Shown here: positions 1 to 64,000 of the stretch, in pieces
Position numbering within the stretch: position 1 is the first letter of the stretch
Layout of the letters: each line of letters starts with the position of its first letter
Notes under the pieces: generated by a model
What the model was told of the DNA's origin: nothing
The model's input: the letters and a program-made list of their open reading frames with translations, nothing else
The model's database searches: none
Position numbers and translations under genes: made by a program
DNA from: Bryoerythrophyllum caledonicum
Taxonomy: Eukaryota > Streptophyta > Bryopsida > Pottiales > Pottiaceae
Length of the DNA: 64,000 nt
Reading direction: 5' to 3'
NCBI GenBank assembly: GCA_963971425.1
Contig: OZ020517.1
Span: forward strand, 15,776,904-15,840,903

Positions 1-490
1 AGGGGTTTTTGGGATTTCAAAGTGAATTCCAACATGAAAGTCTAGTGACATACCTGAGTTCTCGTTTGTGGGGATGTCGAAAGGAATTTGGGTGAGGTTG
101 TAGTGTTGTCCAACCTCCCCTTTCCTTGACATTGGATATAGCACTTGTGGGATTCGGGGGAATGCTACCCTTGCAATGCTTACCTCCTTGGCCTCCTCCG
201 GTTTTAGCCCTCTAGTGACCATGTCTTTCACCACTAAATAGAGGTTCGGCTCCTTCTTCAATTGCAATTGCTTCCATGGCTTGGAAGCCCATCCAAAATT
301 TGAAGGAGCATAGTTCTGGTGTGGAGATTATCTTACCTTTTTGTCTCGGGGATATCTTGCTTTTCTTGCTGCTCCCACCTTCCTTGTCCATCCTTCTTGA
401 TGTTTTCGTGGTTGGGGTCGTTGTGGAGTTGTCCTCCACGTCCTCTATCTCCATGTGGGGGCTGGAGCTATCCCTGATGTTACCCTTCAT
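1..490 (-). pseudogene. LINE E ORF1, N-terminal part
   Basis: Read on the minus strand from the ATG at 488-490, the protein contains FKFWMGFQAMEAIAIEEGAE and LFSGE, then, after a small frame slip near 212-225, DMVTRGLKPEEAKE, RIPQVLYP and GQHYNLTQIPFDIPTNE. The same string of motifs occurs in the ORF1 of LINE C and LINE B (FKFWMGYPTMEALAI, EDMITRGLK, GQHYNITQLPFDI). The function is unknown; as ORF1 of a LINE it is expected to bind the element RNA. The window start cuts the rest. Because of the frame slip the copy is probably dead. Confidence 0.75.
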
Positions 491-2612
491 TGGTTTGTCT
501 ACTGTGAGGTAATGGGAGGGGGGAAGGTCGCTATGGCGAGGGGGAAGTCGTTATGTGAGGGAGGGGGGTCTCTGTGGGTGTTAAGGGGTTCTCTTTTGAA
601 GAGAGGTAGGTCGCTATTGCGTATGGGGGGGTCGCAGGGGGGGTTAGGTAGGTCGCTATCTCCGTTTCTGGTGTCGCTGGGAAGGTTGGGTTCGGGTTCG
701 GGGGAGGTCGCTGCGAAAAGGGGGGTCGCTGCGGGCTGGGGTTTAGCCTTCCCAGGGGAGGCTGAGGAGCTACAAACTGTGCTGGGTCTTTCCGTGAGCA
801 GATTCAGGGGGAAGGGATTAAGAGTTCCGTGAGGGAGGGTTCGTGAGCAGAGTGGGGGTGTTCTTGTATTGAGAGTGAGTGTTTTAAGCCGGGAAGGGGA
901 GATACTCAGTCTGTGAGGGGGTGTATTTAGAGGGAGGGTTTTCGGCCAGGGAGGGGAGGTACTCAGACTGTGAGGGGGAGAGGCAATTCGGGGTGGAGAG
1001 GGGAGTGTAGTTTGGACAGGGAAGGAGCAGTGGGGTTGTGTGCGAGGGAGGCAGCAGGGGGATTGTGTGCGATGGAGTTCAACAGGGGGTGGAGTTCGGG
1101 GAAGTCTAGTTTGAGCCGAGGAGGGGGGATGGGGGGGTACTCGTGAGAGCTGAGTCTGTGAAGGGAGTCGGGTTCTAGTCGAGTTGGGATTACTGATATG
1201 TGTTTGAGGTTCCTCAGTGAGTGGGGGGGTGCAGAGAATTTTCGAGAGGGGAGGGGCTGTGGGTTTCCTGTGTGTACTGGAGAGGTAGGGTGGAGGGGGA
1301 GCTGTGATTGGTTTGAGAGGGGGGCGGGGCGAAGGGGAAGAGGGAAAGAGGGAGAGGTAGGGTGGGGAGAGAGGGTAGACGGGGGGGAGGCGAGATCAGG
1401 TGGAGAGTGAGGAGATCTGTGGCGTGCGAGTGTGAAAGAAATGGGGGGTTTTGCGTTTTTACTCACCTGATATGTTCTTGTTTTCGTCTGCTTGCGTGCT
1501 TGGTGAGCTTGCGAGTGTGCTGTGGTGTCCTGACTGCTGGTCCTTTGTCGTTGATCACCTCCAAGTTGATTGTTTTTGTTGCTGATGTTCTGCAGGGTTG
1601 TGCTTTTGGCGCAGATTATTTGTAGCTGCGCGCGGAGTGGCTTCTGTCTGCTAGTTTGCTGATTCTGCACAAGTAGATCTAGATCTGGAAATTTTTGCGA
1701 GCGCTCCCGCTTGTGAATGAGTTTAGTGTAGTTTAGGGTTAGGTTTTTTGTGCAGATCTGTGTATGTGTGGTGTATTGTTGAGGTTTTGGTGCACTACAG
1801 CTGATGTGCGTGGATGTAGTGAAGTATAATGTGTTTCTAGATACAAAAAAGTCTATTACAGAAAATAAATGGAGATGGATAGGGACAACCTGATTTGCTG
1901 TTTTGTGGCTGTCTCGAGGCAGATCTGAATGTTGTGTTTTGTTGAGCTTGACTCTTGAGGCTTTCCTGCGTCGTTGCCCTTCAAATCTAGTGCATAAGAT
2001 CCTTAAACAAATGATGTTAGCTTTGTTTTGTAGAGTATATATTTTCCTATGAGGCCATGGTGATAATGTGGAAGTAATAATACCTAATAAATGTAAGAAC
2101 AGAAAGGTGTGAAGAAGGTTAGAGATAGCCTGTGAGTGTTGACGCGTAAATTGCCTCCAAGGAATGGTTGAGTGTATGTGTCCTACTGTCGCTGTTGGCT
2201 CCTTGTGTTGCTCAATCTCTTCGTATGATTGGGTCGTGGATCAGGGAGGTTCGAGGACTAGGTGGTGGGCGCAGATCTCGATCTTACTACACTCAGTCTG
2301 GTCACATCTAGAGATGTGGAAGGTCTATGGGTCCTGATCTGTGCAACAACACTAGTTTCCCATGCTTCAGATTCAAACTTTGCAAAGAACAATCTCACAG
2401 ACTTGTCCAATACCTCTAGACTTCCAGATCTGGTGTTCTGAGCTCTTCCAACAAGTGATCTGCCTCCCCAGCCTCACCAACTTCTAGATCTCGAACAATG
2501 TGGGCTCACAGTAAGGCCAGCAACCTCTTACTGCACATCCTTCAAGATTCTAGACTAAGTCCTTGTGCCTCCCCTCACCACGAATTGCGGAGCTCACTCT
2601 CTACCCATCGTC
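491..2612 (-). promoter_or_regulatory. LINE E 5' region (presumed internal promoter/5' UTR)
   Basis: A non-coding stretch of about 2.1 kb upstream of ORF1, which on the plus strand is very G-rich from about 500 to 1420. Read in the element's sense there is a good splice donor, CAG|GTGAGT, at about 1461-1470. LINE C has the equivalent CAG|GTAAGC at 44001-44010, so the 5' region may contain an intron. No open frame here is shared between copies, so the apparent ORFs in the G-rich part are compositional. Promoter function is inferred from position only. Confidence 0.5.
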
Positions 2613-2614
2613 TC

Positions 2615-5600
2615 TCACTATCCCAAATGGAACACACCTTATGGACGACAAGAGCTACAAAACACTCTATGGCACCCCTCATAAATTAATAAAAAGTGCA
2701 CTAAATATTGCCAAACAATTATTTTGTCACCCTCGATGTCTCCCTACATGCCCCAGCCATTGCATCGATCACGCCCCACCGTATACACTTAAAGAGGCAT
2801 ACATCATCAATCACAATGACAACCACCCCAACATCAACCCCCCATTAATTCCTCAAAACCCGCCACATCCACGATCATATGCTCCTCCGCCACATATATT
2901 AAAAAATCCTTCCATATACCCAATAAACAACATAACCGCGCACAAACATAGAAAATACATTGACTCCAACAACATAAGCAAACAATACACGTCATACCTA
3001 TGCCATTGGTTCCACAATAACGACACCTATGCCAAATGGCTCCCACAAAGAAATCTTTTTCCTTGGCACAACCCAAATACTTCCTTCCATAACACCGATA
3101 TCCTCACACAATACTACCTTAGAACTCAAAATAATTCTTACCTAAATATCATACAAATACACCACCCCCAAGCACAACCTCGAGATAAAAGATTTGTCAC
3201 GCCTCCTCTTATTATCCCCCTCCTTAATATCTTTACAACCGAATGCAATCCAGAAACGGATATTCGAGTATAAACCAATACAATCAAAATACAACAAGAC
3301 AATGCCCACATATACGAAGATAATGGTAGACATCTAATAACCATACCACTAGCTAGACTACAATGGTTGTGGAACCAATATCACAACGCACTACAAACCC
3401 CCATTAACATTGAACCAATACCCCAAACATTTGAAACCGAAATTGTTTGGCTATACCAAAGGTATAACTACCAAACACCCAAAAATGACCCCCTCAAAAA
3501 TGCACACTACACATTACCCGATCCTATTTTAGACTACCTTATTACATCTCTGAATATCACACATTCATACTTCTCATCCCCCGTTACATGCTCCACAAAA
3601 ATCTCAAAATTTTACTCTCCATTCGAACGAGATAAGATTTTTGGTTCTCTTGGAAAAGCTTTTGATTATAAGTGGAGTGGAATAGGCCTTGCACACCCAC
3701 AAAATGAAGAAGAAATACAAGAAGTAACACATTGGGCACGCCTAGCAGCAAAAAATGATCCCAACCACAACATCACCATTATTATTACTCTCGACACTCA
3801 TTGGTACCAAAACTCTAACCCACATTTAGGCCCATTCCCGGACTCTCACATCATCGCACTATTTGAAGCGGATTCTATGACTTACAAAGAACCGACTATA
3901 CCACCTCAAACTCAAGCACCCCGTCTTGAACCAGCAACTCTACGTATCTTATGTATACACCACCAAATAAGGGAGATAGGTACTCTTGAAAACCTCACTC
4001 ACCTCACTTTGCTAGCAAAAAATCTAAACATTAAGAAGGTATACACCGCAATTGCCCCTCCCACACCTATCTCAACCCGTGTAAACCGTAACAAAAAATG
4101 GTCTAAAACCCCCCACACAAACACATATGCACTACCAATTACCGAATTGAGCCCCCCACTCTCCAACCACCAAATGAATACCGACCTTAAATTTGACCCC
4201 AACTTTAGCTACTACACTGACGGCTCCTTCAAAGAACCAACCGAAATAAGCCCGGGACATTGGCACCGGGAAAAAGCCGGATATGGGATATACAATTCAA
4301 CCAAACAAATTAAATTAAGCAAACGACTACATGGACTTCAAAATATTCTAAGAGCCGAAATGATGGCTATACACAAAACCCTTAAGATAATCACCACTCA
4401 ATACCCAAACGAACCAGCTCACATTTTTACAGACTGCATAAATGTCTTATACCTCCTTAATACACACATAAAACACCCCACTCTACACAACAGTCATCCG
4501 GACAAAACTATCCTCACATCGATGGTTAAAATGCTCCAAAATCGCACACAAATCACTACACTCCACAAAGTCCGAGCTCATGCTAATATTGACGGTAACG
4601 AACAAGCTGACAAACTAGCCAAGGAAGGAAGAGAAAAAACCCACAAAAATGCCGAACACACATACCAACACGCCCACGCCACCCCATATTACTTTCATAG
4701 ATATGAATGGCCCTCTATGGGTGAAACTCCCGATAAAGGCCCCATAAGATTTTTGGATAAATACCTCAAAAAACATGACATTATTAATAACCTGGAAAAA
4801 CTCACAGAAAATTTCCCTAATATTGATAAATGGACCGGCAACCCAAACATTCACAACACATTGTCCAACAATTTTTGGAAAAACCCCATAATTACGGACC
4901 CACAAATCACATGCCTAATCAAATTCCGCACCGGACAATACATGGGAAATGCCCGCAAACAACTCTTCTTTGGAATAGAAAGATTCCCTACAATAACATG
5001 CCCAATTTGCAACACCACGGACCCAGACACATGGCTACATGTCTTACTCAAGTGCCAAAACCCCCATATACACTCACTCATTGTCAAAAGACACAACAAA
5101 GCCGTATGGGCTATTCGTAAACTACTTGTATCATCAAACAAATCCCGATGCTTCATTCTCATGAATGCCGGTACCTTTAATGACAATCCACAAGAAAATA
5201 CGGTTCCTCCTTGGCTTTTACCATGCACATGCTATACTCAAAGATGCCACTGTAATGCAAGATTCAAACCGGACCTATTATGCGTCAGAGGACTATCATA
5301 CAAAGACCCCCCACCAAACCACATTGACCCTAGTCTCACTATTCAATTCATTGAATTCACATATTGCAATGATAGATTCTCACCGGACACTATTGCAAAC
5401 AAAACAAATAAATACCAACCACTACTTGACGATATACAAACACTAGGATGGAAAGTAGACCCCCTCATTGTCATCACCGCGGGTGCTAGAGCCACCACCT
5501 TCATTCCCTCAATTACAACCCTTGAAGAAACATTTAAAATCCCCATCACTTCAATCAAAACCACATTTTCAAATATTAACACTATTGCAATTCAACATGC

Positions 5601-5676
5601 TATGTCGATACTTCTGCATAAACAAAAACTTGAAAACAACCAACCCCTTCCCGACGCCCTGTACCCCCCTCCATAG
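2615..5676 (+). pseudogene. LINE A ORF2, C-terminal half (RNase H, zinc-knuckle-like, REL-like domain)
   Basis: One frame runs from about 2615 to the stop at 5674-5676, interrupted by a single in-frame stop at 3271-3273; downstream of it 769 codons are open from 3367. The visible order is a linker region, then RNase H with YTDGSFK (about 4213), the Glu in RAEMMAIHK, IFTDCIN and HKVRAHANIDGNEQADKLA, so all four acidic residues are present. Next come a Cys/His segment, CPICN...WLHVLLKC, and a C-terminal region with RFKPDLLCVRG followed by IQFIEFTYCNDRF and a lysine/tyrosine-rich helix. That last arrangement resembles the PD...(D/E)-x-T core of restriction-like endonucleases. Codon usage is A/C-rich and G-poor. 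RNase H is secure; the REL-like call is inference. Confidence 0.85.
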
Positions 5677-5905
5677 ACCACATTTGCACTTCACCGTACA
5701 CGCGCTCCTTCTTTTGGAGACTTTTGGGATCTTTGGTCTTTTGTTCTTGGATACTTGTTACTGGATACATAGTGTCCACCCTCGAAAGGGGGAAGTAGTT
5801 CCATACTACTAACCCATGTCCGGTGGGCATGGATTTAGTAGTGGAATGAACGGACATTTTATTCACACCGGCCCCCTTACGGGGACCGGCGTTCTTCTTC
5901 TTCTG
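5677..5905 (+). other. LINE A 3' UTR with conserved hairpins and TTC tail
   Basis: After the ORF2 stop there is a block shared by all 3' ends of this family in the window. It holds CCCTCGAAAGGG (5779-5790), a long imperfect hairpin from about 5799 to 5846 around CCATGTCCGGTGGGCATGG, and CCGGCCCCC-TTA-CGGGGACCGG (5868-5889), then TTCTTCTTCTT. The same structures with compensatory base changes occur in LINE C, LINE B and the 17.5-kb fragment, suggesting an RNA structure recognised by the element's reverse transcriptase. Confidence 0.75.
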
Positions 5906-5983
5906 GTTTTTCTCATATAAAGAATATATATTTTTTACATTACAGCGAGGGTCTGGGATTTTCCTGATGTGGGCGAAAAAGGG

Positions 5984-7016
5984 TTAAGTGCAAGGGTTAA
6001 ATCTCAAGCTCAGACCATAGACCTTTGACCATGTTTGACCTCTGACCTGATCTACGGTCGAGAAATGAGATCCACCATCGACGGCGTGGATTTTACCGGC
6101 GCGTCAACGGAGAATGCCGATCCACCCGCTTAGGGTTTGCTTCGGACCTTGATCGAACACTACCCACCGAGCTTGTTTCCAGTAGATCATCTGACTCCTT
6201 TGCCTCGGGAAGGATCGAAACTCCACGCCCTCGTTCTCGTATTAATTAGTGCTGCAACAAAGTGTGACCTGCTGACGACGCTGCTGCAACACAGTGTGAC
6301 CTGCTGACGACGTTGCTGCAACGAAGTGTGACCTGCTGTACCGACAATTCGCAGATCCATTCGGTGAGTATCTCTTCGGACCAGCTTCTGGTTGTCAAGA
6401 TTCTTGCTATTGTATAGCTTCTAGTCCCGGCATATTGACTTGTAGTACCTGCTCAGCTCCTCAGGTTCAGTCTGCGGGGTTTGGCTGGTGAGAGTAGCGA
6501 ATCGACACGATCAGCATGGCAAACAAGGCCCGGGTGTACGTAAGTTCAGAGTTCAGTCTAACTATGATGCTAGAACGCTGTTGAAATGCTCATCCCCATT
6601 GCGAAGTCAAAGTCAATCTAGTGTCCAGTTTTGAAGTTGATAATCCTGTGTCGTGGAGGTGATCGCAGTGTTTCCCCGGAGCGGACCTCTCTGTGTCGTG
6701 TCCAGTTCAGAATTTGGATCGAAACGAACAGCATGATGTGATTTGTGGAAGGAATACAGAAATTTACCGTAAGTATTCTGTTTATGTCTCGAGATAGAGA
6801 GCCCAGTGTCCGGTGACCGACAACTCTGGCGAGGTCCGGCAAGAGGCCACGGAGAATCTCAGAATTATGTGCAGCTCGTTTTTGACGCAGGTCCAGTTTT
6901 CTCCAACGTTTACATAAAAAGTCGACATTGAATCATTTGGTGGTGGACGGAGATGTGCTCCAGGTGCTGAGTTGCTAAGAGCAGGAAGCTCTGCATCATT
7001 TTTAGGTGCCCGCTCG
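5984..7016 (+). promoter_or_regulatory. Upstream region/5' leader of the kinase-Hsp70 gene, copy 1
   Basis: This stretch is closely matched by 61884-62905 upstream of gene copy 2 although neither encodes a shared protein, so it is likely promoter plus 5' UTR. Two splice-donor-like sites are kept in both copies: CG|GTGAGT at 6364 (62234 in copy 2) and CC|GTAAGT at 6769 (62650 in copy 2). A spliced 5' UTR is therefore possible. The minus-strand frame at 6782-7141 overlaps coding exon 1 and is taken as a shadow. No clear TATA box could be assigned. Confidence 0.5.
6251..6338 (+). repeat. Tandem repeat, 32-bp unit, 2.75 copies
   Basis: Units begin at 6251, 6283 and 6315 with GCTGCAAC, each followed by AGTGTGACCTGCTGACGACG; the third is partial. 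The equivalent place upstream of gene copy 2 (about 62156-62220) has only about one and a half recognisable, degraded units, so the array changed length after the gene duplicated. Confidence 0.85.
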
Positions 7017-10000
7017 ATGGCGTTCCTCTCTAGATCCAAGAACCTGCTCAAGAACCTGTTTCTCTCAAAGGCGGAGTCTTCATCTGCCACTTCATCTGCC
7101 ACTCCCTCTGCTATTCCAGACGGTAAATTCTTGTTGGACATTTTGAGTTATTTGTAAAAAAAACAGGCAAAGATACCAATAGTTTGACCATTTTTCTGAT
7201 CTAAATTCTTGAAATCAGCTCCATACAGCTCGAGATTTCTGTAATATGCAGTTCAAGCAGAAGGCAGCTAAGTTTACTTCGTACTCAAGTTCAGACATCA
7301 CCAAGGTCTTCCATATATATCTAATAGCTATTGAGAGTAAATAAATAGTAATATTGAAATAAAAAGCACGGGTGTCTTGTTGAGACTTCTCAATGATATT
7401 GAAGTTTGATGTGTGCTTCAACTGTCAAATAGGCATTTGGGGGTCCAACCCTCGTTTGTTTATTTGCACCAAGTACAACGGTCATCGGCGTCTGATTTTT
7501 CCTTCGCATATGAAAGAGATCTCTTTAGAAGAGTGTGAGAATCGAGTCTGATGCAATATAATTGCACATCATAACGTCTTGACGTGTGCTCTTTATTCAG
7601 CTACCACGCCGGAGCAGTTCTTGAAGCGAACGAAAGCATGCGAGGACCGAGTGCAAGGGAAGCTCAAGCGAAATGCGGACGGTTCCATGTCGCATCTGAG
7701 AATCAACTACGAGCAGTGCAGATATTTAGCTGGAAAATTGAAGTTGCCTGTCCACAAGGCATGGATGTTTCTTCTTCATCTCAAGGGAAGTCCATATTCA
7801 CAGGGGGGAACCTGGACAGATTGTCTTTATGAGTTCAAGCTGCTTTATGATGTTGCCTGCGCAGTAGAAAACTTTATCGAAAATTGTTGCAAAGATGAAT
7901 GGGTCGCAGCCGCCTTCAGGATGCCGAATATGGATGTTTTGCCGTTAGCTTTTGATCTGGCGTTGCTAGCATGTTTCTTTTCTGGAGACTATATGATTCA
8001 TATTGAGGGTGTCTATAGAGATGAAGCTTTCGTCGTGACAGAGAAAGCAGCAAATGATAGAGGTCTGTTATCAAAGAAGGTGCAGGCATTTCTGCGGACA
8101 GAGGAGAAAAATAGCGCAAAGTATCAGCTGGCGGAACTTCTGCTGAAAAGACTTGAAACCCCAGGAGCATATCGCACAGACAACGAGAGCTTCAAGAAAG
8201 TAAAGAAAGTGGGAAAAGGGGCCTCTGCTAAAGTGTACGAAGCAACGTGGTTGGGACTTGATGTTGCTTTGAAGACGTTCAATTCTGTGAAGACGGATGA
8301 TGATCCCAGTTCCCCATTGGAATTTCAGGCGGAGGTGTCAATCGTGGGAGGCTTATCCCATCCCAACCTCGCATCCATGTTTTGTTATGCAGAAGATGAT
8401 CGGGAGTGTTCCATCGTGATGGAATTGATGGATGATGACCTTTCTGAAATGATAGGAAAGATCATGGAAGATAGGTCCAGGACACATCCCTTCAGCATCA
8501 TTGAAGCGGTGAACATCATGCTTGAAGTTGGCAAAGGCGTAGAGTACCTGCATGAGATGAAGATTGTTCACCGGGATTTGAAAGCAGCAAACATCCTTGT
8601 GAAGCAACTTGGGAATGGGCGAGATGGTGAAAGCAGGAGTTTGTTGGTCAAAGTGGCAGATTTTGGATTGTCAAAAACGAAAGAAAAGAGCACGACTTAT
8701 AGCACGCAGACTCCTAATAAGGGTACAACACGGTGGATGGCTCCAGAGGTGATACAAATGAGAAGCAATGACGGGCAAGAAGAGGTTTCCAAAGACACCG
8801 AAGTCAAGAAGCTAAATTATCCTCGCCAAAGTGACGTGCATAGCTTTGGCATGGTGTGTTATGAGATTTTAACCGGGAGACAACCGTACTTTGAAGTTGA
8901 TTCTCTAATTCAAGTAAAGAAGAAGATACTGAGAGGTGATCGCCCCAAGTTACCTCAACATTGTTTCGCCGCATTAAAGGATTTGATCGAGAGGTGTTGG
9001 AGCGAAGATGCAAGCGAACGACCTCGCTTTGGCGAAATTTGTGCGAAGTTAAGAGATTTTAGATTTCAACTTTTGTTGTTAGGTAAGCCTCTTCGTCTGA
9101 TGATGTTCTTGCTATCTACTGTCTTGAGCGTTTTTAATGTGGAAGTTTAGCAGGAAGTGCTAAGCATTCTTGAATTGAAATAACAGATCTGCAACAAAGG
9201 ATTGGTCCTCAAGTAGCAATCAATCTTCACGGTAAAGCGCAGATTGTGGTGGGGTTGGATATTGGGCTGACACATTCCGGATATGCATTTGCTCATAGAT
9301 GGAAGCCCCAGGAAATTCTAACGTTCTCGGATTGGCCTGAGTCAATGAAGCCGTATTGCAAGACGGCAACGGCTATCTACTACGAGCCGGGAGATCCGAG
9401 GACCGCCAAGGTGAAGTCGTGGGGGTGGGAGGCGGTACGCGCCAATCTGCAGGACATGGACAAACTTAAGAAGCTGGGAGTAAAGTCGGCGGTGGATCTG
9501 CCCGAGTTTGGGACGTTCTGTTGGTTCCTCGAGCGCAATCCGGGTCCCCTCTCGTTTCCGGAGGCGCTGAGAATGAATCAAAACCCGGTGATGCCCGAAG
9601 ATAAAGTGCCTTGGGCCGGGTTTACTATTACGCAAGTGATTGCTGATTACCTCCGGGAGATTGGTGCCAGCATCCTACGCCACGCGCGGACCAAGTTCAG
9701 CGATGACATCACCATGACGAATGTCCAGTGGTGCGTGACGGTGCCCTCCGACTGGAACGATGATGTGAAGATGGGAATGCAGGTGTGCATGGCGCGGGCG
9801 GGGTTAGTCCGAAGTTGGAACTCGCTGGAGGGAAGCCCGCATCCTGTGAGCATCGTGGTTGCGTCGGAAGCAGCTTCATGTTACTGCCACCGCAACATGC
9901 CTGATCTAGAGCTCAAAATTGGTGACCTGCTCTTGGTGGCAGACATAGGTTCGTTGAAGACAAATATCAGTGTGCAGGAATGGATGAGTGAGACACAGGC

Positions 10001-10580
10001 CGATTTCAGAGTGAAGGAGGTGCAAAACCATTTCGGTGGTTTTGGTGAACTAATGTACCCGGACTTTTTTCCCTGGGGGAAGTCTTTTAACGACCCAGAA
10101 TTGGTATTTGAGCTTTTAAAGAATATTGGCTACAACATAGGTTATTGGAAGATGTACAATCAATGGGAGATGTACAAGCAATGGGAGGAAATCAAGTGCA
10201 ACTTCCTCGACCGGGTAACAATTGGTGAGAGCTTCAAGATTCATGTGCCAAGCAAGCTCGCTGCAAAATGGGAGGAGTTTGATAAAAGGCACGCCAAGTC
10301 GCCTCGCTCTTCGTACGATGTAGTGGAGCTGACTCATGCGGATATGGAAGCGATTTTTGAGCCTTTTGTGAGGAAGATCTTTGAACGCATCAACTCCATG
10401 ATTTCAGGAAGGGCTAATTTCAAGGTGATCTTGGTGGTGGATGGGATTGGCAGCTCGCCATATTTGCTGACCAAAATCAAGGAGAGGTTTGAGGGGACCA
10501 TAAAGAATGTGATCAGTCCAATGCAACCTGAAAGTGCTTCTTGCAAGGGCGCGGTGATGCTTGGATTGAAGGGTAGATGA
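7017..10580 (+). CDS. TKL protein kinase fused to HSPA12-like Hsp70 (three exons), copy 1
   Basis: Predicted protein of 993 residues from exons 7017-7122, 7601-9082 and 9187-10580, all with GT-AG introns that keep the frame (split codons GCT and GAT). Residues 1-36 are basic, then Ser/Ala-rich. Residues 37 to about 215 form a predicted helical region that is not a standard named domain to my eye, though the layout recalls helical-bundle-plus-kinase proteins such as plant MLKL. Residues about 236-525 are a complete kinase: glycine loop GKGASAKV (240-247), VALK Lys260, HRDLKAAN (359-366), DFG (389-391), WMAPE (414-418). Residues 550-993 are an actin-fold Hsp70 of HSPA12 type. The ATG at 7017 is chosen because it is conserved in copy 2. 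The alternative is two adjacent genes, but no separate ATG or promoter is evident before the Hsp70 exon. Confidence 0.75.
7123..7600 (+). other. Intron 1 of the kinase-Hsp70 gene
   Basis: A 478-bp AT-rich interval with donor G|GTAAAT at 7123 and acceptor TTTATTCAG at 7592-7600. Joining the flanks gives PD-A-TTPEQF, which reads on without a stop. Copy 2 has the same donor (63000) and acceptor (63466-63474) and a closely similar intron, so both sites are under common descent and probably used. Confidence 0.75.
7601..9082 (+). CDS. Exon 2: helical N-terminal region and TKL kinase domain
   Basis: This exon encodes a helical segment (LYEFKLLYDVACAVENF, GDYMIHIEGVYRDEAF) and then the whole catalytic domain. 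The kinase has the glycine-rich loop, catalytic Lys, HRDLKAAN, DFGLSK, a Thr/Ser-rich activation segment ending TTRWMAPEV, and the C-lobe LIERCWSEDASERPRFGEIC, which is typical of TKL/MAPKKK-like plant kinases. All residues needed for catalysis are present, so it should be active on Ser/Thr. The open frame could run to a stop at 9148-9150, giving a kinase-only form if the second intron is retained; the donor AG|GTAAGC at 9083 argues for splicing. Confidence 0.85.
9187..10580 (+). CDS. Exon 3: HSPA12-like Hsp70 ATPase domain
   Basis: Begins after acceptor AATAACAG (9179-9186) and reads DLQQRIGPQVAINLHGKAQI before the Hsp70 start VVGLDIGLTHSGYAF (phosphate-1 loop, residues 550-564). There is no in-frame ATG before this loop; the first usable triplet is a GTG, which supports the exon being part of the kinase transcript. 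Phosphate-2 reads VADIGSLKTNISV (780-792) where Hsp70s normally have D-x-G-G-G-T, so the catalytic Gly-Gly-Thr is lost. The adenosine motif DGIGSSPYL (948-956) is well kept. The domain covers the nucleotide-binding half only, as in HSPA12, with no classical substrate-binding domain or EEVD tail. A pseudo-ATPase or nucleotide sensor is plausible. Confidence 0.8.
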
Positions 10581-11856
10581 TGCATGCAGATGTGAAGGCC
10601 ATTGTTAACCCTTCTGTGGGATGGATGGTGTCTTGCGTAATCTAGTCATTACGATCAAGAATAGGTTTATTCTTGATCTGGGGATGGCGAAGGATTGCAT
10701 CCATCTGGTGCTTGATGGAAGCTCCGTTTGTAGTGTTGGCGCTCGATCAAGTTTCATATGGTTGTGTATATCTCTATATTTGCCTGAGTAGATTGCATTT
10801 AACCCATTAAGGCTGATGTGCTTTTTTTAGCCTGCGAGAACCTACAGGTGATCATGTAGAACAACATTCACGCACATATCATCGTGACCCCACTTCACAG
10901 AAATCATGTATGCTTGCACTAATTTTTGTGGTGCGAGTCTCAATAGAGGCCCATCTTCTTGGAGCTCTTTATCATAGTTTTAGTCTTCATGGAAGTGGGT
11001 TGTAGCATCTGCTATCGAGATTATTGTGCCGGAACAACCCTCAAAGGGATGCTCGTCATTTTAGGGTTAAGGGCAACATTAGGGTGTTATTTCAAATAAT
11101 TTAGTTCTATGTGAAGGCGGGTTTCCCGAAACAAAAGTTTCCCAAACAGTGGGTAATGCTGAAATTTATGCAGTTGCGAGCTTGTGGGTAATGTATGGCA
11201 TTTCTTTTACACTACAAGGTTTTGTGCAAAATATTTGGATTCACTTGACCTGTCTTATGCACATGATCACTATAGAAGTAGAGAAGCCTAGTTTATCGTC
11301 GACAATCCACGGGGGCAGGGAAAAGTATTGGTTCTCTTGTTTGGCCGGACTAGAGATGACAAATAATGTTGTGTTGGTAATTTATCTTTGTCAATTACAA
11401 TAAGTGAATAGAGTAGTAGCATATATTTTTGCCTTCATTGGTAATACATTGTGAAGGTTGAGATTTTGTGCTAATTTACACTTAAATCTTGTATTCAACG
11501 TTACAAACTTGGGCAGAAGATAGTTTTCTAGATAGTCACTGTATGCAATTTCTTGTGAATTTGAAATGCACGTCAAGCTGGTGTGTAGGTTGGAATAGTA
11601 AGAGCAATATTAGCAAAAATGTTGACCTTGTGTTCTATGAGCATGAAGGGAGGAACATGATCTGGAGGAAATTGTTACTGAATTTAGATTTACCTACCAA
11701 AAATAAGGTATCCTAAACATGTAAATCAAAGCTACTGAATTAGGAAGCCAAGATTTATATGTGGATATCAAAATAGTATATTTCAGATAATCCAATAGTT
11801 CAACAACCTACAAAAAGAATTATAACACTTTACAAAATAATTGTGTTTGTGAAAGA
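10581..11856 (+). other. 3' flank of the kinase-Hsp70 gene; no gene recognised
   Basis: AT-rich sequence that should include the 3' UTR. Small open frames (for example 11149-11403) have no recognisable domains and no counterpart elsewhere in the window. No polyadenylation signal could be chosen with confidence. Confidence 0.4.
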
Positions 11857-11911
11857 ACATGATTATGAAACAAACATGATTATGAAGAAACATGATTATG
11901 AAAAACAATGA
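11857..11911 (+). repeat. Short tandem repeat of ACATGATTATGAAA type
   Basis: Three to four imperfect copies of ACATGATTATGAA with A-rich linkers of 3-5 bases. It is simple-sequence expansion next to a degraded mobile-element relic. Confidence 0.7.
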
Positions 11912-12103
11912 TTAACTCCTACATGATAATAGTCCTGAGGTGCGCTTTTGCAAATCTGGGGTATGCTTTCATGGTTGCAATTTATATTCACAACTCTCAA
12001 AATTTTGTATGCGGATGCAAGAAGACAAAAGGTAGATGGGAATATAAAATTTATTTTCATTGGACCTCTGGAGATAATGTTATGCCACCTTAAAGAAAAA
12101 CTT

Positions 12104-12870
12104 CTCAAGTGCGAGCATGTTGGGCAACTCCAAAAAGTTTTGCTAGAACACTCTTTTATAAGTGAGATTTTCAATACTAGCAAGTAATATTATTTTCTTT
12201 CATGTTGTCAAAAAGAATTCTTGTCTTTAGTGAAAAATAGCATTTCAATCCAAGTCAATCATTTTCATACATTGTCACTCATTGTCATGCAAGGTACCAA
12301 CAAAACTTCTTCTTTGCCACATAAAACCTCATGATGATCATATTTTTTACTTCTTATTTTTTTAGTACAAGACGTGGTGTAAAACTTCTTATTGATTGTT
12401 TGGATTTTCTTTCTAATACATATCAAGTTCACAAATAAATGAAACTATGAATTGACAAATTTTGAACCTCCACTCTTTGCACAATTTTTTGAATATGCAA
12501 CACCCCTTCTCTACCTCTAAAAATTGGTGTACAAGGAGCTAACATCATCATGCTTGACATGATGGTCATGAATTTAGACCTTTTGTAGTGCAAAAGTTTG
12601 ACACCAAGTGAAGTCAAAGTCTACTGATCCACTTGACGTAGGGAAGAAAATGAATTGTTTTCTCTACTTCGATAACTATAATAATCTTTCAATCCGTGCG
12701 GTCAAAGTTTATGAAATTTTACGACTGTGTCACAAATTAGTCTTAATTGAGATCCCACGGTTAGATAAGAAGTAAAAGTTTTTGTTTCCTTCCTTACTCA
12801 TTGCATTAATACCAACAATTTTGAAGGGGTTTTGGTGTGAGATTGTCTAAGAATTTGAGGGGTTAATGAT
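12104..12870 (+). repeat. Degraded repeat related to the foldback element
   Basis: Matches, with many differences, the reverse complement of 33120-33880 in the centre of the foldback element, and more loosely 28880-29480 in its left arm. Shared landmarks in order are GGGCAACTCCAAAAA, ATGTTGTCAA, TCTTGTCTTTAGTGA, AATAGCAT, CACATAAAAC, ATCCGTGCGGTCAAAG, CTTAATTGAGA and TTTTGGTGTGA. The small frames at 11896-12187 and 12429-12617 are therefore not host genes. Confidence 0.7.
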
Positions 12871-13708
12871 TGGTCATTAATGTGTGTAGAACATGATTAT
12901 TTTTTTAATAGAATTAAATTTCCAAATTTCCAAACTAGTTTGGATATCTACAAAACTCCCTTCTTTCTAAGAAAAGTACGACATAAAACTCCTCACCCAG
13001 GTACAGTGCCTCCTCTCATAGCTGATCACATGCTTCAAGAGTTTTCAAGGAATGAATCATGAAGAGAAATTAAACGAATCAACTTACAAGTAGTGATTTT
13101 ACCGTAATGCTATGCGTAATATTGTACATGCTTCGAGGGAGTACCATCCAAATAGAGTCTAAACAAGTTGCAAGAAAGTTTGCTTGTACACTTGATCATT
13201 TTTCCAAGTACAAGAAGAAAATCACTAACTATTTTGTCTACTTTGCTTTTGCTACTATTACAGCTGCAATTTAGCCAAGGCATACTTTCTACAAGCCTCT
13301 ACAAAAATGACATCTCATGCATTCTAGGATTGCATGATGAAGGAAACAAAAATGGTCAAGTGTATAGGTGTAGTTAAATGCATCAACAAAATTTAACTAC
13401 TAGAAGGCGTAATACAAACTATAGATATCTCCATCTCTAGAAATCTTACCACTATGCACTGAAAAATGTTTGGCAACGTTATTCATACAAAACTTGAAGA
13501 AAAAGATAAATACACAATTCTATTGGTGTTACATAAAGATTATGTTAACACAAAATTATGTTTTTCACAATTACATGATTATACTGCAATAATGCAATAA
13601 CGCAATTCTAAAGTTGCACAAAGAAACCATAAGAATCACATACATACCATACTAGAAAAATTAGAAGCGTTATTACAATTACAACACGCCTTGATATACA
13701 TTGCACTG
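12871..13708. other. AT-rich intergenic DNA, nothing recognised
   Basis: No open frame with a recognisable domain, no clear repeat boundary and no RNA gene seen by eye. Confidence 0.35.
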
Positions 13709-13940
13709 TAGGAATGCTATCTTGTGAGCGGTGAGCGGTGATCGGTGAGCAGCGAGCGGCGAGCGCTAAATTCATGACAACTTTTACCATTGTTTTTTTT
13801 TTGTGAAATTAAAAAGAACACCTATTGCGGTGAGTGTAGGTGGATTGTGCTTCAAAAAATCAAAATAAAAACATTAACATAAGAGAAATTTTGGACTTGC
13901 AATCGCTTTTTTTTATTTTATCAAATAGAAGCACCTATAG
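13709..13940 (+). repeat. Possible lone Mutator-like terminal region
   Basis: GGAATGCTATCTTGTGAGCGG at its start, followed by reiterated GAGCGGTGAGCGG and later CACCTATAGCCGTGG, parallels the left end of the 46758-53321 element, which has GGATTGCTATTTTGCG, reiterated GCGAGCC and later CCCTATAGCCGTGG. No matching opposite end or target duplication was found, so this is a relic or a solo end at best. Confidence 0.35.
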
Positions 13941-14770
13941 CCGTGGAACTATTTTTCGACTTTTTGGAAAATTTTACATCCAAAAGTAAAAGCATGAGAG
14001 ATAATGAAACATATATTACAGTGCAAATTTCTATTTCAACAATAGCGATTTCATATACAATTATGAGGGAGAAGTACATCTATAATCCCCTTATTTTATT
14101 AGACAATAGAACAAAAAATATGGAGATGAAGTACATTCATTAAACTATCAAAATTCTTTTACTGCAAACATCTTGAACCCATGGATAAGCTATGCTTGAA
14201 TAACTCTGCGATTAGCAGTAGATAAATTCTCTTAGACGTGTATTACTATTCTAATTAAGTCTAATATGTATTACTATTCTAATGATTGTTCAGGTTAATG
14301 ATAATATGTGTCCGAAGGTTTAAGCTGGTGAATGGAGAGAATGATCCCAATTTATTTTTTTAAATGCTAAAATCTCACAACTCTTTTGTATTAATTTTTT
14401 GTGTTTGTTGTGTTACATGTTGCGTTACATGTTGCGTTCCATATTGCGTTAAATATGTGTACGTACATCAATAATATGCAAAATATATGATAATTATTGT
14501 TTTAAACTTATGTAGAATATATGATTATTGAATTGGTTTTTGTTTTTTTTGGAAACGACATTGTTCATGTACTTAAAATCTATACATACATCTTGAAACC
14601 TAAGACAATATTAGTTGTGTATCACTTCCAATACTTTGGTGATTCATTGTTTTCTTACGTGTTTGTACTATCATATAATGAAATACCATACCTTGATGTA
14701 AGTGCAACAAACCATTTGTGAAACGAAGCATTAAGTGTAAAGATATTAACTTCCAAGCCTTGAACATCAC
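13941..14770. other. AT-rich intergenic DNA with small reiterations
   Basis: Holds two local repeats (GTATTACTATTCTAA twice near 14240-14282, and TGTTGCGTTACA-like repeats near 14406-14450). No gene recognised. Confidence 0.4.
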
Positions 14771-14789
14771 CAAGGCTAGTAGAAGCGGG

Positions 14790-14866
14790 TTGGAGGTAGT
14801 TGAGCAACCTTGAAGTTAAGCGGGATGGTGAAGGAATAGGACTCGAATGGGTGACCAAGGGAACTA
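14790..14866 (+). ncRNA. 5S rRNA-like sequence (5S-derived SINE head or pseudogene)
   Basis: CCTTGAAGTTAAGCG (14808-14822) and ATGGGTGACC (14847-14856) match the A-box and C-box parts of the 5S rRNA internal promoter. The spacing between TTAAGCG and ATGGGTGACC is 24 nt, the same as in plant 5S rRNA, although the bases between differ. The first half of 5S is barely recognisable, so this is not a functional 5S gene. A 5S-derived SINE or degenerate 5S pseudogene fits best. Confidence 0.55.
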
Positions 14867-14999
14867 GGTTGAAATTTCCTAGCTCTTCTTCGCTTCGCCT
14901 CGCGAAGCCCTCGGGGAACTCGAGGAATTTGGGGGCCTTTTGCCTACAAGCATTAATTTTATATATTTTATTATTATTAATAATTTAAATCTAGGGCGG

Positions 15000-15830
15000 A
15001 TATGTGCGTGTAGGATGTGCGCGAGCACACCCCTGGAGGTTCTGGCGGTTGTGGTTTTGGGCGGCGTTGAATTGCAGGTCTCCTTCGCATGTTTCTCCTC
15101 CGCCTCTCGGCCGCTCAAACTCTCCTCTTTCGCCACTCTCATCCCTCTCTACACAGCTTACAGCCCTTCCCGCGGCTGCTCAAACCCTCTCTCCTTACAG
15201 ATCACATTCTCTCCCCGCCGCCCCTCAAACCCTCTCCTTGCCGCCGCTTAGACCCTCTCTTCTCTCCTTGCCGTTGTTCAAACCCTCTCCCTACTGCCGC
15301 TCAAACCGTCTCCCCGCCGCCGCTCAAGCCCTCTTCCTCCACCTCAAACCCTACACCCTCTCATCGCCGTTCACAGCCTCTCTCGTCCTCCTCAAATCCT
15401 ACAAGGTCGTTCACCCCTCTCCCCGCTCACAGCCTCCCTCCTCCGCCGTTCAAGCCCTCTCCCCCACCTCAAACCCTACACGGCACCTCACACCCCCTTC
15501 CCTCACACACTCCCCTTTCACCTCTCCCGTACGAGTGTGCACACACACATCCAAAGAGTCCTAAACCTCGCCGCTACTCCACCCCTGCGGAACCTTAATC
15601 CGCCGCTGCTCACAGCCCCTCGTTCATACTACTCCCCTCTCACCTGCACACGGGTGTGCGCGCGTACACCCCTGGAGTCCTAAACTTGATGCCGTTGCCT
15701 CAAACCCGCAGAATCCTAAACCCGCGGCCATCTTCAACCTAACACCACCAAACCTAAACCCGGGGCCTCTTTCCTCTCCCGTATCTCTCCTCTCCATTCC
15801 TACTCTCCTCTGGCTATACATATAAGGAGT
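15000..15830. repeat. C-rich low-complexity/minisatellite block
   Basis: Pyrimidine-rich on the plus strand with reiterated CCGCCGCTCAAACCCTCTC-like units of about 19-25 bases and a larger reiteration of CACACCCCTGGAG with GTCCTAAAC (15020s, 15530s, 15650s). CAAACCCT recurs at least six times, resembling the plant telo-box AAACCCTA. Two overlapping open frames of 169 and 186 codons are Ser/Pro/Leu-rich by composition and are not credited as genes. Confidence 0.6.
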
Positions 15831-17515
15831 AAAATTTTAGTACTACCTTAAGTATCATGTATAGTGTAGGCACACTATGTAAATAATAAATGCTATAAGT
15901 TTTTACTATTGATTAATTACATCACCAATTGCATGTATAAATGCCTTCATTTTTTGTCTTCTTCTTATGTATCATGTACCGTGTGGAATCTCTTCATATC
16001 AATTGGCAAAATTATGTTTGGATGATTGCATCTTTTCAACATTACAATCCTTACAAGCTATTCACAAAATTTTGTACAGTACAATGATATTAAATAGACA
16101 TTTATCAAAGTTCAACGACGTTCCAGTAAAAATTTGTTGAAAAAGAAATTTAACATCTTGTTAAATTGACATTTTTAATTGCACACAATATTGATCCAAG
16201 AACTCTAGTTTTTTTTCAAAATTGACAATTTTTTTTCAAAAGTGAGATTTTTGGTGCACCATGGCTGTCATGGGTCCTAAGTGCACTTTTAAATGGCCAA
16301 GTGCATAATTGCTTAATTGCATGTTATTATTGATTTTTGTAAGTCTTAGATTACAATTTAAATTTATTACAAGTAGTTTTCATTCATATGATCTTCGGAA
16401 ATATAAATGGCATTGTTCAAATTTTGGTGACTTTTTGGAGAATAGATCATTAGTGTATCAAAAATCATGGTAGAATTGACATGGTCATTTCACTTGAAGA
16501 CAACATTCTTTACTTAAATTTGTTGCAAATTGATGACGCATCAAAAAAAGATAATATATCAGTACTTATGGAATATATACCATGATCTTCCAATATTTGG
16601 ATGAGTCATTCAACTAATAATATTTCCAAACCTATTTTCACATCCCCATCTTTATATTTACCATACACATATGACACTAAAGGAGTTGTTGGAGATAGAA
16701 CATTTTTTAGAAAGTATATCTTTTTGTGCAGTCAACGTCACGTGGTTTCTAACGATTTAATCAAACCATGAACAAACAATTTAGCAATTATGCACTTAGC
16801 CAAGACTACCGAGTGGTGTCAAAAATTGAAAATAATGCGCAAAATAAGAGCAATAAAATTGGCAAGATGTTAGTATCTTTCATGTAGTGAAATATTTTTA
16901 TCTTTACATGTCTTGTGCATTCATCATTGGCTTCTTCATGTGCGTGTAAGTGCCATATTTTCTCAATTTCAATGTGAAAGAGACACCAATGTGATCATAC
17001 ATTATTACCCAAGTAAATTTGTTGTTACACAACATAGTACAATGTTTTTATTTGAAATGAGTTGTAAGGCCAGATGTACATTTGACAATTTCCTTTTTTG
17101 ACAAAGGAGTAAATCATGAAAGCATCCAAAATGACTTCTAAAGATCTACTGTCTACTACTTAAACAATATGCCTACGCCGCTATGGTATAACTCTAGTGC
17201 TCTCATCATCATCTAGCCATGTGCTTCCATAAACATGCTTGATTGCAATTCCTACCTTAGTGGACAATTCTTGATCTTGCATTGAAATTTCATAATTGCT
17301 AAGTCAAAAATTTTAAATTAAAAACCTTGTAATTTAAATCTTGAATCAAGTCTATGCCAAAGTCTAGTACCCAAATGATGCATTGATGTAATATTACCGA
17401 TGAAAAATCTGGAAGAAAATGTAATGGGATTGCGTGACATTGTCCAGTTAATATGATAAATTTACCATTGATTCACCACAAAAATGAACCCATAAAGGTC
17501 TATGGGGTCCATATA
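15831..17515. other. AT-rich intergenic DNA with two foldback-end-like motifs
   Basis: No gene recognised. At about 16294-16325 the sequence, read on the minus strand, carries AACATGCAATT...ATGCACTTGGCCA, and at about 16763-16803 on the plus strand AATTATGCACTTAGCCA. Both resemble the terminal sequence of the foldback element at 27975 (AACATGGAATT...ATGCACTTGGTCA). Their bodies would point away from each other, so no complete element is defined. Confidence 0.35.
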
Positions 17516-17530
17516 TATGGTCCCGTAGTT

Positions 17531-17724
17531 AGACTCTTCTAATGACATTGTTTCCTTGTTCTTGGTTACTTGTTCGTGGTTACTTGTTACATAGTGTCTA
17601 CCCTCGAAAGGGGGAAGTAGTTTTATTCCTCTAACCTATGTCCAGTGGACATGGACTTAGAGGTGGAACGAACAGACACTTTATTCACGCCGGCCCTTAC
17701 TCTTGGGACCGGAGTTCTTCTTCT
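17531..17724 (+). mobile_element. Short LINE 3'-end fragment with 15-bp target duplication
   Basis: A 194-bp copy of the LINE 3' terminus: CCCTCGAAAGGGGGAAGTAG, the long hairpin around TATGTCCAGTGGACATGG, the CCGGCCC...GGGACCGG hairpin and a TTCTTCTT tail. It is flanked by TATGGTCCCGTAGTT (17516-17530) and TATGGTCCCGTAATT (17725-17739), a 15-bp duplication with one difference. This is either an extremely 5'-truncated LINE or a short non-autonomous element sharing the LINE 3' end. Confidence 0.85.
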
Positions 17725-17739
17725 TATGGTCCCGTAATT

Positions 17740-19565
17740 TAAAAATGTCGGATAATGTAGCAAGACATACACCTTTGGAATGCAAATTTTTCAACTAACA
17801 TCTTTCATTTGAAGGTCGTTTCAATATTTGAACCTTACCATGCTCAAATATAACACCACAACATGTAGAAAACATGGCCATTCTGCAACTTCTCATATAT
17901 GTAGTAGGCGCAATAATGATCTCAATATAAAATGCCACGTGTCGACACAAATACAGACTTTTGTAAGTGTAGTATACATCAATTCTTACACCTTGTATGT
18001 CAAATACACATAAAACTTCATGTTGCAACCCAAATGTGACCATGGAGTAAATCATTTGCATGTTCGAGAGCAATTAGATATTACAGGGGCATATGGGGCA
18101 TGTCATGGGCTCAGATCATAACATTCTCTACTTCTCTCGGCATGCTCCCATGATAGCAACATTTATATCACGAATGAGATAATTAGAAACCTAGAAAAGA
18201 TTGACGCAATTCAAGTAGTAGAGGATGTTAGAGTTCAGCAACCTCAGATGTGTACATTGTTTCCGGCCAAGTAAGCCATATAGTAGCATGTGTAGGGTAT
18301 CTTCCAATCAGTGTAGATCATTAACCCTTAAACGTAAGAAGGTGCCACCAGTAGCCATAGTATTCTACATGTATGGTGTCGTGTTTGAACATGATAAGGA
18401 TGAGATTGATTAAAATGACCTCCAAATGAAAGATGATAGTCAAACAATCTTCAATCCAAAGGTATATGTCTCGCTCAACTTCAATGCATTTTTTGTAGTC
18501 TACAAAGTAAAATATGTGCTTCTATATATGGTTCTCCACTGACATAAACCCTTTAGTGCCAATGAGATCCAAAATGGGACTCTGGAGGTGTTAAAACTCA
18601 ATTTGCATGAAATCAATAAGGTATTAGGTTGTGAAATTTGAAGTTAAGATTTGCACGCACATTATACGAGCACTCTACCAAAACCAGATCGTGATTTGGA
18701 ATTACAAAACTCATGGAAAAGAACAAAAAATACATCAAACACACTAAAATACAATGAATACCATGCCACGTCCTATGTTGTATCTATTGATGTTAGAAGA
18801 AGTAGAGAGATGGTTGCACAAGCTAGAATACACCACGAGGTATTGCAAACAATGATTGGAGTGAGATATTGCTTTCTTTTGAAGGCCTTTACTTATACCA
18901 CTTGTTTGGCACCTTCCTAGTGCCTTCTTGAACAACTTCCAAGTGGCTTCATCCCACATGGGTCTCAAGGCCGCCCCCTAAGACTTTGCCACCACCCACT
19001 TGACTTTCCTATCTTATCTTTGACTTCGTATAGTCAAAGCAAGTGGGCTCGTCCTTATCCTTTGACTTAGCCAATCCCATGTACAACATGTGGCTCTTCT
19101 ACCTCTCCCCATTTTCTTCCCTTTTTCTTTCCCTCAAAATCTATCTCGATTAACTATTTACAATATCGTAAAACTACGAGCAACTCTATACTCCAATAGT
19201 ATCTCATACACATGCAAAATGATTTTGGTCATAAATTTTGATTGAAATTTGTCTTTCAAAGATTCTACATTGTTTTGTGATTGTTGATCTCTCTCATTGC
19301 ATACAAAACTTCTCTTTGAATCCATATAAGTTTGGAACATTTTTGTACACAATCAAATAGACAAAAGTAAAACAATCATCACTAATCACATATAAATGTT
19401 TTCTTCACGTATGATATGTCAATGCAAAGCTATTGACCTTGTGCACATAAAAACCTCTTTTATTCAAAGTACAAAATCTCCTACGAGAATCTATTGATGG
19501 ATAAAGTAGTATATCCTCCGAAGTACAAAATTTTCAATACCGATATAAGGTATCTTTAAACCGTT
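17740..19565. other. AT-rich intergenic DNA, no gene recognised
   Basis: Only short unrelated frames (for example 18651-18920) are present. From about 18890 to 19100 the composition is more balanced and CT-rich, but no ends, repeats or domains could be recognised. Confidence 0.35.
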
Positions 19566-19856
19566 AAAGAAGAAGAAAAAGAACGCCGATTTCCGAAGGG
19601 AACCAGCGTGAATAAAATGTCTGTTCGTTCCACTACTAAGACCATGTCCACCGGACATGGAATTAGTAAGCTGGAATTACTTCCCCCTTTCGAGGGCAGA
19701 CACTATGTAATAGGCAGCCAGAAGCCCACCAAGCAAACAACCAACCAACTAACCATCCAAGTAAACAAGCAAGTAGCCAAAAACCACAAACCAACCAAGC
19801 AAGTAGCCAAAACCACAAGACCAATCAATCAAGAAAATTCAGGGCGGGGGAAGAAA
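19566..19856 (-). other. LINE B 3' UTR with hairpins and TTC tail
   Basis: Minus-strand counterpart of 5677-5905: CCCTCGAAAGGGGG (19684-19697 reversed), the long hairpin around CCATGTCCGGTGGACATGG, and a terminal hairpin with ACGCTGGTT...AAATCGGCGT pairing, then a TTCTTCTTC tail ending near 19566. An extra 130-bp segment of CAAGTAGCCAAAACC-like reiterations (about 19720-19840) lies between ORF2 and the hairpins, also seen in LINE C (22610-22710). Confidence 0.75.
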
Positions 19857-22440
19857 TTAAAGGAGGTCTTGTGTATCGGGAAGGGCTTGGTTGTTTTCAA
19901 TTTTGCGCTTATGTAGTAAAATGGACATGGCATATTGAGTAGCGATGGTGTTAATGTTTTTAAAGGTGGTTTTAATTGTTTCAATGGGTATTTTGAAGGT
20001 ATCTTCTTGAGTTTTCATAGATGGGATAAAGGTGGTGGCACGAGTGCCAGATGTGATTACAATAAGGGGGTCAACATTCCATCCAAGGGCAATGATGTCA
20101 TCAATAAGGGGTTGGTATTTATCTATTTTAGTTTGGATTGTTTCAAGGGAAAATCTATTGTTGCAATATGTGAATTCAATGAATTGAATGGTGTAGTCTT
20201 GGTTGATGTTATCGGGTGGTGGGTCATTATATGGTAAACCTCTAACACAAATGATGTCCGGTTTGAGCCTAGCATTGCAATGACACCTTTGGGTCACACA
20301 TAAGCATGGGAGTAGCCAAGGAGGGACCGTATTTTCTTGTGGATTGTTATTAAAGGTGCCGGCGTTCATTAGTATAAAACATCTCGATTTGTTGTAAGAG
20401 GTGATTAGTTTTTGGACTTCCCATACCGCTTTATTATGTCTTTTAACAATTAGAGAGTGTATGTGGTGGTTTTGGCATTTGAGTAGAACATGAAGCCATG
20501 TGTCAGGGTCCGTTAAGGGGCATATGGGGCATGTTATGGATGGGAATCTTTCTATTCCAAAGAAGAGTTGTTTGCGAGCGTTTCCCATATATTGGCCAGT
20601 ACAGAATTTGATGAGGCATGTTATTTGTGAGTCTGAAATGATGGGATTTTTCCAGAAATTAGTAGAGAGTTCATTGTCGATGTTGTTATTGTTAGTCCAT
20701 TTTTCTATGTTAGGGATATTTTCTGAGATTGTGTCTAGGTTGTTGTAGAGGTCTTGGGGGTATCTTCTTTGGAAGGCCAATCTTCTTTTTGAAAGTAGTA
20801 TGGGGTGGCATGGCCGTGTTCGTGTGGGTCTTTGGCATTTTTGTGTGTCTTTTCTCAGCCTTCTTTTGCTAATTTGTTTGCTTGCTCGTTGCCATCAATG
20901 TTGGCATGGGCTTTCACTTTGTGGAGGGTTGTGATTTGTGTTCGGTTTTGTAACATTTGGACCATTGACTTTAATATGGTTTGGTCGGGGTGGCTATTGT
21001 GAAGGGTAGGGTGGGTTATTTGAGTGTTAAGGAGATAAAGTGCATTTATACAATCGGTGAATATATATGCGGGTTCATTGTTGTATTTTGTTGTGATGAT
21101 TTGTAGTGTTTTGTGAATGGCCATGAGTTCCGCTCTGAGGATATTTTGTAGTCCATGGAGTCTTTTGGCTAGTTTAATTTCCTTGGTAGAATTATAAATG
21201 CCATAGCCAACTTTTTCTCTGCGCCAAGATCCCGGGCTAATTTGTTCTGGTGGTTTAAAGGAGCCATCGGTGTAATAATTATGTGCGGGGTTAAATTTTG
21301 GTGTGGTATGAGTCGGATAGTTTGGGAGAGGGGGCGGTGTGACGAAGTAGTTTAATGTATTATTGATACAGTTTAGTTTTGACCAGTTTTTACTTCGGTT
21401 TATGGGAGTTTGTATAGGTGTTGGTGGGGCCAGTTTTGTTTATAATCGGTGTATGTTTAAATTGTCTGTTATGGACGTAAGTTCGGCAAGTTGTTCTAGG
21501 GTGTCAAGGGTTTTATTTTGATGATGGATACATAGTATTTGTGATGTAGATGGCTCTATTCGGGGTTTTTTTAGCTCGGGTGGAAGGGTAGGTTCTTCGT
21601 ATGGTATCGAGTCTGCTTCAAATAATGCAATGATATGGGAATCTGGAAAAGGATTTGAGTGTTGGTTGTTGTTTTGGTACCAATTGTTGTTCGGTGTGAT
21701 GATGATTGTATTTGTGCTATGTGGATCATGTTTGGCGGCAAGTCGAGCCCAATGTATTGCTTGTTCCATTTCCTTCTCGTTGTGGGGGTGAGCTATACCA
21801 TTACCGATCCATTTGTAGTCAAAGGCCTTTCCCAAGGAACCGAATATTTTGTCTCTTTCATAGGGTGAGTAGAATTTTTTTAATTTGGTAGAACATGTGA
21901 CCGGGGAGGAAAAGTATGATTGTTTCATGTTAAAGGATGAGATTAGTGAGTCTAAAATGGGTGTAGGTATTGTGTATTGCGCATTTTTTAGGGGGTCAGT
22001 TTTTGGTATTCGGTATTTATACCTTTGGTATTGCCAAATTAATTCGGTTTCAAAGGATTGGGTCGTTGGTTCAATGTTCGTAGTTTGTAGTTTTGTATTG
22101 TATTGATTCCATAGCCATTGGAGTCGAGTAACGGCAATAGTGTGCAAGTGTCGGCCATTTTCTTCATATAGATGTGCTTGATTTTTATCTATTTTAATTC
22201 TGTTTGAGGATGTAAGGATATCATTTTCGGGGTTGCATTCGGCTGTATAGATGTTCAGGAGTGGAATAATTATGGGTGGTGTTACGAATCTTGAGTCTGA
22301 GAATTGTTCTTGGAGGTGGTGGGCTAGGATGATATTCGAGTAAATTTTGTTTTGAATTTTTTGGTAGTATTGTTTTAATTTTTCGATATTGTGTGTGGAG
22401 GTATTTGTGTCGTGTCGTGGAAAGAGGTCTCTTTGGGGAA
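19857..22440 (-). pseudogene. LINE B ORF2, C-terminal segment
   Basis: Three minus-strand frames (22440-21440, 21124-20855, 20780-19857) together cover the post-RT linker, RNase H remnants (AYIFTDCINALYLL, HKVKAHANIDGNEQANKLAKE), the Cys/His segment CPICPLTDPDTWLHVLLKC and the C-terminal region with RLKPDIICVRG and IQFIEFTYCNNRF. Frame breaks separate them, and some 100 bases near 20780-20855 are rearranged relative to LINE C. The copy is dead. Confidence 0.8.
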
Positions 22441-22453
22441 GCCATTTATTGTA
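22441..22453. repeat. 13-bp target-site duplication of LINE C (left)
   Basis: GCCATTTATTGTA, identical to 44994-45006. It lies in LINE B ORF2 and brackets the 22.5-kb LINE C insertion. Confidence 0.9.
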
Positions 22454-22748
22454 GAAGAAGAAGAACGCCGGTCTCCAAAGGAGGCCGGCCTGAATAAAGT
22501 GTTTGTTTGTTCTACTACTAAGACCATGCCCACTGGACAAGGAATTAGTAAGCTGGAACTACTTCCCTCTCTCGAGGGTAGACACTATGTAACAAGTAGC
22601 CAAAAGACCCACAAACCAATCAACCAACCAACAAATCACTAACCAAGCAACTAGCCAACGAACCAAACACAAACCAAGCAAGTAGTCAAAAACCTCAAAA
22701 CCAACTAGTCATGATAAATCAAGGCGGGGGGAGAATTTAAGGGGAGTC
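22454..22748 (-). other. LINE C 3' UTR with hairpins and TTC tail
   Basis: Read in the element's sense, the terminal hairpin is CCGGCCTCC-TTT-GGAGACCGG, pairing where LINE A has CCGGCCCCC/CGGGGACCGG. Upstream lies the longer hairpin around GTCCAGTGGGCATGG. The tail is TTCTTCTTCTTC directly against the target duplication. Confidence 0.8.
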
Positions 22749-25700
22749 CTATGTATCGGGGAGGGCTTGGTTGTTTTCGATTTTGCGTTTATGTAGAAGA
22801 ATGGACATGGCATGTTGAATAGCTATGGTGTTGATGTTTTTAAAGGTGGTTTTAATTGTTTCAGTGGGTATCTTGAAGGTATCTTCTAGAGTTTTCATAG
22901 ATGGGATAAAGGTGGTGGCACGAGCGCCGGATGTGATAACAATAAGGGGGTCAACATTCCATCCGAAAGCAATGATGTCATCAATAAGGGGTTGGTATTT
23001 ATCTATTTTATTTTGGATTGTTTCAAGGGAAAATCTATCGTTGCAATATGTGAATTCAATGAATTGAATGGTGTAGTCTTGATTGATGTTATCAGGTGGT
23101 GGGTCATTATATGGTAAGCCTTTAACACAAAGGATGTCCGGTTTGAGCCGAGCGTTGCAATGACATCTTTGGGTCATACATGAGCATGGGAGTAGCCAAG
23201 TGGGGACCGTATTTTCTTGCGGGTTATTATTAAAAGTGCCTGCGTTCATTAGTATAAAACATCTCGATTTGTTGTAGGAGGTGATTAGTTTTCGGATTTT
23301 CCATACCGCTTTATTATGTCTTTTAACAATTAGAGAATGTATGTGGTGGTTTTGGCATTTGAGTAGAACATGGAGCCATGTGTCGGGGTCCGTTGCGGGG
23401 CACATGGGGCATGTTATGGATGGGAATCTTTCTATTCCAAAGAAGAGTTGTTTACGGGCGTTTCCCATGTATTGACCGGTACGGAATTTGATAAGGCATG
23501 TGATTTGTGAGTCAGTGATGATTGGGTTTTTCCAGAAATTAGTAGAGAGTTCATTATCTATGTCATTGTTGTTAGTCCATTTTTCTATGTTAGGGAGGTT
23601 GTCTGAGATTGTATCAAGGTTGTTGTATAGGTCTTGTTTTTTGAGATATTTGCCCAAAAATCTAATTGGGCCTTTGTCGGGGGTATCTTCTTTGGAAGGC
23701 CAATCTTCTTTTTGAAAGTAATACGGGATAGCATGTGCATGTTTGTGTGGGTCTTTGGCATTTTTGTGTGTTTTCTCTCGGCCTTCTTTTGCTAATTTGT
23801 CTGCTTGTTCGTTGCCATCGATGTTGGCATGGGCTCTCACTTTGTGGAGGTTTGTGATTTGTGTACGGTTTTGTAACATTTGGACCATTGATGTTAGTAT
23901 GGTTTGGTCGGGGTGGCTATTGAGAAGGGTAGGGTGTGTTATCTGAGTGTTCAATAGGTAGAGTGCATTTATACAATCGGTGAATATATGTGCAGGTTCA
24001 TTTTTGTATTTTGTTGTGATGATTTGTAGTGTTTTGTCGATGGCCATGAGTTCTGCCCTGAGAATATTTTGTAGGCCATGGAGTCTTTTGGCTAGTTTAA
24101 TTTCCTTGGTAGAATTATAAATACCATAGCCAACTTTTTCTCTTCGCCAAGATCCTGGGCTAATTTGTTTTGGTGGTTTGAAGGAGCCGTTTGTGTAATA
24201 GCTGTGTGCAGAGTTAAATTTTGGCGTGGTGTGAGTTGGATAGTTTGGGAGAGGAGGTGTGACGGTGTAGTTTAATGTGTTGTTTACATAGTTTAATTTT
24301 GACCAGTTTTTACTTCTGTTTATGGGGGTTTGAATAGGTGTTGGTGGGGCCAGTTTTGTGTATAGTCGATGTATGTTTAAATTGTCTGTTATGGAGGTAA
24401 GTTTGGCAAGTTGTTCTAAGGAGCCAAGGGTTTGATTTTGATGGTGGACGCATAGTATTTGTAATGTAGATGGCTCTATTCGGGGTTTTTTTAGCTCGGG
24501 TGGAGCAGTAGGTTCTTCGTATGGTAGTGTGTCTCCTTTGAATACTGCAATGATATGGGTATCTGGGAATGGGTTTGAGTGTTGGTTGTTGTTTTGGTAC
24601 CAATTGTTGTTTGGTGTGATGATGATTGTATTTGTGTTATTTGGTTCATGTTTGGCGGCAAGTCTTGCCCAATGTATGGCTCGTTCTATGTCCTTTTTGT
24701 TGTGGAGGTGGGCTATACCATTACCTATCCATTTATAGTCAAAGGCCTTGCCTAGGGATCCAAATATTTTGTCTCTTTCATAAGGTGAATTTTTTTTTTA
24801 GTTTGATAGAACATGTGATCGGGGAAGAAAAATATGATTGTTCAATGTTAAAGGATGAGATTAGTGAATCTAAAATGGGAGTGGATATTGTGTATTGTGT
24901 ATTTTTTAGGGGGTCAGTTTTTGTATTCAATATTTATATCTTTGGTATAGCCATATTAGTTCGGTTTCAAAGGTTGGGTCGTTGGTTCAATGTTTGTAGG
25001 ATTTTGTAATTTTGTATTATATTGATTCCATAACCATTGGAGCCGAGTAACGGGGATGGTGTGTAAATGACGGCCATTTTCTTCATATAGATGTGCTTGA
25101 TTATTATCTATTTGAATTATGTTTGAGGTTGTAAGGATATCTTTTTCGGGATTGCATTCTTTGGTGTAAATGTTTAAGAGTGGGATAATTATGGGTGGTG
25201 TTACGGATCTTGAGTCTGAGAATTGTTCTTGGGGGTGGTGGGCTAGAATGATATCCGAGTACGTTTTATTTTGAATTCTTTGGTAGTATTGTTTCAGTTT
25301 TTCGGTGTTATGTGTGGAGGTATTGGTGTTGTGTCGTGGGAAAAGGTCTCTTTGGGGAAGCCATTTATTGTATGTATTATCATTGTGTTGCCATTGGCAT
25401 AAATATTTTATGTAGGTATTTTGTATGGTATTTGTGTCTATGTGTTGGATATGTTTATGGCGTATGATGTCTTTAATGGGATATGTGGTAGGATTTTTGG
25501 GGATGTATGTTGGGGGGCGGGGATGGTATGTATGTGGAGGGTTAGGGGGCTTAACTGGTGTGGGGATGTCTCTTGGGATGATGTTGTTGTTGAGGGTGAT
25601 GAATGGATTTCTAAGTGTATGAGAGTATGAGTGCATGTCACAAGGGGTATGACATGTATTGGGGTAATTAGGGTGGCAAAATAGTTGTTTAGCAACTCTT

Positions 25701-27974
25701 AGGGCACTTCTTATTAGCTTGGATGGGGTGAAATGGTAGGTTTTGAAGTCCTCATTGTTCATTATGTGTGTGCCGTTGGGCAATGTGATTTGGGTTAGTT
25801 CAAAAATATTTTTTGAGAGGAGTTTTTGTAAGAGCTTTTGGGAGATTTGGGCATTGAGTGTGTTGTGGTTTAGTGTTTCTTGGCGCCATAATATTTCTAG
25901 TGTTGTAGGATTAATGAGGAAGTTTGGGAGCGTACTTTTAAGGTGGGTTTTAACTATATGTTTTAATAAGAAGAATGTTCGTGTTATTGGGGATCTTATG
26001 CAGTCACTTTTTTAAATTCTGGGTATGTATTCTGCGCCACCGTATTGGGCAAGGACATATTGAGTTAATCCATTATATATTTTTCCAAATCTGCCTTTAT
26101 CGTTTAAGGCGTTTTGTAGTTGTTCTCCTATACATCGGAGATATGCGTTTTTGAGGGAGAAAGCTTCCAGTCCAAATAGATTATGTGGGAGTTGGGTTAT
26201 TGCGTTTGACATACATTTTGGTAGTCCACATATGGTTTTTTGTATGGCTATTATTTTTTGATCTAGTTTTTTGGTAGCTGGCATAGAATATGGTACACCG
26301 TAGAAGCTGTATGCCACACGTGGGCGTAGGATGGTATCAACCATTTTTATTTTTTGTTTCATGGTGGCCGGGCATGTTATTAGTTCTTTGCATTGTTTGA
26401 TGAGTTTCGTGGTTGTAGTGTGAATTTGGATTTTCCATTTTAGTGAGGGGACAAGATTTGTACCTAAGTATATGTATGGTTCATTTTGGTGTAGTATGGG
26501 GATCTGTTGGTTGCGGTAGTTGATGTTAGAGGCTTGTATTAGGGCTTTGAAAGTGGTAGGGTTCAGTTTAGATTTATTTGGGCATTCGGTAGCGGCACAT
26601 TTTGAGACACCTACGTCCATACCTGCCCATTCACAATATCTATCAATTTTATTGAGTTGTATTTGTATTTGTTTGATTTTGTTAGTTATGATGGCGAGGT
26701 CATCTGCGTATGCGGCAGAGTTTATTGTGACTTGTGATGTGCCAAACGTATATCCATTGTTGCCTCGTTCTAGCCATCTGAGCAATGGCTCCAAGAATAT
26801 AATGAATAGATATGGGCTAAGGGTGTCTCCTTGTATTATTCCTCTTTGTATGGGTATGGGTTTTGTTTTTCCAAAGTGTTCCTTAATATAGTAAGTGGAT
26901 GATTGGGAGTAGATGTTCCGTATGAGTGCAGTGGCTTCTTTTGGATAGCCAAGGTCCATCATTATTGTTAGTAGTCGAGCATGGTCTATTGAACCAAATG
27001 CGTTTTTGAAGTCGACATACAATATGTATATATCTTGGTTGGTGAATTTTGCGTCTTCTAGTGCGGCTATTATAGTTTGTATTTGTCTAGCGGTACTTCT
27101 CTCTACTCTAAATTCTTCTTGACTACCGTGTAAAATTTTGAATTTTTCACCGTATGAGGATAGTATAGAGGTGAGTGTACTAGTGAAGAGTTTGTATAAT
27201 GTGTTAGCTAATGCAATTGGTCTATGGTTGGGTAGTATAGATGGGTCACCTTTCTTGTATAGTAAAATTGTTGCACTTGATTTCCATGAGGTCGGTATTT
27301 GTTTTTGTTTATAGCAGTGAGAGAAGAATAGGAATAGTAGTTTATGAAATCTTGGGGGCATGTTTTTGGATATTGAATTTGGTATGCGGTCTGGGCCTGG
27401 GGCTTTGTTGTTACCAAGATTTTGAAGGCATGTGTCATATGTAGCTCTGTTAAGGTATTGATGTAGTGGAATTTCTGGATCACCTCTTTTGTCCAGGGTA
27501 TATCCGTCTAGGTCATGCCATGGATATTGGCGTACTGCACATGTACATTTGTTTTGATGTTGAGGTTGGTAGTTACATGTTTGTATTGTGGGTCTGTTGG
27601 TTTTTGTTTGTTGGTTGAATATTTCATTCGCAATGTCTTCGGGGCTAGTTAGAATATTATTAAATTGATCTATGATAAAGTCTAGTGGTGGAGATTCTAG
27701 GTTCTTAAAGACTTTCTTGTTAATTTTCTTAGGACTGATTTCATATAATTGTCTATATTTTGAGATGGCTTTTTTTATGTTATCTTGAGTGTGTTTTGAG
27801 GTTATTTTTCAGGCTTGTATGTTGGCCTTTTTTGCAATTAATGCGATATCTTTTATCCATGTATCATGGGGCATATCCGGGGGCGGTGGGGTGGAAATTT
27901 GGGTATGTTGTAGGGTTAGTAGTTCATTACATATGGGGTGGTTGCGCCATTGAGGATTAATGTTTACAAGTCTT
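22749..27974 (-). pseudogene. LINE C ORF2: reverse transcriptase to C-terminus
   Basis: Open segments on the minus strand are 27483-27208, 27361-26012, 25783-24956, 24603-24310 and 24047-22749, in more than one frame. The reverse transcriptase (27361-26012, 449 codons) is well kept: KKGDPSILPNHRPIAL, ILYVDFKNAFGSID (motif A), RGIIQGDTLSPYLF (motif B) and AAYADDLAII (motif C). RNase H motifs (IFTDCINALYLL, HKVRAHANIDGNEQADKLA), the Cys/His segment CPMCPATDPDTWLHVLLKC and the REL-like RLKPDILCVKG / IQFIEFTYCNDRF follow. Several frame breaks in the linker make the copy inactive as it stands. Confidence 0.85.
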
Positions 27975-30900
27975 AACATGGAATTCGCTAAATATGCACT
28001 TGGTCAATTTTACTTCACTCCTTCGCTGCATATAGTTCACTCATCCAAATCAATGTAACCATGAATTTTTTTGGGAGTGCGGAGATATTGGACATTGGTA
28101 ACCACATACATAAAAGCCATTGTTTAATTTAAGGTAAGACACAACATCACTTTTTTCAATTGTTCTCCATACATTTTGCAACTTATGCAACCACTTTCAT
28201 GTCATTTATATATTATATCATTGCATACTAAAAATATTACAACTTTGATCTACTCTTCCTAAAACTAAAATAAATCCACAATCAGGAACTAAACATCACT
28301 AGATTCTGTCTTATATAAGATACGTAGATTTCTATTTCCTTATATATATATATATATATCTCATAATATGCATAAATTCTCGTCTACATACCATTTTCTA
28401 TATCCTTTTAAATACTATTTTCTACTCTATTTTTCTATGTCTCACCCTCCAGTATCATACATGGCAATATTTCTGCCATTATAAAGCCACAACCCACATG
28501 CTCCTTGGTCTCCACAAAAAGCATCATCCGATGCTCTGCATCCACTTCAGATGATAATGACGCTTAGAACCGATAAGTTGATGGAGCCCTTCCAGCACAA
28601 AGAACACACTCTGCAATTAAGAAGGAATGGCCTTCTCCCAAAGTCCTACCTCGCACACAACTGGGCAAATTTGTTGAGGGACTACCCTTGACCCCTAAAT
28701 TACCAAGATTAACCTTGAAGGACCGGGCAGGTTCTTCTTGTGTCAATCTTTAGCATTCTTTTTCAAAAAATTATTGTAGATGGACATTACTAAAAGCTTT
28801 GTGTGAGTCCAAGTTTTTCCCCAATCCGACATTTAATGAAAAAGTTATACGGTTTTGAAGTTCAAATGGGGAGAGCGGGCCTGTCGGGCAACTCCAAAAA
28901 CTTTTGCTAAGACACTCTATTGAAGGTGATATTTTCAACAACGACAAATAATATTATTTCCTTTCATGTTGTCAAGAAAAATCTCTTGTCTTTAGTGAGA
29001 AATAGCATATGAATCCAAGTCATACATTTTCACACATTGTCGCACATTGTCGGGCTAAGTACCAAAAAATCTTCTTCTTTTCCACATAAAACTTAGTGAT
29101 CTTCATGTTTTTACTTTTTTTATTTTCCCCACGGCATTGTGTGGTGTAAACCTTTCCATTGACCATTCGGATTCTCATTCTAGAACATATTAGGTTCACA
29201 AAAAAATAAAACGTGAATTGATAGTTTTTGAACCTCCACTCCTTGCACAATTTTTTTGAAAATGCTACAACTCTCTCCAACCTCTAAAATTTTGTGAACG
29301 AGGAGTTGATTGCATGTTCAACATGATTGTAATAGATTAACATATTGTGTAGTGCAAAAAATTCACAACAAGTGATGTCAAAGTCAGTTGATCCTCTCAA
29401 AGCATTAAAGAAAATGACATCTTCCTACATTTCAAACGCTATAATCTTCCGATCCGTACGGTCAAAAAATGTGAAATTTTGCAGGCATGTTAACCCCTAA
29501 GAGCCCAAGTGTACTTGGGAAGTACGTTTTGGATTTTGGGCATGTACCTTTGAGTGGAAAAAATACTCCGATCCTTGTGAAAATTTTACACTACATTGTC
29601 CTTTAAGAAATCTATATGGGGAATTTTTCAAAAATGATTTTGGACTTTTGGTTCAAAAGTTATTAGGCTTCAAAGGTCAAAATGGGGAGTCTAGACTATT
29701 GGGGCAGCCATGTCAACCAATGCAATTTGAGGAGAAAAAAGGGGCAGAATTTTGGGACAAAATAGCAAGGAAAGGAATCCAAACTTCTATGCACGAAGTC
29801 CAAGTAGAAAAAGCATTGAAAATTATTAAAAGAGTTGTTAAAATAATTTAAAAAAAAACAGCAATCAATCAGCCGTCAGCTGGCCTGCCAGCACCCCGCG
29901 TCAGAAGCGGGCCCGCCAAAAAAAATAAAAATAAAAACTTTTTTTTTTTTTTTTTTTCCCGCTTCCCCCGTCCAGCTGCGAGGGCGGTCAACAACGGGAC
30001 ATAATGCTTTATTTATTCCATATATTCATGAAAATTATGGATTTTACTATTTTTACTCGTTTTTTTTCTCTAAAATTAGTGAAAAAATAAATTGAAAGTT
30101 TCCACCGTTGGGATTCTCAAAAGCAACAACTTGTATGAAACAAACAATTTCATATCACTTACGTAGTAATTGTCAACATTTTGTACCCCCTTTCACTAAA
30201 GTGTATATTTCTACATCTATTACCCCTCGAATTGACCTCAAATTTTGCACACAAATAGCTAACAACATATAAGTCATATTGGTAAAAGATTTGATCACAT
30301 TTCAATGTAAAAACTAGAAGATATACCTAGTCAAAGTAGGCTGACCTTGCCGGGCAAGGGGGGAAAATAACTTTTCTTTGCACTTCAAACGCTATAATCT
30401 CCACATCCGTGCGGTGGATTGCAACCAAATTTTAATTGTAAGTTCATATACGTGTCTATTTTAAGATTGTACGGTTAAAAGTCTAAAATTAGACTTTAAT
30501 GTTAGATTTTGTTGCCTCTTGTTGATGATGGCAGTTTTGGAGTGTTTCATGAGGGAAAATGCCTGGGCTTTTAGGGGTTAATGACTCAGTCGTGTTCAAG
30601 ATCCTACGGTCAAAACTTGAAAGAAAGACCCGGAGTTTCTCCTTTACACCCTACAACAGAATCTACCTTTTTAAGGCGGGTTTTGTCAAGAAACTCTAGG
30701 TGTTAAGAAAAATCAATGCAACAAAGGGAGGGGTCGAGGCCCTCGACCTCTCTTGCCATGCAACAAAGAGGAGGGGTCGAGGCCTCGACCCCTCTTGCCA
30801 TACAACACAAGGCCATACAACACAAGGGAGGGGTCGAGGCCTCGACCCCTCTTCCTCTACGCAAAGGAATTACGCAACAACTTTGAAAGCTCACATACCT

Positions 30901-31416
30901 TGCACATGTCTTGATAGAAAAAACCCAAAGATCGCGGGACGCCAATCAACCACCGCATTGTTTCGTCCACCGCTTCAAAAAAAAAAACAAAACGACCTTC
31001 AAGTCTATGCGGAAATCCTATGAAGCAAAACACTCTTCTACCAAATGAATCCTCGGCGTTAGCTTGGATCCTTATATACTTCCAAATTGAATCTATATTT
31101 AATAATATTTTTCAACAAACACTTTAAAAAATCCAATAATCCATCATTTGAACATTGTACTTTGTTTGAGTCACTATTAGAAGGTCAAAAATAGATAATG
31201 AAATTAGAAATCAAGATATTTCATCACGACAACATGTGGGGCCCACACGAAGTTCATATTAACTACTTTTTCCCATAACTTCGTATCATCATAACTTATA
31301 CCTGAATGGAACATTCGATGACTTTGGAGCAAAGGTGAAGTATGGTACGGTGGGTCCTACCACATGGATGCTTTGTGGATCAAAATTCCAACAATGCAAA
31401 TATGATCATTGGTGTG
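27975..31416 (+). repeat. Foldback element, left arm
   Basis: Mirror image of 34899-38346. Coordinates sum to 66315 over most of the arm and to 66321 outside a TA microsatellite (28341-28359), which is 6 bases longer in the right arm. At least one substitution is visible (CTCCAG versus CTCCAA near 28450). Every frame in this arm has an identical twin in the other arm, so none is counted as a gene. ATCCGTACGGTC-like modules recur at about 29453 and 30405, suggesting internal duplication. Confidence 0.95.
30726..30851. repeat. Triple 24-bp palindromes in the left arm
   Basis: GAGGGGTCGAGG-CCTCGACCCCTC, perfectly self-complementary, at 30771-30794 and 30828-30851, with an imperfect version at 30726-30752. 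They are separated by TTGCCATACAACACAAGG-like spacers. Confidence 0.95.
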
Positions 31417-34400
31417 TGAAGATCTACCGGATATAAATAGTGTATGGGGCGCACGTGGGACCCACCGTACACTTATATGTCTCTTATCGTAATAAATGCA
31501 CAAATGGATATCTAGGATAGTGGGAGTGTGACCCTCCAAATATTGCCACATGGAGGGAGAGAGGATTTAGAGAAAAAGTTCAAGGGGATGGGGACCGCGG
31601 TGTATTTTTTGGGGGGCACTTACTTTTATGCTTTTACTTCATATACCTAGGCAACCCGGGCATCTAAAGTGAATAGCGGGTATCTAAAATAAATGAGTGG
31701 GACTACCCTTGACCCCTAAATTACTAAGATTAACCTTGAAGGACCGGGCAGGTTCAAAATCCACTAGAGCCCATAGTTGTATTGTTAAGTAGGTGAGATA
31801 TGGTGCCCTCCTTTGCCCAATGCCAATAAGTGGCAGCGAGTACAAGAGAGAAGACATGCCATGGATAATCAACACATGCATGATCCAAAACGAACCGGCC
31901 CTTGTTTGACTTTCGAGGCAAGACCACCAATGAGAAATTGACACCAAAGTAACCTGACCAAACCTTCAATTGCCATTTTGTGACACTTGGTCCTTTAGGG
32001 ATTAAGCCCAAATTCTCCCCGAACTATTTTTCCCACTCTTTATAAAAGAAACGCTCTCTTGTCCAGTAGGAATATGGGTCATAACAATTTTTGGCTTCCC
32101 ATCATACCATGAGTTGTGTTGTGATGACTCTCGGATGGTTCTCGGCTGACTCACATTCTTTGCAAACCATGCAACTTCCCAACCTGTTCCTTTATCATTT
32201 CTATTTGTCCTTTACCTTGCCACGAAAAGAAAATGATTCCATTTCACACACCCACTTATACATTATGTTGCAATAAATTGCCTCCATGTTGGAATGGATG
32301 GAGTATGGCAACAAGTTTGAGATAGTGCTGTTTGTTTTGTTTACACATTTTGTTACAATAAATTGCCTCCCTGTTCCAATGGGAAACAAAACTTGGATTT
32401 TCTCGCCTTGGGATCTTCAAGTTGACTGCTACAAGATGACATTGAAAACATAAAAATACAATTTATTTTCTTCTGTGCAAAGACAAGGTCAGAATACTTA
32501 GTCTCAAGATAATGACATATTTTATGACACATTGCATGAGTTTTATGGATCTAGGTTCAAACTTGTGTTAGGTCATTGCATGCCATAATTTACAAGAAAT
32601 GGAAGTGTTTGGTAAAAGAGAAATGGACTTTGCAAAGACTAGTAATATAGATAGAAGTCATTAACTTCGAAACCTATTTCAATTTCTAAAATAAAAAATG
32701 ATCATTAGATATTAAATTTGAATGGTGGATGACAACGATATGCCCTCTACTATTAGATAAACAATAAATTAATGAAGTGAAGACATTATTTTCTACACGT
32801 TTTCCAATAAGACCATGAGGCTTGCTACTTAAAATTACTGATGCCCACCTTAAAATAATGCCTTGTTGAACTTCAAAGTAGAAATATTCACCACTTTATA
32901 AAACCACAACTGTCGTAATTACCCTTTCCAAAAAGTGCTCTGGATGGCAAATTATTTTCCTACAAAGCTAAATTTGAAAGAAAAACATCGTACTTCCACC
33001 AAACATCTACTAATGCAAATCTACATCGAAAAATCCAAAGGGAACACTTATATTTTGACACCATCCAAACCTGAATAAACCCTTATAGACCCCACAGCAC
33101 GACACGTCATTGTGTCAAAGTAAACCCCCAAATACCCTTGCAAATTTCACACCAAAAGCACTTCAAAATTGTTGACTCTATTGCAATGAATAACTAAGGA
33201 AACAAAAACGTTTATCTCTAGTTCAAAACTGTAGGTTCTCAATTAAGACCCATTGAGTAACATACTGACAAGATTCCATCAACTTTGACCGTACTAATTG
33301 AAAGATTATAGTGTTTGAAGTTGAGAAAGTGGTCTATTTTCATCCTTGCATTGAGTGGATTGGCAAACTTTGACTTCACTTGGTGTCATGTTTTTGCACT
33401 ACTCATGGCCTAAATTCATTACCATCATGTTAAGCATGATATTAGTTCCTTGTACACCAATTTTTAGAGATAGAAAAAGGATGTAGCATATTTTGTAAAA
33501 ATTGTACAAGGAGAGGAGGTTCAAAAAGTGCCAATTCACGTTTTGTTTTCTTGTGAATCTAATATGTGTTAGAATGATAATCCAAATGGTTAATAAGAAG
33601 GTAGCCACCATAAGTTGTTTTGGAAAAAATGAGAAGTTGAAAAAATGAAGATCTCTAAGTTTAATGTGGACAAGAAGTTTCTTTGGACCCTTGTCCAACA
33701 AAATGTGATGATGTGTGAAAATATTTGACTTGGGTTGATATGCTATTTTTCACCACAGACAAGAATTTTTTTGACAATACGAAAGGAAATTATATCACTT
33801 TTTAGTATTGAAAACCTCACATTGAATACAATGTCCTAGTGAAAGTTTTTGGAGTTGCCCGACTTGCCCGCACTTGGGAAGTTTTAATTTGAGATGGCAC
33901 GACTTTTTTTTCATAGCTCCAATGAGAATAAAAATTAGATTCCCATGCACCTCTTGTCTTCTTGCATCTTTGTAAAAAAATTCAAGAATCTTTTATATAA
34001 GCTGCAACTATGGGAACGTGCCCGAGATTTGCAGAAACCCACCTTAAGACTTTTTTCATTTAGGGATGGAGGACCATGAAGTTTGTCCCAAAGAAAATCA
34101 AATTTTCTATGTGCTCTCACATTAGTAAAATTAAATTCAGTCATTTTGTTATCGACTTGATATCAAAAAGACCAACAATCTCATAACGCACGCATTATTC
34201 ATACATTTAACTAGCAATAAGTTAATGTTATTTGTGCACATATTATTATGATATTAGGTGGACAAAATGTCTAGTCAACATTGATTTGATGCTATCTTGA
34301 TACTTTGTTATTATTTGGAGCATGTTATGTTGATGTAATTCTAATATAATTTTCATGTCATTCTCACTACTATCTATGTCATGTCATATTTGTTTTATGT

Positions 34401-34898
34401 TAATGTCATTCTAACTCATGTCCATTTATGTCATTTCGATGAAATTTTATGCCATTGCAACGTGAATGTTACATCATTAGAATATGTGTTTTGTCACATG
34501 TTATGGTGATGCCATTTTGACGTCAATTCAATTTGAAATTCACTTTTTTCAACCATTTCTTATATATAAACTAATTGTCATTAAAACATGGAATACTTTC
34601 GTGACAAGCAGATACTTAACTACTATATTGTAACAAAAGATTGAAAAGAAGAGTTTTCAGTTAAAAAAAAGGTATGAGATAGGATCTGACTTGAAAATAT
34701 AAACTGTCATCTTAAGGAAAAAAAAAAAAAAAGATTAGAAAATGACATCTTGAGTCATACGGATACAATGACCAAAGTGGGATCCACCAAATCGTAACTA
34801 CAAGCATGGGCTCATATATTCAATAAAAAAGAGAACGCAAGATATTGTAATAAATGTGTATGCTGGGCCCCACATACTATTTATATGTACTAGAAGTT
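31417..34898. other. Centre of the foldback element, no gene recognised
   Basis: Non-palindromic AT-rich DNA. A segment at 31690-31756 repeats 28674-28740 of the left arm (CTACCCTTGACCCCTAAATT, GGACCGGGCAGGTTC). 33120-33880 is a diverged, inverted version of arm sequence and is closest to the relic at 12104-12870. The minus-strand frame near 31754-32011 has no family I recognise. No transposase signature was seen. Confidence 0.55.
33120..33880 (-). repeat. Internal diverged repeat of the foldback family
   Basis: In reverse orientation it shares with 12104-12870 the landmarks GGGCAACTCCAAAAA, ATTGTCAAAAAAATTCTTGT, CTTAATTGAGA, TTTTGTTTCCTTA and TTTTGGTGTGA, and more weakly 28880-29480. It shows that the element family is built from duplicated modules. 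Confidence 0.65.
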
Positions 34899-37800
34899 CA
34901 CACCAATGATCATATTTGCATTGTTGGAATTTTGATCCACAAAGCATCCATGTGGTGGGACCCACCGTACCATACTTCACCTTTGCTCCAAAGTCATCGA
35001 ATGTTCCATTCAGGTATAAGTTATGATGATACGAAGTTATGGGAAAAAGTAGTTAATATGAACTTCGTGTGGGCCCCACATGTTGTCGTGATGAAATATC
35101 TTGATTTCTAATTTCATTATCTATTTTTGACCTTCTAATAGTGACTCAAACAAAGTACAATGTTCAAATGATGGATTATTGGATTTTTTAAAGTGTTTGT
35201 TGAAAAATATTATTAAATATAGATTCAATTTGGAAGTATATAAGGATCCAAGCTAACGCCGAGGATTCATTTGGTAGAAGAGTGTTTTGCTTCATAGGAT
35301 TTCCGCATAGACTTGAAGGTCGTTTTGTTTTTTTTTTTGAAGCGGTGGACGAAACAATGCGGTGGTTGATTGGCGTCCCGCGATCTTTGGGTTTTTTCTA
35401 TCAAGACATGTGCAAGGTATGTGAGCTTTCAAAGTTGTTGCGTAATTCCTTTGCGTAGAGGAAGAGGGGTCGAGGCCTCGACCCCTCCCTTGTGTTGTAT
35501 GGCCTTGTGTTGTATGGCAAGAGGGGTCGAGGCCTCGACCCCTCCTCTTTGTTGCATGGCAAGAGAGGTCGAGGGCCTCGACCCCTCCCTTTGTTGCATT
35601 GATTTTTCTTAACACCTAGAGTTTCTTGACAAAACCCGCCTTAAAAAGGTAGATTCTGTTGTAGGGTGTAAAGGAGAAACTCCGGGTCTTTCTTTCAAGT
35701 TTTGACCGTAGGATCTTGAACACGACTGAGTCATTAACCCCTAAAAGCCCAGGCATTTTCCCTCATGAAACACTCCAAAACTGCCATCATCAACAAGAGG
35801 CAACAAAATCTAACATTAAAGTCTAATTTTAGACTTTTAACCGTACAATCTTAAAATAGACACGTATATGAACTTACAATTAAAATTTGGTTGCAATCCA
35901 CCGCACGGATGTGGAGATTATAGCGTTTGAAGTGCAAAGAAAAGTTATTTTCCCCCCTTGCCCGGCAAGGTCAGCCTACTTTGACTAGGTATATCTTCTA
36001 GTTTTTACATTGAAATGTGATCAAATCTTTTACCAATATGACTTATATGTTGTTAGCTATTTGTGTGCAAAATTTGAGGTCAATTCGAGGGGTAATAGAT
36101 GTAGAAATATACACTTTAGTGAAAGGGGGTACAAAATGTTGACAATTACTACGTAAGTGATATGAAATTGTTTGTTTCATACAAGTTGTTGCTTTTGAGA
36201 ATCCCAACGGTGGAAACTTTCAATTTATTTTTTCACTAATTTTAGAGAAAAAAAACGAGTAAAAATAGTAAAATCCATAATTTTCATGAATATATGGAAT
36301 AAATAAAGCATTATGTCCCGTTGTTGACCGCCCTCGCAGCTGGACGGGGGAAGCGGGAAAAAAAAAAAAAAAAAAAGTTTTTATTTTTATTTTTTTTGGC
36401 GGGCCCGCTTCTGACGCGGGGTGCTGGCAGGCCAGCTGACGGCTGATTGATTGCTGTTTTTTTTTAAATTATTTTAACAACTCTTTTAATAATTTTCAAT
36501 GCTTTTTCTACTTGGACTTCGTGCATAGAAGTTTGGATTCCTTTCCTTGCTATTTTGTCCCAAAATTCTGCCCCTTTTTTCTCCTCAAATTGCATTGGTT
36601 GACATGGCTGCCCCAATAGTCTAGACTCCCCATTTTGACCTTTGAAGCCTAATAACTTTTGAACCAAAAGTCCAAAATCATTTTTGAAAAATTCCCCATA
36701 TAGATTTCTTAAAGGACAATGTAGTGTAAAATTTTCACAAGGATCGGAGTATTTTTTCCACTCAAAGGTACATGCCCAAAATCCAAAACGTACTTCCCAA
36801 GTACACTTGGGCTCTTAGGGGTTAACATGCCTGCAAAATTTCACATTTTTTGACCGTACGGATCGGAAGATTATAGCGTTTGAAATGTAGGAAGATGTCA
36901 TTTTCTTTAATGCTTTGAGAGGATCAACTGACTTTGACATCACTTGTTGTGAATTTTTTGCACTACACAATATGTTAATCTATTACAATCATGTTGAACA
37001 TGCAATCAACTCCTCGTTCACAAAATTTTAGAGGTTGGAGAGAGTTGTAGCATTTTCAAAAAAATTGTGCAAGGAGTGGAGGTTCAAAAACTATCAATTC
37101 ACGTTTTATTTTTTTGTGAACCTAATATGTTCTAGAATGAGAATCCGAATGGTCAATGGAAAGGTTTACACCACACAATGCCGTGGGGAAAATAAAAAAA
37201 GTAAAAACATGAAGATCACTAAGTTTTATGTGGAAAAGAAGAAGATTTTTTGGTACTTAGCCCGACAATGTGCGACAATGTGTGAAAATGTATGACTTGG
37301 ATTCATATGCTATTTCTCACTAAAGACAAGAGATTTTTCTTGACAACATGAAAGGAAATAATATTATTTGTCGTTGTTGAAAATATCACCTTCAATAGAG
37401 TGTCTTAGCAAAAGTTTTTGGAGTTGCCCGACAGGCCCGCTCTCCCCATTTGAACTTCAAAACCGTATAACTTTTTCATTAAATGTCGGATTGGGGAAAA
37501 ACTTGGACTCACACAAAGCTTTTAGTAATGTCCATCTACAATAATTTTTTGAAAAAGAATGCTAAAGATTGACACAAGAAGAACCTGCCCGGTCCTTCAA
37601 GGTTAATCTTGGTAATTTAGGGGTCAAGGGTAGTCCCTCAACAAATTTGCCCAGTTGTGTGCGAGGTAGGACTTTGGGAGAAGGCCATTCCTTCTTAATT
37701 GCAGAGTGTGTTCTTTGTGCTGGAAGGGCTCCATCAACTTATCGGTTCTAAGCGTCATTATCATCTGAAGTGGATGCAGAGCATCGGATGATGCTTTTTG

Positions 37801-38346
37801 TGGAGACCAAGGAGCATGTGGGTTGTGGCTTTATAATGGCAGAAATATTGCCATGTATGATATTGGAGGGTGAGACATAGAAAAATAGAGTAGAAAATAG
37901 TATTTAAAAGGATATAGAAAATGGTATGTAGACGAGAATTTATGCATATTATGAGATAGATATATATATATATATATATAAGGAAATAGAAATCTACGTA
38001 TCTTATATAAGACAGAATCTAGTGATGTTTAGTTCCTGATTGTGGATTTATTTTAGTTTTAGGAAGAGTAGATCAAAGTTGTAATATTTTTAGTATGCAA
38101 TGATATAATATATAAATGACATGAAAGTGGTTGCATAAGTTGCAAAATGTATGGAGAACAATTGAAAAAAGTGATGTTGTGTCTTACCTTAAATTAAACA
38201 ATGGCTTTTATGTATGTGGTTACCAATGTCCAATATCTCCGCACTCCCAAAAAAATTCATGGTTACATTGATTTGGATGAGTGAACTATATGCAGCGAAG
38301 GAGTGAAGTAAAATTGACCAAGTGCATATTTAGCGAATTCCATGTT
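34899..38346 (-). repeat. Foldback element, right arm
   Basis: Inverted partner of 27975-31416, nearly identical along its length. The 24-bp palindromes recur at 35464-35487 and 35521-35544. The TA microsatellite is at about 37958-37980. Inside 34899 the match to the left arm drops abruptly to a weak, patchy similarity. Confidence 0.95.
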
Positions 38347-38350
38347 TCTT

Positions 38351-40121
38351 ATGGTTTTTCGTATAGCATGGTATGTAGTAAGATGTTGTTTCCAGGTTTT
38401 AGAGAGTTTGCGTGGTAGGTATCCTCCTTGTTTGGATGTTCCTGTTTATCAATTGGGGTGTTGGTTGTGCTCTACAAGTTTGTTCTAGTGTGTTGGAGAT
38501 TTTTTTGATGATCGTATCTAGTGTTTCACATGCTTCTTCCCATTGTGCTTGTGATAGTTGAATGTTGTTTTCAAGAGTATTTATGAAGGGGTCTATTAGC
38601 ATGGATTGTTCTTCAAAGAATTTTGTATTGAATTTTTCTAAGTTGACTTTTGGAATAGGGTTTAGTATGCGTATAGTGTCATTATTTAGAGTTGTGGGAG
38701 TTCTATTTATTAAGGTATTATTTGGTATGTGTAAATGTATAGGTGAGTGGTCCGAGTTGAGGATAGCATCTTTGTTTGTTGTAGAGGTGTATTGTGTATT
38801 GTTGTTGGTATTTATATAAAATGCATCTATTAGACTCCAATCGTTATAATTATAGCCGCCTTGTCTAGAGAATTGTGTATCGGTTTTTATGTAGGTTAAT
38901 TTAAGTTTTCTCTGAAGTGTCGCCATTGGTGGTCGATGGTTTGGGGAGGGGTGTTATGATTTCCGTTTTGGCGTCCAATTAATGCAATATCTCTATTAAA
39001 GTCTCCGCATAGTACAAATGTGTGGTTCGGGTTGTTGTTTATTTGAGATGTAATAGTGTTTTGTATGTCGTTAATAAATCTAGTATCTTCGGGGTGCGAT
39101 GGTATATACATGTGGAGAACTAGCCATGGTTGTAGTGGGTAGTTAATGATTTTGATTATTTGAAGGTAAGGGGATATGTGCATTGGGGTGGGGATTTTTA
39201 TGATGTTGCCCGGGAAAGCATATTTTTTATGTATTAGTGTAAGGAGACCACCTCGTCCCGGTGTATATGGTCTTTGTTGTTGGATGCATCTTGTAAGTGC
39301 ATGTGTGTTGTTGAAAATGAGTTTACAGTTTTGAAATAATTTTTGTATGTATTTTGTGGATTTTGTGGCGGATAATTTTGTTTCTTGGATAGCTATAATA
39401 GCTGGTGGTGTGTTTGTATGTGTGATTAGAGTTTGTAAGCTAGGGAGGGCAGTGTTTAAAGAAGAGGCATTCCATGTGATTATATATGTATTTTCTTGAT
39501 TTGAGTTGTTGTTTTGGTTTTGTGGGAGGAAGTATGGGGGGGGGGGTGAGTGTATTCTGGTATTTGGTCGAGGCATTTGAGTGTTTCATTAATTAGGTTG
39601 TTGGGAAGGTAGGGGAATTTTTGTTTTATAATTTCTTGTGATGGTGGTATACGATGATTGTGTATAAAGTCATATAGTTCTTTATGTATTGATGTTTTAT
39701 TTTTTATAATATTTTGGTTATTTTCAATGAACGATATATATGGGTGTAGAGTGTTAATATGTCGTTCGGGGGGGTTTTGTAGGTTAGCAAGGGAGTTTAG
39801 TAATGTATTAGTCCATTGAGTTGTGTTAGGGTTTTGTGGGTTTAATATACAGTTACAATTATCTATGTGTGGGTGTATTGTAGTTACTATAGCGTATAAG
39901 ATAGGTGTTGAGGGGTGTTCATTTTTTTGTAGTATGTATTGGGTGATATGTGGGTGAGTGTTGGCATATAGCTGATGTAGTGTATGTGTGGATATTAGTA
40001 TAGGTGCAAATGTTTGGGCAATATGTCTGTATTCCGGTTGCAATTTTATTGTGTTTGGTATGAAATATAGTTTGGCGTTCTTTTTGTGTTGTGTTGGGTG
40101 TCTTTTTAGTATGTTTGGCAT
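38351..40121 (-). pseudogene. LINE C ORF2, N-terminal half with APE endonuclease
   Basis: Minus-strand frames 40121-39480, 39576-38896 and 38926-38399 overlap in different frames. After the Met at 40119-40121 comes a region of about 190 residues with no known domain, ending in a proline-rich linker. The APE-type endonuclease follows: TWNASSLNTALPSL, IAIQETKLSATKS (catalytic Glu), HMYIPSHPEDTRF, LCGDFNRDIALIG and LNSDHSPIHLHI. These are the expected N/E/Y/D-N/S-D-H signatures. It nicks target DNA in target-primed reverse transcription. Frame breaks make the copy inactive. Confidence 0.85.
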
Positions 40122-40172
40122 AGGTCCTGGGTTAGTTTCTATGTCTCCTCCTAGTATTAGTAGTAGTTTATA
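40119..40172 (-). other. 2A-like ribosome-skipping motif before LINE C ORF2
   Basis: Read on the minus strand, the codons directly upstream of the ORF2 Met give YKLLLILGGDIETNPGP and then MPNILKRHP. GDIETNPGP (40122-40148) fits the 2A consensus D-(V/I)-E-x-N-P-G-P exactly, and the Leu-rich run before it is also typical. The frame is continuous with ORF2 and stays open upstream for at least about 330 bases without an ATG. LINE B has the same motif at 56313-56339. Known family behaviour is co-translational separation between the final G and P. Confidence 0.85.
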
Positions 40173-40826
40173 ATATGGTGGTTTGTTATTATGTTTACCG
40201 GTTTTATGTTTTCTTGTTTGTCTTGTATACTTTTTTGCTTTGTTTTTTATTTTATCGTTGTATTGAGAGATGTAATTGTTATGTTTTCTCTCTTTTGGTT
40301 GGTTTTTTCTTGGCTTGGTTTTCTTTGCTTTATGGTTTTGTTTTGGTTTATTGTTTTGTATGATGTACTTGGTGATTTGTTTGGTGTTTGTTTGTGTATC
40401 TTGGTTTGTATTAATCTTATTGTAGGGATATTGGTTTGCATCTTTGTATCTTCTTCCGTGTGTGGTGTATGTTGTGTTTATTTTTATGTGTGTATATATT
40501 TTTAATGTAGTATTTTTGTTTGTGTACGTATATGTATTTGTATATATATTTTGAGACTTTGTATTTGTATGTATGTTGGTATTTGTATTGATATGTATAT
40601 TTGAATATGTATATATGTATACCCTTTTGTATAGAATGATGTATTTGTATTGAGTATGAAATTGAATACAATATTTGTACGTACCGTGTACGTGTGTATG
40701 TTTGTATCCTACTACATATAATGTATTAGTATAGTATCCGTGGGCTATATATGGCTTTAGTGTATGTATTCAGTATATCATATGGTCAATGGTATTTACG
40801 TTGTAGTCTTTGAAGTCTACATGTTT
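40149..40826 (-). other. LINE C inter-ORF region
   Basis: A/C-rich in the element's sense with TATACATA-type reiterations near 40500-40700. The frame leading into the 2A motif is Lys/Asn/Gln/Thr-rich. How ORF2 is initiated is not evident. Confidence 0.5.
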
Positions 40827-40937
40827 GGCGGCTTGTCTTCAATCATGGATGTTGTCATACTTCCCGTGTTAGCTTGCATTGAAGCAAGCGCGGTGCTCAT
40901 TGCTTATTGAATGCTCATCATTTGGGTCTTCAATTCT

Positions 40938-42437
40938 TCATGTTTTTGATCGGCATATTCTCGTCTCTTTCCTCATCCTCTTGTTGCTTTCCTCCATAAC
41001 CGACTCCACAATCTCCAACACTTCTTGCTTGGTGATGTTGGATGAGGGTTCTTGTATCTTGAAAGTCTCCACCGTGTTGACCATGGCGGCGTTAACGTCA
41101 TCAAACCCGAATGTCTTCACTTGTGCATCGGAAAGGGGTTCCGTTCCTTCGAGACTCCTCCGGTGTGGTGCAAACTCTATAAGGTACCCACCTATGGCAA
41201 ATGTTTTATTCACAAATTGCTTGTAAACAATAGGGTTAGTACAATGTACGTTGGCACTACCATTGTGCCTAGTTCCACACTCTTTATGGAACCAAATAGA
41301 TCTAGTGTTAGTATCACCAATGATTTTATGAATGGCATCACTCGTATCACACACACTCATAAAGATAGATAGAGGAGAGAGGGTAAGGGTTAAGGCATCC
41401 TTCTTTGCCTTTATCTCTTGTGAAATCTTCCCTCCGGTGATGTGTTTAGCTTGTATGACCTCGTGGTGTGTGGTGACTTGATGTAGTTGGATCTTTGTTG
41501 CTTGTTGAGGTGTGGTGGTCATGATGAACGCATGTGTGTCGTCAATGCCCTTCTGGACTCCTGTAATCTCGAACTCTTGCCCCCTTCGAAAACTATTCAA
41601 GAGGGCATCCTTGAAAAGGTTGTTGGCCGAAATGCCCTTCAAATTCTCACTCTTCACTTTGACAGAGAGGTTAGTATGCCTAGCAATATTTTGGTAGCTC
41701 TTGCAAACCTTACCAATGATGTTGTGACCATCTAGTTTAAGAATGAAGAGTCTAAGTCCCTTAAGCAACATAATTCCATCAATTTCGGGTTTTAGCAAGT
41801 GTAATTTAATTATTCCCGCCCACACACATTTTTTCCCCGCATTTTTGACACTTAAGCATTGGATTGAGATAGGGTCTATGAGATCATTTCCAAGTTTTAT
41901 GCCCATTACTTCTAGTCTTTTTGTGGCCATTGTCTTAATTTCGTCATGCATAATTTGGGAGGAAGGGGGTTCGAAATGAATTGCTATGTGAAAGTCTAGT
42001 GCCAAACATGTGGTGGTGTTGATGTTGATATCGAAGGGGAGTTGGGTGATGTTGTAGTGTTGTCCCTCCACTCCATTTCTTGTGCTTGGATAGAGTAATT
42101 GTGGGATGTGGGGGAATGCCGTCCTTGCCACACTTGCCTCCTTTGCCTCTTCTACCTTCAATCCTCTTGTTATCATGTCTTCGGCGGATTCTCCGCTATA
42201 GAGCTCTTGAAGTCCTTCTTTGATTGCAAGAGCCTCCATGGTAGGGTACCCCATCCAAAACTTAAAGGTCACACTTACCGGTTGAGAAATGTGTTGGGAG
42301 TTTTCACCTACTATGATATTCTTCATCTTCTTGCTTGAGGTAGGGGGTTCTTCGGTTTGTCTAGGAATCCTTTCTATAACCATTATGTCCTCGTCTTTTT
42401 TCTCATTGTAGGTGAGAAGTCTTTTGATGCTGCCCAT
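40938..42437 (-). CDS. LINE C ORF1 protein
   Basis: 499 codons from ATG 42435-42437. Motifs shared with LINE B and E: FKFWMGYPTMEALAI, EDMITRGLK, GQHYNITQLPFDI, IIKLHLLKPE. The C-terminal third (KKDALTLTLSPLSIFM, TSDAIHKIIGD, GSANVHCTNPIVYKQF, FAIGGYLIEF) has a beta-alpha-beta-beta-alpha-beta rhythm that resembles an RRM, so RNA binding is inferred. By comparison with LINE B, the original C-terminus continued in another frame to about 40827 as a coiled coil; here a frame slip near 40955 ends it at 40938 and a further stop follows. No CCHC knuckle is visible, unlike many plant L1 ORF1 proteins. Confidence 0.75.
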   Translation of the reverse strand: MGSIKRLLTYNEKKDEDIMVIERIPRQTEEPPTSSKKMKNIIVGENSQHISQPVSVTFKFWMGYPTMEALAIKEGLQELYSGESAEDMITRGLKVEEAKEASVARTAFPHIPQLLYPSTRNGVEGQHYNITQLPFDININTTTCLALDFHIAIHFEPPSSQIMHDEIKTMATKRLEVMGIKLGNDLIDPISIQCLSVKNAGKKCVWAGIIKLHLLKPEIDGIMLLKGLRLFILKLDGHNIIGKVCKSYQNIARHTNLSVKVKSENLKGISANNLFKDALLNSFRRGQEFEITGVQKGIDDTHAFIMTTTPQQATKIQLHQVTTHHEVIQAKHITGGKISQEIKAKKDALTLTLSPLSIFMSVCDTSDAIHKIIGDTNTRSIWFHKECGTRHNGSANVHCTNPIVYKQFVNKTFAIGGYLIEFAPHRRSLEGTEPLSDAQVKTFGFDDVNAAMVNTVETFKIQEPSSNITKQEVLEIVESVMEESNKRMRKETRICRSKT

Positions 42438-44993
42438 GGGAGAGAGTAGGGTCTCTCTGGGATAGAAGGAGGTCTTAGGATTTGTAGGGGAGGTCGCAAG
42501 GTTTGTTAGGAAGGTAGAAGGGGAAGGGAGGTCTCTGAGGGAGGTCGCAGGGGAGGGTAGTTGGGGGGTCGCAGGAGGGGCAGGGAGGTCGTGGTTAAGG
42601 AGGTCACAGGCTGGAGGAGGTAGGTAGTGGGGTCGCTGAGAGTGCCTTTGTGCGTCGGGCAGCAGGGTTTCCCTATCGCTGGGTCTTCGAACTGCTGGGA
42701 GCAGGGTTGAGTGTCTTGTTCCTTCGTCCTGCAGGAGATGTCTTCTTTTTCTCTGCGGGGGGTTCTACGTCCAGGTGCTACTGCGGTTCACCACTACGGT
42801 ACGTGTGTTGGGGTTCTCAGTGCGATGAGCGCTTGTGTTTGTGTATCTGAGGAGAGGGGTGTGTGGGGGGTCGTAGGGTTTTCGGGGAAGATAGTGGTTT
42901 ACGGAGGGGAAGAGTGGGTTTGTGCTGTAGGAGAGGGAGGTGTGAGAGAGTCGAATAGGTATGGGAGGTGAGGGATTGTGTCTGGAGTGGATTGTGGTTC
43001 TCGAGGATGTGGAGGGGAAAAGGCTGTGAGGTTTGTTTCGGGAGGGCTGGGTTGGGACAGTTCTGTGTTGATTGTGGTGCGAGTCCTGAGGGGGCCTAGA
43101 GGGGAGTAGGTGATCAGTTGGGTTTCGGGAGGTCTGGGAGGGGAGAGGGTTATGGTCGCTGTGGGGTGATTGCTGGGAAGGATGTGGGAGGGGGGTTCTG
43201 TGGTTTGGGTGAGGTGCAATCGGAGAGATGGGAGTTCTACGATGTGGTTGCGGCATGTTTTGGGGTGGTAGGGGAGGATATGTGAGAGGGTCGATCTAAG
43301 TTGTGAGAAGGTCAGTCTAAGTTCTGAGAGGGTAAGGGGGGAGGGAGAGCTACGGGTGAGTTTGACTTGGTTTTGGGAGGATAGGGAGAGGAGGGGTTTA
43401 AGGTGGGGTTAAAGTGTGATCTGGGATGGTGGGGGATGTGCGGCTCTGCGGGAGGGTCGTTTTTACTGCTAGGGGGATACGGGAGAAGAGGGGCTGTGAG
43501 AGGGTTTAGCTCGGTTCTGTGAGGGTGGGTAGAGGAGGGTTCTGTTATTGATTTTCGGTGTGATCTAAAGTAGTAGGGGAGGGGGGGATCTACTAGAGAG
43601 TCGATCTGCGTTCTAGGGAGGTATGGGGGGGGGAGAATTTTGAAGAGGCTTGTCTGGTTTCTATAAGGATAGAGCGAGGGAATTTCTGTGGTGGGGTTGA
43701 GGTGAGTTTTGGGGAGGTAGGGGAGGAGAGAGTCTACGCGGGGATCTTTTTGAGCTCTGGGGGGGTAGGGAGTGGAGCTATGAAAGGGTCTAACTATTTC
43801 GGGGGAAGATGGAGAGGGGGGATAGCTGTGGGTAGAAGGAGAGAGCGGGAGGGAGGGTAGAGATAGAGGGGAGAGGGGGGGGGAGAGATAGAGGGAAGAA
43901 GGAGGGTGGAGTGATGGCTGTGGGACGGAGGGGAGACCTGTTGCGAGGAGGGAGATAAGCTGAGGAGGGGTGTAGGAGAAGTAGAGGGTTTAACAATTGA
44001 GCTTACCTGATTTTTCTTCTCTTCCGCGCGCGTTGAATGCTGTGGTTGTTTGTCGTCTGATCTCCCTTCGCAGCTCTTCTCCGCATTTCCTGTCTTTGTT
44101 GCTGATGTTGTCTGTGATGTAGATCGTTTGCGCGTGCGGCGTAGTGGCTCATGTTTGGTGTTGCAGAGCTGTGGGCAGCTATACCTCGTCCTCAATATCG
44201 CATTTGTGTGTAGCAGTGCGTCCTTGTAGTGGAGCAATTTTCTGCGTTGTTCAGATCTGCAATAGTTTTGTCAGCGCTTCCGCGTGCGGCGTGAGAATAG
44301 CCACTTTCTAATGTTGTTTCTAACGTTTATTGGATTAACAACGAAATGATTGCACTTATTCTTGTGTCTAGTGTGTGTGATAGCAACTAACAAACAACTA
44401 ATTGAACTAAGAAAAAGGTGAGGGGTACGTATTCCTTTGTTGGGTGAGGTAGTGTGTACTGATGTCGTTGTGGTAGCGTTCACATCCAGGTCTTGGGTCC
44501 ACAATGTCCTTGAGTTTTCGAACTTCAGCTTATATGGTGTACTGGATCTGGATCTGGGCTGTCGCTATGAAAGTAAAGTGTATGCTATGTGCGTGGTCTA
44601 CTTGATGTCACTTAGATCTGTCTCATGTAACTCATTCTGGTGTGAAACAAGGAATTTTCTGCCAACTATCGAGTTCCAGCTTTTCATACTACTCTCAGAT
44701 GATAACCAAGTGCACCTACCAACAAAAAAGAGCCCCAGCTCTTCAGATCTGCTCACAATGTGGTCCAGAATGTGATCACAAGTAGATCTAAGTGATAGGG
44801 CCCCTTCCAACACTACACGCCTCTCTCCAAGCATACACAAAGTCCAGATCTGAGGTAGAGGCGGGGTGTAAGCAAACCTAGCAACTCTTGATGTCCTAGA
44901 CACCAGATCTGAGACTAACTCTCATTACGCAGCCCTCACCAAAAATTGTGGAGCTCTCAGCAGGCCATCACGTCTCTCCTCTTGACCATCAAT
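42438..44993 (-). promoter_or_regulatory. LINE C 5' region (presumed promoter/5' UTR)
   Basis: 2.56 kb, strongly G-rich on the plus strand from 42440 to 43980, with many runs of four or more G that could form quadruplexes. In the element's sense a splice donor CAG|GTAAGC lies at 44001-44010, aligned with CAG|GTGAGT in LINE E. The 5' end abuts the 13-bp target duplication. The long frames here are compositional and not conserved. Confidence 0.6.
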
Positions 44994-46757
44994 GCCATTT
45001 ATTGTATGTATTATCATTGTGTTGCCATTGGCATAGATATTTTGTGTAGGGGTTTTGTATGTTATTTGTGTCTGTGCGTTGGATATGTTTGTGGTATATG
45101 ATGTTGTTAATGGGGTATGCGGTAGGGTTTTTGGGGATGTGAGTCGGGGGACGGGGATGGTGTGGATGTGGGGGGTTAGGGGGATTAATTGGTGGGGGGA
45201 TATTTCTTGGGGTAATGCTATTGTTGATGGTGATGAATGAATCTTGAAGTATATAGAAGTGTGAGTGTATGTTACAAGGGGTATGACATGTAGTGGGGCA
45301 TGCGGGGTGGCAAAATAGTTGTTTAACAATATTTAGAGCACTTTTTAGTAATTTGGATGGGGTGAAATGGTAGGTTTTGAAGTCCACATTGTTCATGATG
45401 TGTGTGCCGTTAGGTAAAGTAATTTGTTTTAATTCAAAAATATTTTTTGATAGGAGTTTCTGTAGAAGCTTTTGAGAGAGTTGGCCATTGAGTGTGTTGT
45501 GATTTAGTGTTTCTTGGCGCCATATTGTTTCTAGTGATGTAGGATCAATGAGGAAATTTGGGAAGGTACTTTTGAGGTGGATTTTAGCTATGTGTTTTAA
45601 TAAGAAGAATGTTCATGTGATTGGTGATCTTATACAATCGCTTTTTTTGATTCTGGGTATGTTTTCGGCACCACCGTGTTGGGCAAGGACATAATGAGTT
45701 AATCCATTGTATATTTTCCCAAGTCTACCTTTGTCATTTAGAGCATTTTGTAATTGTTCAGCTATACATTGAAAATATGCGTTTTTTAGGGAGAAGGCTT
45801 CAAGCCCAAATAGATTATGTGGGAGTTGGGTTATCGCATTTGACATACATTTTGGTAGTCCACATATAGTTTTTTGTATGGCTATTATCTTCTGGTCTAG
45901 TTTCTTGATAGCTGGCATAGAGTATGATACACTGTACAAGCTGTATGCTACTTCTAGGCGTATTACGGTATCAACCATTTTTATTTTTTGTTTCATGGTG
46001 GCCGGACATGTTGTTAATTCTTTGCATTGTTTGATGAGTTTCATGGTAGTAGCATGAATTTGGATTTTCCATTTTAGTGAGGGGACGAGATTTGTACCTA
46101 GGTATATGTATGGTTCATTTTGATGTAGTATAGGGATTGGTTGATTGCGGTAATTGATGTTAGAAGCTTGCATTAGGGCTTTGAAAGTGGTAGGGTTTAA
46201 TTTGGATTTGTTTGGGCATCTGGTGGCGGCACATTTTGGGACACCTACGTCCATACCGGTCCATTTGCAATATCTATTAATTTTATTGAGTTGTATTTGA
46301 ATAGATTTAATTTCGCTAGTTATGACAGCGAGGTCATCAGCGTATGCTGCAGAGTTTATGGTGGTTTGTGATGTGCCAAAAGTGTATCCATTATTTCCTC
46401 GTTCGAGCCATCCAAGTAGTGGTTCTAAGAATATAATAAATAGGTATGGACTAAGGGTGTCTCCTTGTATAGTTCCTCTTTGAATGGGTATAGGTATTGT
46501 TTTCCTGAAGTGTTCTCCAATGTAGTAAGTGGATGATTGGGTGTAGATGTTTCCAACAAGTGTAGTTGCATCTTTTGGGAAGCCAAGATCTATCATTATT
46601 GCTAGTTGTCTAGCATAGTCTATCGAACCAAAGGCATTTTTGAAGTCAACGTATAATATGTATATATCTTGATTTGTAAACCGTGCGTCTTCTAATGTGA
46701 CTATTGTAGTTTGTATTTGTCGGGCGGTACTTCTTTCTACTCTAAAGCCTTCTTGGC
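44994..46757 (-). mobile_element. LINE B, reverse-transcriptase segment between LINE C and the Mutator-like element
   Basis: Starts with the right copy of the LINE C target duplication (44994-45006) and ends with the left copy of the Mutator-like element's duplication CCTTCTTGGC (46748-46757). It connects in order with 19566-22453 downstream and 53322-55628 upstream in LINE B. Confidence 0.9.
45007..46755 (-). pseudogene. LINE B ORF2, main reverse-transcriptase part
   Basis: A frame from about 46755 to 45613 encodes FRVERSTARQIQTT, ILYVDFKNAFGSIDYARQL (motif A), RGTIQGDTLSPYLF (motif B), AAYADDLAVI (motif C) and the thumb-like region to NIPRIKKSDCI; 45396-45007 continues into the linker (NNVDFKTYHFTPSKLLKSAL). 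The Met sometimes placed at 46782 belongs to the inserted element, not to the LINE. Stops between the frames show decay. Confidence 0.8.
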
Positions 46758-46822
46758 GGGGATTGCTATTTTGCGTGCCCAAATTTGCGAGCCGCGAGCC
46801 GCGAGCCTAGGATTGCGAGCCT
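46758..46822 (+). repeat. Left terminal inverted repeat of the Mutator-like element
   Basis: Pairs with 53257-53321; core GCTATTTTGCGTGC followed by reiterated GCGAGCC and CCTAGGATTGCGAGCC. Confidence 0.85.
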
Positions 46823-47705
46823 AGAAATAAAAAAGTTGTGTATTTTTTACAAAAGTAAAAGTTAAAGAGAAGCATAAAGTTAGGAAAAATATAATTTTTA
46901 AAAAAAAAGTTAGAAAAAAAATGAAGTTAAAAGTAAAAGTTCAAGAGAAGGGGCCCTATAGCCGTGGAAATTGATGAACCGTTGTCATATATATTAACCT
47001 AGTCCTTTGTTATTAGGGCTTTGGGTTATAAATGGAGGTGATCTTGACTGCTAAAATGGTTTAGGCACCCTATGGCCGTGGGCGTCTGAACCTTGATTCA
47101 AAATAAACTGGTAAACCTGTGGATACACCATAGGTTTATAATCATTATATCACACTCCACATAAATTTTTATTGGAGAGTGATTTAACATAAAGATTTCC
47201 TCACGCTCATATTATAGATAGCCTCCGGTAGATGTTTCCCCACACGTTTGTCATAGATAGTCTTGGGCAATAGAATGGACTCCTAAGTAGAATGATGGGC
47301 TTCATTATTCAAAGCTACCTTGTATTGAACTTTGTAGAGCAATTCTTGAGAGGCTTGACAGTTCAAGTTATGTTGTGGTTTAGAGTCATATTGTGGGACT
47401 TAGAAATTGTACTTTAAATTGATGCAGCTAGAAGTAGTGAGTATATAAGGGTGGAGAGAGCAGTAGGTATTCATGAGCGTTATTCCAAAAGTCCTAAGAG
47501 TTGCGCAAGTGGATCATAGAGTCTTAGAAGTTTTGTTTAATTAATATGGATCTGCTTGATTGATAGAATCATTTTGATTTGCTAGAAATCAAGTAGAGGT
47601 GACACAAATGGAGTAGATAAGTTTGAATGTGGACATCACAAAGCTCATTTGTTTGGGAAATGGTGAAAACTCAAAACTACCTTTTTTACTACACTATGAC
47701 TTTTA

Positions 47706-48180
47706 ATGCAACTAGATGTGGGTGATAACACTGACATCACCTTCAATGCGGTTGGTAGTTCAGTGAAGGCATACAACTGTGTCCTTTTGATGTACTCTCA
47801 AGTATTTGAAACAATGTTCAAGAATAATATGAGGGAAGCAATCACTTTGGAGGTTGATGTGCTGGACATTTCAATTAAAGAACTGAAGTTCTTCATGGTG
47901 ATCTTGTATATTCCTTGGAGGAATTTACTTTGATGGACCCGTTGAGTTGCTGATTATGCCGCCAGAGTTTCAGAAAGCCGTTGATATGCTATTTGATGAG
48001 CTATTTGTTGCATACATAAAGTATGAAGCGTGGGCACTAGAGGCCACAGTCATTGCCGAAATGAAAGACCATTTGACGCGAGAAACTGCAATGTGTATTG
48101 GCGCCAGAGTACGACAATGACCCAGAACGCGAATGGAATGTGGATTTGCAAGAGCTATATCAAGCATTACGTTCTACACC
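47706..48180 (+). pseudogene. Degraded BTB/POZ domain fragment 1
   Basis: The frame from 47706 gives DITFNAVGSSVKAYNCVLLM, then YSQVFETMFKNNMREAITLE and ISIKELKFFMVILY. This matches the BTB/POZ pattern (D-x-x-F, V-K-A-H-x-x-V-L, S-x-V-F-x-x-M-F, E-F-x-x-x-L-x-x-x-Y). It stops after 75 codons, and downstream frames carry only fragments (NANGMW). It is probably a host gene piece carried by the element. Confidence 0.6.
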
Positions 48181-48584
48181 ACTAGTCAAGGTCGATAAAG
48201 GGAATGGACAGTGGTAGTGGTTTTACACCCGCACTTTTAAGCAAACTCCGAGAAGAGAATATGGATTTGTTTATAAATGCGGGCAATTGAAATGATATCT
48301 TTGTCTTTCTGAATTTTAGAGTCTTAAGATTGGTTGTGGATCAATGCTAGGGACGAGAGTGTTGAAGAGGCTGTGAGAGATGTGGTTTAAATTCTTTATA
48401 GCTATTGTAATTGTTGGCACTTGAGATTTGGATATAGTCAAACAATAGAATTCAAGATGAAGCAGACATGATAGAAAACTCCGCGCTAAATTTGGACATC
48501 TCAGAGCTAATTAGCGTGGGAAGGGAGATTATTTGAAAGCTTCCATTTTGATGAAATTACAAGGTCCTCATCTAATTGGACATT

Positions 48585-48905
48585 GAAGATAATATAGATG
48601 TAACATTTCATATAATCGTAAGATTGGTGAAGGCACACAAGGAAGTTTTCTCGATGTATTTGGTGGTATTTAGAGCAATGGTGAAGCACAAGATGGAGGA
48701 AATAATTGCTTCCATGGACGGTCTATAGCTGTTCATTGTGTTGTATGTTCTTGATGGAATATACTTTGATTGGACTAGACAAGTTGCAGAAAACGCCAAC
48801 GGAGTTTTCAGGAAGATATTGATGACCATTTTCATGAACTCTTTGATGCATGTATTAAGTATGGAGTGAGGTCGCTGAAGGCCACAATAATCTCTGGCAT
48901 GTGAA
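48585..48905 (+). pseudogene. Degraded BTB/POZ domain fragment 2
   Basis: Translated in the plus sense, DNIDVTFHIIVRLVKAHKEV, FSMYLVVFRAMVKHKMEE and, after a stop, LYVLDGIYFDWTRQVAENA parallel fragment 1 (DNTDITFNAVGSSVKAYNCV). The two are diverged duplicates within the same element. Confidence 0.55.
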
Positions 48906-49159
48906 TTGGCGTTGATCAATGACCATGACCTTCAATATTAGTGGAAAAGATGACTACAAGCAATACTTTGTCAATCACAAGCACTTGCACCTTTCATTTT
49001 GGACAAAAGAAATAGACACAAGCAATGCATTTACGAGCCCTTATTTGAATCAAATTTGAGTAGATAAGGATTTGGAGTTAGCTAAATGGCGTGGTTGATT
49101 GATAAGATTTGATAAGATTCAATACAATATCATGCAATATTCTTCACAATCATCATACT

Positions 49160-50470
49160 TGTAAAAAGGGTGCCGACATCGGCACCCCCTAGGACGCTCT
49201 TCCCATATCCTTTGAGAGGAGTCTCCAAGGCAGGACACATTGACACTCATCCAAAAGATCCTTGTTATCTGTAAAAATGAAATCTTTAGAGGGAGTGCCG
49301 ACATCGGCAATCCATAAGAGGGCCTTTTTTATCTTCAAAAAGGGATCCTCTAAAGGGGATGCCGACATTGGCAACCCCCTAGAATTCATATCCACGCTCT
49401 AGAAATTTTTGAGAGAATTCCAAAATGATATTTAACTTTATCATCCAACACTTTAAGAACAAGTTATCTACGGATGAAGTAGTGAATTCCAAGACTTCAT
49501 CCGTAGATAACTTATTCTTTGAGTGTTGGATGATGAAGTGTGATACCATTCTGGAATTCTCTCAAAATTTTCTAGAGTGTGAATGTAAATTCCAGAGGGT
49601 GCCGATATCGGCACTCCCTTTTGGAAGTTCCATTTAAAAGATTGGATAGGCCTTCTTGTAGAGTGCCGATGTCGGCACCCCCTTTAGAGGTTCTCATTTT
49701 AAACAAAAGAAGAGTCCTCTAGTGGAGTGCCGATGTCGGCACCCCCTTTGAGGTTCTCTTTTTAACAATAGAAAAGATCTTTTTGAGGGATGTTAAATTT
49801 TAGTGTCAAAATTCTTTTTGAAGGTTTCTTTTAATAAAAATGTAAGGGCGTCCTAGGGATGCCGATGTCGGCACCTCCTTTAGAGGTCTCAATTTTCCTT
49901 TTCAAAAATATAAAAGATCCTCTAGAGGAGTGCCGTTGTTGACACCCCTCTAAAGATTGATTTTTTAAAATGAGAAAGCTCCTTTAGACGAGTGCCGATG
50001 TCGGCACTACCTTTGGAGGTTTTTTTTCTAAATATAGGAGGAGCCTTCTAGAAGAATGTCGATATTGGCATCCACTTTAGAGGTTCCATTTTTAAATATA
50101 AGAAGGATCCTGTAGAGGAGTGCCAATGTCGGCAATCCCATTGGAGGTTCTCTTTCTTAAAATATGAAGGGCCTTCTAGTGGAGTGCCAATGTCCGTACC
50201 TTCCCTACAGATTCTTTTTTAAAAACATAGGAAAGGTGTTTTAGAGGGTGTTAATGTCAGCATTCCATTTCTAGGTTTTTTTTCTAAACATGCGAATGAT
50301 CCTCTAGTTTGATGCCGATGTCGGCATCCTCTTTAGATGGTTTTTTTTCATATGTAGGATGGATTCTCTTGTAGAGTGCCGATGTTTGCACTTCCTTTGG
50401 AGGTTTTTTTTAAAAAATATAGGAGAGATTCTATAGAAGGGTGTCGATGTTGGCACCTCCATAGTGGTTG
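49160..50470 (+). repeat. Minisatellite of about 65-bp units with a GTGCCGATGTCGGCAC core, partly inverted
   Basis: About 16 units. Clear cores are near 49173, 49292 and 49360 in the GCCGACATCGGC orientation, and near 49600, 49662, 49727, 49858, 49992, 50120, 50310 and 50375 in the GCCGATGTCGGC orientation, with degenerate ones between. Each core is followed by CCCCTTT-GGAGGTT and a TTTTTAAA stretch. The core is itself palindromic. Isolated extra cores occur at about 51050-51160. Confidence 0.85.
49388..49600. repeat. Inverted repeat at the orientation switch of the minisatellite
   Basis: TTATCTACGGATGAAGT (49458 onwards) pairs with ACTTCATCCGTAGATAA (49493 onwards), and the pairing extends outward through CATCCAACAC/GTGTTGGATGATG, GAGAGAATTCCA/TGGAATTCTCTC and CTCTAGAAA/TTTCTAGAG. 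The loop of about 15 bases is centred near 49485. Confidence 0.85.
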
Positions 50471-50731
50471 GAGCGTGCAAGGATTAGCTCGGAAATTATT
50501 TTTATGTCCAAAAAATATTCTTGAGAAGACCCTTGCTTATAAGGAACTTGTCATTGTTTTGGTCAAGTTCAAGCAAATGTTCTACCCTAGTATTTGAAAT
50601 GAAATAACCACTTTTAGATATCTGCGTTGTTTTGAAGTAATGGGCATTTTTATTAAACTGAGAAGCTTTAATAATTGGGCCTTCATCTAGGAGAAGCGTT
50701 TCCCAGGACAAGCAATGAATCCAATAATGTT

Positions 50732-51000
50732 TTCATCTTCAAAATGGCAGAGATAGAACTTGAGATCAGGGTTGATTTAATTAAGACTATGCAACTTGGA
50801 GATGACTTAGAGGATGCGCGGATGATGTTTAATCATGTCGAAAGTGTCAAGTCTTGGACCACTATGGTTGCCTAAGTGTACAACTCTATTTATTGTCTCG
50901 TGATGACAATTGCGGTTTTTGATATGTACTCTAGAATGTGGTATTTGAGCAAGTGTTTTGGAGATGATGCAATGCGATTTCAAGTAGGCATGACAATTCA
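50732..51000 (+). pseudogene. Degraded PPR-protein fragment
   Basis: The frame gives LGDDLEDARMMFNHVE, SVKSWTTMVA, a stop, then VFDMYSRM. This is the plant PPR pattern G-x-x-x-x-A-x-x-x-F-x-x-M/V ... S-W-T-T-M-V/I-A ... M-Y. It is too short and broken to be a gene and is probably another captured host fragment. Confidence 0.5.
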
Positions 51001-51160
51001 AATCCAAATCTTAAAGAATTGATGTCCGACATCAAGATTCAACAACGGGATGCCGACATCAATATTACTTTAGAGTAGAATCGGTTTCGGCATCCCGTTG
51101 TTAGTACTACACTATTCATTGCTAGAAGTCACTCTCAAAGGAGTGCCGACATCGGCACTT

Positions 51161-53256
51161 TCTTTTGGCGGTTGTCATACTTATCTAATTATACTACCTT
51201 ATGCCGCTACTAGCTATATTTTGTAACCTAAGTTCTTCTATCAGTTCGCCATGCCAAACGTTGTACTAATCATAATTATTCATCAAACGATCTATCGGAA
51301 GCTATTCAAACAGGTCAAGATGTTGTCATATATTTTGACGGAATTGGTGCACATCAAGTGGTTCCAACAGTCAGGCAAAAAATTATCATATGTATGTTGC
51401 GGCTATGGATAATATGGTCTGGGTATGCATACGGATTATTGCCTATTACCAATATCTGAAAGGTGAAAAAACTAGGCAATGATCTTGGAAAGAATTAACT
51501 CACTCTTTGCATTGCCTATCGCATCATTCAACGCTCTGGAAATCATGCTGCACTCGCCAATATGCTCGGTGCAGAGGAGTTCTGTACCTGCAATCTTCAC
51601 TTAGAAGGTGAGGAAATTTTTGTATCTCTAAAAAGAAAAATAGTTTCTTCTCCAGGATTAGAATTTGACTAGCATCACCCCAACAAAATAAGGGCATCAC
51701 GCTTCATGATGAAGGCTTGTCGTATTGATCCAATGATTGTTGACCTAACAATTGAAGAGCGACCACAACACTCTACTTGCTCTTCTGAAGCAACTGAAGT
51801 ACTTCCATCGGTGTCACCTACAATTTATTTCCCGATTCAACACGTCAAAGTTGTGCAAGAGATTGTCTGTGATGAGAAGCAATGGCACATTGGAAGGCTT
51901 CCTAAGACATCCAGTAAAACATGTTTATTTCTATAGGCCGATATAAGGAAGTAGTGTGTGGGTAGGATTGTGCAGCACGGAAGAAGTACATCTGCCTCAA
52001 CATACATGGGACTGATGGACAATTTCAAGAAATTGAGAATGAAAAGAATACAATTCTTCTTTTGCAACAACGACATTCATTGTTGTGTTATGGACACACG
52101 ACAAAGGTGGATCCAATCTAAGCTACATATCCCAGACTTCTGACCAGTTGAGATGGGAACAAACTAGAGCATGATGGAGATATTTGCCCTCAAAAACGTC
52201 GAGTACCGTCGCTTTGAGCGTAAGGCATTGTCCCCTCAAAACTTATATTGTGTCACTTCAATTCTACATAAAAGGCGGTAAGACTAAAAGGGCCACTTCC
52301 ACCGTTTGTACTAGTTCTTGTCCATCACTCGTGAGTCTATACTTCGTAAAAATGACGGGATAGAGGGAGACTGAGATTGGAGATTTACACTTCCCTTGCA
52401 AGTATATAGTAGTCAAGTTTAATATCTCACTCTTCTAATGTCCCCCTCCAAGACTCTTTCTAATTTTTCCAGTTCCAAAAACTACATTCTGGGGTTGCAA
52501 ATTGTCCCTAAACTATCCTTCATATCTCCCCACTTTTCTCCCTTATCTTTGGTTCTAACCACTTACTATTTCTCCTCTACCAATAGTTTCATACTTTAAA
52601 TCATTTGCTCTCCCTTGCACTAGCTTTACCGCCAATACACCTTTTAAATCTCCCAAATTTATCGTGCCCCGGGTCATCATCCACCAAATTGAATCGTCTA
52701 TCTCCTAATCGTCTACCTCTAAACCACTAATCCTAACTCTAAATCTTTGTTCTACAGTACCCTAAATTCAACCAATATTTTTAGGTGTCCCACTCTCACT
52801 GTCCCCTACGCTCCATCTCTAAAACTTTCCAAACTATACTTGCCATCTCCTTAAATCGCACTATTCCCACCCCCTCCGATCCCCAAATTCCTAGAACCAC
52901 TACCACTCTCCAAATTCTAAAACCTTCCTCCCCCTACTTCGTCCTCTCTCCCTCCCCTCTCTCCCTCTCACTGTCTTTTTATATATTCTAAATCATGCTC
53001 CAAAGCTTTATAACCTCAGAAATTCTATCTTCCCTTCATTGTAGAATCCTAGACTCCACGGTTATAAGTCCATTTTAAAATTAAAAAATCAACAATATTG
53101 TCATTTTTAGATCCTTCTTGCATACAATTTCTCCACCCTTCCCCACGGTAATAGGCCCATTGATGTAATGCATTTAATCAATGTCATTCTAAAAAAACCT
53201 TAAAACTTTTACTTTTTTATGCCCCTTTCAAATTAAGAACTCAATTTTTGCCAACA
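51161..53256. other. Right interior of the Mutator-like element, no gene recognised
   Basis: 51240-52140 has short frames with no recognised domain (for example 51706-51936). 52430-53000 is C/T-rich with CTAAACC and CTCTCCC reiterations. 53040-53170 repeats a CCACGGTnATAnG motif that parallels CCCTATAGCCGTGG near the left end. Confidence 0.4.
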
Positions 53257-53321
53257 AGGCTCGCAATCCTAGGCTCGTAGCTCGCGGCTCGCAAAATTAC
53301 GCACGCAAAATAGCTTGGTCC
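53257..53321 (-). repeat. Right terminal inverted repeat of the Mutator-like element
   Basis: Reads GGCTCGCAATCCTAGGCTCG then GCTCGCGGCTCGCAAAATT and CGCACGCAAAATAGC, the inverse of the left end, followed by TTGGTCCC and the target duplication. Confidence 0.85.
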
Positions 53322-55628
53322 CCTTCTTGGCTATTATGTAGGATTTTAAAATTTTTACCGTATGAGGATAGGATATAGGTGAGTGTACTAGTGAAGAGTT
53401 TATATATTGTGTTGGCTAATGCAATTGGTCTGTGGTTGGGTAGTATTGACAGATCACCTTTCTTGTATAGTAAAATTGTTGTGCTTGATTTCCATGAAGC
53501 TGGTATTTGTTTTTGTTTGTAGCAGTGAGAAAAGAAATAGAATAAGAGTTTGTGAAATCTTGGAGGCATGTTTTTGAGTATTGAATTTGGTATGCGGTCG
53601 GGGCCTGGGGCTTTGTTGTTGCCCAGGTTTTGGAGACATGTGTCGTATGTTGCTCTATTGAAGTACGTATGTAGTGGATTTTCTGGTTTGCCTTGTTTGT
53701 CTAAGGTAAATCCATCAAGGTCATGCCATGGGTATTGGCGTACAACACATGTGCATTCAATTGGATGTTGTGGTTGGTAATTACATGTTGGTACAGTGGA
53801 TCTACTGTTTTTGGTTTGTTGGTTGAATATTTCATTCGCAATGTCTTCGAGGCTAGTTAAAATATTGTTATGTTGATCCGTGATACAATCTAGTGGTGGG
53901 GATTCTAGGTTCTTAAAGACTTTTCTGTTAATTTTCTTGGGGCTACTTTCATATAATTGTCTTTATTTTGAGATGGCTTTCTTAATGTTATCTTTGGCAT
54001 ATTTTGAGGTTATTTTTCTGGTTTGTATGTTGGCATTTTTTGCTATTAGTGCAATTTCTTTTATCCATGTATCGTGGGGTATATCTAGAGGCGGCGGGGT
54101 GGGAATTGGAGTGTGTTGTAGAGTTAGTAATTCATTGCATATGGAGTGGTTACGCCATTGAGAGTTGTTTTTTACAATTCTAATGGTTTTTTGTATAACA
54201 TGGTATGTAGTTAGGTGTTGTTTCCAAGTTTTAGAAAGTTTGCGGGGTAGATAACCACCTTGTTGAGATGTTCTATTTGTCATTTGAGGTATTGGGTGGG
54301 CTCTACATGTTTGTTCGAGTGTGTCGGAAATTTTATTGACGAGTATATCTAGGATGTGACATGCTTCTTGCCATTGTACTTGTGATATTTGATTGTTATT
54401 TTCAAGGGTGTTTATGAGGGAGTCGATTTGCATGGAGTTTTCTTCAAAGAATTTTGTGTTGAATTTTTCTAAGTTGTCTTTTGGGATGGGGTTGAGTATG
54501 CGTATAATGTCATTGTTTAGGATTGTAGGGGTTCTATTAATTAATGTGTTATTTGGGATGTGCAATTGTATACGAGAGTGGTCCGAGTTGAGAATAACAT
54601 CCTTGTTTGTTGTAGAGGTGTATTGTGTAGTATTGCTTGTATTTATATAAAAACCATCTATCAGGCTCCAGTCACTGTAGTTATGTCCGCCATGTCTAGA
54701 GTATTGTGTATCGGTATCTATGTAGGTAAAGTTTAGGTTTTCTGTAAAGTGGCGCCATTGATAGTCTATGGTTTGGGGGGGTGTTATGATTTTCGTTTTG
54801 TCGTCGAGTTAATGCTATGTCTCGGTTGAAATCTCCACATAACAGGTAAGTGTGAATAGGGTTGTTATCTATTTGGGATGTAATAGTGTTTTGTATGTCT
54901 ATAATGAATCTAGTATCTTCGGGATGGGAGGGCATATATATGTGAAATATTAGCCATGATTGTAGTGGTTGATTAGCAATTTTAATTATTTGGAGGTAGG
55001 GGGATATGTGCATTAGGGTAGGAATTTTTTTGATGTTGCCCAAAAAAGCGTATTTTTTGTGTATTAGTGTCAGGAGGCCACCGCGGCTCGGTGTATACGG
55101 CCTACGTTGTTAGATGCATCTTGTTAGTGCATGTGTGTTATTAAAAACAAGTTTGTAGTCTTGAAATATGTTTTGTATGTATTTTGTAGATTTTGTGGCC
55201 GATATTTTTGTTTCTTGTATAACTATGATGGCCGGTGGTGTGTTTGTATATGTGGCCAAAGTTTGTAAGCTAGGGAGAGCGGTGTTTAAAGATGAAGCAT
55301 TCCATGTAATTATGTTTGTGTTTTCATTATTAGAACTAATATTTTGGTGCTGGGGAGGGAGGTATGGGGGTGGGGGGGGGTGGATGGGTATATTCTGGTA
55401 TGGGGTCAAAACATTTTAGTGACTCATTAATAAGTTTGTTAGGAAGGTAGGGAAATTTTTGTTTTATTGTGTTGTTTGTAGGTGGTGAGGTTCGGCTATG
55501 TAAATAGTTGTATAATTCTTTGTGTATGGAGTTTCCGTGGTTTATGATATTTTGGTTTTCTTCAAGAAATTTTGTATAAGGGTGTGGGGTATGAATATGT
55601 CTTTCGGGTGGGTTTTGTAAGTTTGATA
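53322..55628 (-). mobile_element. LINE B, EN to RT-start segment
   Basis: Colinear with LINE C 27140-27974 plus 38351-39800. It provides the uninterrupted version of the foldback target site (54170-54195), which confirms that insertion. Confidence 0.9.
53332..55628 (-). pseudogene. LINE B ORF2, APE endonuclease and start of RT
   Basis: Minus-strand frames 55662-55336 (partly in the MITE), 55409-55110, 55043-54696, 54565-53963 and 53569-53332. APE signatures remain: TWNASSLNTALPSL, IVIQETKISATKS, HIYMPSHPEDTRF, LCGDFNRDIAL and LNSDHSRIQLHI. The start of the RT reads MPPRFHKLLFYFFSHCYKQ and KKGDLSILPNHRPIAL before the Mutator-like element cuts it. Several frame breaks are present. Confidence 0.8.
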
Positions 55629-55978
55629 CACTAGTACAAAAGTGGGAAAAAAAACCGCACACATTTCATGTTGCGGTTCTTTTGACCACGCTGCCAGAAT
55701 TCTGTTATACTGTTCATGATTTGGGCTGCCGCGGTTTTTTGCTCATAAATTATTCAATTTTTTGAATTTTTAGGCGTGTAATATACTGTTGGAAGCGAAT
55801 TTTCAAGCCCTTTCCAATGGTGTATTACACGCTTAAAAATTCCAAAAATTGAAGAAGTTATGAGCAAAAACCCGCGGCAGCGCAAATCATGAACAGTATA
55901 ACAGAATTCTGGCAGCGTGGTCAAAAGAACCGCAACATGAAATGAGTGCGGTTTTTTTTTCCCACTTTTGTACTAGTG
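55629..55978. mobile_element. CACTA-type MITE, 350 bp
   Basis: Begins CACTAGTACAAAAGTGGGAA and ends TTCCCACTTTTGTACTAGTG, with 3-bp duplication ATA (55626-55628 and 55979-55981). CACTA ends and a 3-bp duplication are diagnostic of the CACTA/En-Spm superfamily. Almost the whole element is an inverted repeat (for example CCAGAATTCTGTTATACTGT on one side and its inverse on the other), so its transcript would fold into one long hairpin. It interrupts LINE B ORF2. Confidence 0.95.
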
Positions 55979-55981
55979 ATA

Positions 55982-56312
55982 AGGTTTGTAATAATGTGTT
56001 AGTCCATGTAATTATATTCGGGTTTTGTAGACTTAGAAGACGGTTACATTCGTCTATGTTTGGGTGGGTGGTAATTACTAGGGCATATAAGATATGTGTT
56101 GATGGATGCGTATTTTTTTGTTGTATGTATTGGGCAATATTTGGGTGTGTTGTGTTGTGTAGTTGATGTGATATATGTGTGGTTTTTAGAAGGGGTGCAA
56201 ATGTCTGACCAAGGTGTTCGTATTCCGGTTGTAGTTTAATGGTATTTGGTATAAAGTATATTTTGGCGTTTTTCTTATGTGTTGTGGGATGTCTTTTTAG
56301 GATATTAGGCAT
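55982..56312 (-). pseudogene. LINE B ORF2, extreme N-terminus
   Basis: From Met 56310-56312 it reads MPNILKRHPTTHKKNAKIYF, then TIKLQPEYEHLGQTFAPLL, matching LINE C (MPNILKRHPTQHKKNAKLYF). The frame is cut by the CACTA MITE and resumes at about 55628. Confidence 0.8.
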
Positions 56313-56363
56313 GGGTCCCGGATTGGTTTCTATATCTCCACTTAGTAGTAATAGGGTTTTATA
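56310..56363 (-). other. 2A-like ribosome-skipping motif before LINE B ORF2
   Basis: Minus-strand codons give YKTLLLLSGDIETNPGP followed by MPNILKRHP. GDIETNPGP is at 56313-56339. The motif is identical to that of LINE C, while the preceding residues (TLLLLS versus LLLILG) and the third-codon bases differ, which suggests the peptide has been conserved by selection. Confidence 0.85.
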
Positions 56364-57265
56364 GTGTAGGGGTTTATTCTGTTTTTGGTTTATTGGTTTA
56401 TGTATATATTTTAGGGATTTTCTGGTTTTTGTGTTTTTGGTTTTAGTATTTTTGTTTATCCTAGTTTGTATTATGGTTGTTTGGAAATAGTTGTTTGGAA
56501 ATATGTGTTTGTATTATGGTGACTCTTTATGTGAGAGTTGTAGTGAGGCTATATTTTTTAATTAAGGGTGAGATTGTGGCGTATGTGTTAATGTTTGTGG
56601 TTTTGTGGTTTGTGCGTAAGAAGATGTGTATCAATGTTGGGTGGCATGTGGTTTTGGTAAATGCTGTTGTTTGTGGGAGTATGTTTATTGTGCTGTATAT
56701 GAATGTATAGGGTATGTTTTTGATATTCTTGCATGGTAGTTGTATGTGAGTATTGGTTGTGTGTATTCCATGTGTGTTTTCCCAAGAGATATTCATACCG
56801 TAATGGTATATATAGTGGCAACATTTATATGTGTGGAGGATTAAACTCCAACTCCAATACAGCCTTCCATCATGTAGTCTCCAAATCTTATATCTAGATG
56901 TGGGTGTGTTGTAGTAAAGGTATATAATATATCTATGGTAGGGGGTAGCTAGGGGGGTGAATATATAGACTGTAGTGAGGGAAGTTTGAGCTACAGAGAG
57001 AGAGAGAGGGAGTGGAGTATCACTAGTGACGGCAAGCTAGAGGGAGAGTAGTGTCTAGCTAGCTAGTGGAATGTGGAGAGTGCTATTATAATAGGCAAGA
57101 GGATATATCCTAGCAAGTTGTAGTGGAAGAGAGAGGACACATTGAAGGAGATTACAATGTATAGGAGAGTGTGTGGTGCTAGTGGAGAGAGGTGGGGGAG
57201 AGGAGTGAGAACCTTGTTCACCCTTGTGTCTTCAGATTGGTGATATCTTTGTTCGTGGTCCTTGG
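56364..57265 (-). other. LINE B inter-ORF region
   Basis: A/C-rich in the element's sense near ORF2, with a GAGAGAGAG tract (56996-57010) and CTAG reiterations nearer ORF1. No conserved coding segment was seen apart from the frame entering the 2A motif. Confidence 0.5.
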
Positions 57266-58930
57266 TCAATCCACGTTTGAGTGGTCTTCTAGGGCTGGGA
57301 TAGTTGGTGGTCGCGATCCTGTGATATGTTGCATGGCCATTAGTGCAGAGGCCATTAATTGTTCAACATTTGAGAGTTTCGTCTGTAGCTCACTGGTGCG
57401 GTTGTCCATGTAGGCCCTTGTGTCCTTGATGATGTCCTCTCGTAGGATAGAGAGCTCTTGGCACAGTCTCTTGTTACCTGAATCAATAATAGAGGTAATT
57501 TCTGACCTGGTGATGCCTGCAGGAGTGGAGGTGACTTGGAGGGACGCCACCGTGTTTACAAGTGCTTTGTTGATGTCATTGAAGCCCCACTTCTCCAACA
57601 TGACGGTGGAGGGTGGGTCATCACCTTCAAGGCTGCAACGGTGGCGAGAGATCTCTACTGGATGTCGCCCTATAGTGAAGGTTTTGTGTAGGAATTGGCG
57701 GTAGATGATGGGGTTAGGGAATTGCACATTGGCACTACCATTGTGTTTTCCTCTCTGTTGCCTATGGAACCATAGGAAGATCACATTTTTGGCGTCAAAG
57801 AGTTGGTGTATGGCATCCGTGGTTTCAGCCACGCTCATCAGGATGGGGAGCTGAGATAGAGTAACCGTGAGTGCATCCTTCTTGGCTCTATCAGCAGGAG
57901 AGAGGGTTCTAGAGCTGCTAGCACGAGCTGGTATCATCTCATGGTGTGTGGTAATCTCGTGGAGTTCGAATTTCTTGGCCTGGTGCGAGGTTGGAGCAAC
58001 TATAAATGCATGCGACTCCTCCTGTACCTTTTACACATCTGTGACCTCAAATTCTAAGTTTCTCAAGAAACTATTTGCCACTACATCTTGGAAAAGGGTG
58101 TGAGCAACAATGCCTTGGAGGGTTTCACTCTTGATTCGCACGGATAGGTTCTTTCGTGCCACCGCATGGAAGGTTTTGCATACTTTTCCTAAAAAGGTTT
58201 GTCCTAAGGGATCCAGGTATAGGATGAAGTAGCGGGTTCCTCTGAGGAGGGCAATGGCATCTACCTCTGGTCTAAGGAGATGAAGTTTAATGATACCTGG
58301 CCATACCCCCTTTTGTCCCTCCTTCTTGACCCCTTTGCATAGCACGGCAATAGGGTCCATTAGGTTGGTGCCTAATGGTATGCTCATATGCTCGAGCCTA
58401 GTAATGACTAGTCTCTTCACATCATCATGGTACATAGGATGCGGTGGCAATTCGAAGTGAATTGCGACATGGAAGTCATATGAAAGTCGAGTAATAGGGT
58501 TTGTAGGGATATCAAAGGGTGCATGTGTAAGGTTGTAGTGTTGCCCCTCGATGTTGTCGTTGCGCACCGAAGAATATAATAGTTGTGGAATCCTTGGGTA
58601 AGCCACAATGGCGCCTAGAGCCTCCTCTGCTTTATCTTTGGATACTCCACGAGTGATCATGTCTCTAACACTCTCCCCACTGAACAGGGGCTCCGGTCCT
58701 ACATCCATGGCAAGCTTCTGCATAGTGGAAAAGCCCAACCAAAAATGAAAAGAGGAGAAGTCAGGGATGGAGACATGGATGGGGGTGGGATAATTACCTT
58801 TTGCTTTCTTGGATGGGGTTGGGCCTTCACTTGCCATTGGGGCTGATCCTTCACTCTCTATGGTCTTCATAACTTCTGGGTGGGGGTTTTCAGTGTCCAT
58901 GGCATCCATCGTCGTTGTGGAAGGGGTCAC
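57266..58930 (-). pseudogene. LINE B ORF1
   Basis: One frame from ATG 58928-58930 to the stop at 57266, interrupted by a single in-frame stop just after 58031 (EFEVTDV). Motifs: FSSFHFWLGFSTMQKLAM, RDMITRGVSKDKAEEAL, GQHYNLTHAPFDIP, IIKLHLLRPEVDAIALLRG. The RRM-like part reads LTVTLSQLPILMS, TTDAIHQLFD, GSANVQFPNPIIYRQFL and FTIGRHPVEI. The end, LCQELSILREDIIKDTRAY onward, is a predicted coiled coil that could drive oligomerisation. This copy shows the full-length ORF1 architecture, about 555 residues. Confidence 0.8.
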
Positions 58931-61150
58931 TGGGTTGGGAGGTCGTTAAACTAGGAACTAGTTGGTGGGGGATGCTAGCTTGGAGAGTCGTTGGGCTAGG
59001 GGGTCGTTGAGGTGGAGGGAAGTCGTTGGGTTGGAGGGTCGCAGGGCCAAGGGAGGTCGCAGGGGCCTGGAGAGGTCACTATCTTTTACAACATTGCTGC
59101 TCCAAGAGGTTGCAGGTCGTTGAGGTCGCAGGTCGTTGAGGCTTTGGGAGGTCGTAGGGCCAGGCCGTTGTGGTTTCGGGAGGTCGCACGGCCAGGTCGT
59201 AGGTCGTTGAGGTTTTGGGGGGGGGACGTAGGCCGTTGGGGTTCGGGAGGTCGTTGATTGCTAAAGTCGATAAGTTTCGGGAGGCCTGGAGAGGTCGGGG
59301 GTCTGAGACGTCCTTCTGCTCCGGGAAGTCGTTGGGCCTGAGACGTCCTTCTGCTCCGCGAGGTCGGGCTAGTAAGATTGTGTTGGGTTGGGCTGGAGAG
59401 TTTGCGTTGGGTCGGGCTTGAGAGCTTGCGTTTGGTCGTGTTGGAGAGCTTGTGTTGGGTCGGGCTGGTGAGGTTGCGTACGTCTCTGTTGGGGTTTCTG
59501 ATGTTGGGTTCGCCGAGGTCGTGTGAGTTTCCGGAGGCCTGTAAGGTCGGGGGTCTGTGACGTTCTTCTGCTTCGCGAGGTCGGGGCTGGTAAGGTTTTG
59601 TTGGGTTGGGCTGGTAGGATTGCGTCAGGTCGGGCTGTTGAGGATGCTTAAGTCTCTATCGGGTTCGCCGGGTTGGGGTCGCTGCGGTTGAAGTTCTTGG
59701 TTGTTGATGTCGGGGGAGTTCTTGGTCGTTGATGTTGTTGTTGCGTTGGGATTGACTTCGGAGGAGTTCGATGTGTGTTGGTGTTGGGTTCTTGGTTGTT
59801 GATGTCGGGCTCGTAGTGGGTCGTTGTGTGCTGATGTCGAGTTCTTGACCGCTGCTGTCGGGCTCGCTGTAGGTCGCTGATGTCGTTATTGCGTTGAGAT
59901 TGACTTCGGGGGAGTATGCTGTGTGTTGCAGTCGCAAGTTGCAGGATCTTCTTGGGGTCGCAGGTTGCTGGATCTACTTGGATCGCAGGTTACTTGCAGT
60001 TGGGTCGGGTTTAAGGCTCTCGCGCCTTGCTTCCACACGCCTCCCACTTATCTCATGCCATGCTGCAATTGTTGTATGTGTTCGTGTTGGCTAACCCTTG
60101 CTCCTTCGCGCCTCTCATCTACCGCGCGTCGAGTTGTTGCTGATGCGTGTGCTGAGGTTGGCTGACTCTACTTATGTGCTAATGTGCTGCTTCCTGCTGG
60201 TGTGTTAATGTGCTGCTTCCTGCTAGTGTGCTGATGTGCTGGGTTCTACTCTTCAATGTAGGTTGCAGGGGTGTCGAGATCGCTCCTTTCTTCAGCTTTG
60301 GTTGCAGGTGCTAGTTCGAGTCTAGATGTGACTTGTGCGTTTGTAGTGCCTGCAAGATGCTAGAAAAAATTGTGCAGCGCTTTCGCTCTCTACTATAGGT
60401 GGAGAGATATCTATGTGTGTGCACAGGATTATTGTGATCTAGGGTTTAGGTTAGGCTATTACTATTGTAGCTAGTGATCTGTGCAACTTATCAGATTGTG
60501 TCAAGAAAAAACTTGTAAGGCAAGGATGTTGGTTAATGGAGTTTTGAGCTACAGATCTAATCCATTAAACATAAAAATTTGAGGAGTGGAGATTTTTGGC
60601 AGTACTTATAGAGATGGTCTTGATTCTGAGTTGTATCGCGCGCGTGCTTGTTGCTGCTAGCTGAAGTGCTCTCAGTATTGTTGTCACTGTTGTGGATCTT
60701 GATCTATGTAGACTTGTTGCTGTTGTGGTGTCGCATTGGTCTTGTCTCTCTTGCAGTAGGTATGGTGAATATCTGGGTCGGGGAGGTGCGACGATTAACG
60801 AAGAGGCCTGCACATATGGTATCCAGCCTTTAGATCTGGGATAGATCTTGTGGTTAGAGCCTATTGCTAGAACTATGCGCCAACACTTGCTCCCAAGCTT
60901 CTCAGTAAACGCACAACATAGATCTAACACTTGTCTCATTTTCACTCCTCAAACCCCAGATCTGATGCTTGTGAGCCCTTTCCAACATACTATGCTTCCC
61001 CAGCCTCTCCTTCCTCTCAGATCTAGGATGTGTGACGAGCTCTAACCAAGGTCAGCCACTTCTTGGTGTCTACAATCTTGCTTCTCAAAACTAAGCTCCA
61101 CCTCTCCTAACCAGAAATCTCGGAGCTCACTCAGTCTTCATTTCAACCGA
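58931..61150 (-). promoter_or_regulatory. LINE B 5' region (presumed promoter/5' UTR)
   Basis: About 2.2 kb; on the plus strand G-rich with reiterated GGTCG, GGTCGTTG and TTGGGTCGGGCTGG units between 58940 and 59900, then AGATCT-containing sequence as in the other copies. The plus-strand frames 59012-59560 are compositional. Confidence 0.55.
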
Positions 61151-61455
61151 TGCCATACGACCTTCTAGGAGCCATAACAAATCACCAAAGGCCTCTCCAA
61201 ATCTTACAAAAAAAATCCCGTGCCATCTCCATTCATGAAGCTACGATGTGGGGAAAAAAACTTAAACACTACAATCTCCTCCATCAACCATTGGATGTTG
61301 TGCAAATACTTCCCAAAATTCAGGTCATGGTTTGAGTTCAATTTTGTAAGGATGGATAGTAAAACAAGGCATTCTATTCCCATAAAAGTTACCGGTAGTT
61401 CGAATAAAAAAATCAGCACATATCTTGGTTCTGGTGAAACATGACCTGGGCACTA
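61151..61455. other. Unassigned flank of LINE B
   Basis: No similarity to the LINE or to the host gene was recognised; short frames on both strands have no known domain. Confidence 0.35.
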
Positions 61456-61882
61456 AGGTAGAGGTTGATATTTCCGTGCAGTTCCAATTGTCGCACCCTA
61501 CATTCCAGGGCTGTGTGTCAGAAACCAACCAGCCTGGCTTCAGAAAGTGTCCAAGCTTGTTCTAATTCCGCCCATGCTTGGGAAAATTGAGAACTTCTGA
61601 TTGGTTCGAATTGGTGCACAAGTGCTCTATTTTCAGAATCCAACCTCTCATGAACACCATGACTCTATGAGCGGTTATTGGTGACTCTATGAGCGGTTAT
61701 TGGCCACTCTAGGCCTTCGTTCTTAAAAATTCATAGAAAATTGTAGAAATGCTCAAAAAATGTTTTTTTTTGGGGATGCCTTTGCAATAGCTTTGCGAAG
61801 CATCCAAAAATCATAAATTTTTTCTTTCACAAGTCTAAATATGCAAACCTGAAATTCGCACGGAAATATCAACCTCTACCTT
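61456..61882. mobile_element. Small TIR element (MITE), about 427 bp
   Basis: AGGTAGAGGTTGATATTTCC at 61456 is the inverse of GGAAATATCAACCTCTACCT ending at 61882, flanked by TA on both sides. A TA duplication suggests the Tc1/mariner group, but two bases are weak evidence. Inside, a 22-bp unit GACTCTATGAGCGGTTATTGG(T) is tandemly repeated at 61661 and 61683. The same position upstream of gene copy 1 lacks the element. Confidence 0.7.
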
Positions 61883-61883
61883 A

Positions 61884-62905
61884 AAGGGTTAAGGTGCAAG
61901 GGCTAACTCTCAAGCTCAGACCATGGACCTTTGACCAAGTTTGACCTTTGACCTGATCTACGTCGAGAAATGAGATCCACCATCGACGGCGAGGATTTTA
62001 CCAGCGCGTCAAAGGAGAATGCTGATCAACCCTCTTAGGGTTTGCTTCGGACCTCGATCGATCACTACCCACCGAGCTTGTTTCCAGTAGATCATCTGAT
62101 TCCTTTGCGTCGGGGAGGATCGAAACTCCACACCGTCGTTCTCGTGTTAATTACTGCTGCTACAAAATAGTGACCTGCTGACGACGTTGTTGCCACTCAG
62201 TTCCTGCTGTACTGACAATCGCAGATCCATTCGGTGAGTATCTCTTCGGACCAGCTTCTGGTTGTCAAGATTCTTGCTATTGTATAGCTTCTAGTCCCGG
62301 CATATTGACTTGTAGTACCTGCTCAGCTTCTCAGGTTCAGTCTGCGGGGTTTGGCTGGTGAGAGCAGTGAATCGATACGGTCACCTTGGCAAACAGAGCC
62401 CGGGTGTGGATAAGTTCAGAGTTAGTCCAACTATGATGCTAGAACGCTGTTGAAATGCTCAGCCCCATTGCAAACTCAAAGTCAATCTAGTGTCCAGTTT
62501 GGAAGTTGTTAATCCTGTGTTGTGGAGGTGATCGGAGTGTTTCTCCGGAGCCGACCTCTTTGTGTCGTGTCCAGTTCCAGTTTAGAATTTGGATCGAAAC
62601 GGAAGTGCTCAACATGATTTGATTTGTGGAAGGAATCCAGAAATTGACCGTAAGTGCACCTGTTTATGTCTAGAGATAGAGAGCCCAGTGTGCGCCGTGC
62701 GGTGACCGACAACTCTGGCGAGGTCCGGCAAGAGGTCACGGAGAATCTCAGAATTATGTGCAGCTCGTTTTTGACGCAGGTCCAGTTTTCTCCAACGTTT
62801 AAATAAAAGGTCAACCTTGAATCATTTGGTGGTGGACGGAGTTGTGTTCCAGGTGCTGAGTTGCTATGAGCAGGAAGCTCTGCATTAGTTTTAGGTGCCC
62901 GGTCG
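61884..62905 (+). promoter_or_regulatory. Upstream region/5' leader of the kinase gene, copy 2
   Basis: High similarity to 5984-7016 over its full length, with small indels. Both splice-donor-like sites are kept (62234 and 62650). The 32-bp tandem repeat is reduced. The minus-strand frame 62509-63018 is antisense to exon 1 and treated as a shadow. Confidence 0.5.
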
Positions 62906-64000
62906 ATGGCGTTCCTCTCTAGGTTGAACAACCGGTTCTTCTCAAAGGCCGAGTCTTCATCTGCCACTTCATCTGCCACTCCCTCTGCTATTCCAGACGG
63001 TAAATTCTTGTTGGGCATTTTGAGTTATTTGTAAAATCAGGTAAAGATACCAACAGTTTGACCATTTTTCTGATCTAAATTCTTGAAATCAGCTCCATAG
63101 AGCTCGAGATTTCTGTAGTAAGTAGTTCAAGCAGAAGGCAGCTAAGTTTACTGCGTACTCAAATTTAGACATCACCAAGGTCTTCCATATATATCTAATA
63201 GCTATTGAGAGTAAATAAATAGTAATATTGAAATAAAAAGCACGGGTGTCTTGTTGAGACTTCTCAATGATATTGCAGTTTGATGTGTGCTTTGACCGTC
63301 AAATTAGCATTTGGGGGTCCAGCCCACGATTGTTTACTTGTACCAGGTACAGCGGTCATCGGCGTCTGATTTTTCCTTCGCATATGAAGAAGATCTCTTT
63401 AGAAGAGTGTGAGAATCCAGTCTGATGCAATATAATTGCACATAATAACGTCTTGACGTGTGCTCTTTATTCAGCTACCACGCCGGAGCAGTTCTTGGAC
63501 CGAACGAAAGCATGCGAGGACCGAGTGCAAGGGAAGCTCAACGGAAATGTGCACGGTTCCATGACGAATCTGAGAATCAACTACGAGCAGTGCAAATATG
63601 AAGCTGAAAAATTGAAGTTGCCTGTTGAAGAGGCAGAGATGTTTCTAAGGCATCTCCAGAGAAGTCCAAGTTCACAGAGGGGAAACTGGACAGATTGTCT
63701 TTATGAGTTCGAGCTGCTTTATGATGTTGCCTGCGCAGTAGAAAACTTTATCGAAAATTGTTGCAAAGATGAATGGGTCGCAGCCGCCTTCAGGATGCCG
63801 AATATGGCACAGGATGTTTTGCCGTTAACTTTTGATCTGGCGTTGCTGGCATTTTTCTTTTCTGGGGACTATATGATTCATGTTGAGGGTGTCTATAGAG
63901 ATGAAGCTTCCGTCGTGACACAGAAAGCAGCAAATGATAGAGGTCTGTTATCAAAGAATGTGGAGGCATTTCTGCGGACAGAGGAGAAAAATAGCTCAAA
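62906..64000 (+). CDS. TKL kinase(-Hsp70) gene, copy 2, N-terminal part
   Basis: Exon 1 is 62906-62999 (MAFLSRLNNRFFSKAESSSA, then TSSATPSAIPD), the intron is 63000-63474, and exon 2 begins at 63475 and runs off the window. It encodes TTPEQFLDRTKACEDRVQGK, LYEFELLYDVACAVENF and GDYMIHVEGVYRDEASVV. Compared with copy 1, exon 1 is 12 bases shorter and exon 2 has two extra residues (NMAQDVLP versus NMDVLP), and no stop is seen. An in-frame stop upstream of the ATG fixes the start. The kinase and any Hsp70 domain lie beyond the window. This is a head-to-tail duplicate about 56 kb from copy 1. Confidence 0.75.

What the first reader, a model, noticed from the sequence alone, without database searches (positions are those of the whole stretch)
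40119..40172. 2A ribosome-skipping peptide at the start of ORF2 in a plant LINE
GDIETNPGP, a perfect D-(V/I)-E-x-N-P-G-P motif with the usual Leu-rich lead-in, sits directly before the ORF2 Met in LINE C (40122-40148) and LINE B (56313-56339). The peptide is identical in both while synonymous and flanking bases differ. 2A sequences are established in trypanosome L1Tc/ingi and sea-urchin LINEs, but I know of no well-described case in a land-plant LINE. The frame upstream is open without an ATG, so it may be a leader peptide, or a way to release ORF2 protein from an upstream product.
Basis: partly seen in the sequence, partly recalled or inferred. Interest (0 to 1): 0.88.

Follow-up and report, generated by a model that had tools for sequence, protein, structure and literature searches.

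The report
Ribosome-skipping peptide in a jumping gene
Two old copies of a jumping gene, probably from a plant, share an intact virus-like "2A" sequence that normally makes the ribosome release one protein and carry on with the next, placed just before the enzyme protein; it looks selected and genuine, but its activity has not been tested.

Summary
On the minus strand GDIETNPGP lies directly before a Met in both copies that keep this region (40122-40148, 56313-56339) and nowhere else in six frames. The copies differ there at five third-codon positions, all synonymous. One copy reads LLLLSG-DIETNPGP, a major StopGo group in a 2026 survey. The protein after it is under purifying selection (dN/dS about 0.15, like APE and RT); the leader before it is much less conserved. 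No in-frame ATG lies in either leader. My reading: ribosomes enter upstream without AUG and the 2A sheds the variable leader, so ORF2 protein starts at Pro-Met. Skipping and entry are inferred. The element is no ordinary plant LINE: RNase H, a PCIF1-like domain, a possible chromodomain and a restriction-endonuclease-like tail accompany APE and RT, resembling the Dualen group. Plant origin has only weak support. The paper listings I saw named no 2A in a plant LINE, but the key surveys (Odon 2013, Rao 2025) could not be read. New variant of a known kind; two broken copies are the whole sample.

The parts
40122..40148 (-). 2A/StopGo core GDIETNPGP, LINE C
40149..40184 (-). leucine-rich lead-in KPPYYKLLLILG, LINE C
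40149..40769 (-). in-frame A-rich leader, 207 codons without stop or ATG, LINE C
39547..40121 (-). ORF2 N-terminal region after the 2A (starts MPNILKRHP), LINE C; dN/dS 0.157 and 0.154 against B
38899..39585 (-). APE endonuclease (PF03372), LINE C, in another frame from a C-run on
26015..27808 (-). reverse transcriptase (PF00078), LINE C beyond the insert
24959..26011 (-). region with a chromodomain-like stretch (weak, PF00385 E 0.11), LINE C
22752..24797 (-). end of the PCIF1-like region, RNase H (PF00075), CCHC and RLE-like tail, LINE C
40941..42437 (-). ORF1, LINE C (no Pfam family above its cut-off)
56313..56339 (-). 2A/StopGo core GDIETNPGP, LINE B
56340..56375 (-). leucine-rich lead-in KPLHYKTLLLLS, LINE B
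56340..56513 (-). in-frame leader, 58 codons without stop or ATG, LINE B
55989..56312 (-). ORF2 N-terminal region after the 2A, LINE B, up to an inserted hairpin element
58034..58930 (-). ORF1 first part, LINE B
57269..58030 (-). ORF1 second part, read as a separate ORF, LINE B
3274..5673 (+). third copy (A): PCIF1-like (PF12237), RNase H, CCHC, RLE-like tail
21443..22558 (-). fourth copy (D): PCIF1-like domain (PF12237 E 1.2e-11)

Best explanation
A two-ORF non-LTR retrotransposon family carries a leucine-rich StopGo (2A) peptide at the N-terminal edge of ORF2. Ribosomes begin upstream of the 2A without an AUG, in an A-rich, G-poor leader (by internal entry or a non-AUG start). The 2A makes them release the leader peptide after NPG and resume at Pro, so ORF2 protein always begins Pro-Met-Pro-Asn whatever precedes it. 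Shown: the motif, its frame with the conserved N-terminal region, synonymous-only change, no in-frame ATG in the leader. Inferred: skipping activity, upstream initiation, and the trimming role.
For: Core in 2 of 2 copies, in frame with a region under purifying selection (dN/dS 0.157 and 0.154, beside APE 0.146 and RT 0.146 and 0.144). Five synonymous and no amino-acid changes in nine codons, so it is probably read as protein and the AUG after it is not the only start. Copy B's lead-in LLLLSG names one of four major hexapeptide groups, and p12=D with p11=G fits (PMC12846837 section 10). C's leader is open for 207 codons; with the 2A it is a run of 216, reached by 0 of 500 shuffles, yet in the last ~99 bases changes fall alike on codon positions 1, 2 and 3 (10, 14, 14 of 33 each), as expected of a sequence that is shed. 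The ATG after the 2A has C at -3 and C at +4, a poor start context by general knowledge.
Against: Only two copies, both broken. The APE is in another frame than the N-terminal region in both. In B the in-frame run is 67 codons with the 2A, no longer than the shuffle mean of 77, and its longest run (169 codons, 0 of 500 shuffles) is in another frame. The leaders hold many short tandem repeats, which lengthen open runs beyond what dinucleotide shuffles allow for. The leader is not free of constraint: dN/dS 0.505 over 58 poorly aligned codons, 0.369 over the last 15, 0.443 over the last 12. No in-frame CTG, GTG or TTG in either leader, ACG twice in C only; ATA (12 and 6), AGG (1 and 1) and in C also ATT, ATC and AAG occur, none tested as a start. 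Copy C has LLILGG, off the (A/S/C)G ending. At the N-terminal region's rate about 3 amino-acid changes were expected in the nine codons (my arithmetic), so zero is only mildly unusual. No translation data.
Confidence: 0.66

Rival explanations
1. ORF1 and ORF2 are joined in one product by splicing or recoding over the intergenic stretch, and the 2A separates ORF1 protein from ORF2 protein.
For: ORF1 lies upstream in both copies. ORF1 stop and ORF2 are in the same frame in C (arithmetic on coordinates). An AG dinucleotide lies just before the 2A core in both copies.
Against: Three further stops lie between in C, and ORF1 stop and ORF2 are out of frame in B (arithmetic). No alignment was found for the intergenic stretch next to ORF1. 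A LINE must keep full-length RNA. Splice sites were not scored.
Confidence: 0.12
2. ORF2 starts at the Met after the motif, and the 2A is a relic of an ancestor in which it worked; no skipping occurs now.
For: Met is kept in both copies. No in-frame ATG, CTG, GTG or TTG in the leaders.
Against: Five of five changes are synonymous (about 0.0009 if untranslated). The Met has a poor start context.
Confidence: 0.14
3. The 2A and the following ~200 residues form a separate small ORF, not joined to APE-RT.
For: N-terminal region and APE are in different frames in both copies.
Against: The offset differs between the copies (+2 in C, +1 in B) and both change at C-runs, as two unrelated slips would give. 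The same dN/dS on both sides says only that both are coding.
Confidence: 0.1
4. Chance resemblance to a 2A.
For: Short motif.
Against: 0 in 30 shuffles; exact core plus class-typical lead-in, and the core kept in both diverged copies.
Confidence: 0.02

Closest known systems
2A-bearing LINEs: trypanosome L1Tc and others, sea urchin families (Heras 2006 and Odon 2013 as cited in PMC4981915, passages; clades Rex1, Crack, L2, L2A, CR1 and Ingi recalled)
   Same: LINE protein with an in-frame D(V/I)ExNPGP
   Different: Keeps a separate ORF1 (recalled: 2A goes with one-ORF elements in animals); other ORF2 domains; host probably a plant
Dualen/RandI group (PMC4640811, passages)
   Same: APE, RNase H and an RLE-like tail with RT in one family
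   Different: RLE only by motif here; PCIF1-like and chromodomain-like stretches; whether known Dualen elements have a 2A could not be tested
Land-plant L1 and RTE LINEs (PMC9033089, passages: the two LINE superfamilies it names for plants)
   Same: Probable host; APE and RT
   Different: RNase H keeps the histidine that the archaeal-like plant L1 type is said to have as R; RLE-like tail; 2A
Viral StopGo motif groups (PMC12846837; abstract, section 10 and passages)
   Same: LLLLSG hexapeptide in copy B, p12 = D, p11 = G
   Different: In a retroelement; the paper reports almost no motif in plant viruses

Membership tests
2A/StopGo peptides | core D(V/I)ExNPGP | tested here: met
   DIETNPGP in both copies
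2A/StopGo peptides | class-typical upstream hexapeptide | tested here: met
   B LLLLSG exact; C LLILGG only approximate
2A/StopGo peptides | in frame with a downstream coding region | tested here: met
   N-terminal region dN/dS 0.157
2A/StopGo peptides | translated from an upstream start | tested here: inconclusive
   synonymous-only change supports translation; no start codon identified
2A/StopGo peptides | peptide-bond skipping in translation | not testable with these tools
   needs an assay
APE-type non-LTR retrotransposon | APE plus LINE-type RT | tested here: met
   PF03372 E 3e-9, PF00078 E 7.7e-29; R2 and L1 chains among the best in the PDB
Dualen/RandI | both APE and RLE | tested here: inconclusive
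   APE met; KPD...E...KY pattern in 3 of 3 copies with the tail but no PDB relative and no usable model
Dualen/RandI | RNase H | tested here: met
   PF00075 in copies A and C
Dualen/RandI | position in the RT tree | not tested
   no reference clade sequences at hand; bits: three R2 sequences 107-109, 8c8j 72, four L1 sequences 70-71, two further chains 54-58
plant L1 | archaeal-like RNase H with R for H (PMC4640811 passage) | tested here: not met
   H of copy A aligned with the H of human RNase H1 in the VPGH/VRAH stretch

The most novel reading that the evidence does not exclude
A plant dual-endonuclease, Dualen-like LINE, carrying PCIF1-derived and chromodomain-like modules, uses AUG-independent entry in an A-rich leader and a StopGo peptide as an N-terminus trimmer, so that ORF2 protein has one fixed start however translation began. 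It would be a natural StopGo user in plants and a new answer to how LINEs translate a second ORF.
Probability: 0.28. Interest if true: 0.82.

Novelty: new variant of a known kind. Interest (0 to 1): 0.6.

Why it matters
A 2026 survey (PMC12846837, abstract and passages) found no evidence that plant viruses use StopGo although it works in plant cells; a plant retroelement that keeps one under selection would be a natural use there. It would also make a long-open question testable: how LINEs start their second ORF. The element itself, with APE beside a restriction-endonuclease-like tail and unusual extra domains, does not fit the two LINE superfamilies that PMC9033089 names for land plants.

Tried and rejected
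No relatives came from public collections: viral contigs with the RT, the 800-residue C-terminal ORF, a 2A DNA pattern and the 2A/N-terminal region; genome contigs with the RT and an RT core fragment. These hold viral and prokaryotic sequence, and the peptide patterns reach close relatives only, so absence there says little. No RNA family at gathering score and no tRNA by ARAGORN. Two structure predictions failed (mean pLDDT 30.4 and 32.3), so no fold search was run. A profile of the RLE-like tail found only a phage tail sheath at E 0.056. For the region with the chromodomain-like stretch two unrelated chains scored above CBX4 (E 0.15 and 0.35 against 0.71). Programmed frameshifting at the C-run was set aside because the offset differs between the copies. 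A shared upstream start codon was sought and not found among ATG, CTG, GTG, TTG and ACG. Ten further ORFs had no Pfam family at E 0.1. My first motif scan had a pattern that hid one unrelated NPGP; one search replaces it. My first count of the open leader (216 and 67 codons) included the nine codons of the 2A; 207 and 58 are without it.

Full report
OBSERVATION. GDIETNPGP lies on the minus strand at 40148-40122 and 56339-56313, each followed at once by Met. These are the only two D[VI]E.NPGP places in six frames; NPGP alone occurs at four. Shuffles give 0 in 30. The nine codons differ at five third positions, all synonymous. If the stretch were untranslated, five synonymous changes of five would have a chance of about 0.0009 (20 of 81 single changes are synonymous).

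WHAT IT BELONGS TO. Self-comparison shows a LINE family in pieces. Copy C runs from ORF1 (42437-40941) through the 2A to the APE, is broken at 38346 by a 10.4-kb insert (27975-38346) whose 3.5-kb arms are inverted copies 99.5% alike, and goes on from 27973 to 22749. Copy B (58930 to about 44990) is cut by a hairpin element at 55644-55962 and by a gap of about 6.5 kb. Copies A (2554-5676, plus strand) and D (22558-19857) lack the 5' region, and an ORF1 piece at 397-4 is cut by the window's edge. A tblastn of the 2A and N-terminal region against the window finds C and B and nothing else below E 0.9. ORF1 of B and C are 53% identical over 268 residues and match no Pfam family at E 0.1.

ORF2. Domains found: APE (PF03372, E 3e-9), RT (PF00078, E 7.7e-29), RNase H (PF00075, E 2.3e-13 and 7.2e-11) and, above its curated cut-off in copies A and D, PCIF1_WW (PF12237, E 5e-10 and 1.2e-11). 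The solved PCIF1 (6irx) matches weakly by sequence (E 0.12 and 0.41); where that chain has NPPF, which I recall as the catalytic motif, copy D reads HPHN. Between RT and this domain lies a chromodomain-like stretch in copies A, B and C; its support is PF00385 at E 0.11 and CBX4 at E 0.71 and 0.76, below two unrelated chains, so it is suggestive only. The tail holds CPxC...H...C...RHN and KPD...E...K..KY in 3 of 3 copies, a pattern I recall from restriction-like endonucleases of R2-type LINEs. No profile hit or usable model backs it. The RT scores 107-109 bits against three R2 sequences, 72 against 8c8j, 70-71 against four L1 sequences, and 54-58 against two chains that I recall as silkworm R2. 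Dualen is described as encoding both APE and RLE, and RNase H is reported in Dualen/RandI (PMC4640811, passages). I call the element Dualen-like, not a Dualen.

SELECTION. Between B and C, dN/dS is 0.157 for the 108 codons after the 2A, 0.154 for the next 79, 0.146 for APE, and 0.146 and 0.144 for two parts of RT. The N-terminal region is therefore coding and as constrained as the enzymes. In the last ~99 bases before the 2A, changes fall on codon positions 1, 2 and 3 alike (10, 14, 14 of 33 each), against 0, 0, 5 of 9 in the 2A and 21, 18, 38 of 108 after it. Against a wholly free leader, dN/dS is 0.505 over 58 poorly aligned codons, 0.369 over the last 15 and 0.443 over the last 12. About 500 bases of leader are 53% identical over 460 columns, without a third-position excess (28 of 56, 22 of 56, 19 of 57). 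The sharp constraint begins at or just before the 2A. ORF1 is too diverged at synonymous sites for a ratio.

LEADER. C: 207 in-frame codons without stop or ATG; with the 2A a run of 216, longer than any of 500 shuffles. B: 58 (67 with the 2A), not unusual; its longest run, 169 codons, is in another frame and is longer than any of 500 shuffles, by a little (longest 164). The leaders hold many short tandem repeats, so these counts overstate the case. In-frame CTG, GTG and TTG are absent from both; ACG occurs twice in C; ATA, AGG and others occur and were not tested as starts. From ORF1 stop to the Met, 2A included, there are 816 and 953 bases, 50% and 38% A, 10% and 9% G.

MECHANISM. Shown: core, frame, lead-in, selection. 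Inferred: ribosomes enter upstream without AUG, StopGo releases the leader, and ORF2 protein starts Pro-Met. This explains an open but poorly conserved leader before a sharply conserved 2A. Copy B's LLLLSG names one of the four major hexapeptide groups among viral StopGo sequences, and a tested example of motif 6, said to resemble LLLLSG, was active in vitro (PMC12846837, section 10). The same paper notes that full FMDV activity needs more than 30 residues (passage), so the upstream start should lie at least that far back.

FRAME. N-terminal region and APE are in different frames in both copies, with the change at C-runs and with different offsets (and arithmetic). I read this as two separate slips or assembly errors; both copies are dead elements in any case.

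HOST AND NOVELTY. The kinase at 7552-9150 matches 6ka4 best (134 bits), then 9p9u, an EGFR entry (128), then 6lba (125) (60 of 2325 shown); 6ka4 and 6lba I recall as Arabidopsis MLKL proteins. That is a hint of a plant, no more. A review names L1 and RTE as the land-plant LINEs (PMC9033089, passages). Paper listings showed no 2A in a plant LINE: 5 of 5 papers listed, 20 of 1,783, 25 of 57, 12 of 608, 15 of 23, 1 of 1, by title and start of abstract. I saw passages of PMC4981915, PMC11512398, PMC5009743, PMC10641963 and PMC11291117. Odon 2013, Luke 2014 and Rao 2025 are not held, so priority is open.

Noticed in passing
3274-5673 (+), 21443-22558 (-): PCIF1_WW domain (PF12237) inside LINE ORF2 in two copies; where the solved PCIF1 chain has NPPF, copy D reads HPHN.
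   Followed up: partly
24959-26011 (-), 44992-45612 (-), 2554-3273 (+): Chromodomain-like stretch (YPIxxI..HKH...YLCxW...KW) between RT and the PCIF1-like domain, weak scores only.
   Followed up: partly
22752-23510 (-), 19860-20615 (-), 4900-5673 (+): CCHC-RHN and KPD...E...K..KY tail like a restriction-like endonuclease, beside an APE in the same family.
   Followed up: partly
39500-39580 and 55300-55420 (-): Both copies change frame at a C-run between the N-terminal region and APE, with different offsets.
   Followed up: partly
27975-38346: 10.4-kb insert in LINE C with 3.5-kb inverted arms about 99.5% alike and a possible 5-bp target duplication; no Pfam hit in the three ORFs tried.
   Followed up: partly
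55644-55962: Hairpin element (two 151-bp arms, 93% complementary, 17 bp between) inserted in ORF2 of LINE B.
   Followed up: partly
5978-8120 and 61883-64000: 2.1-kb direct duplication, 90% alike, reaching into the kinase ORF at 7552-9150.
   Followed up: no
49594-50194: Diverged tandem array of 64-bp units, about 9 copies.
   Followed up: no
9537-9548 (+): An unrelated ERNPGP inside the ORF at 9174-10580, without the D(V/I) of a 2A.
   Followed up: no
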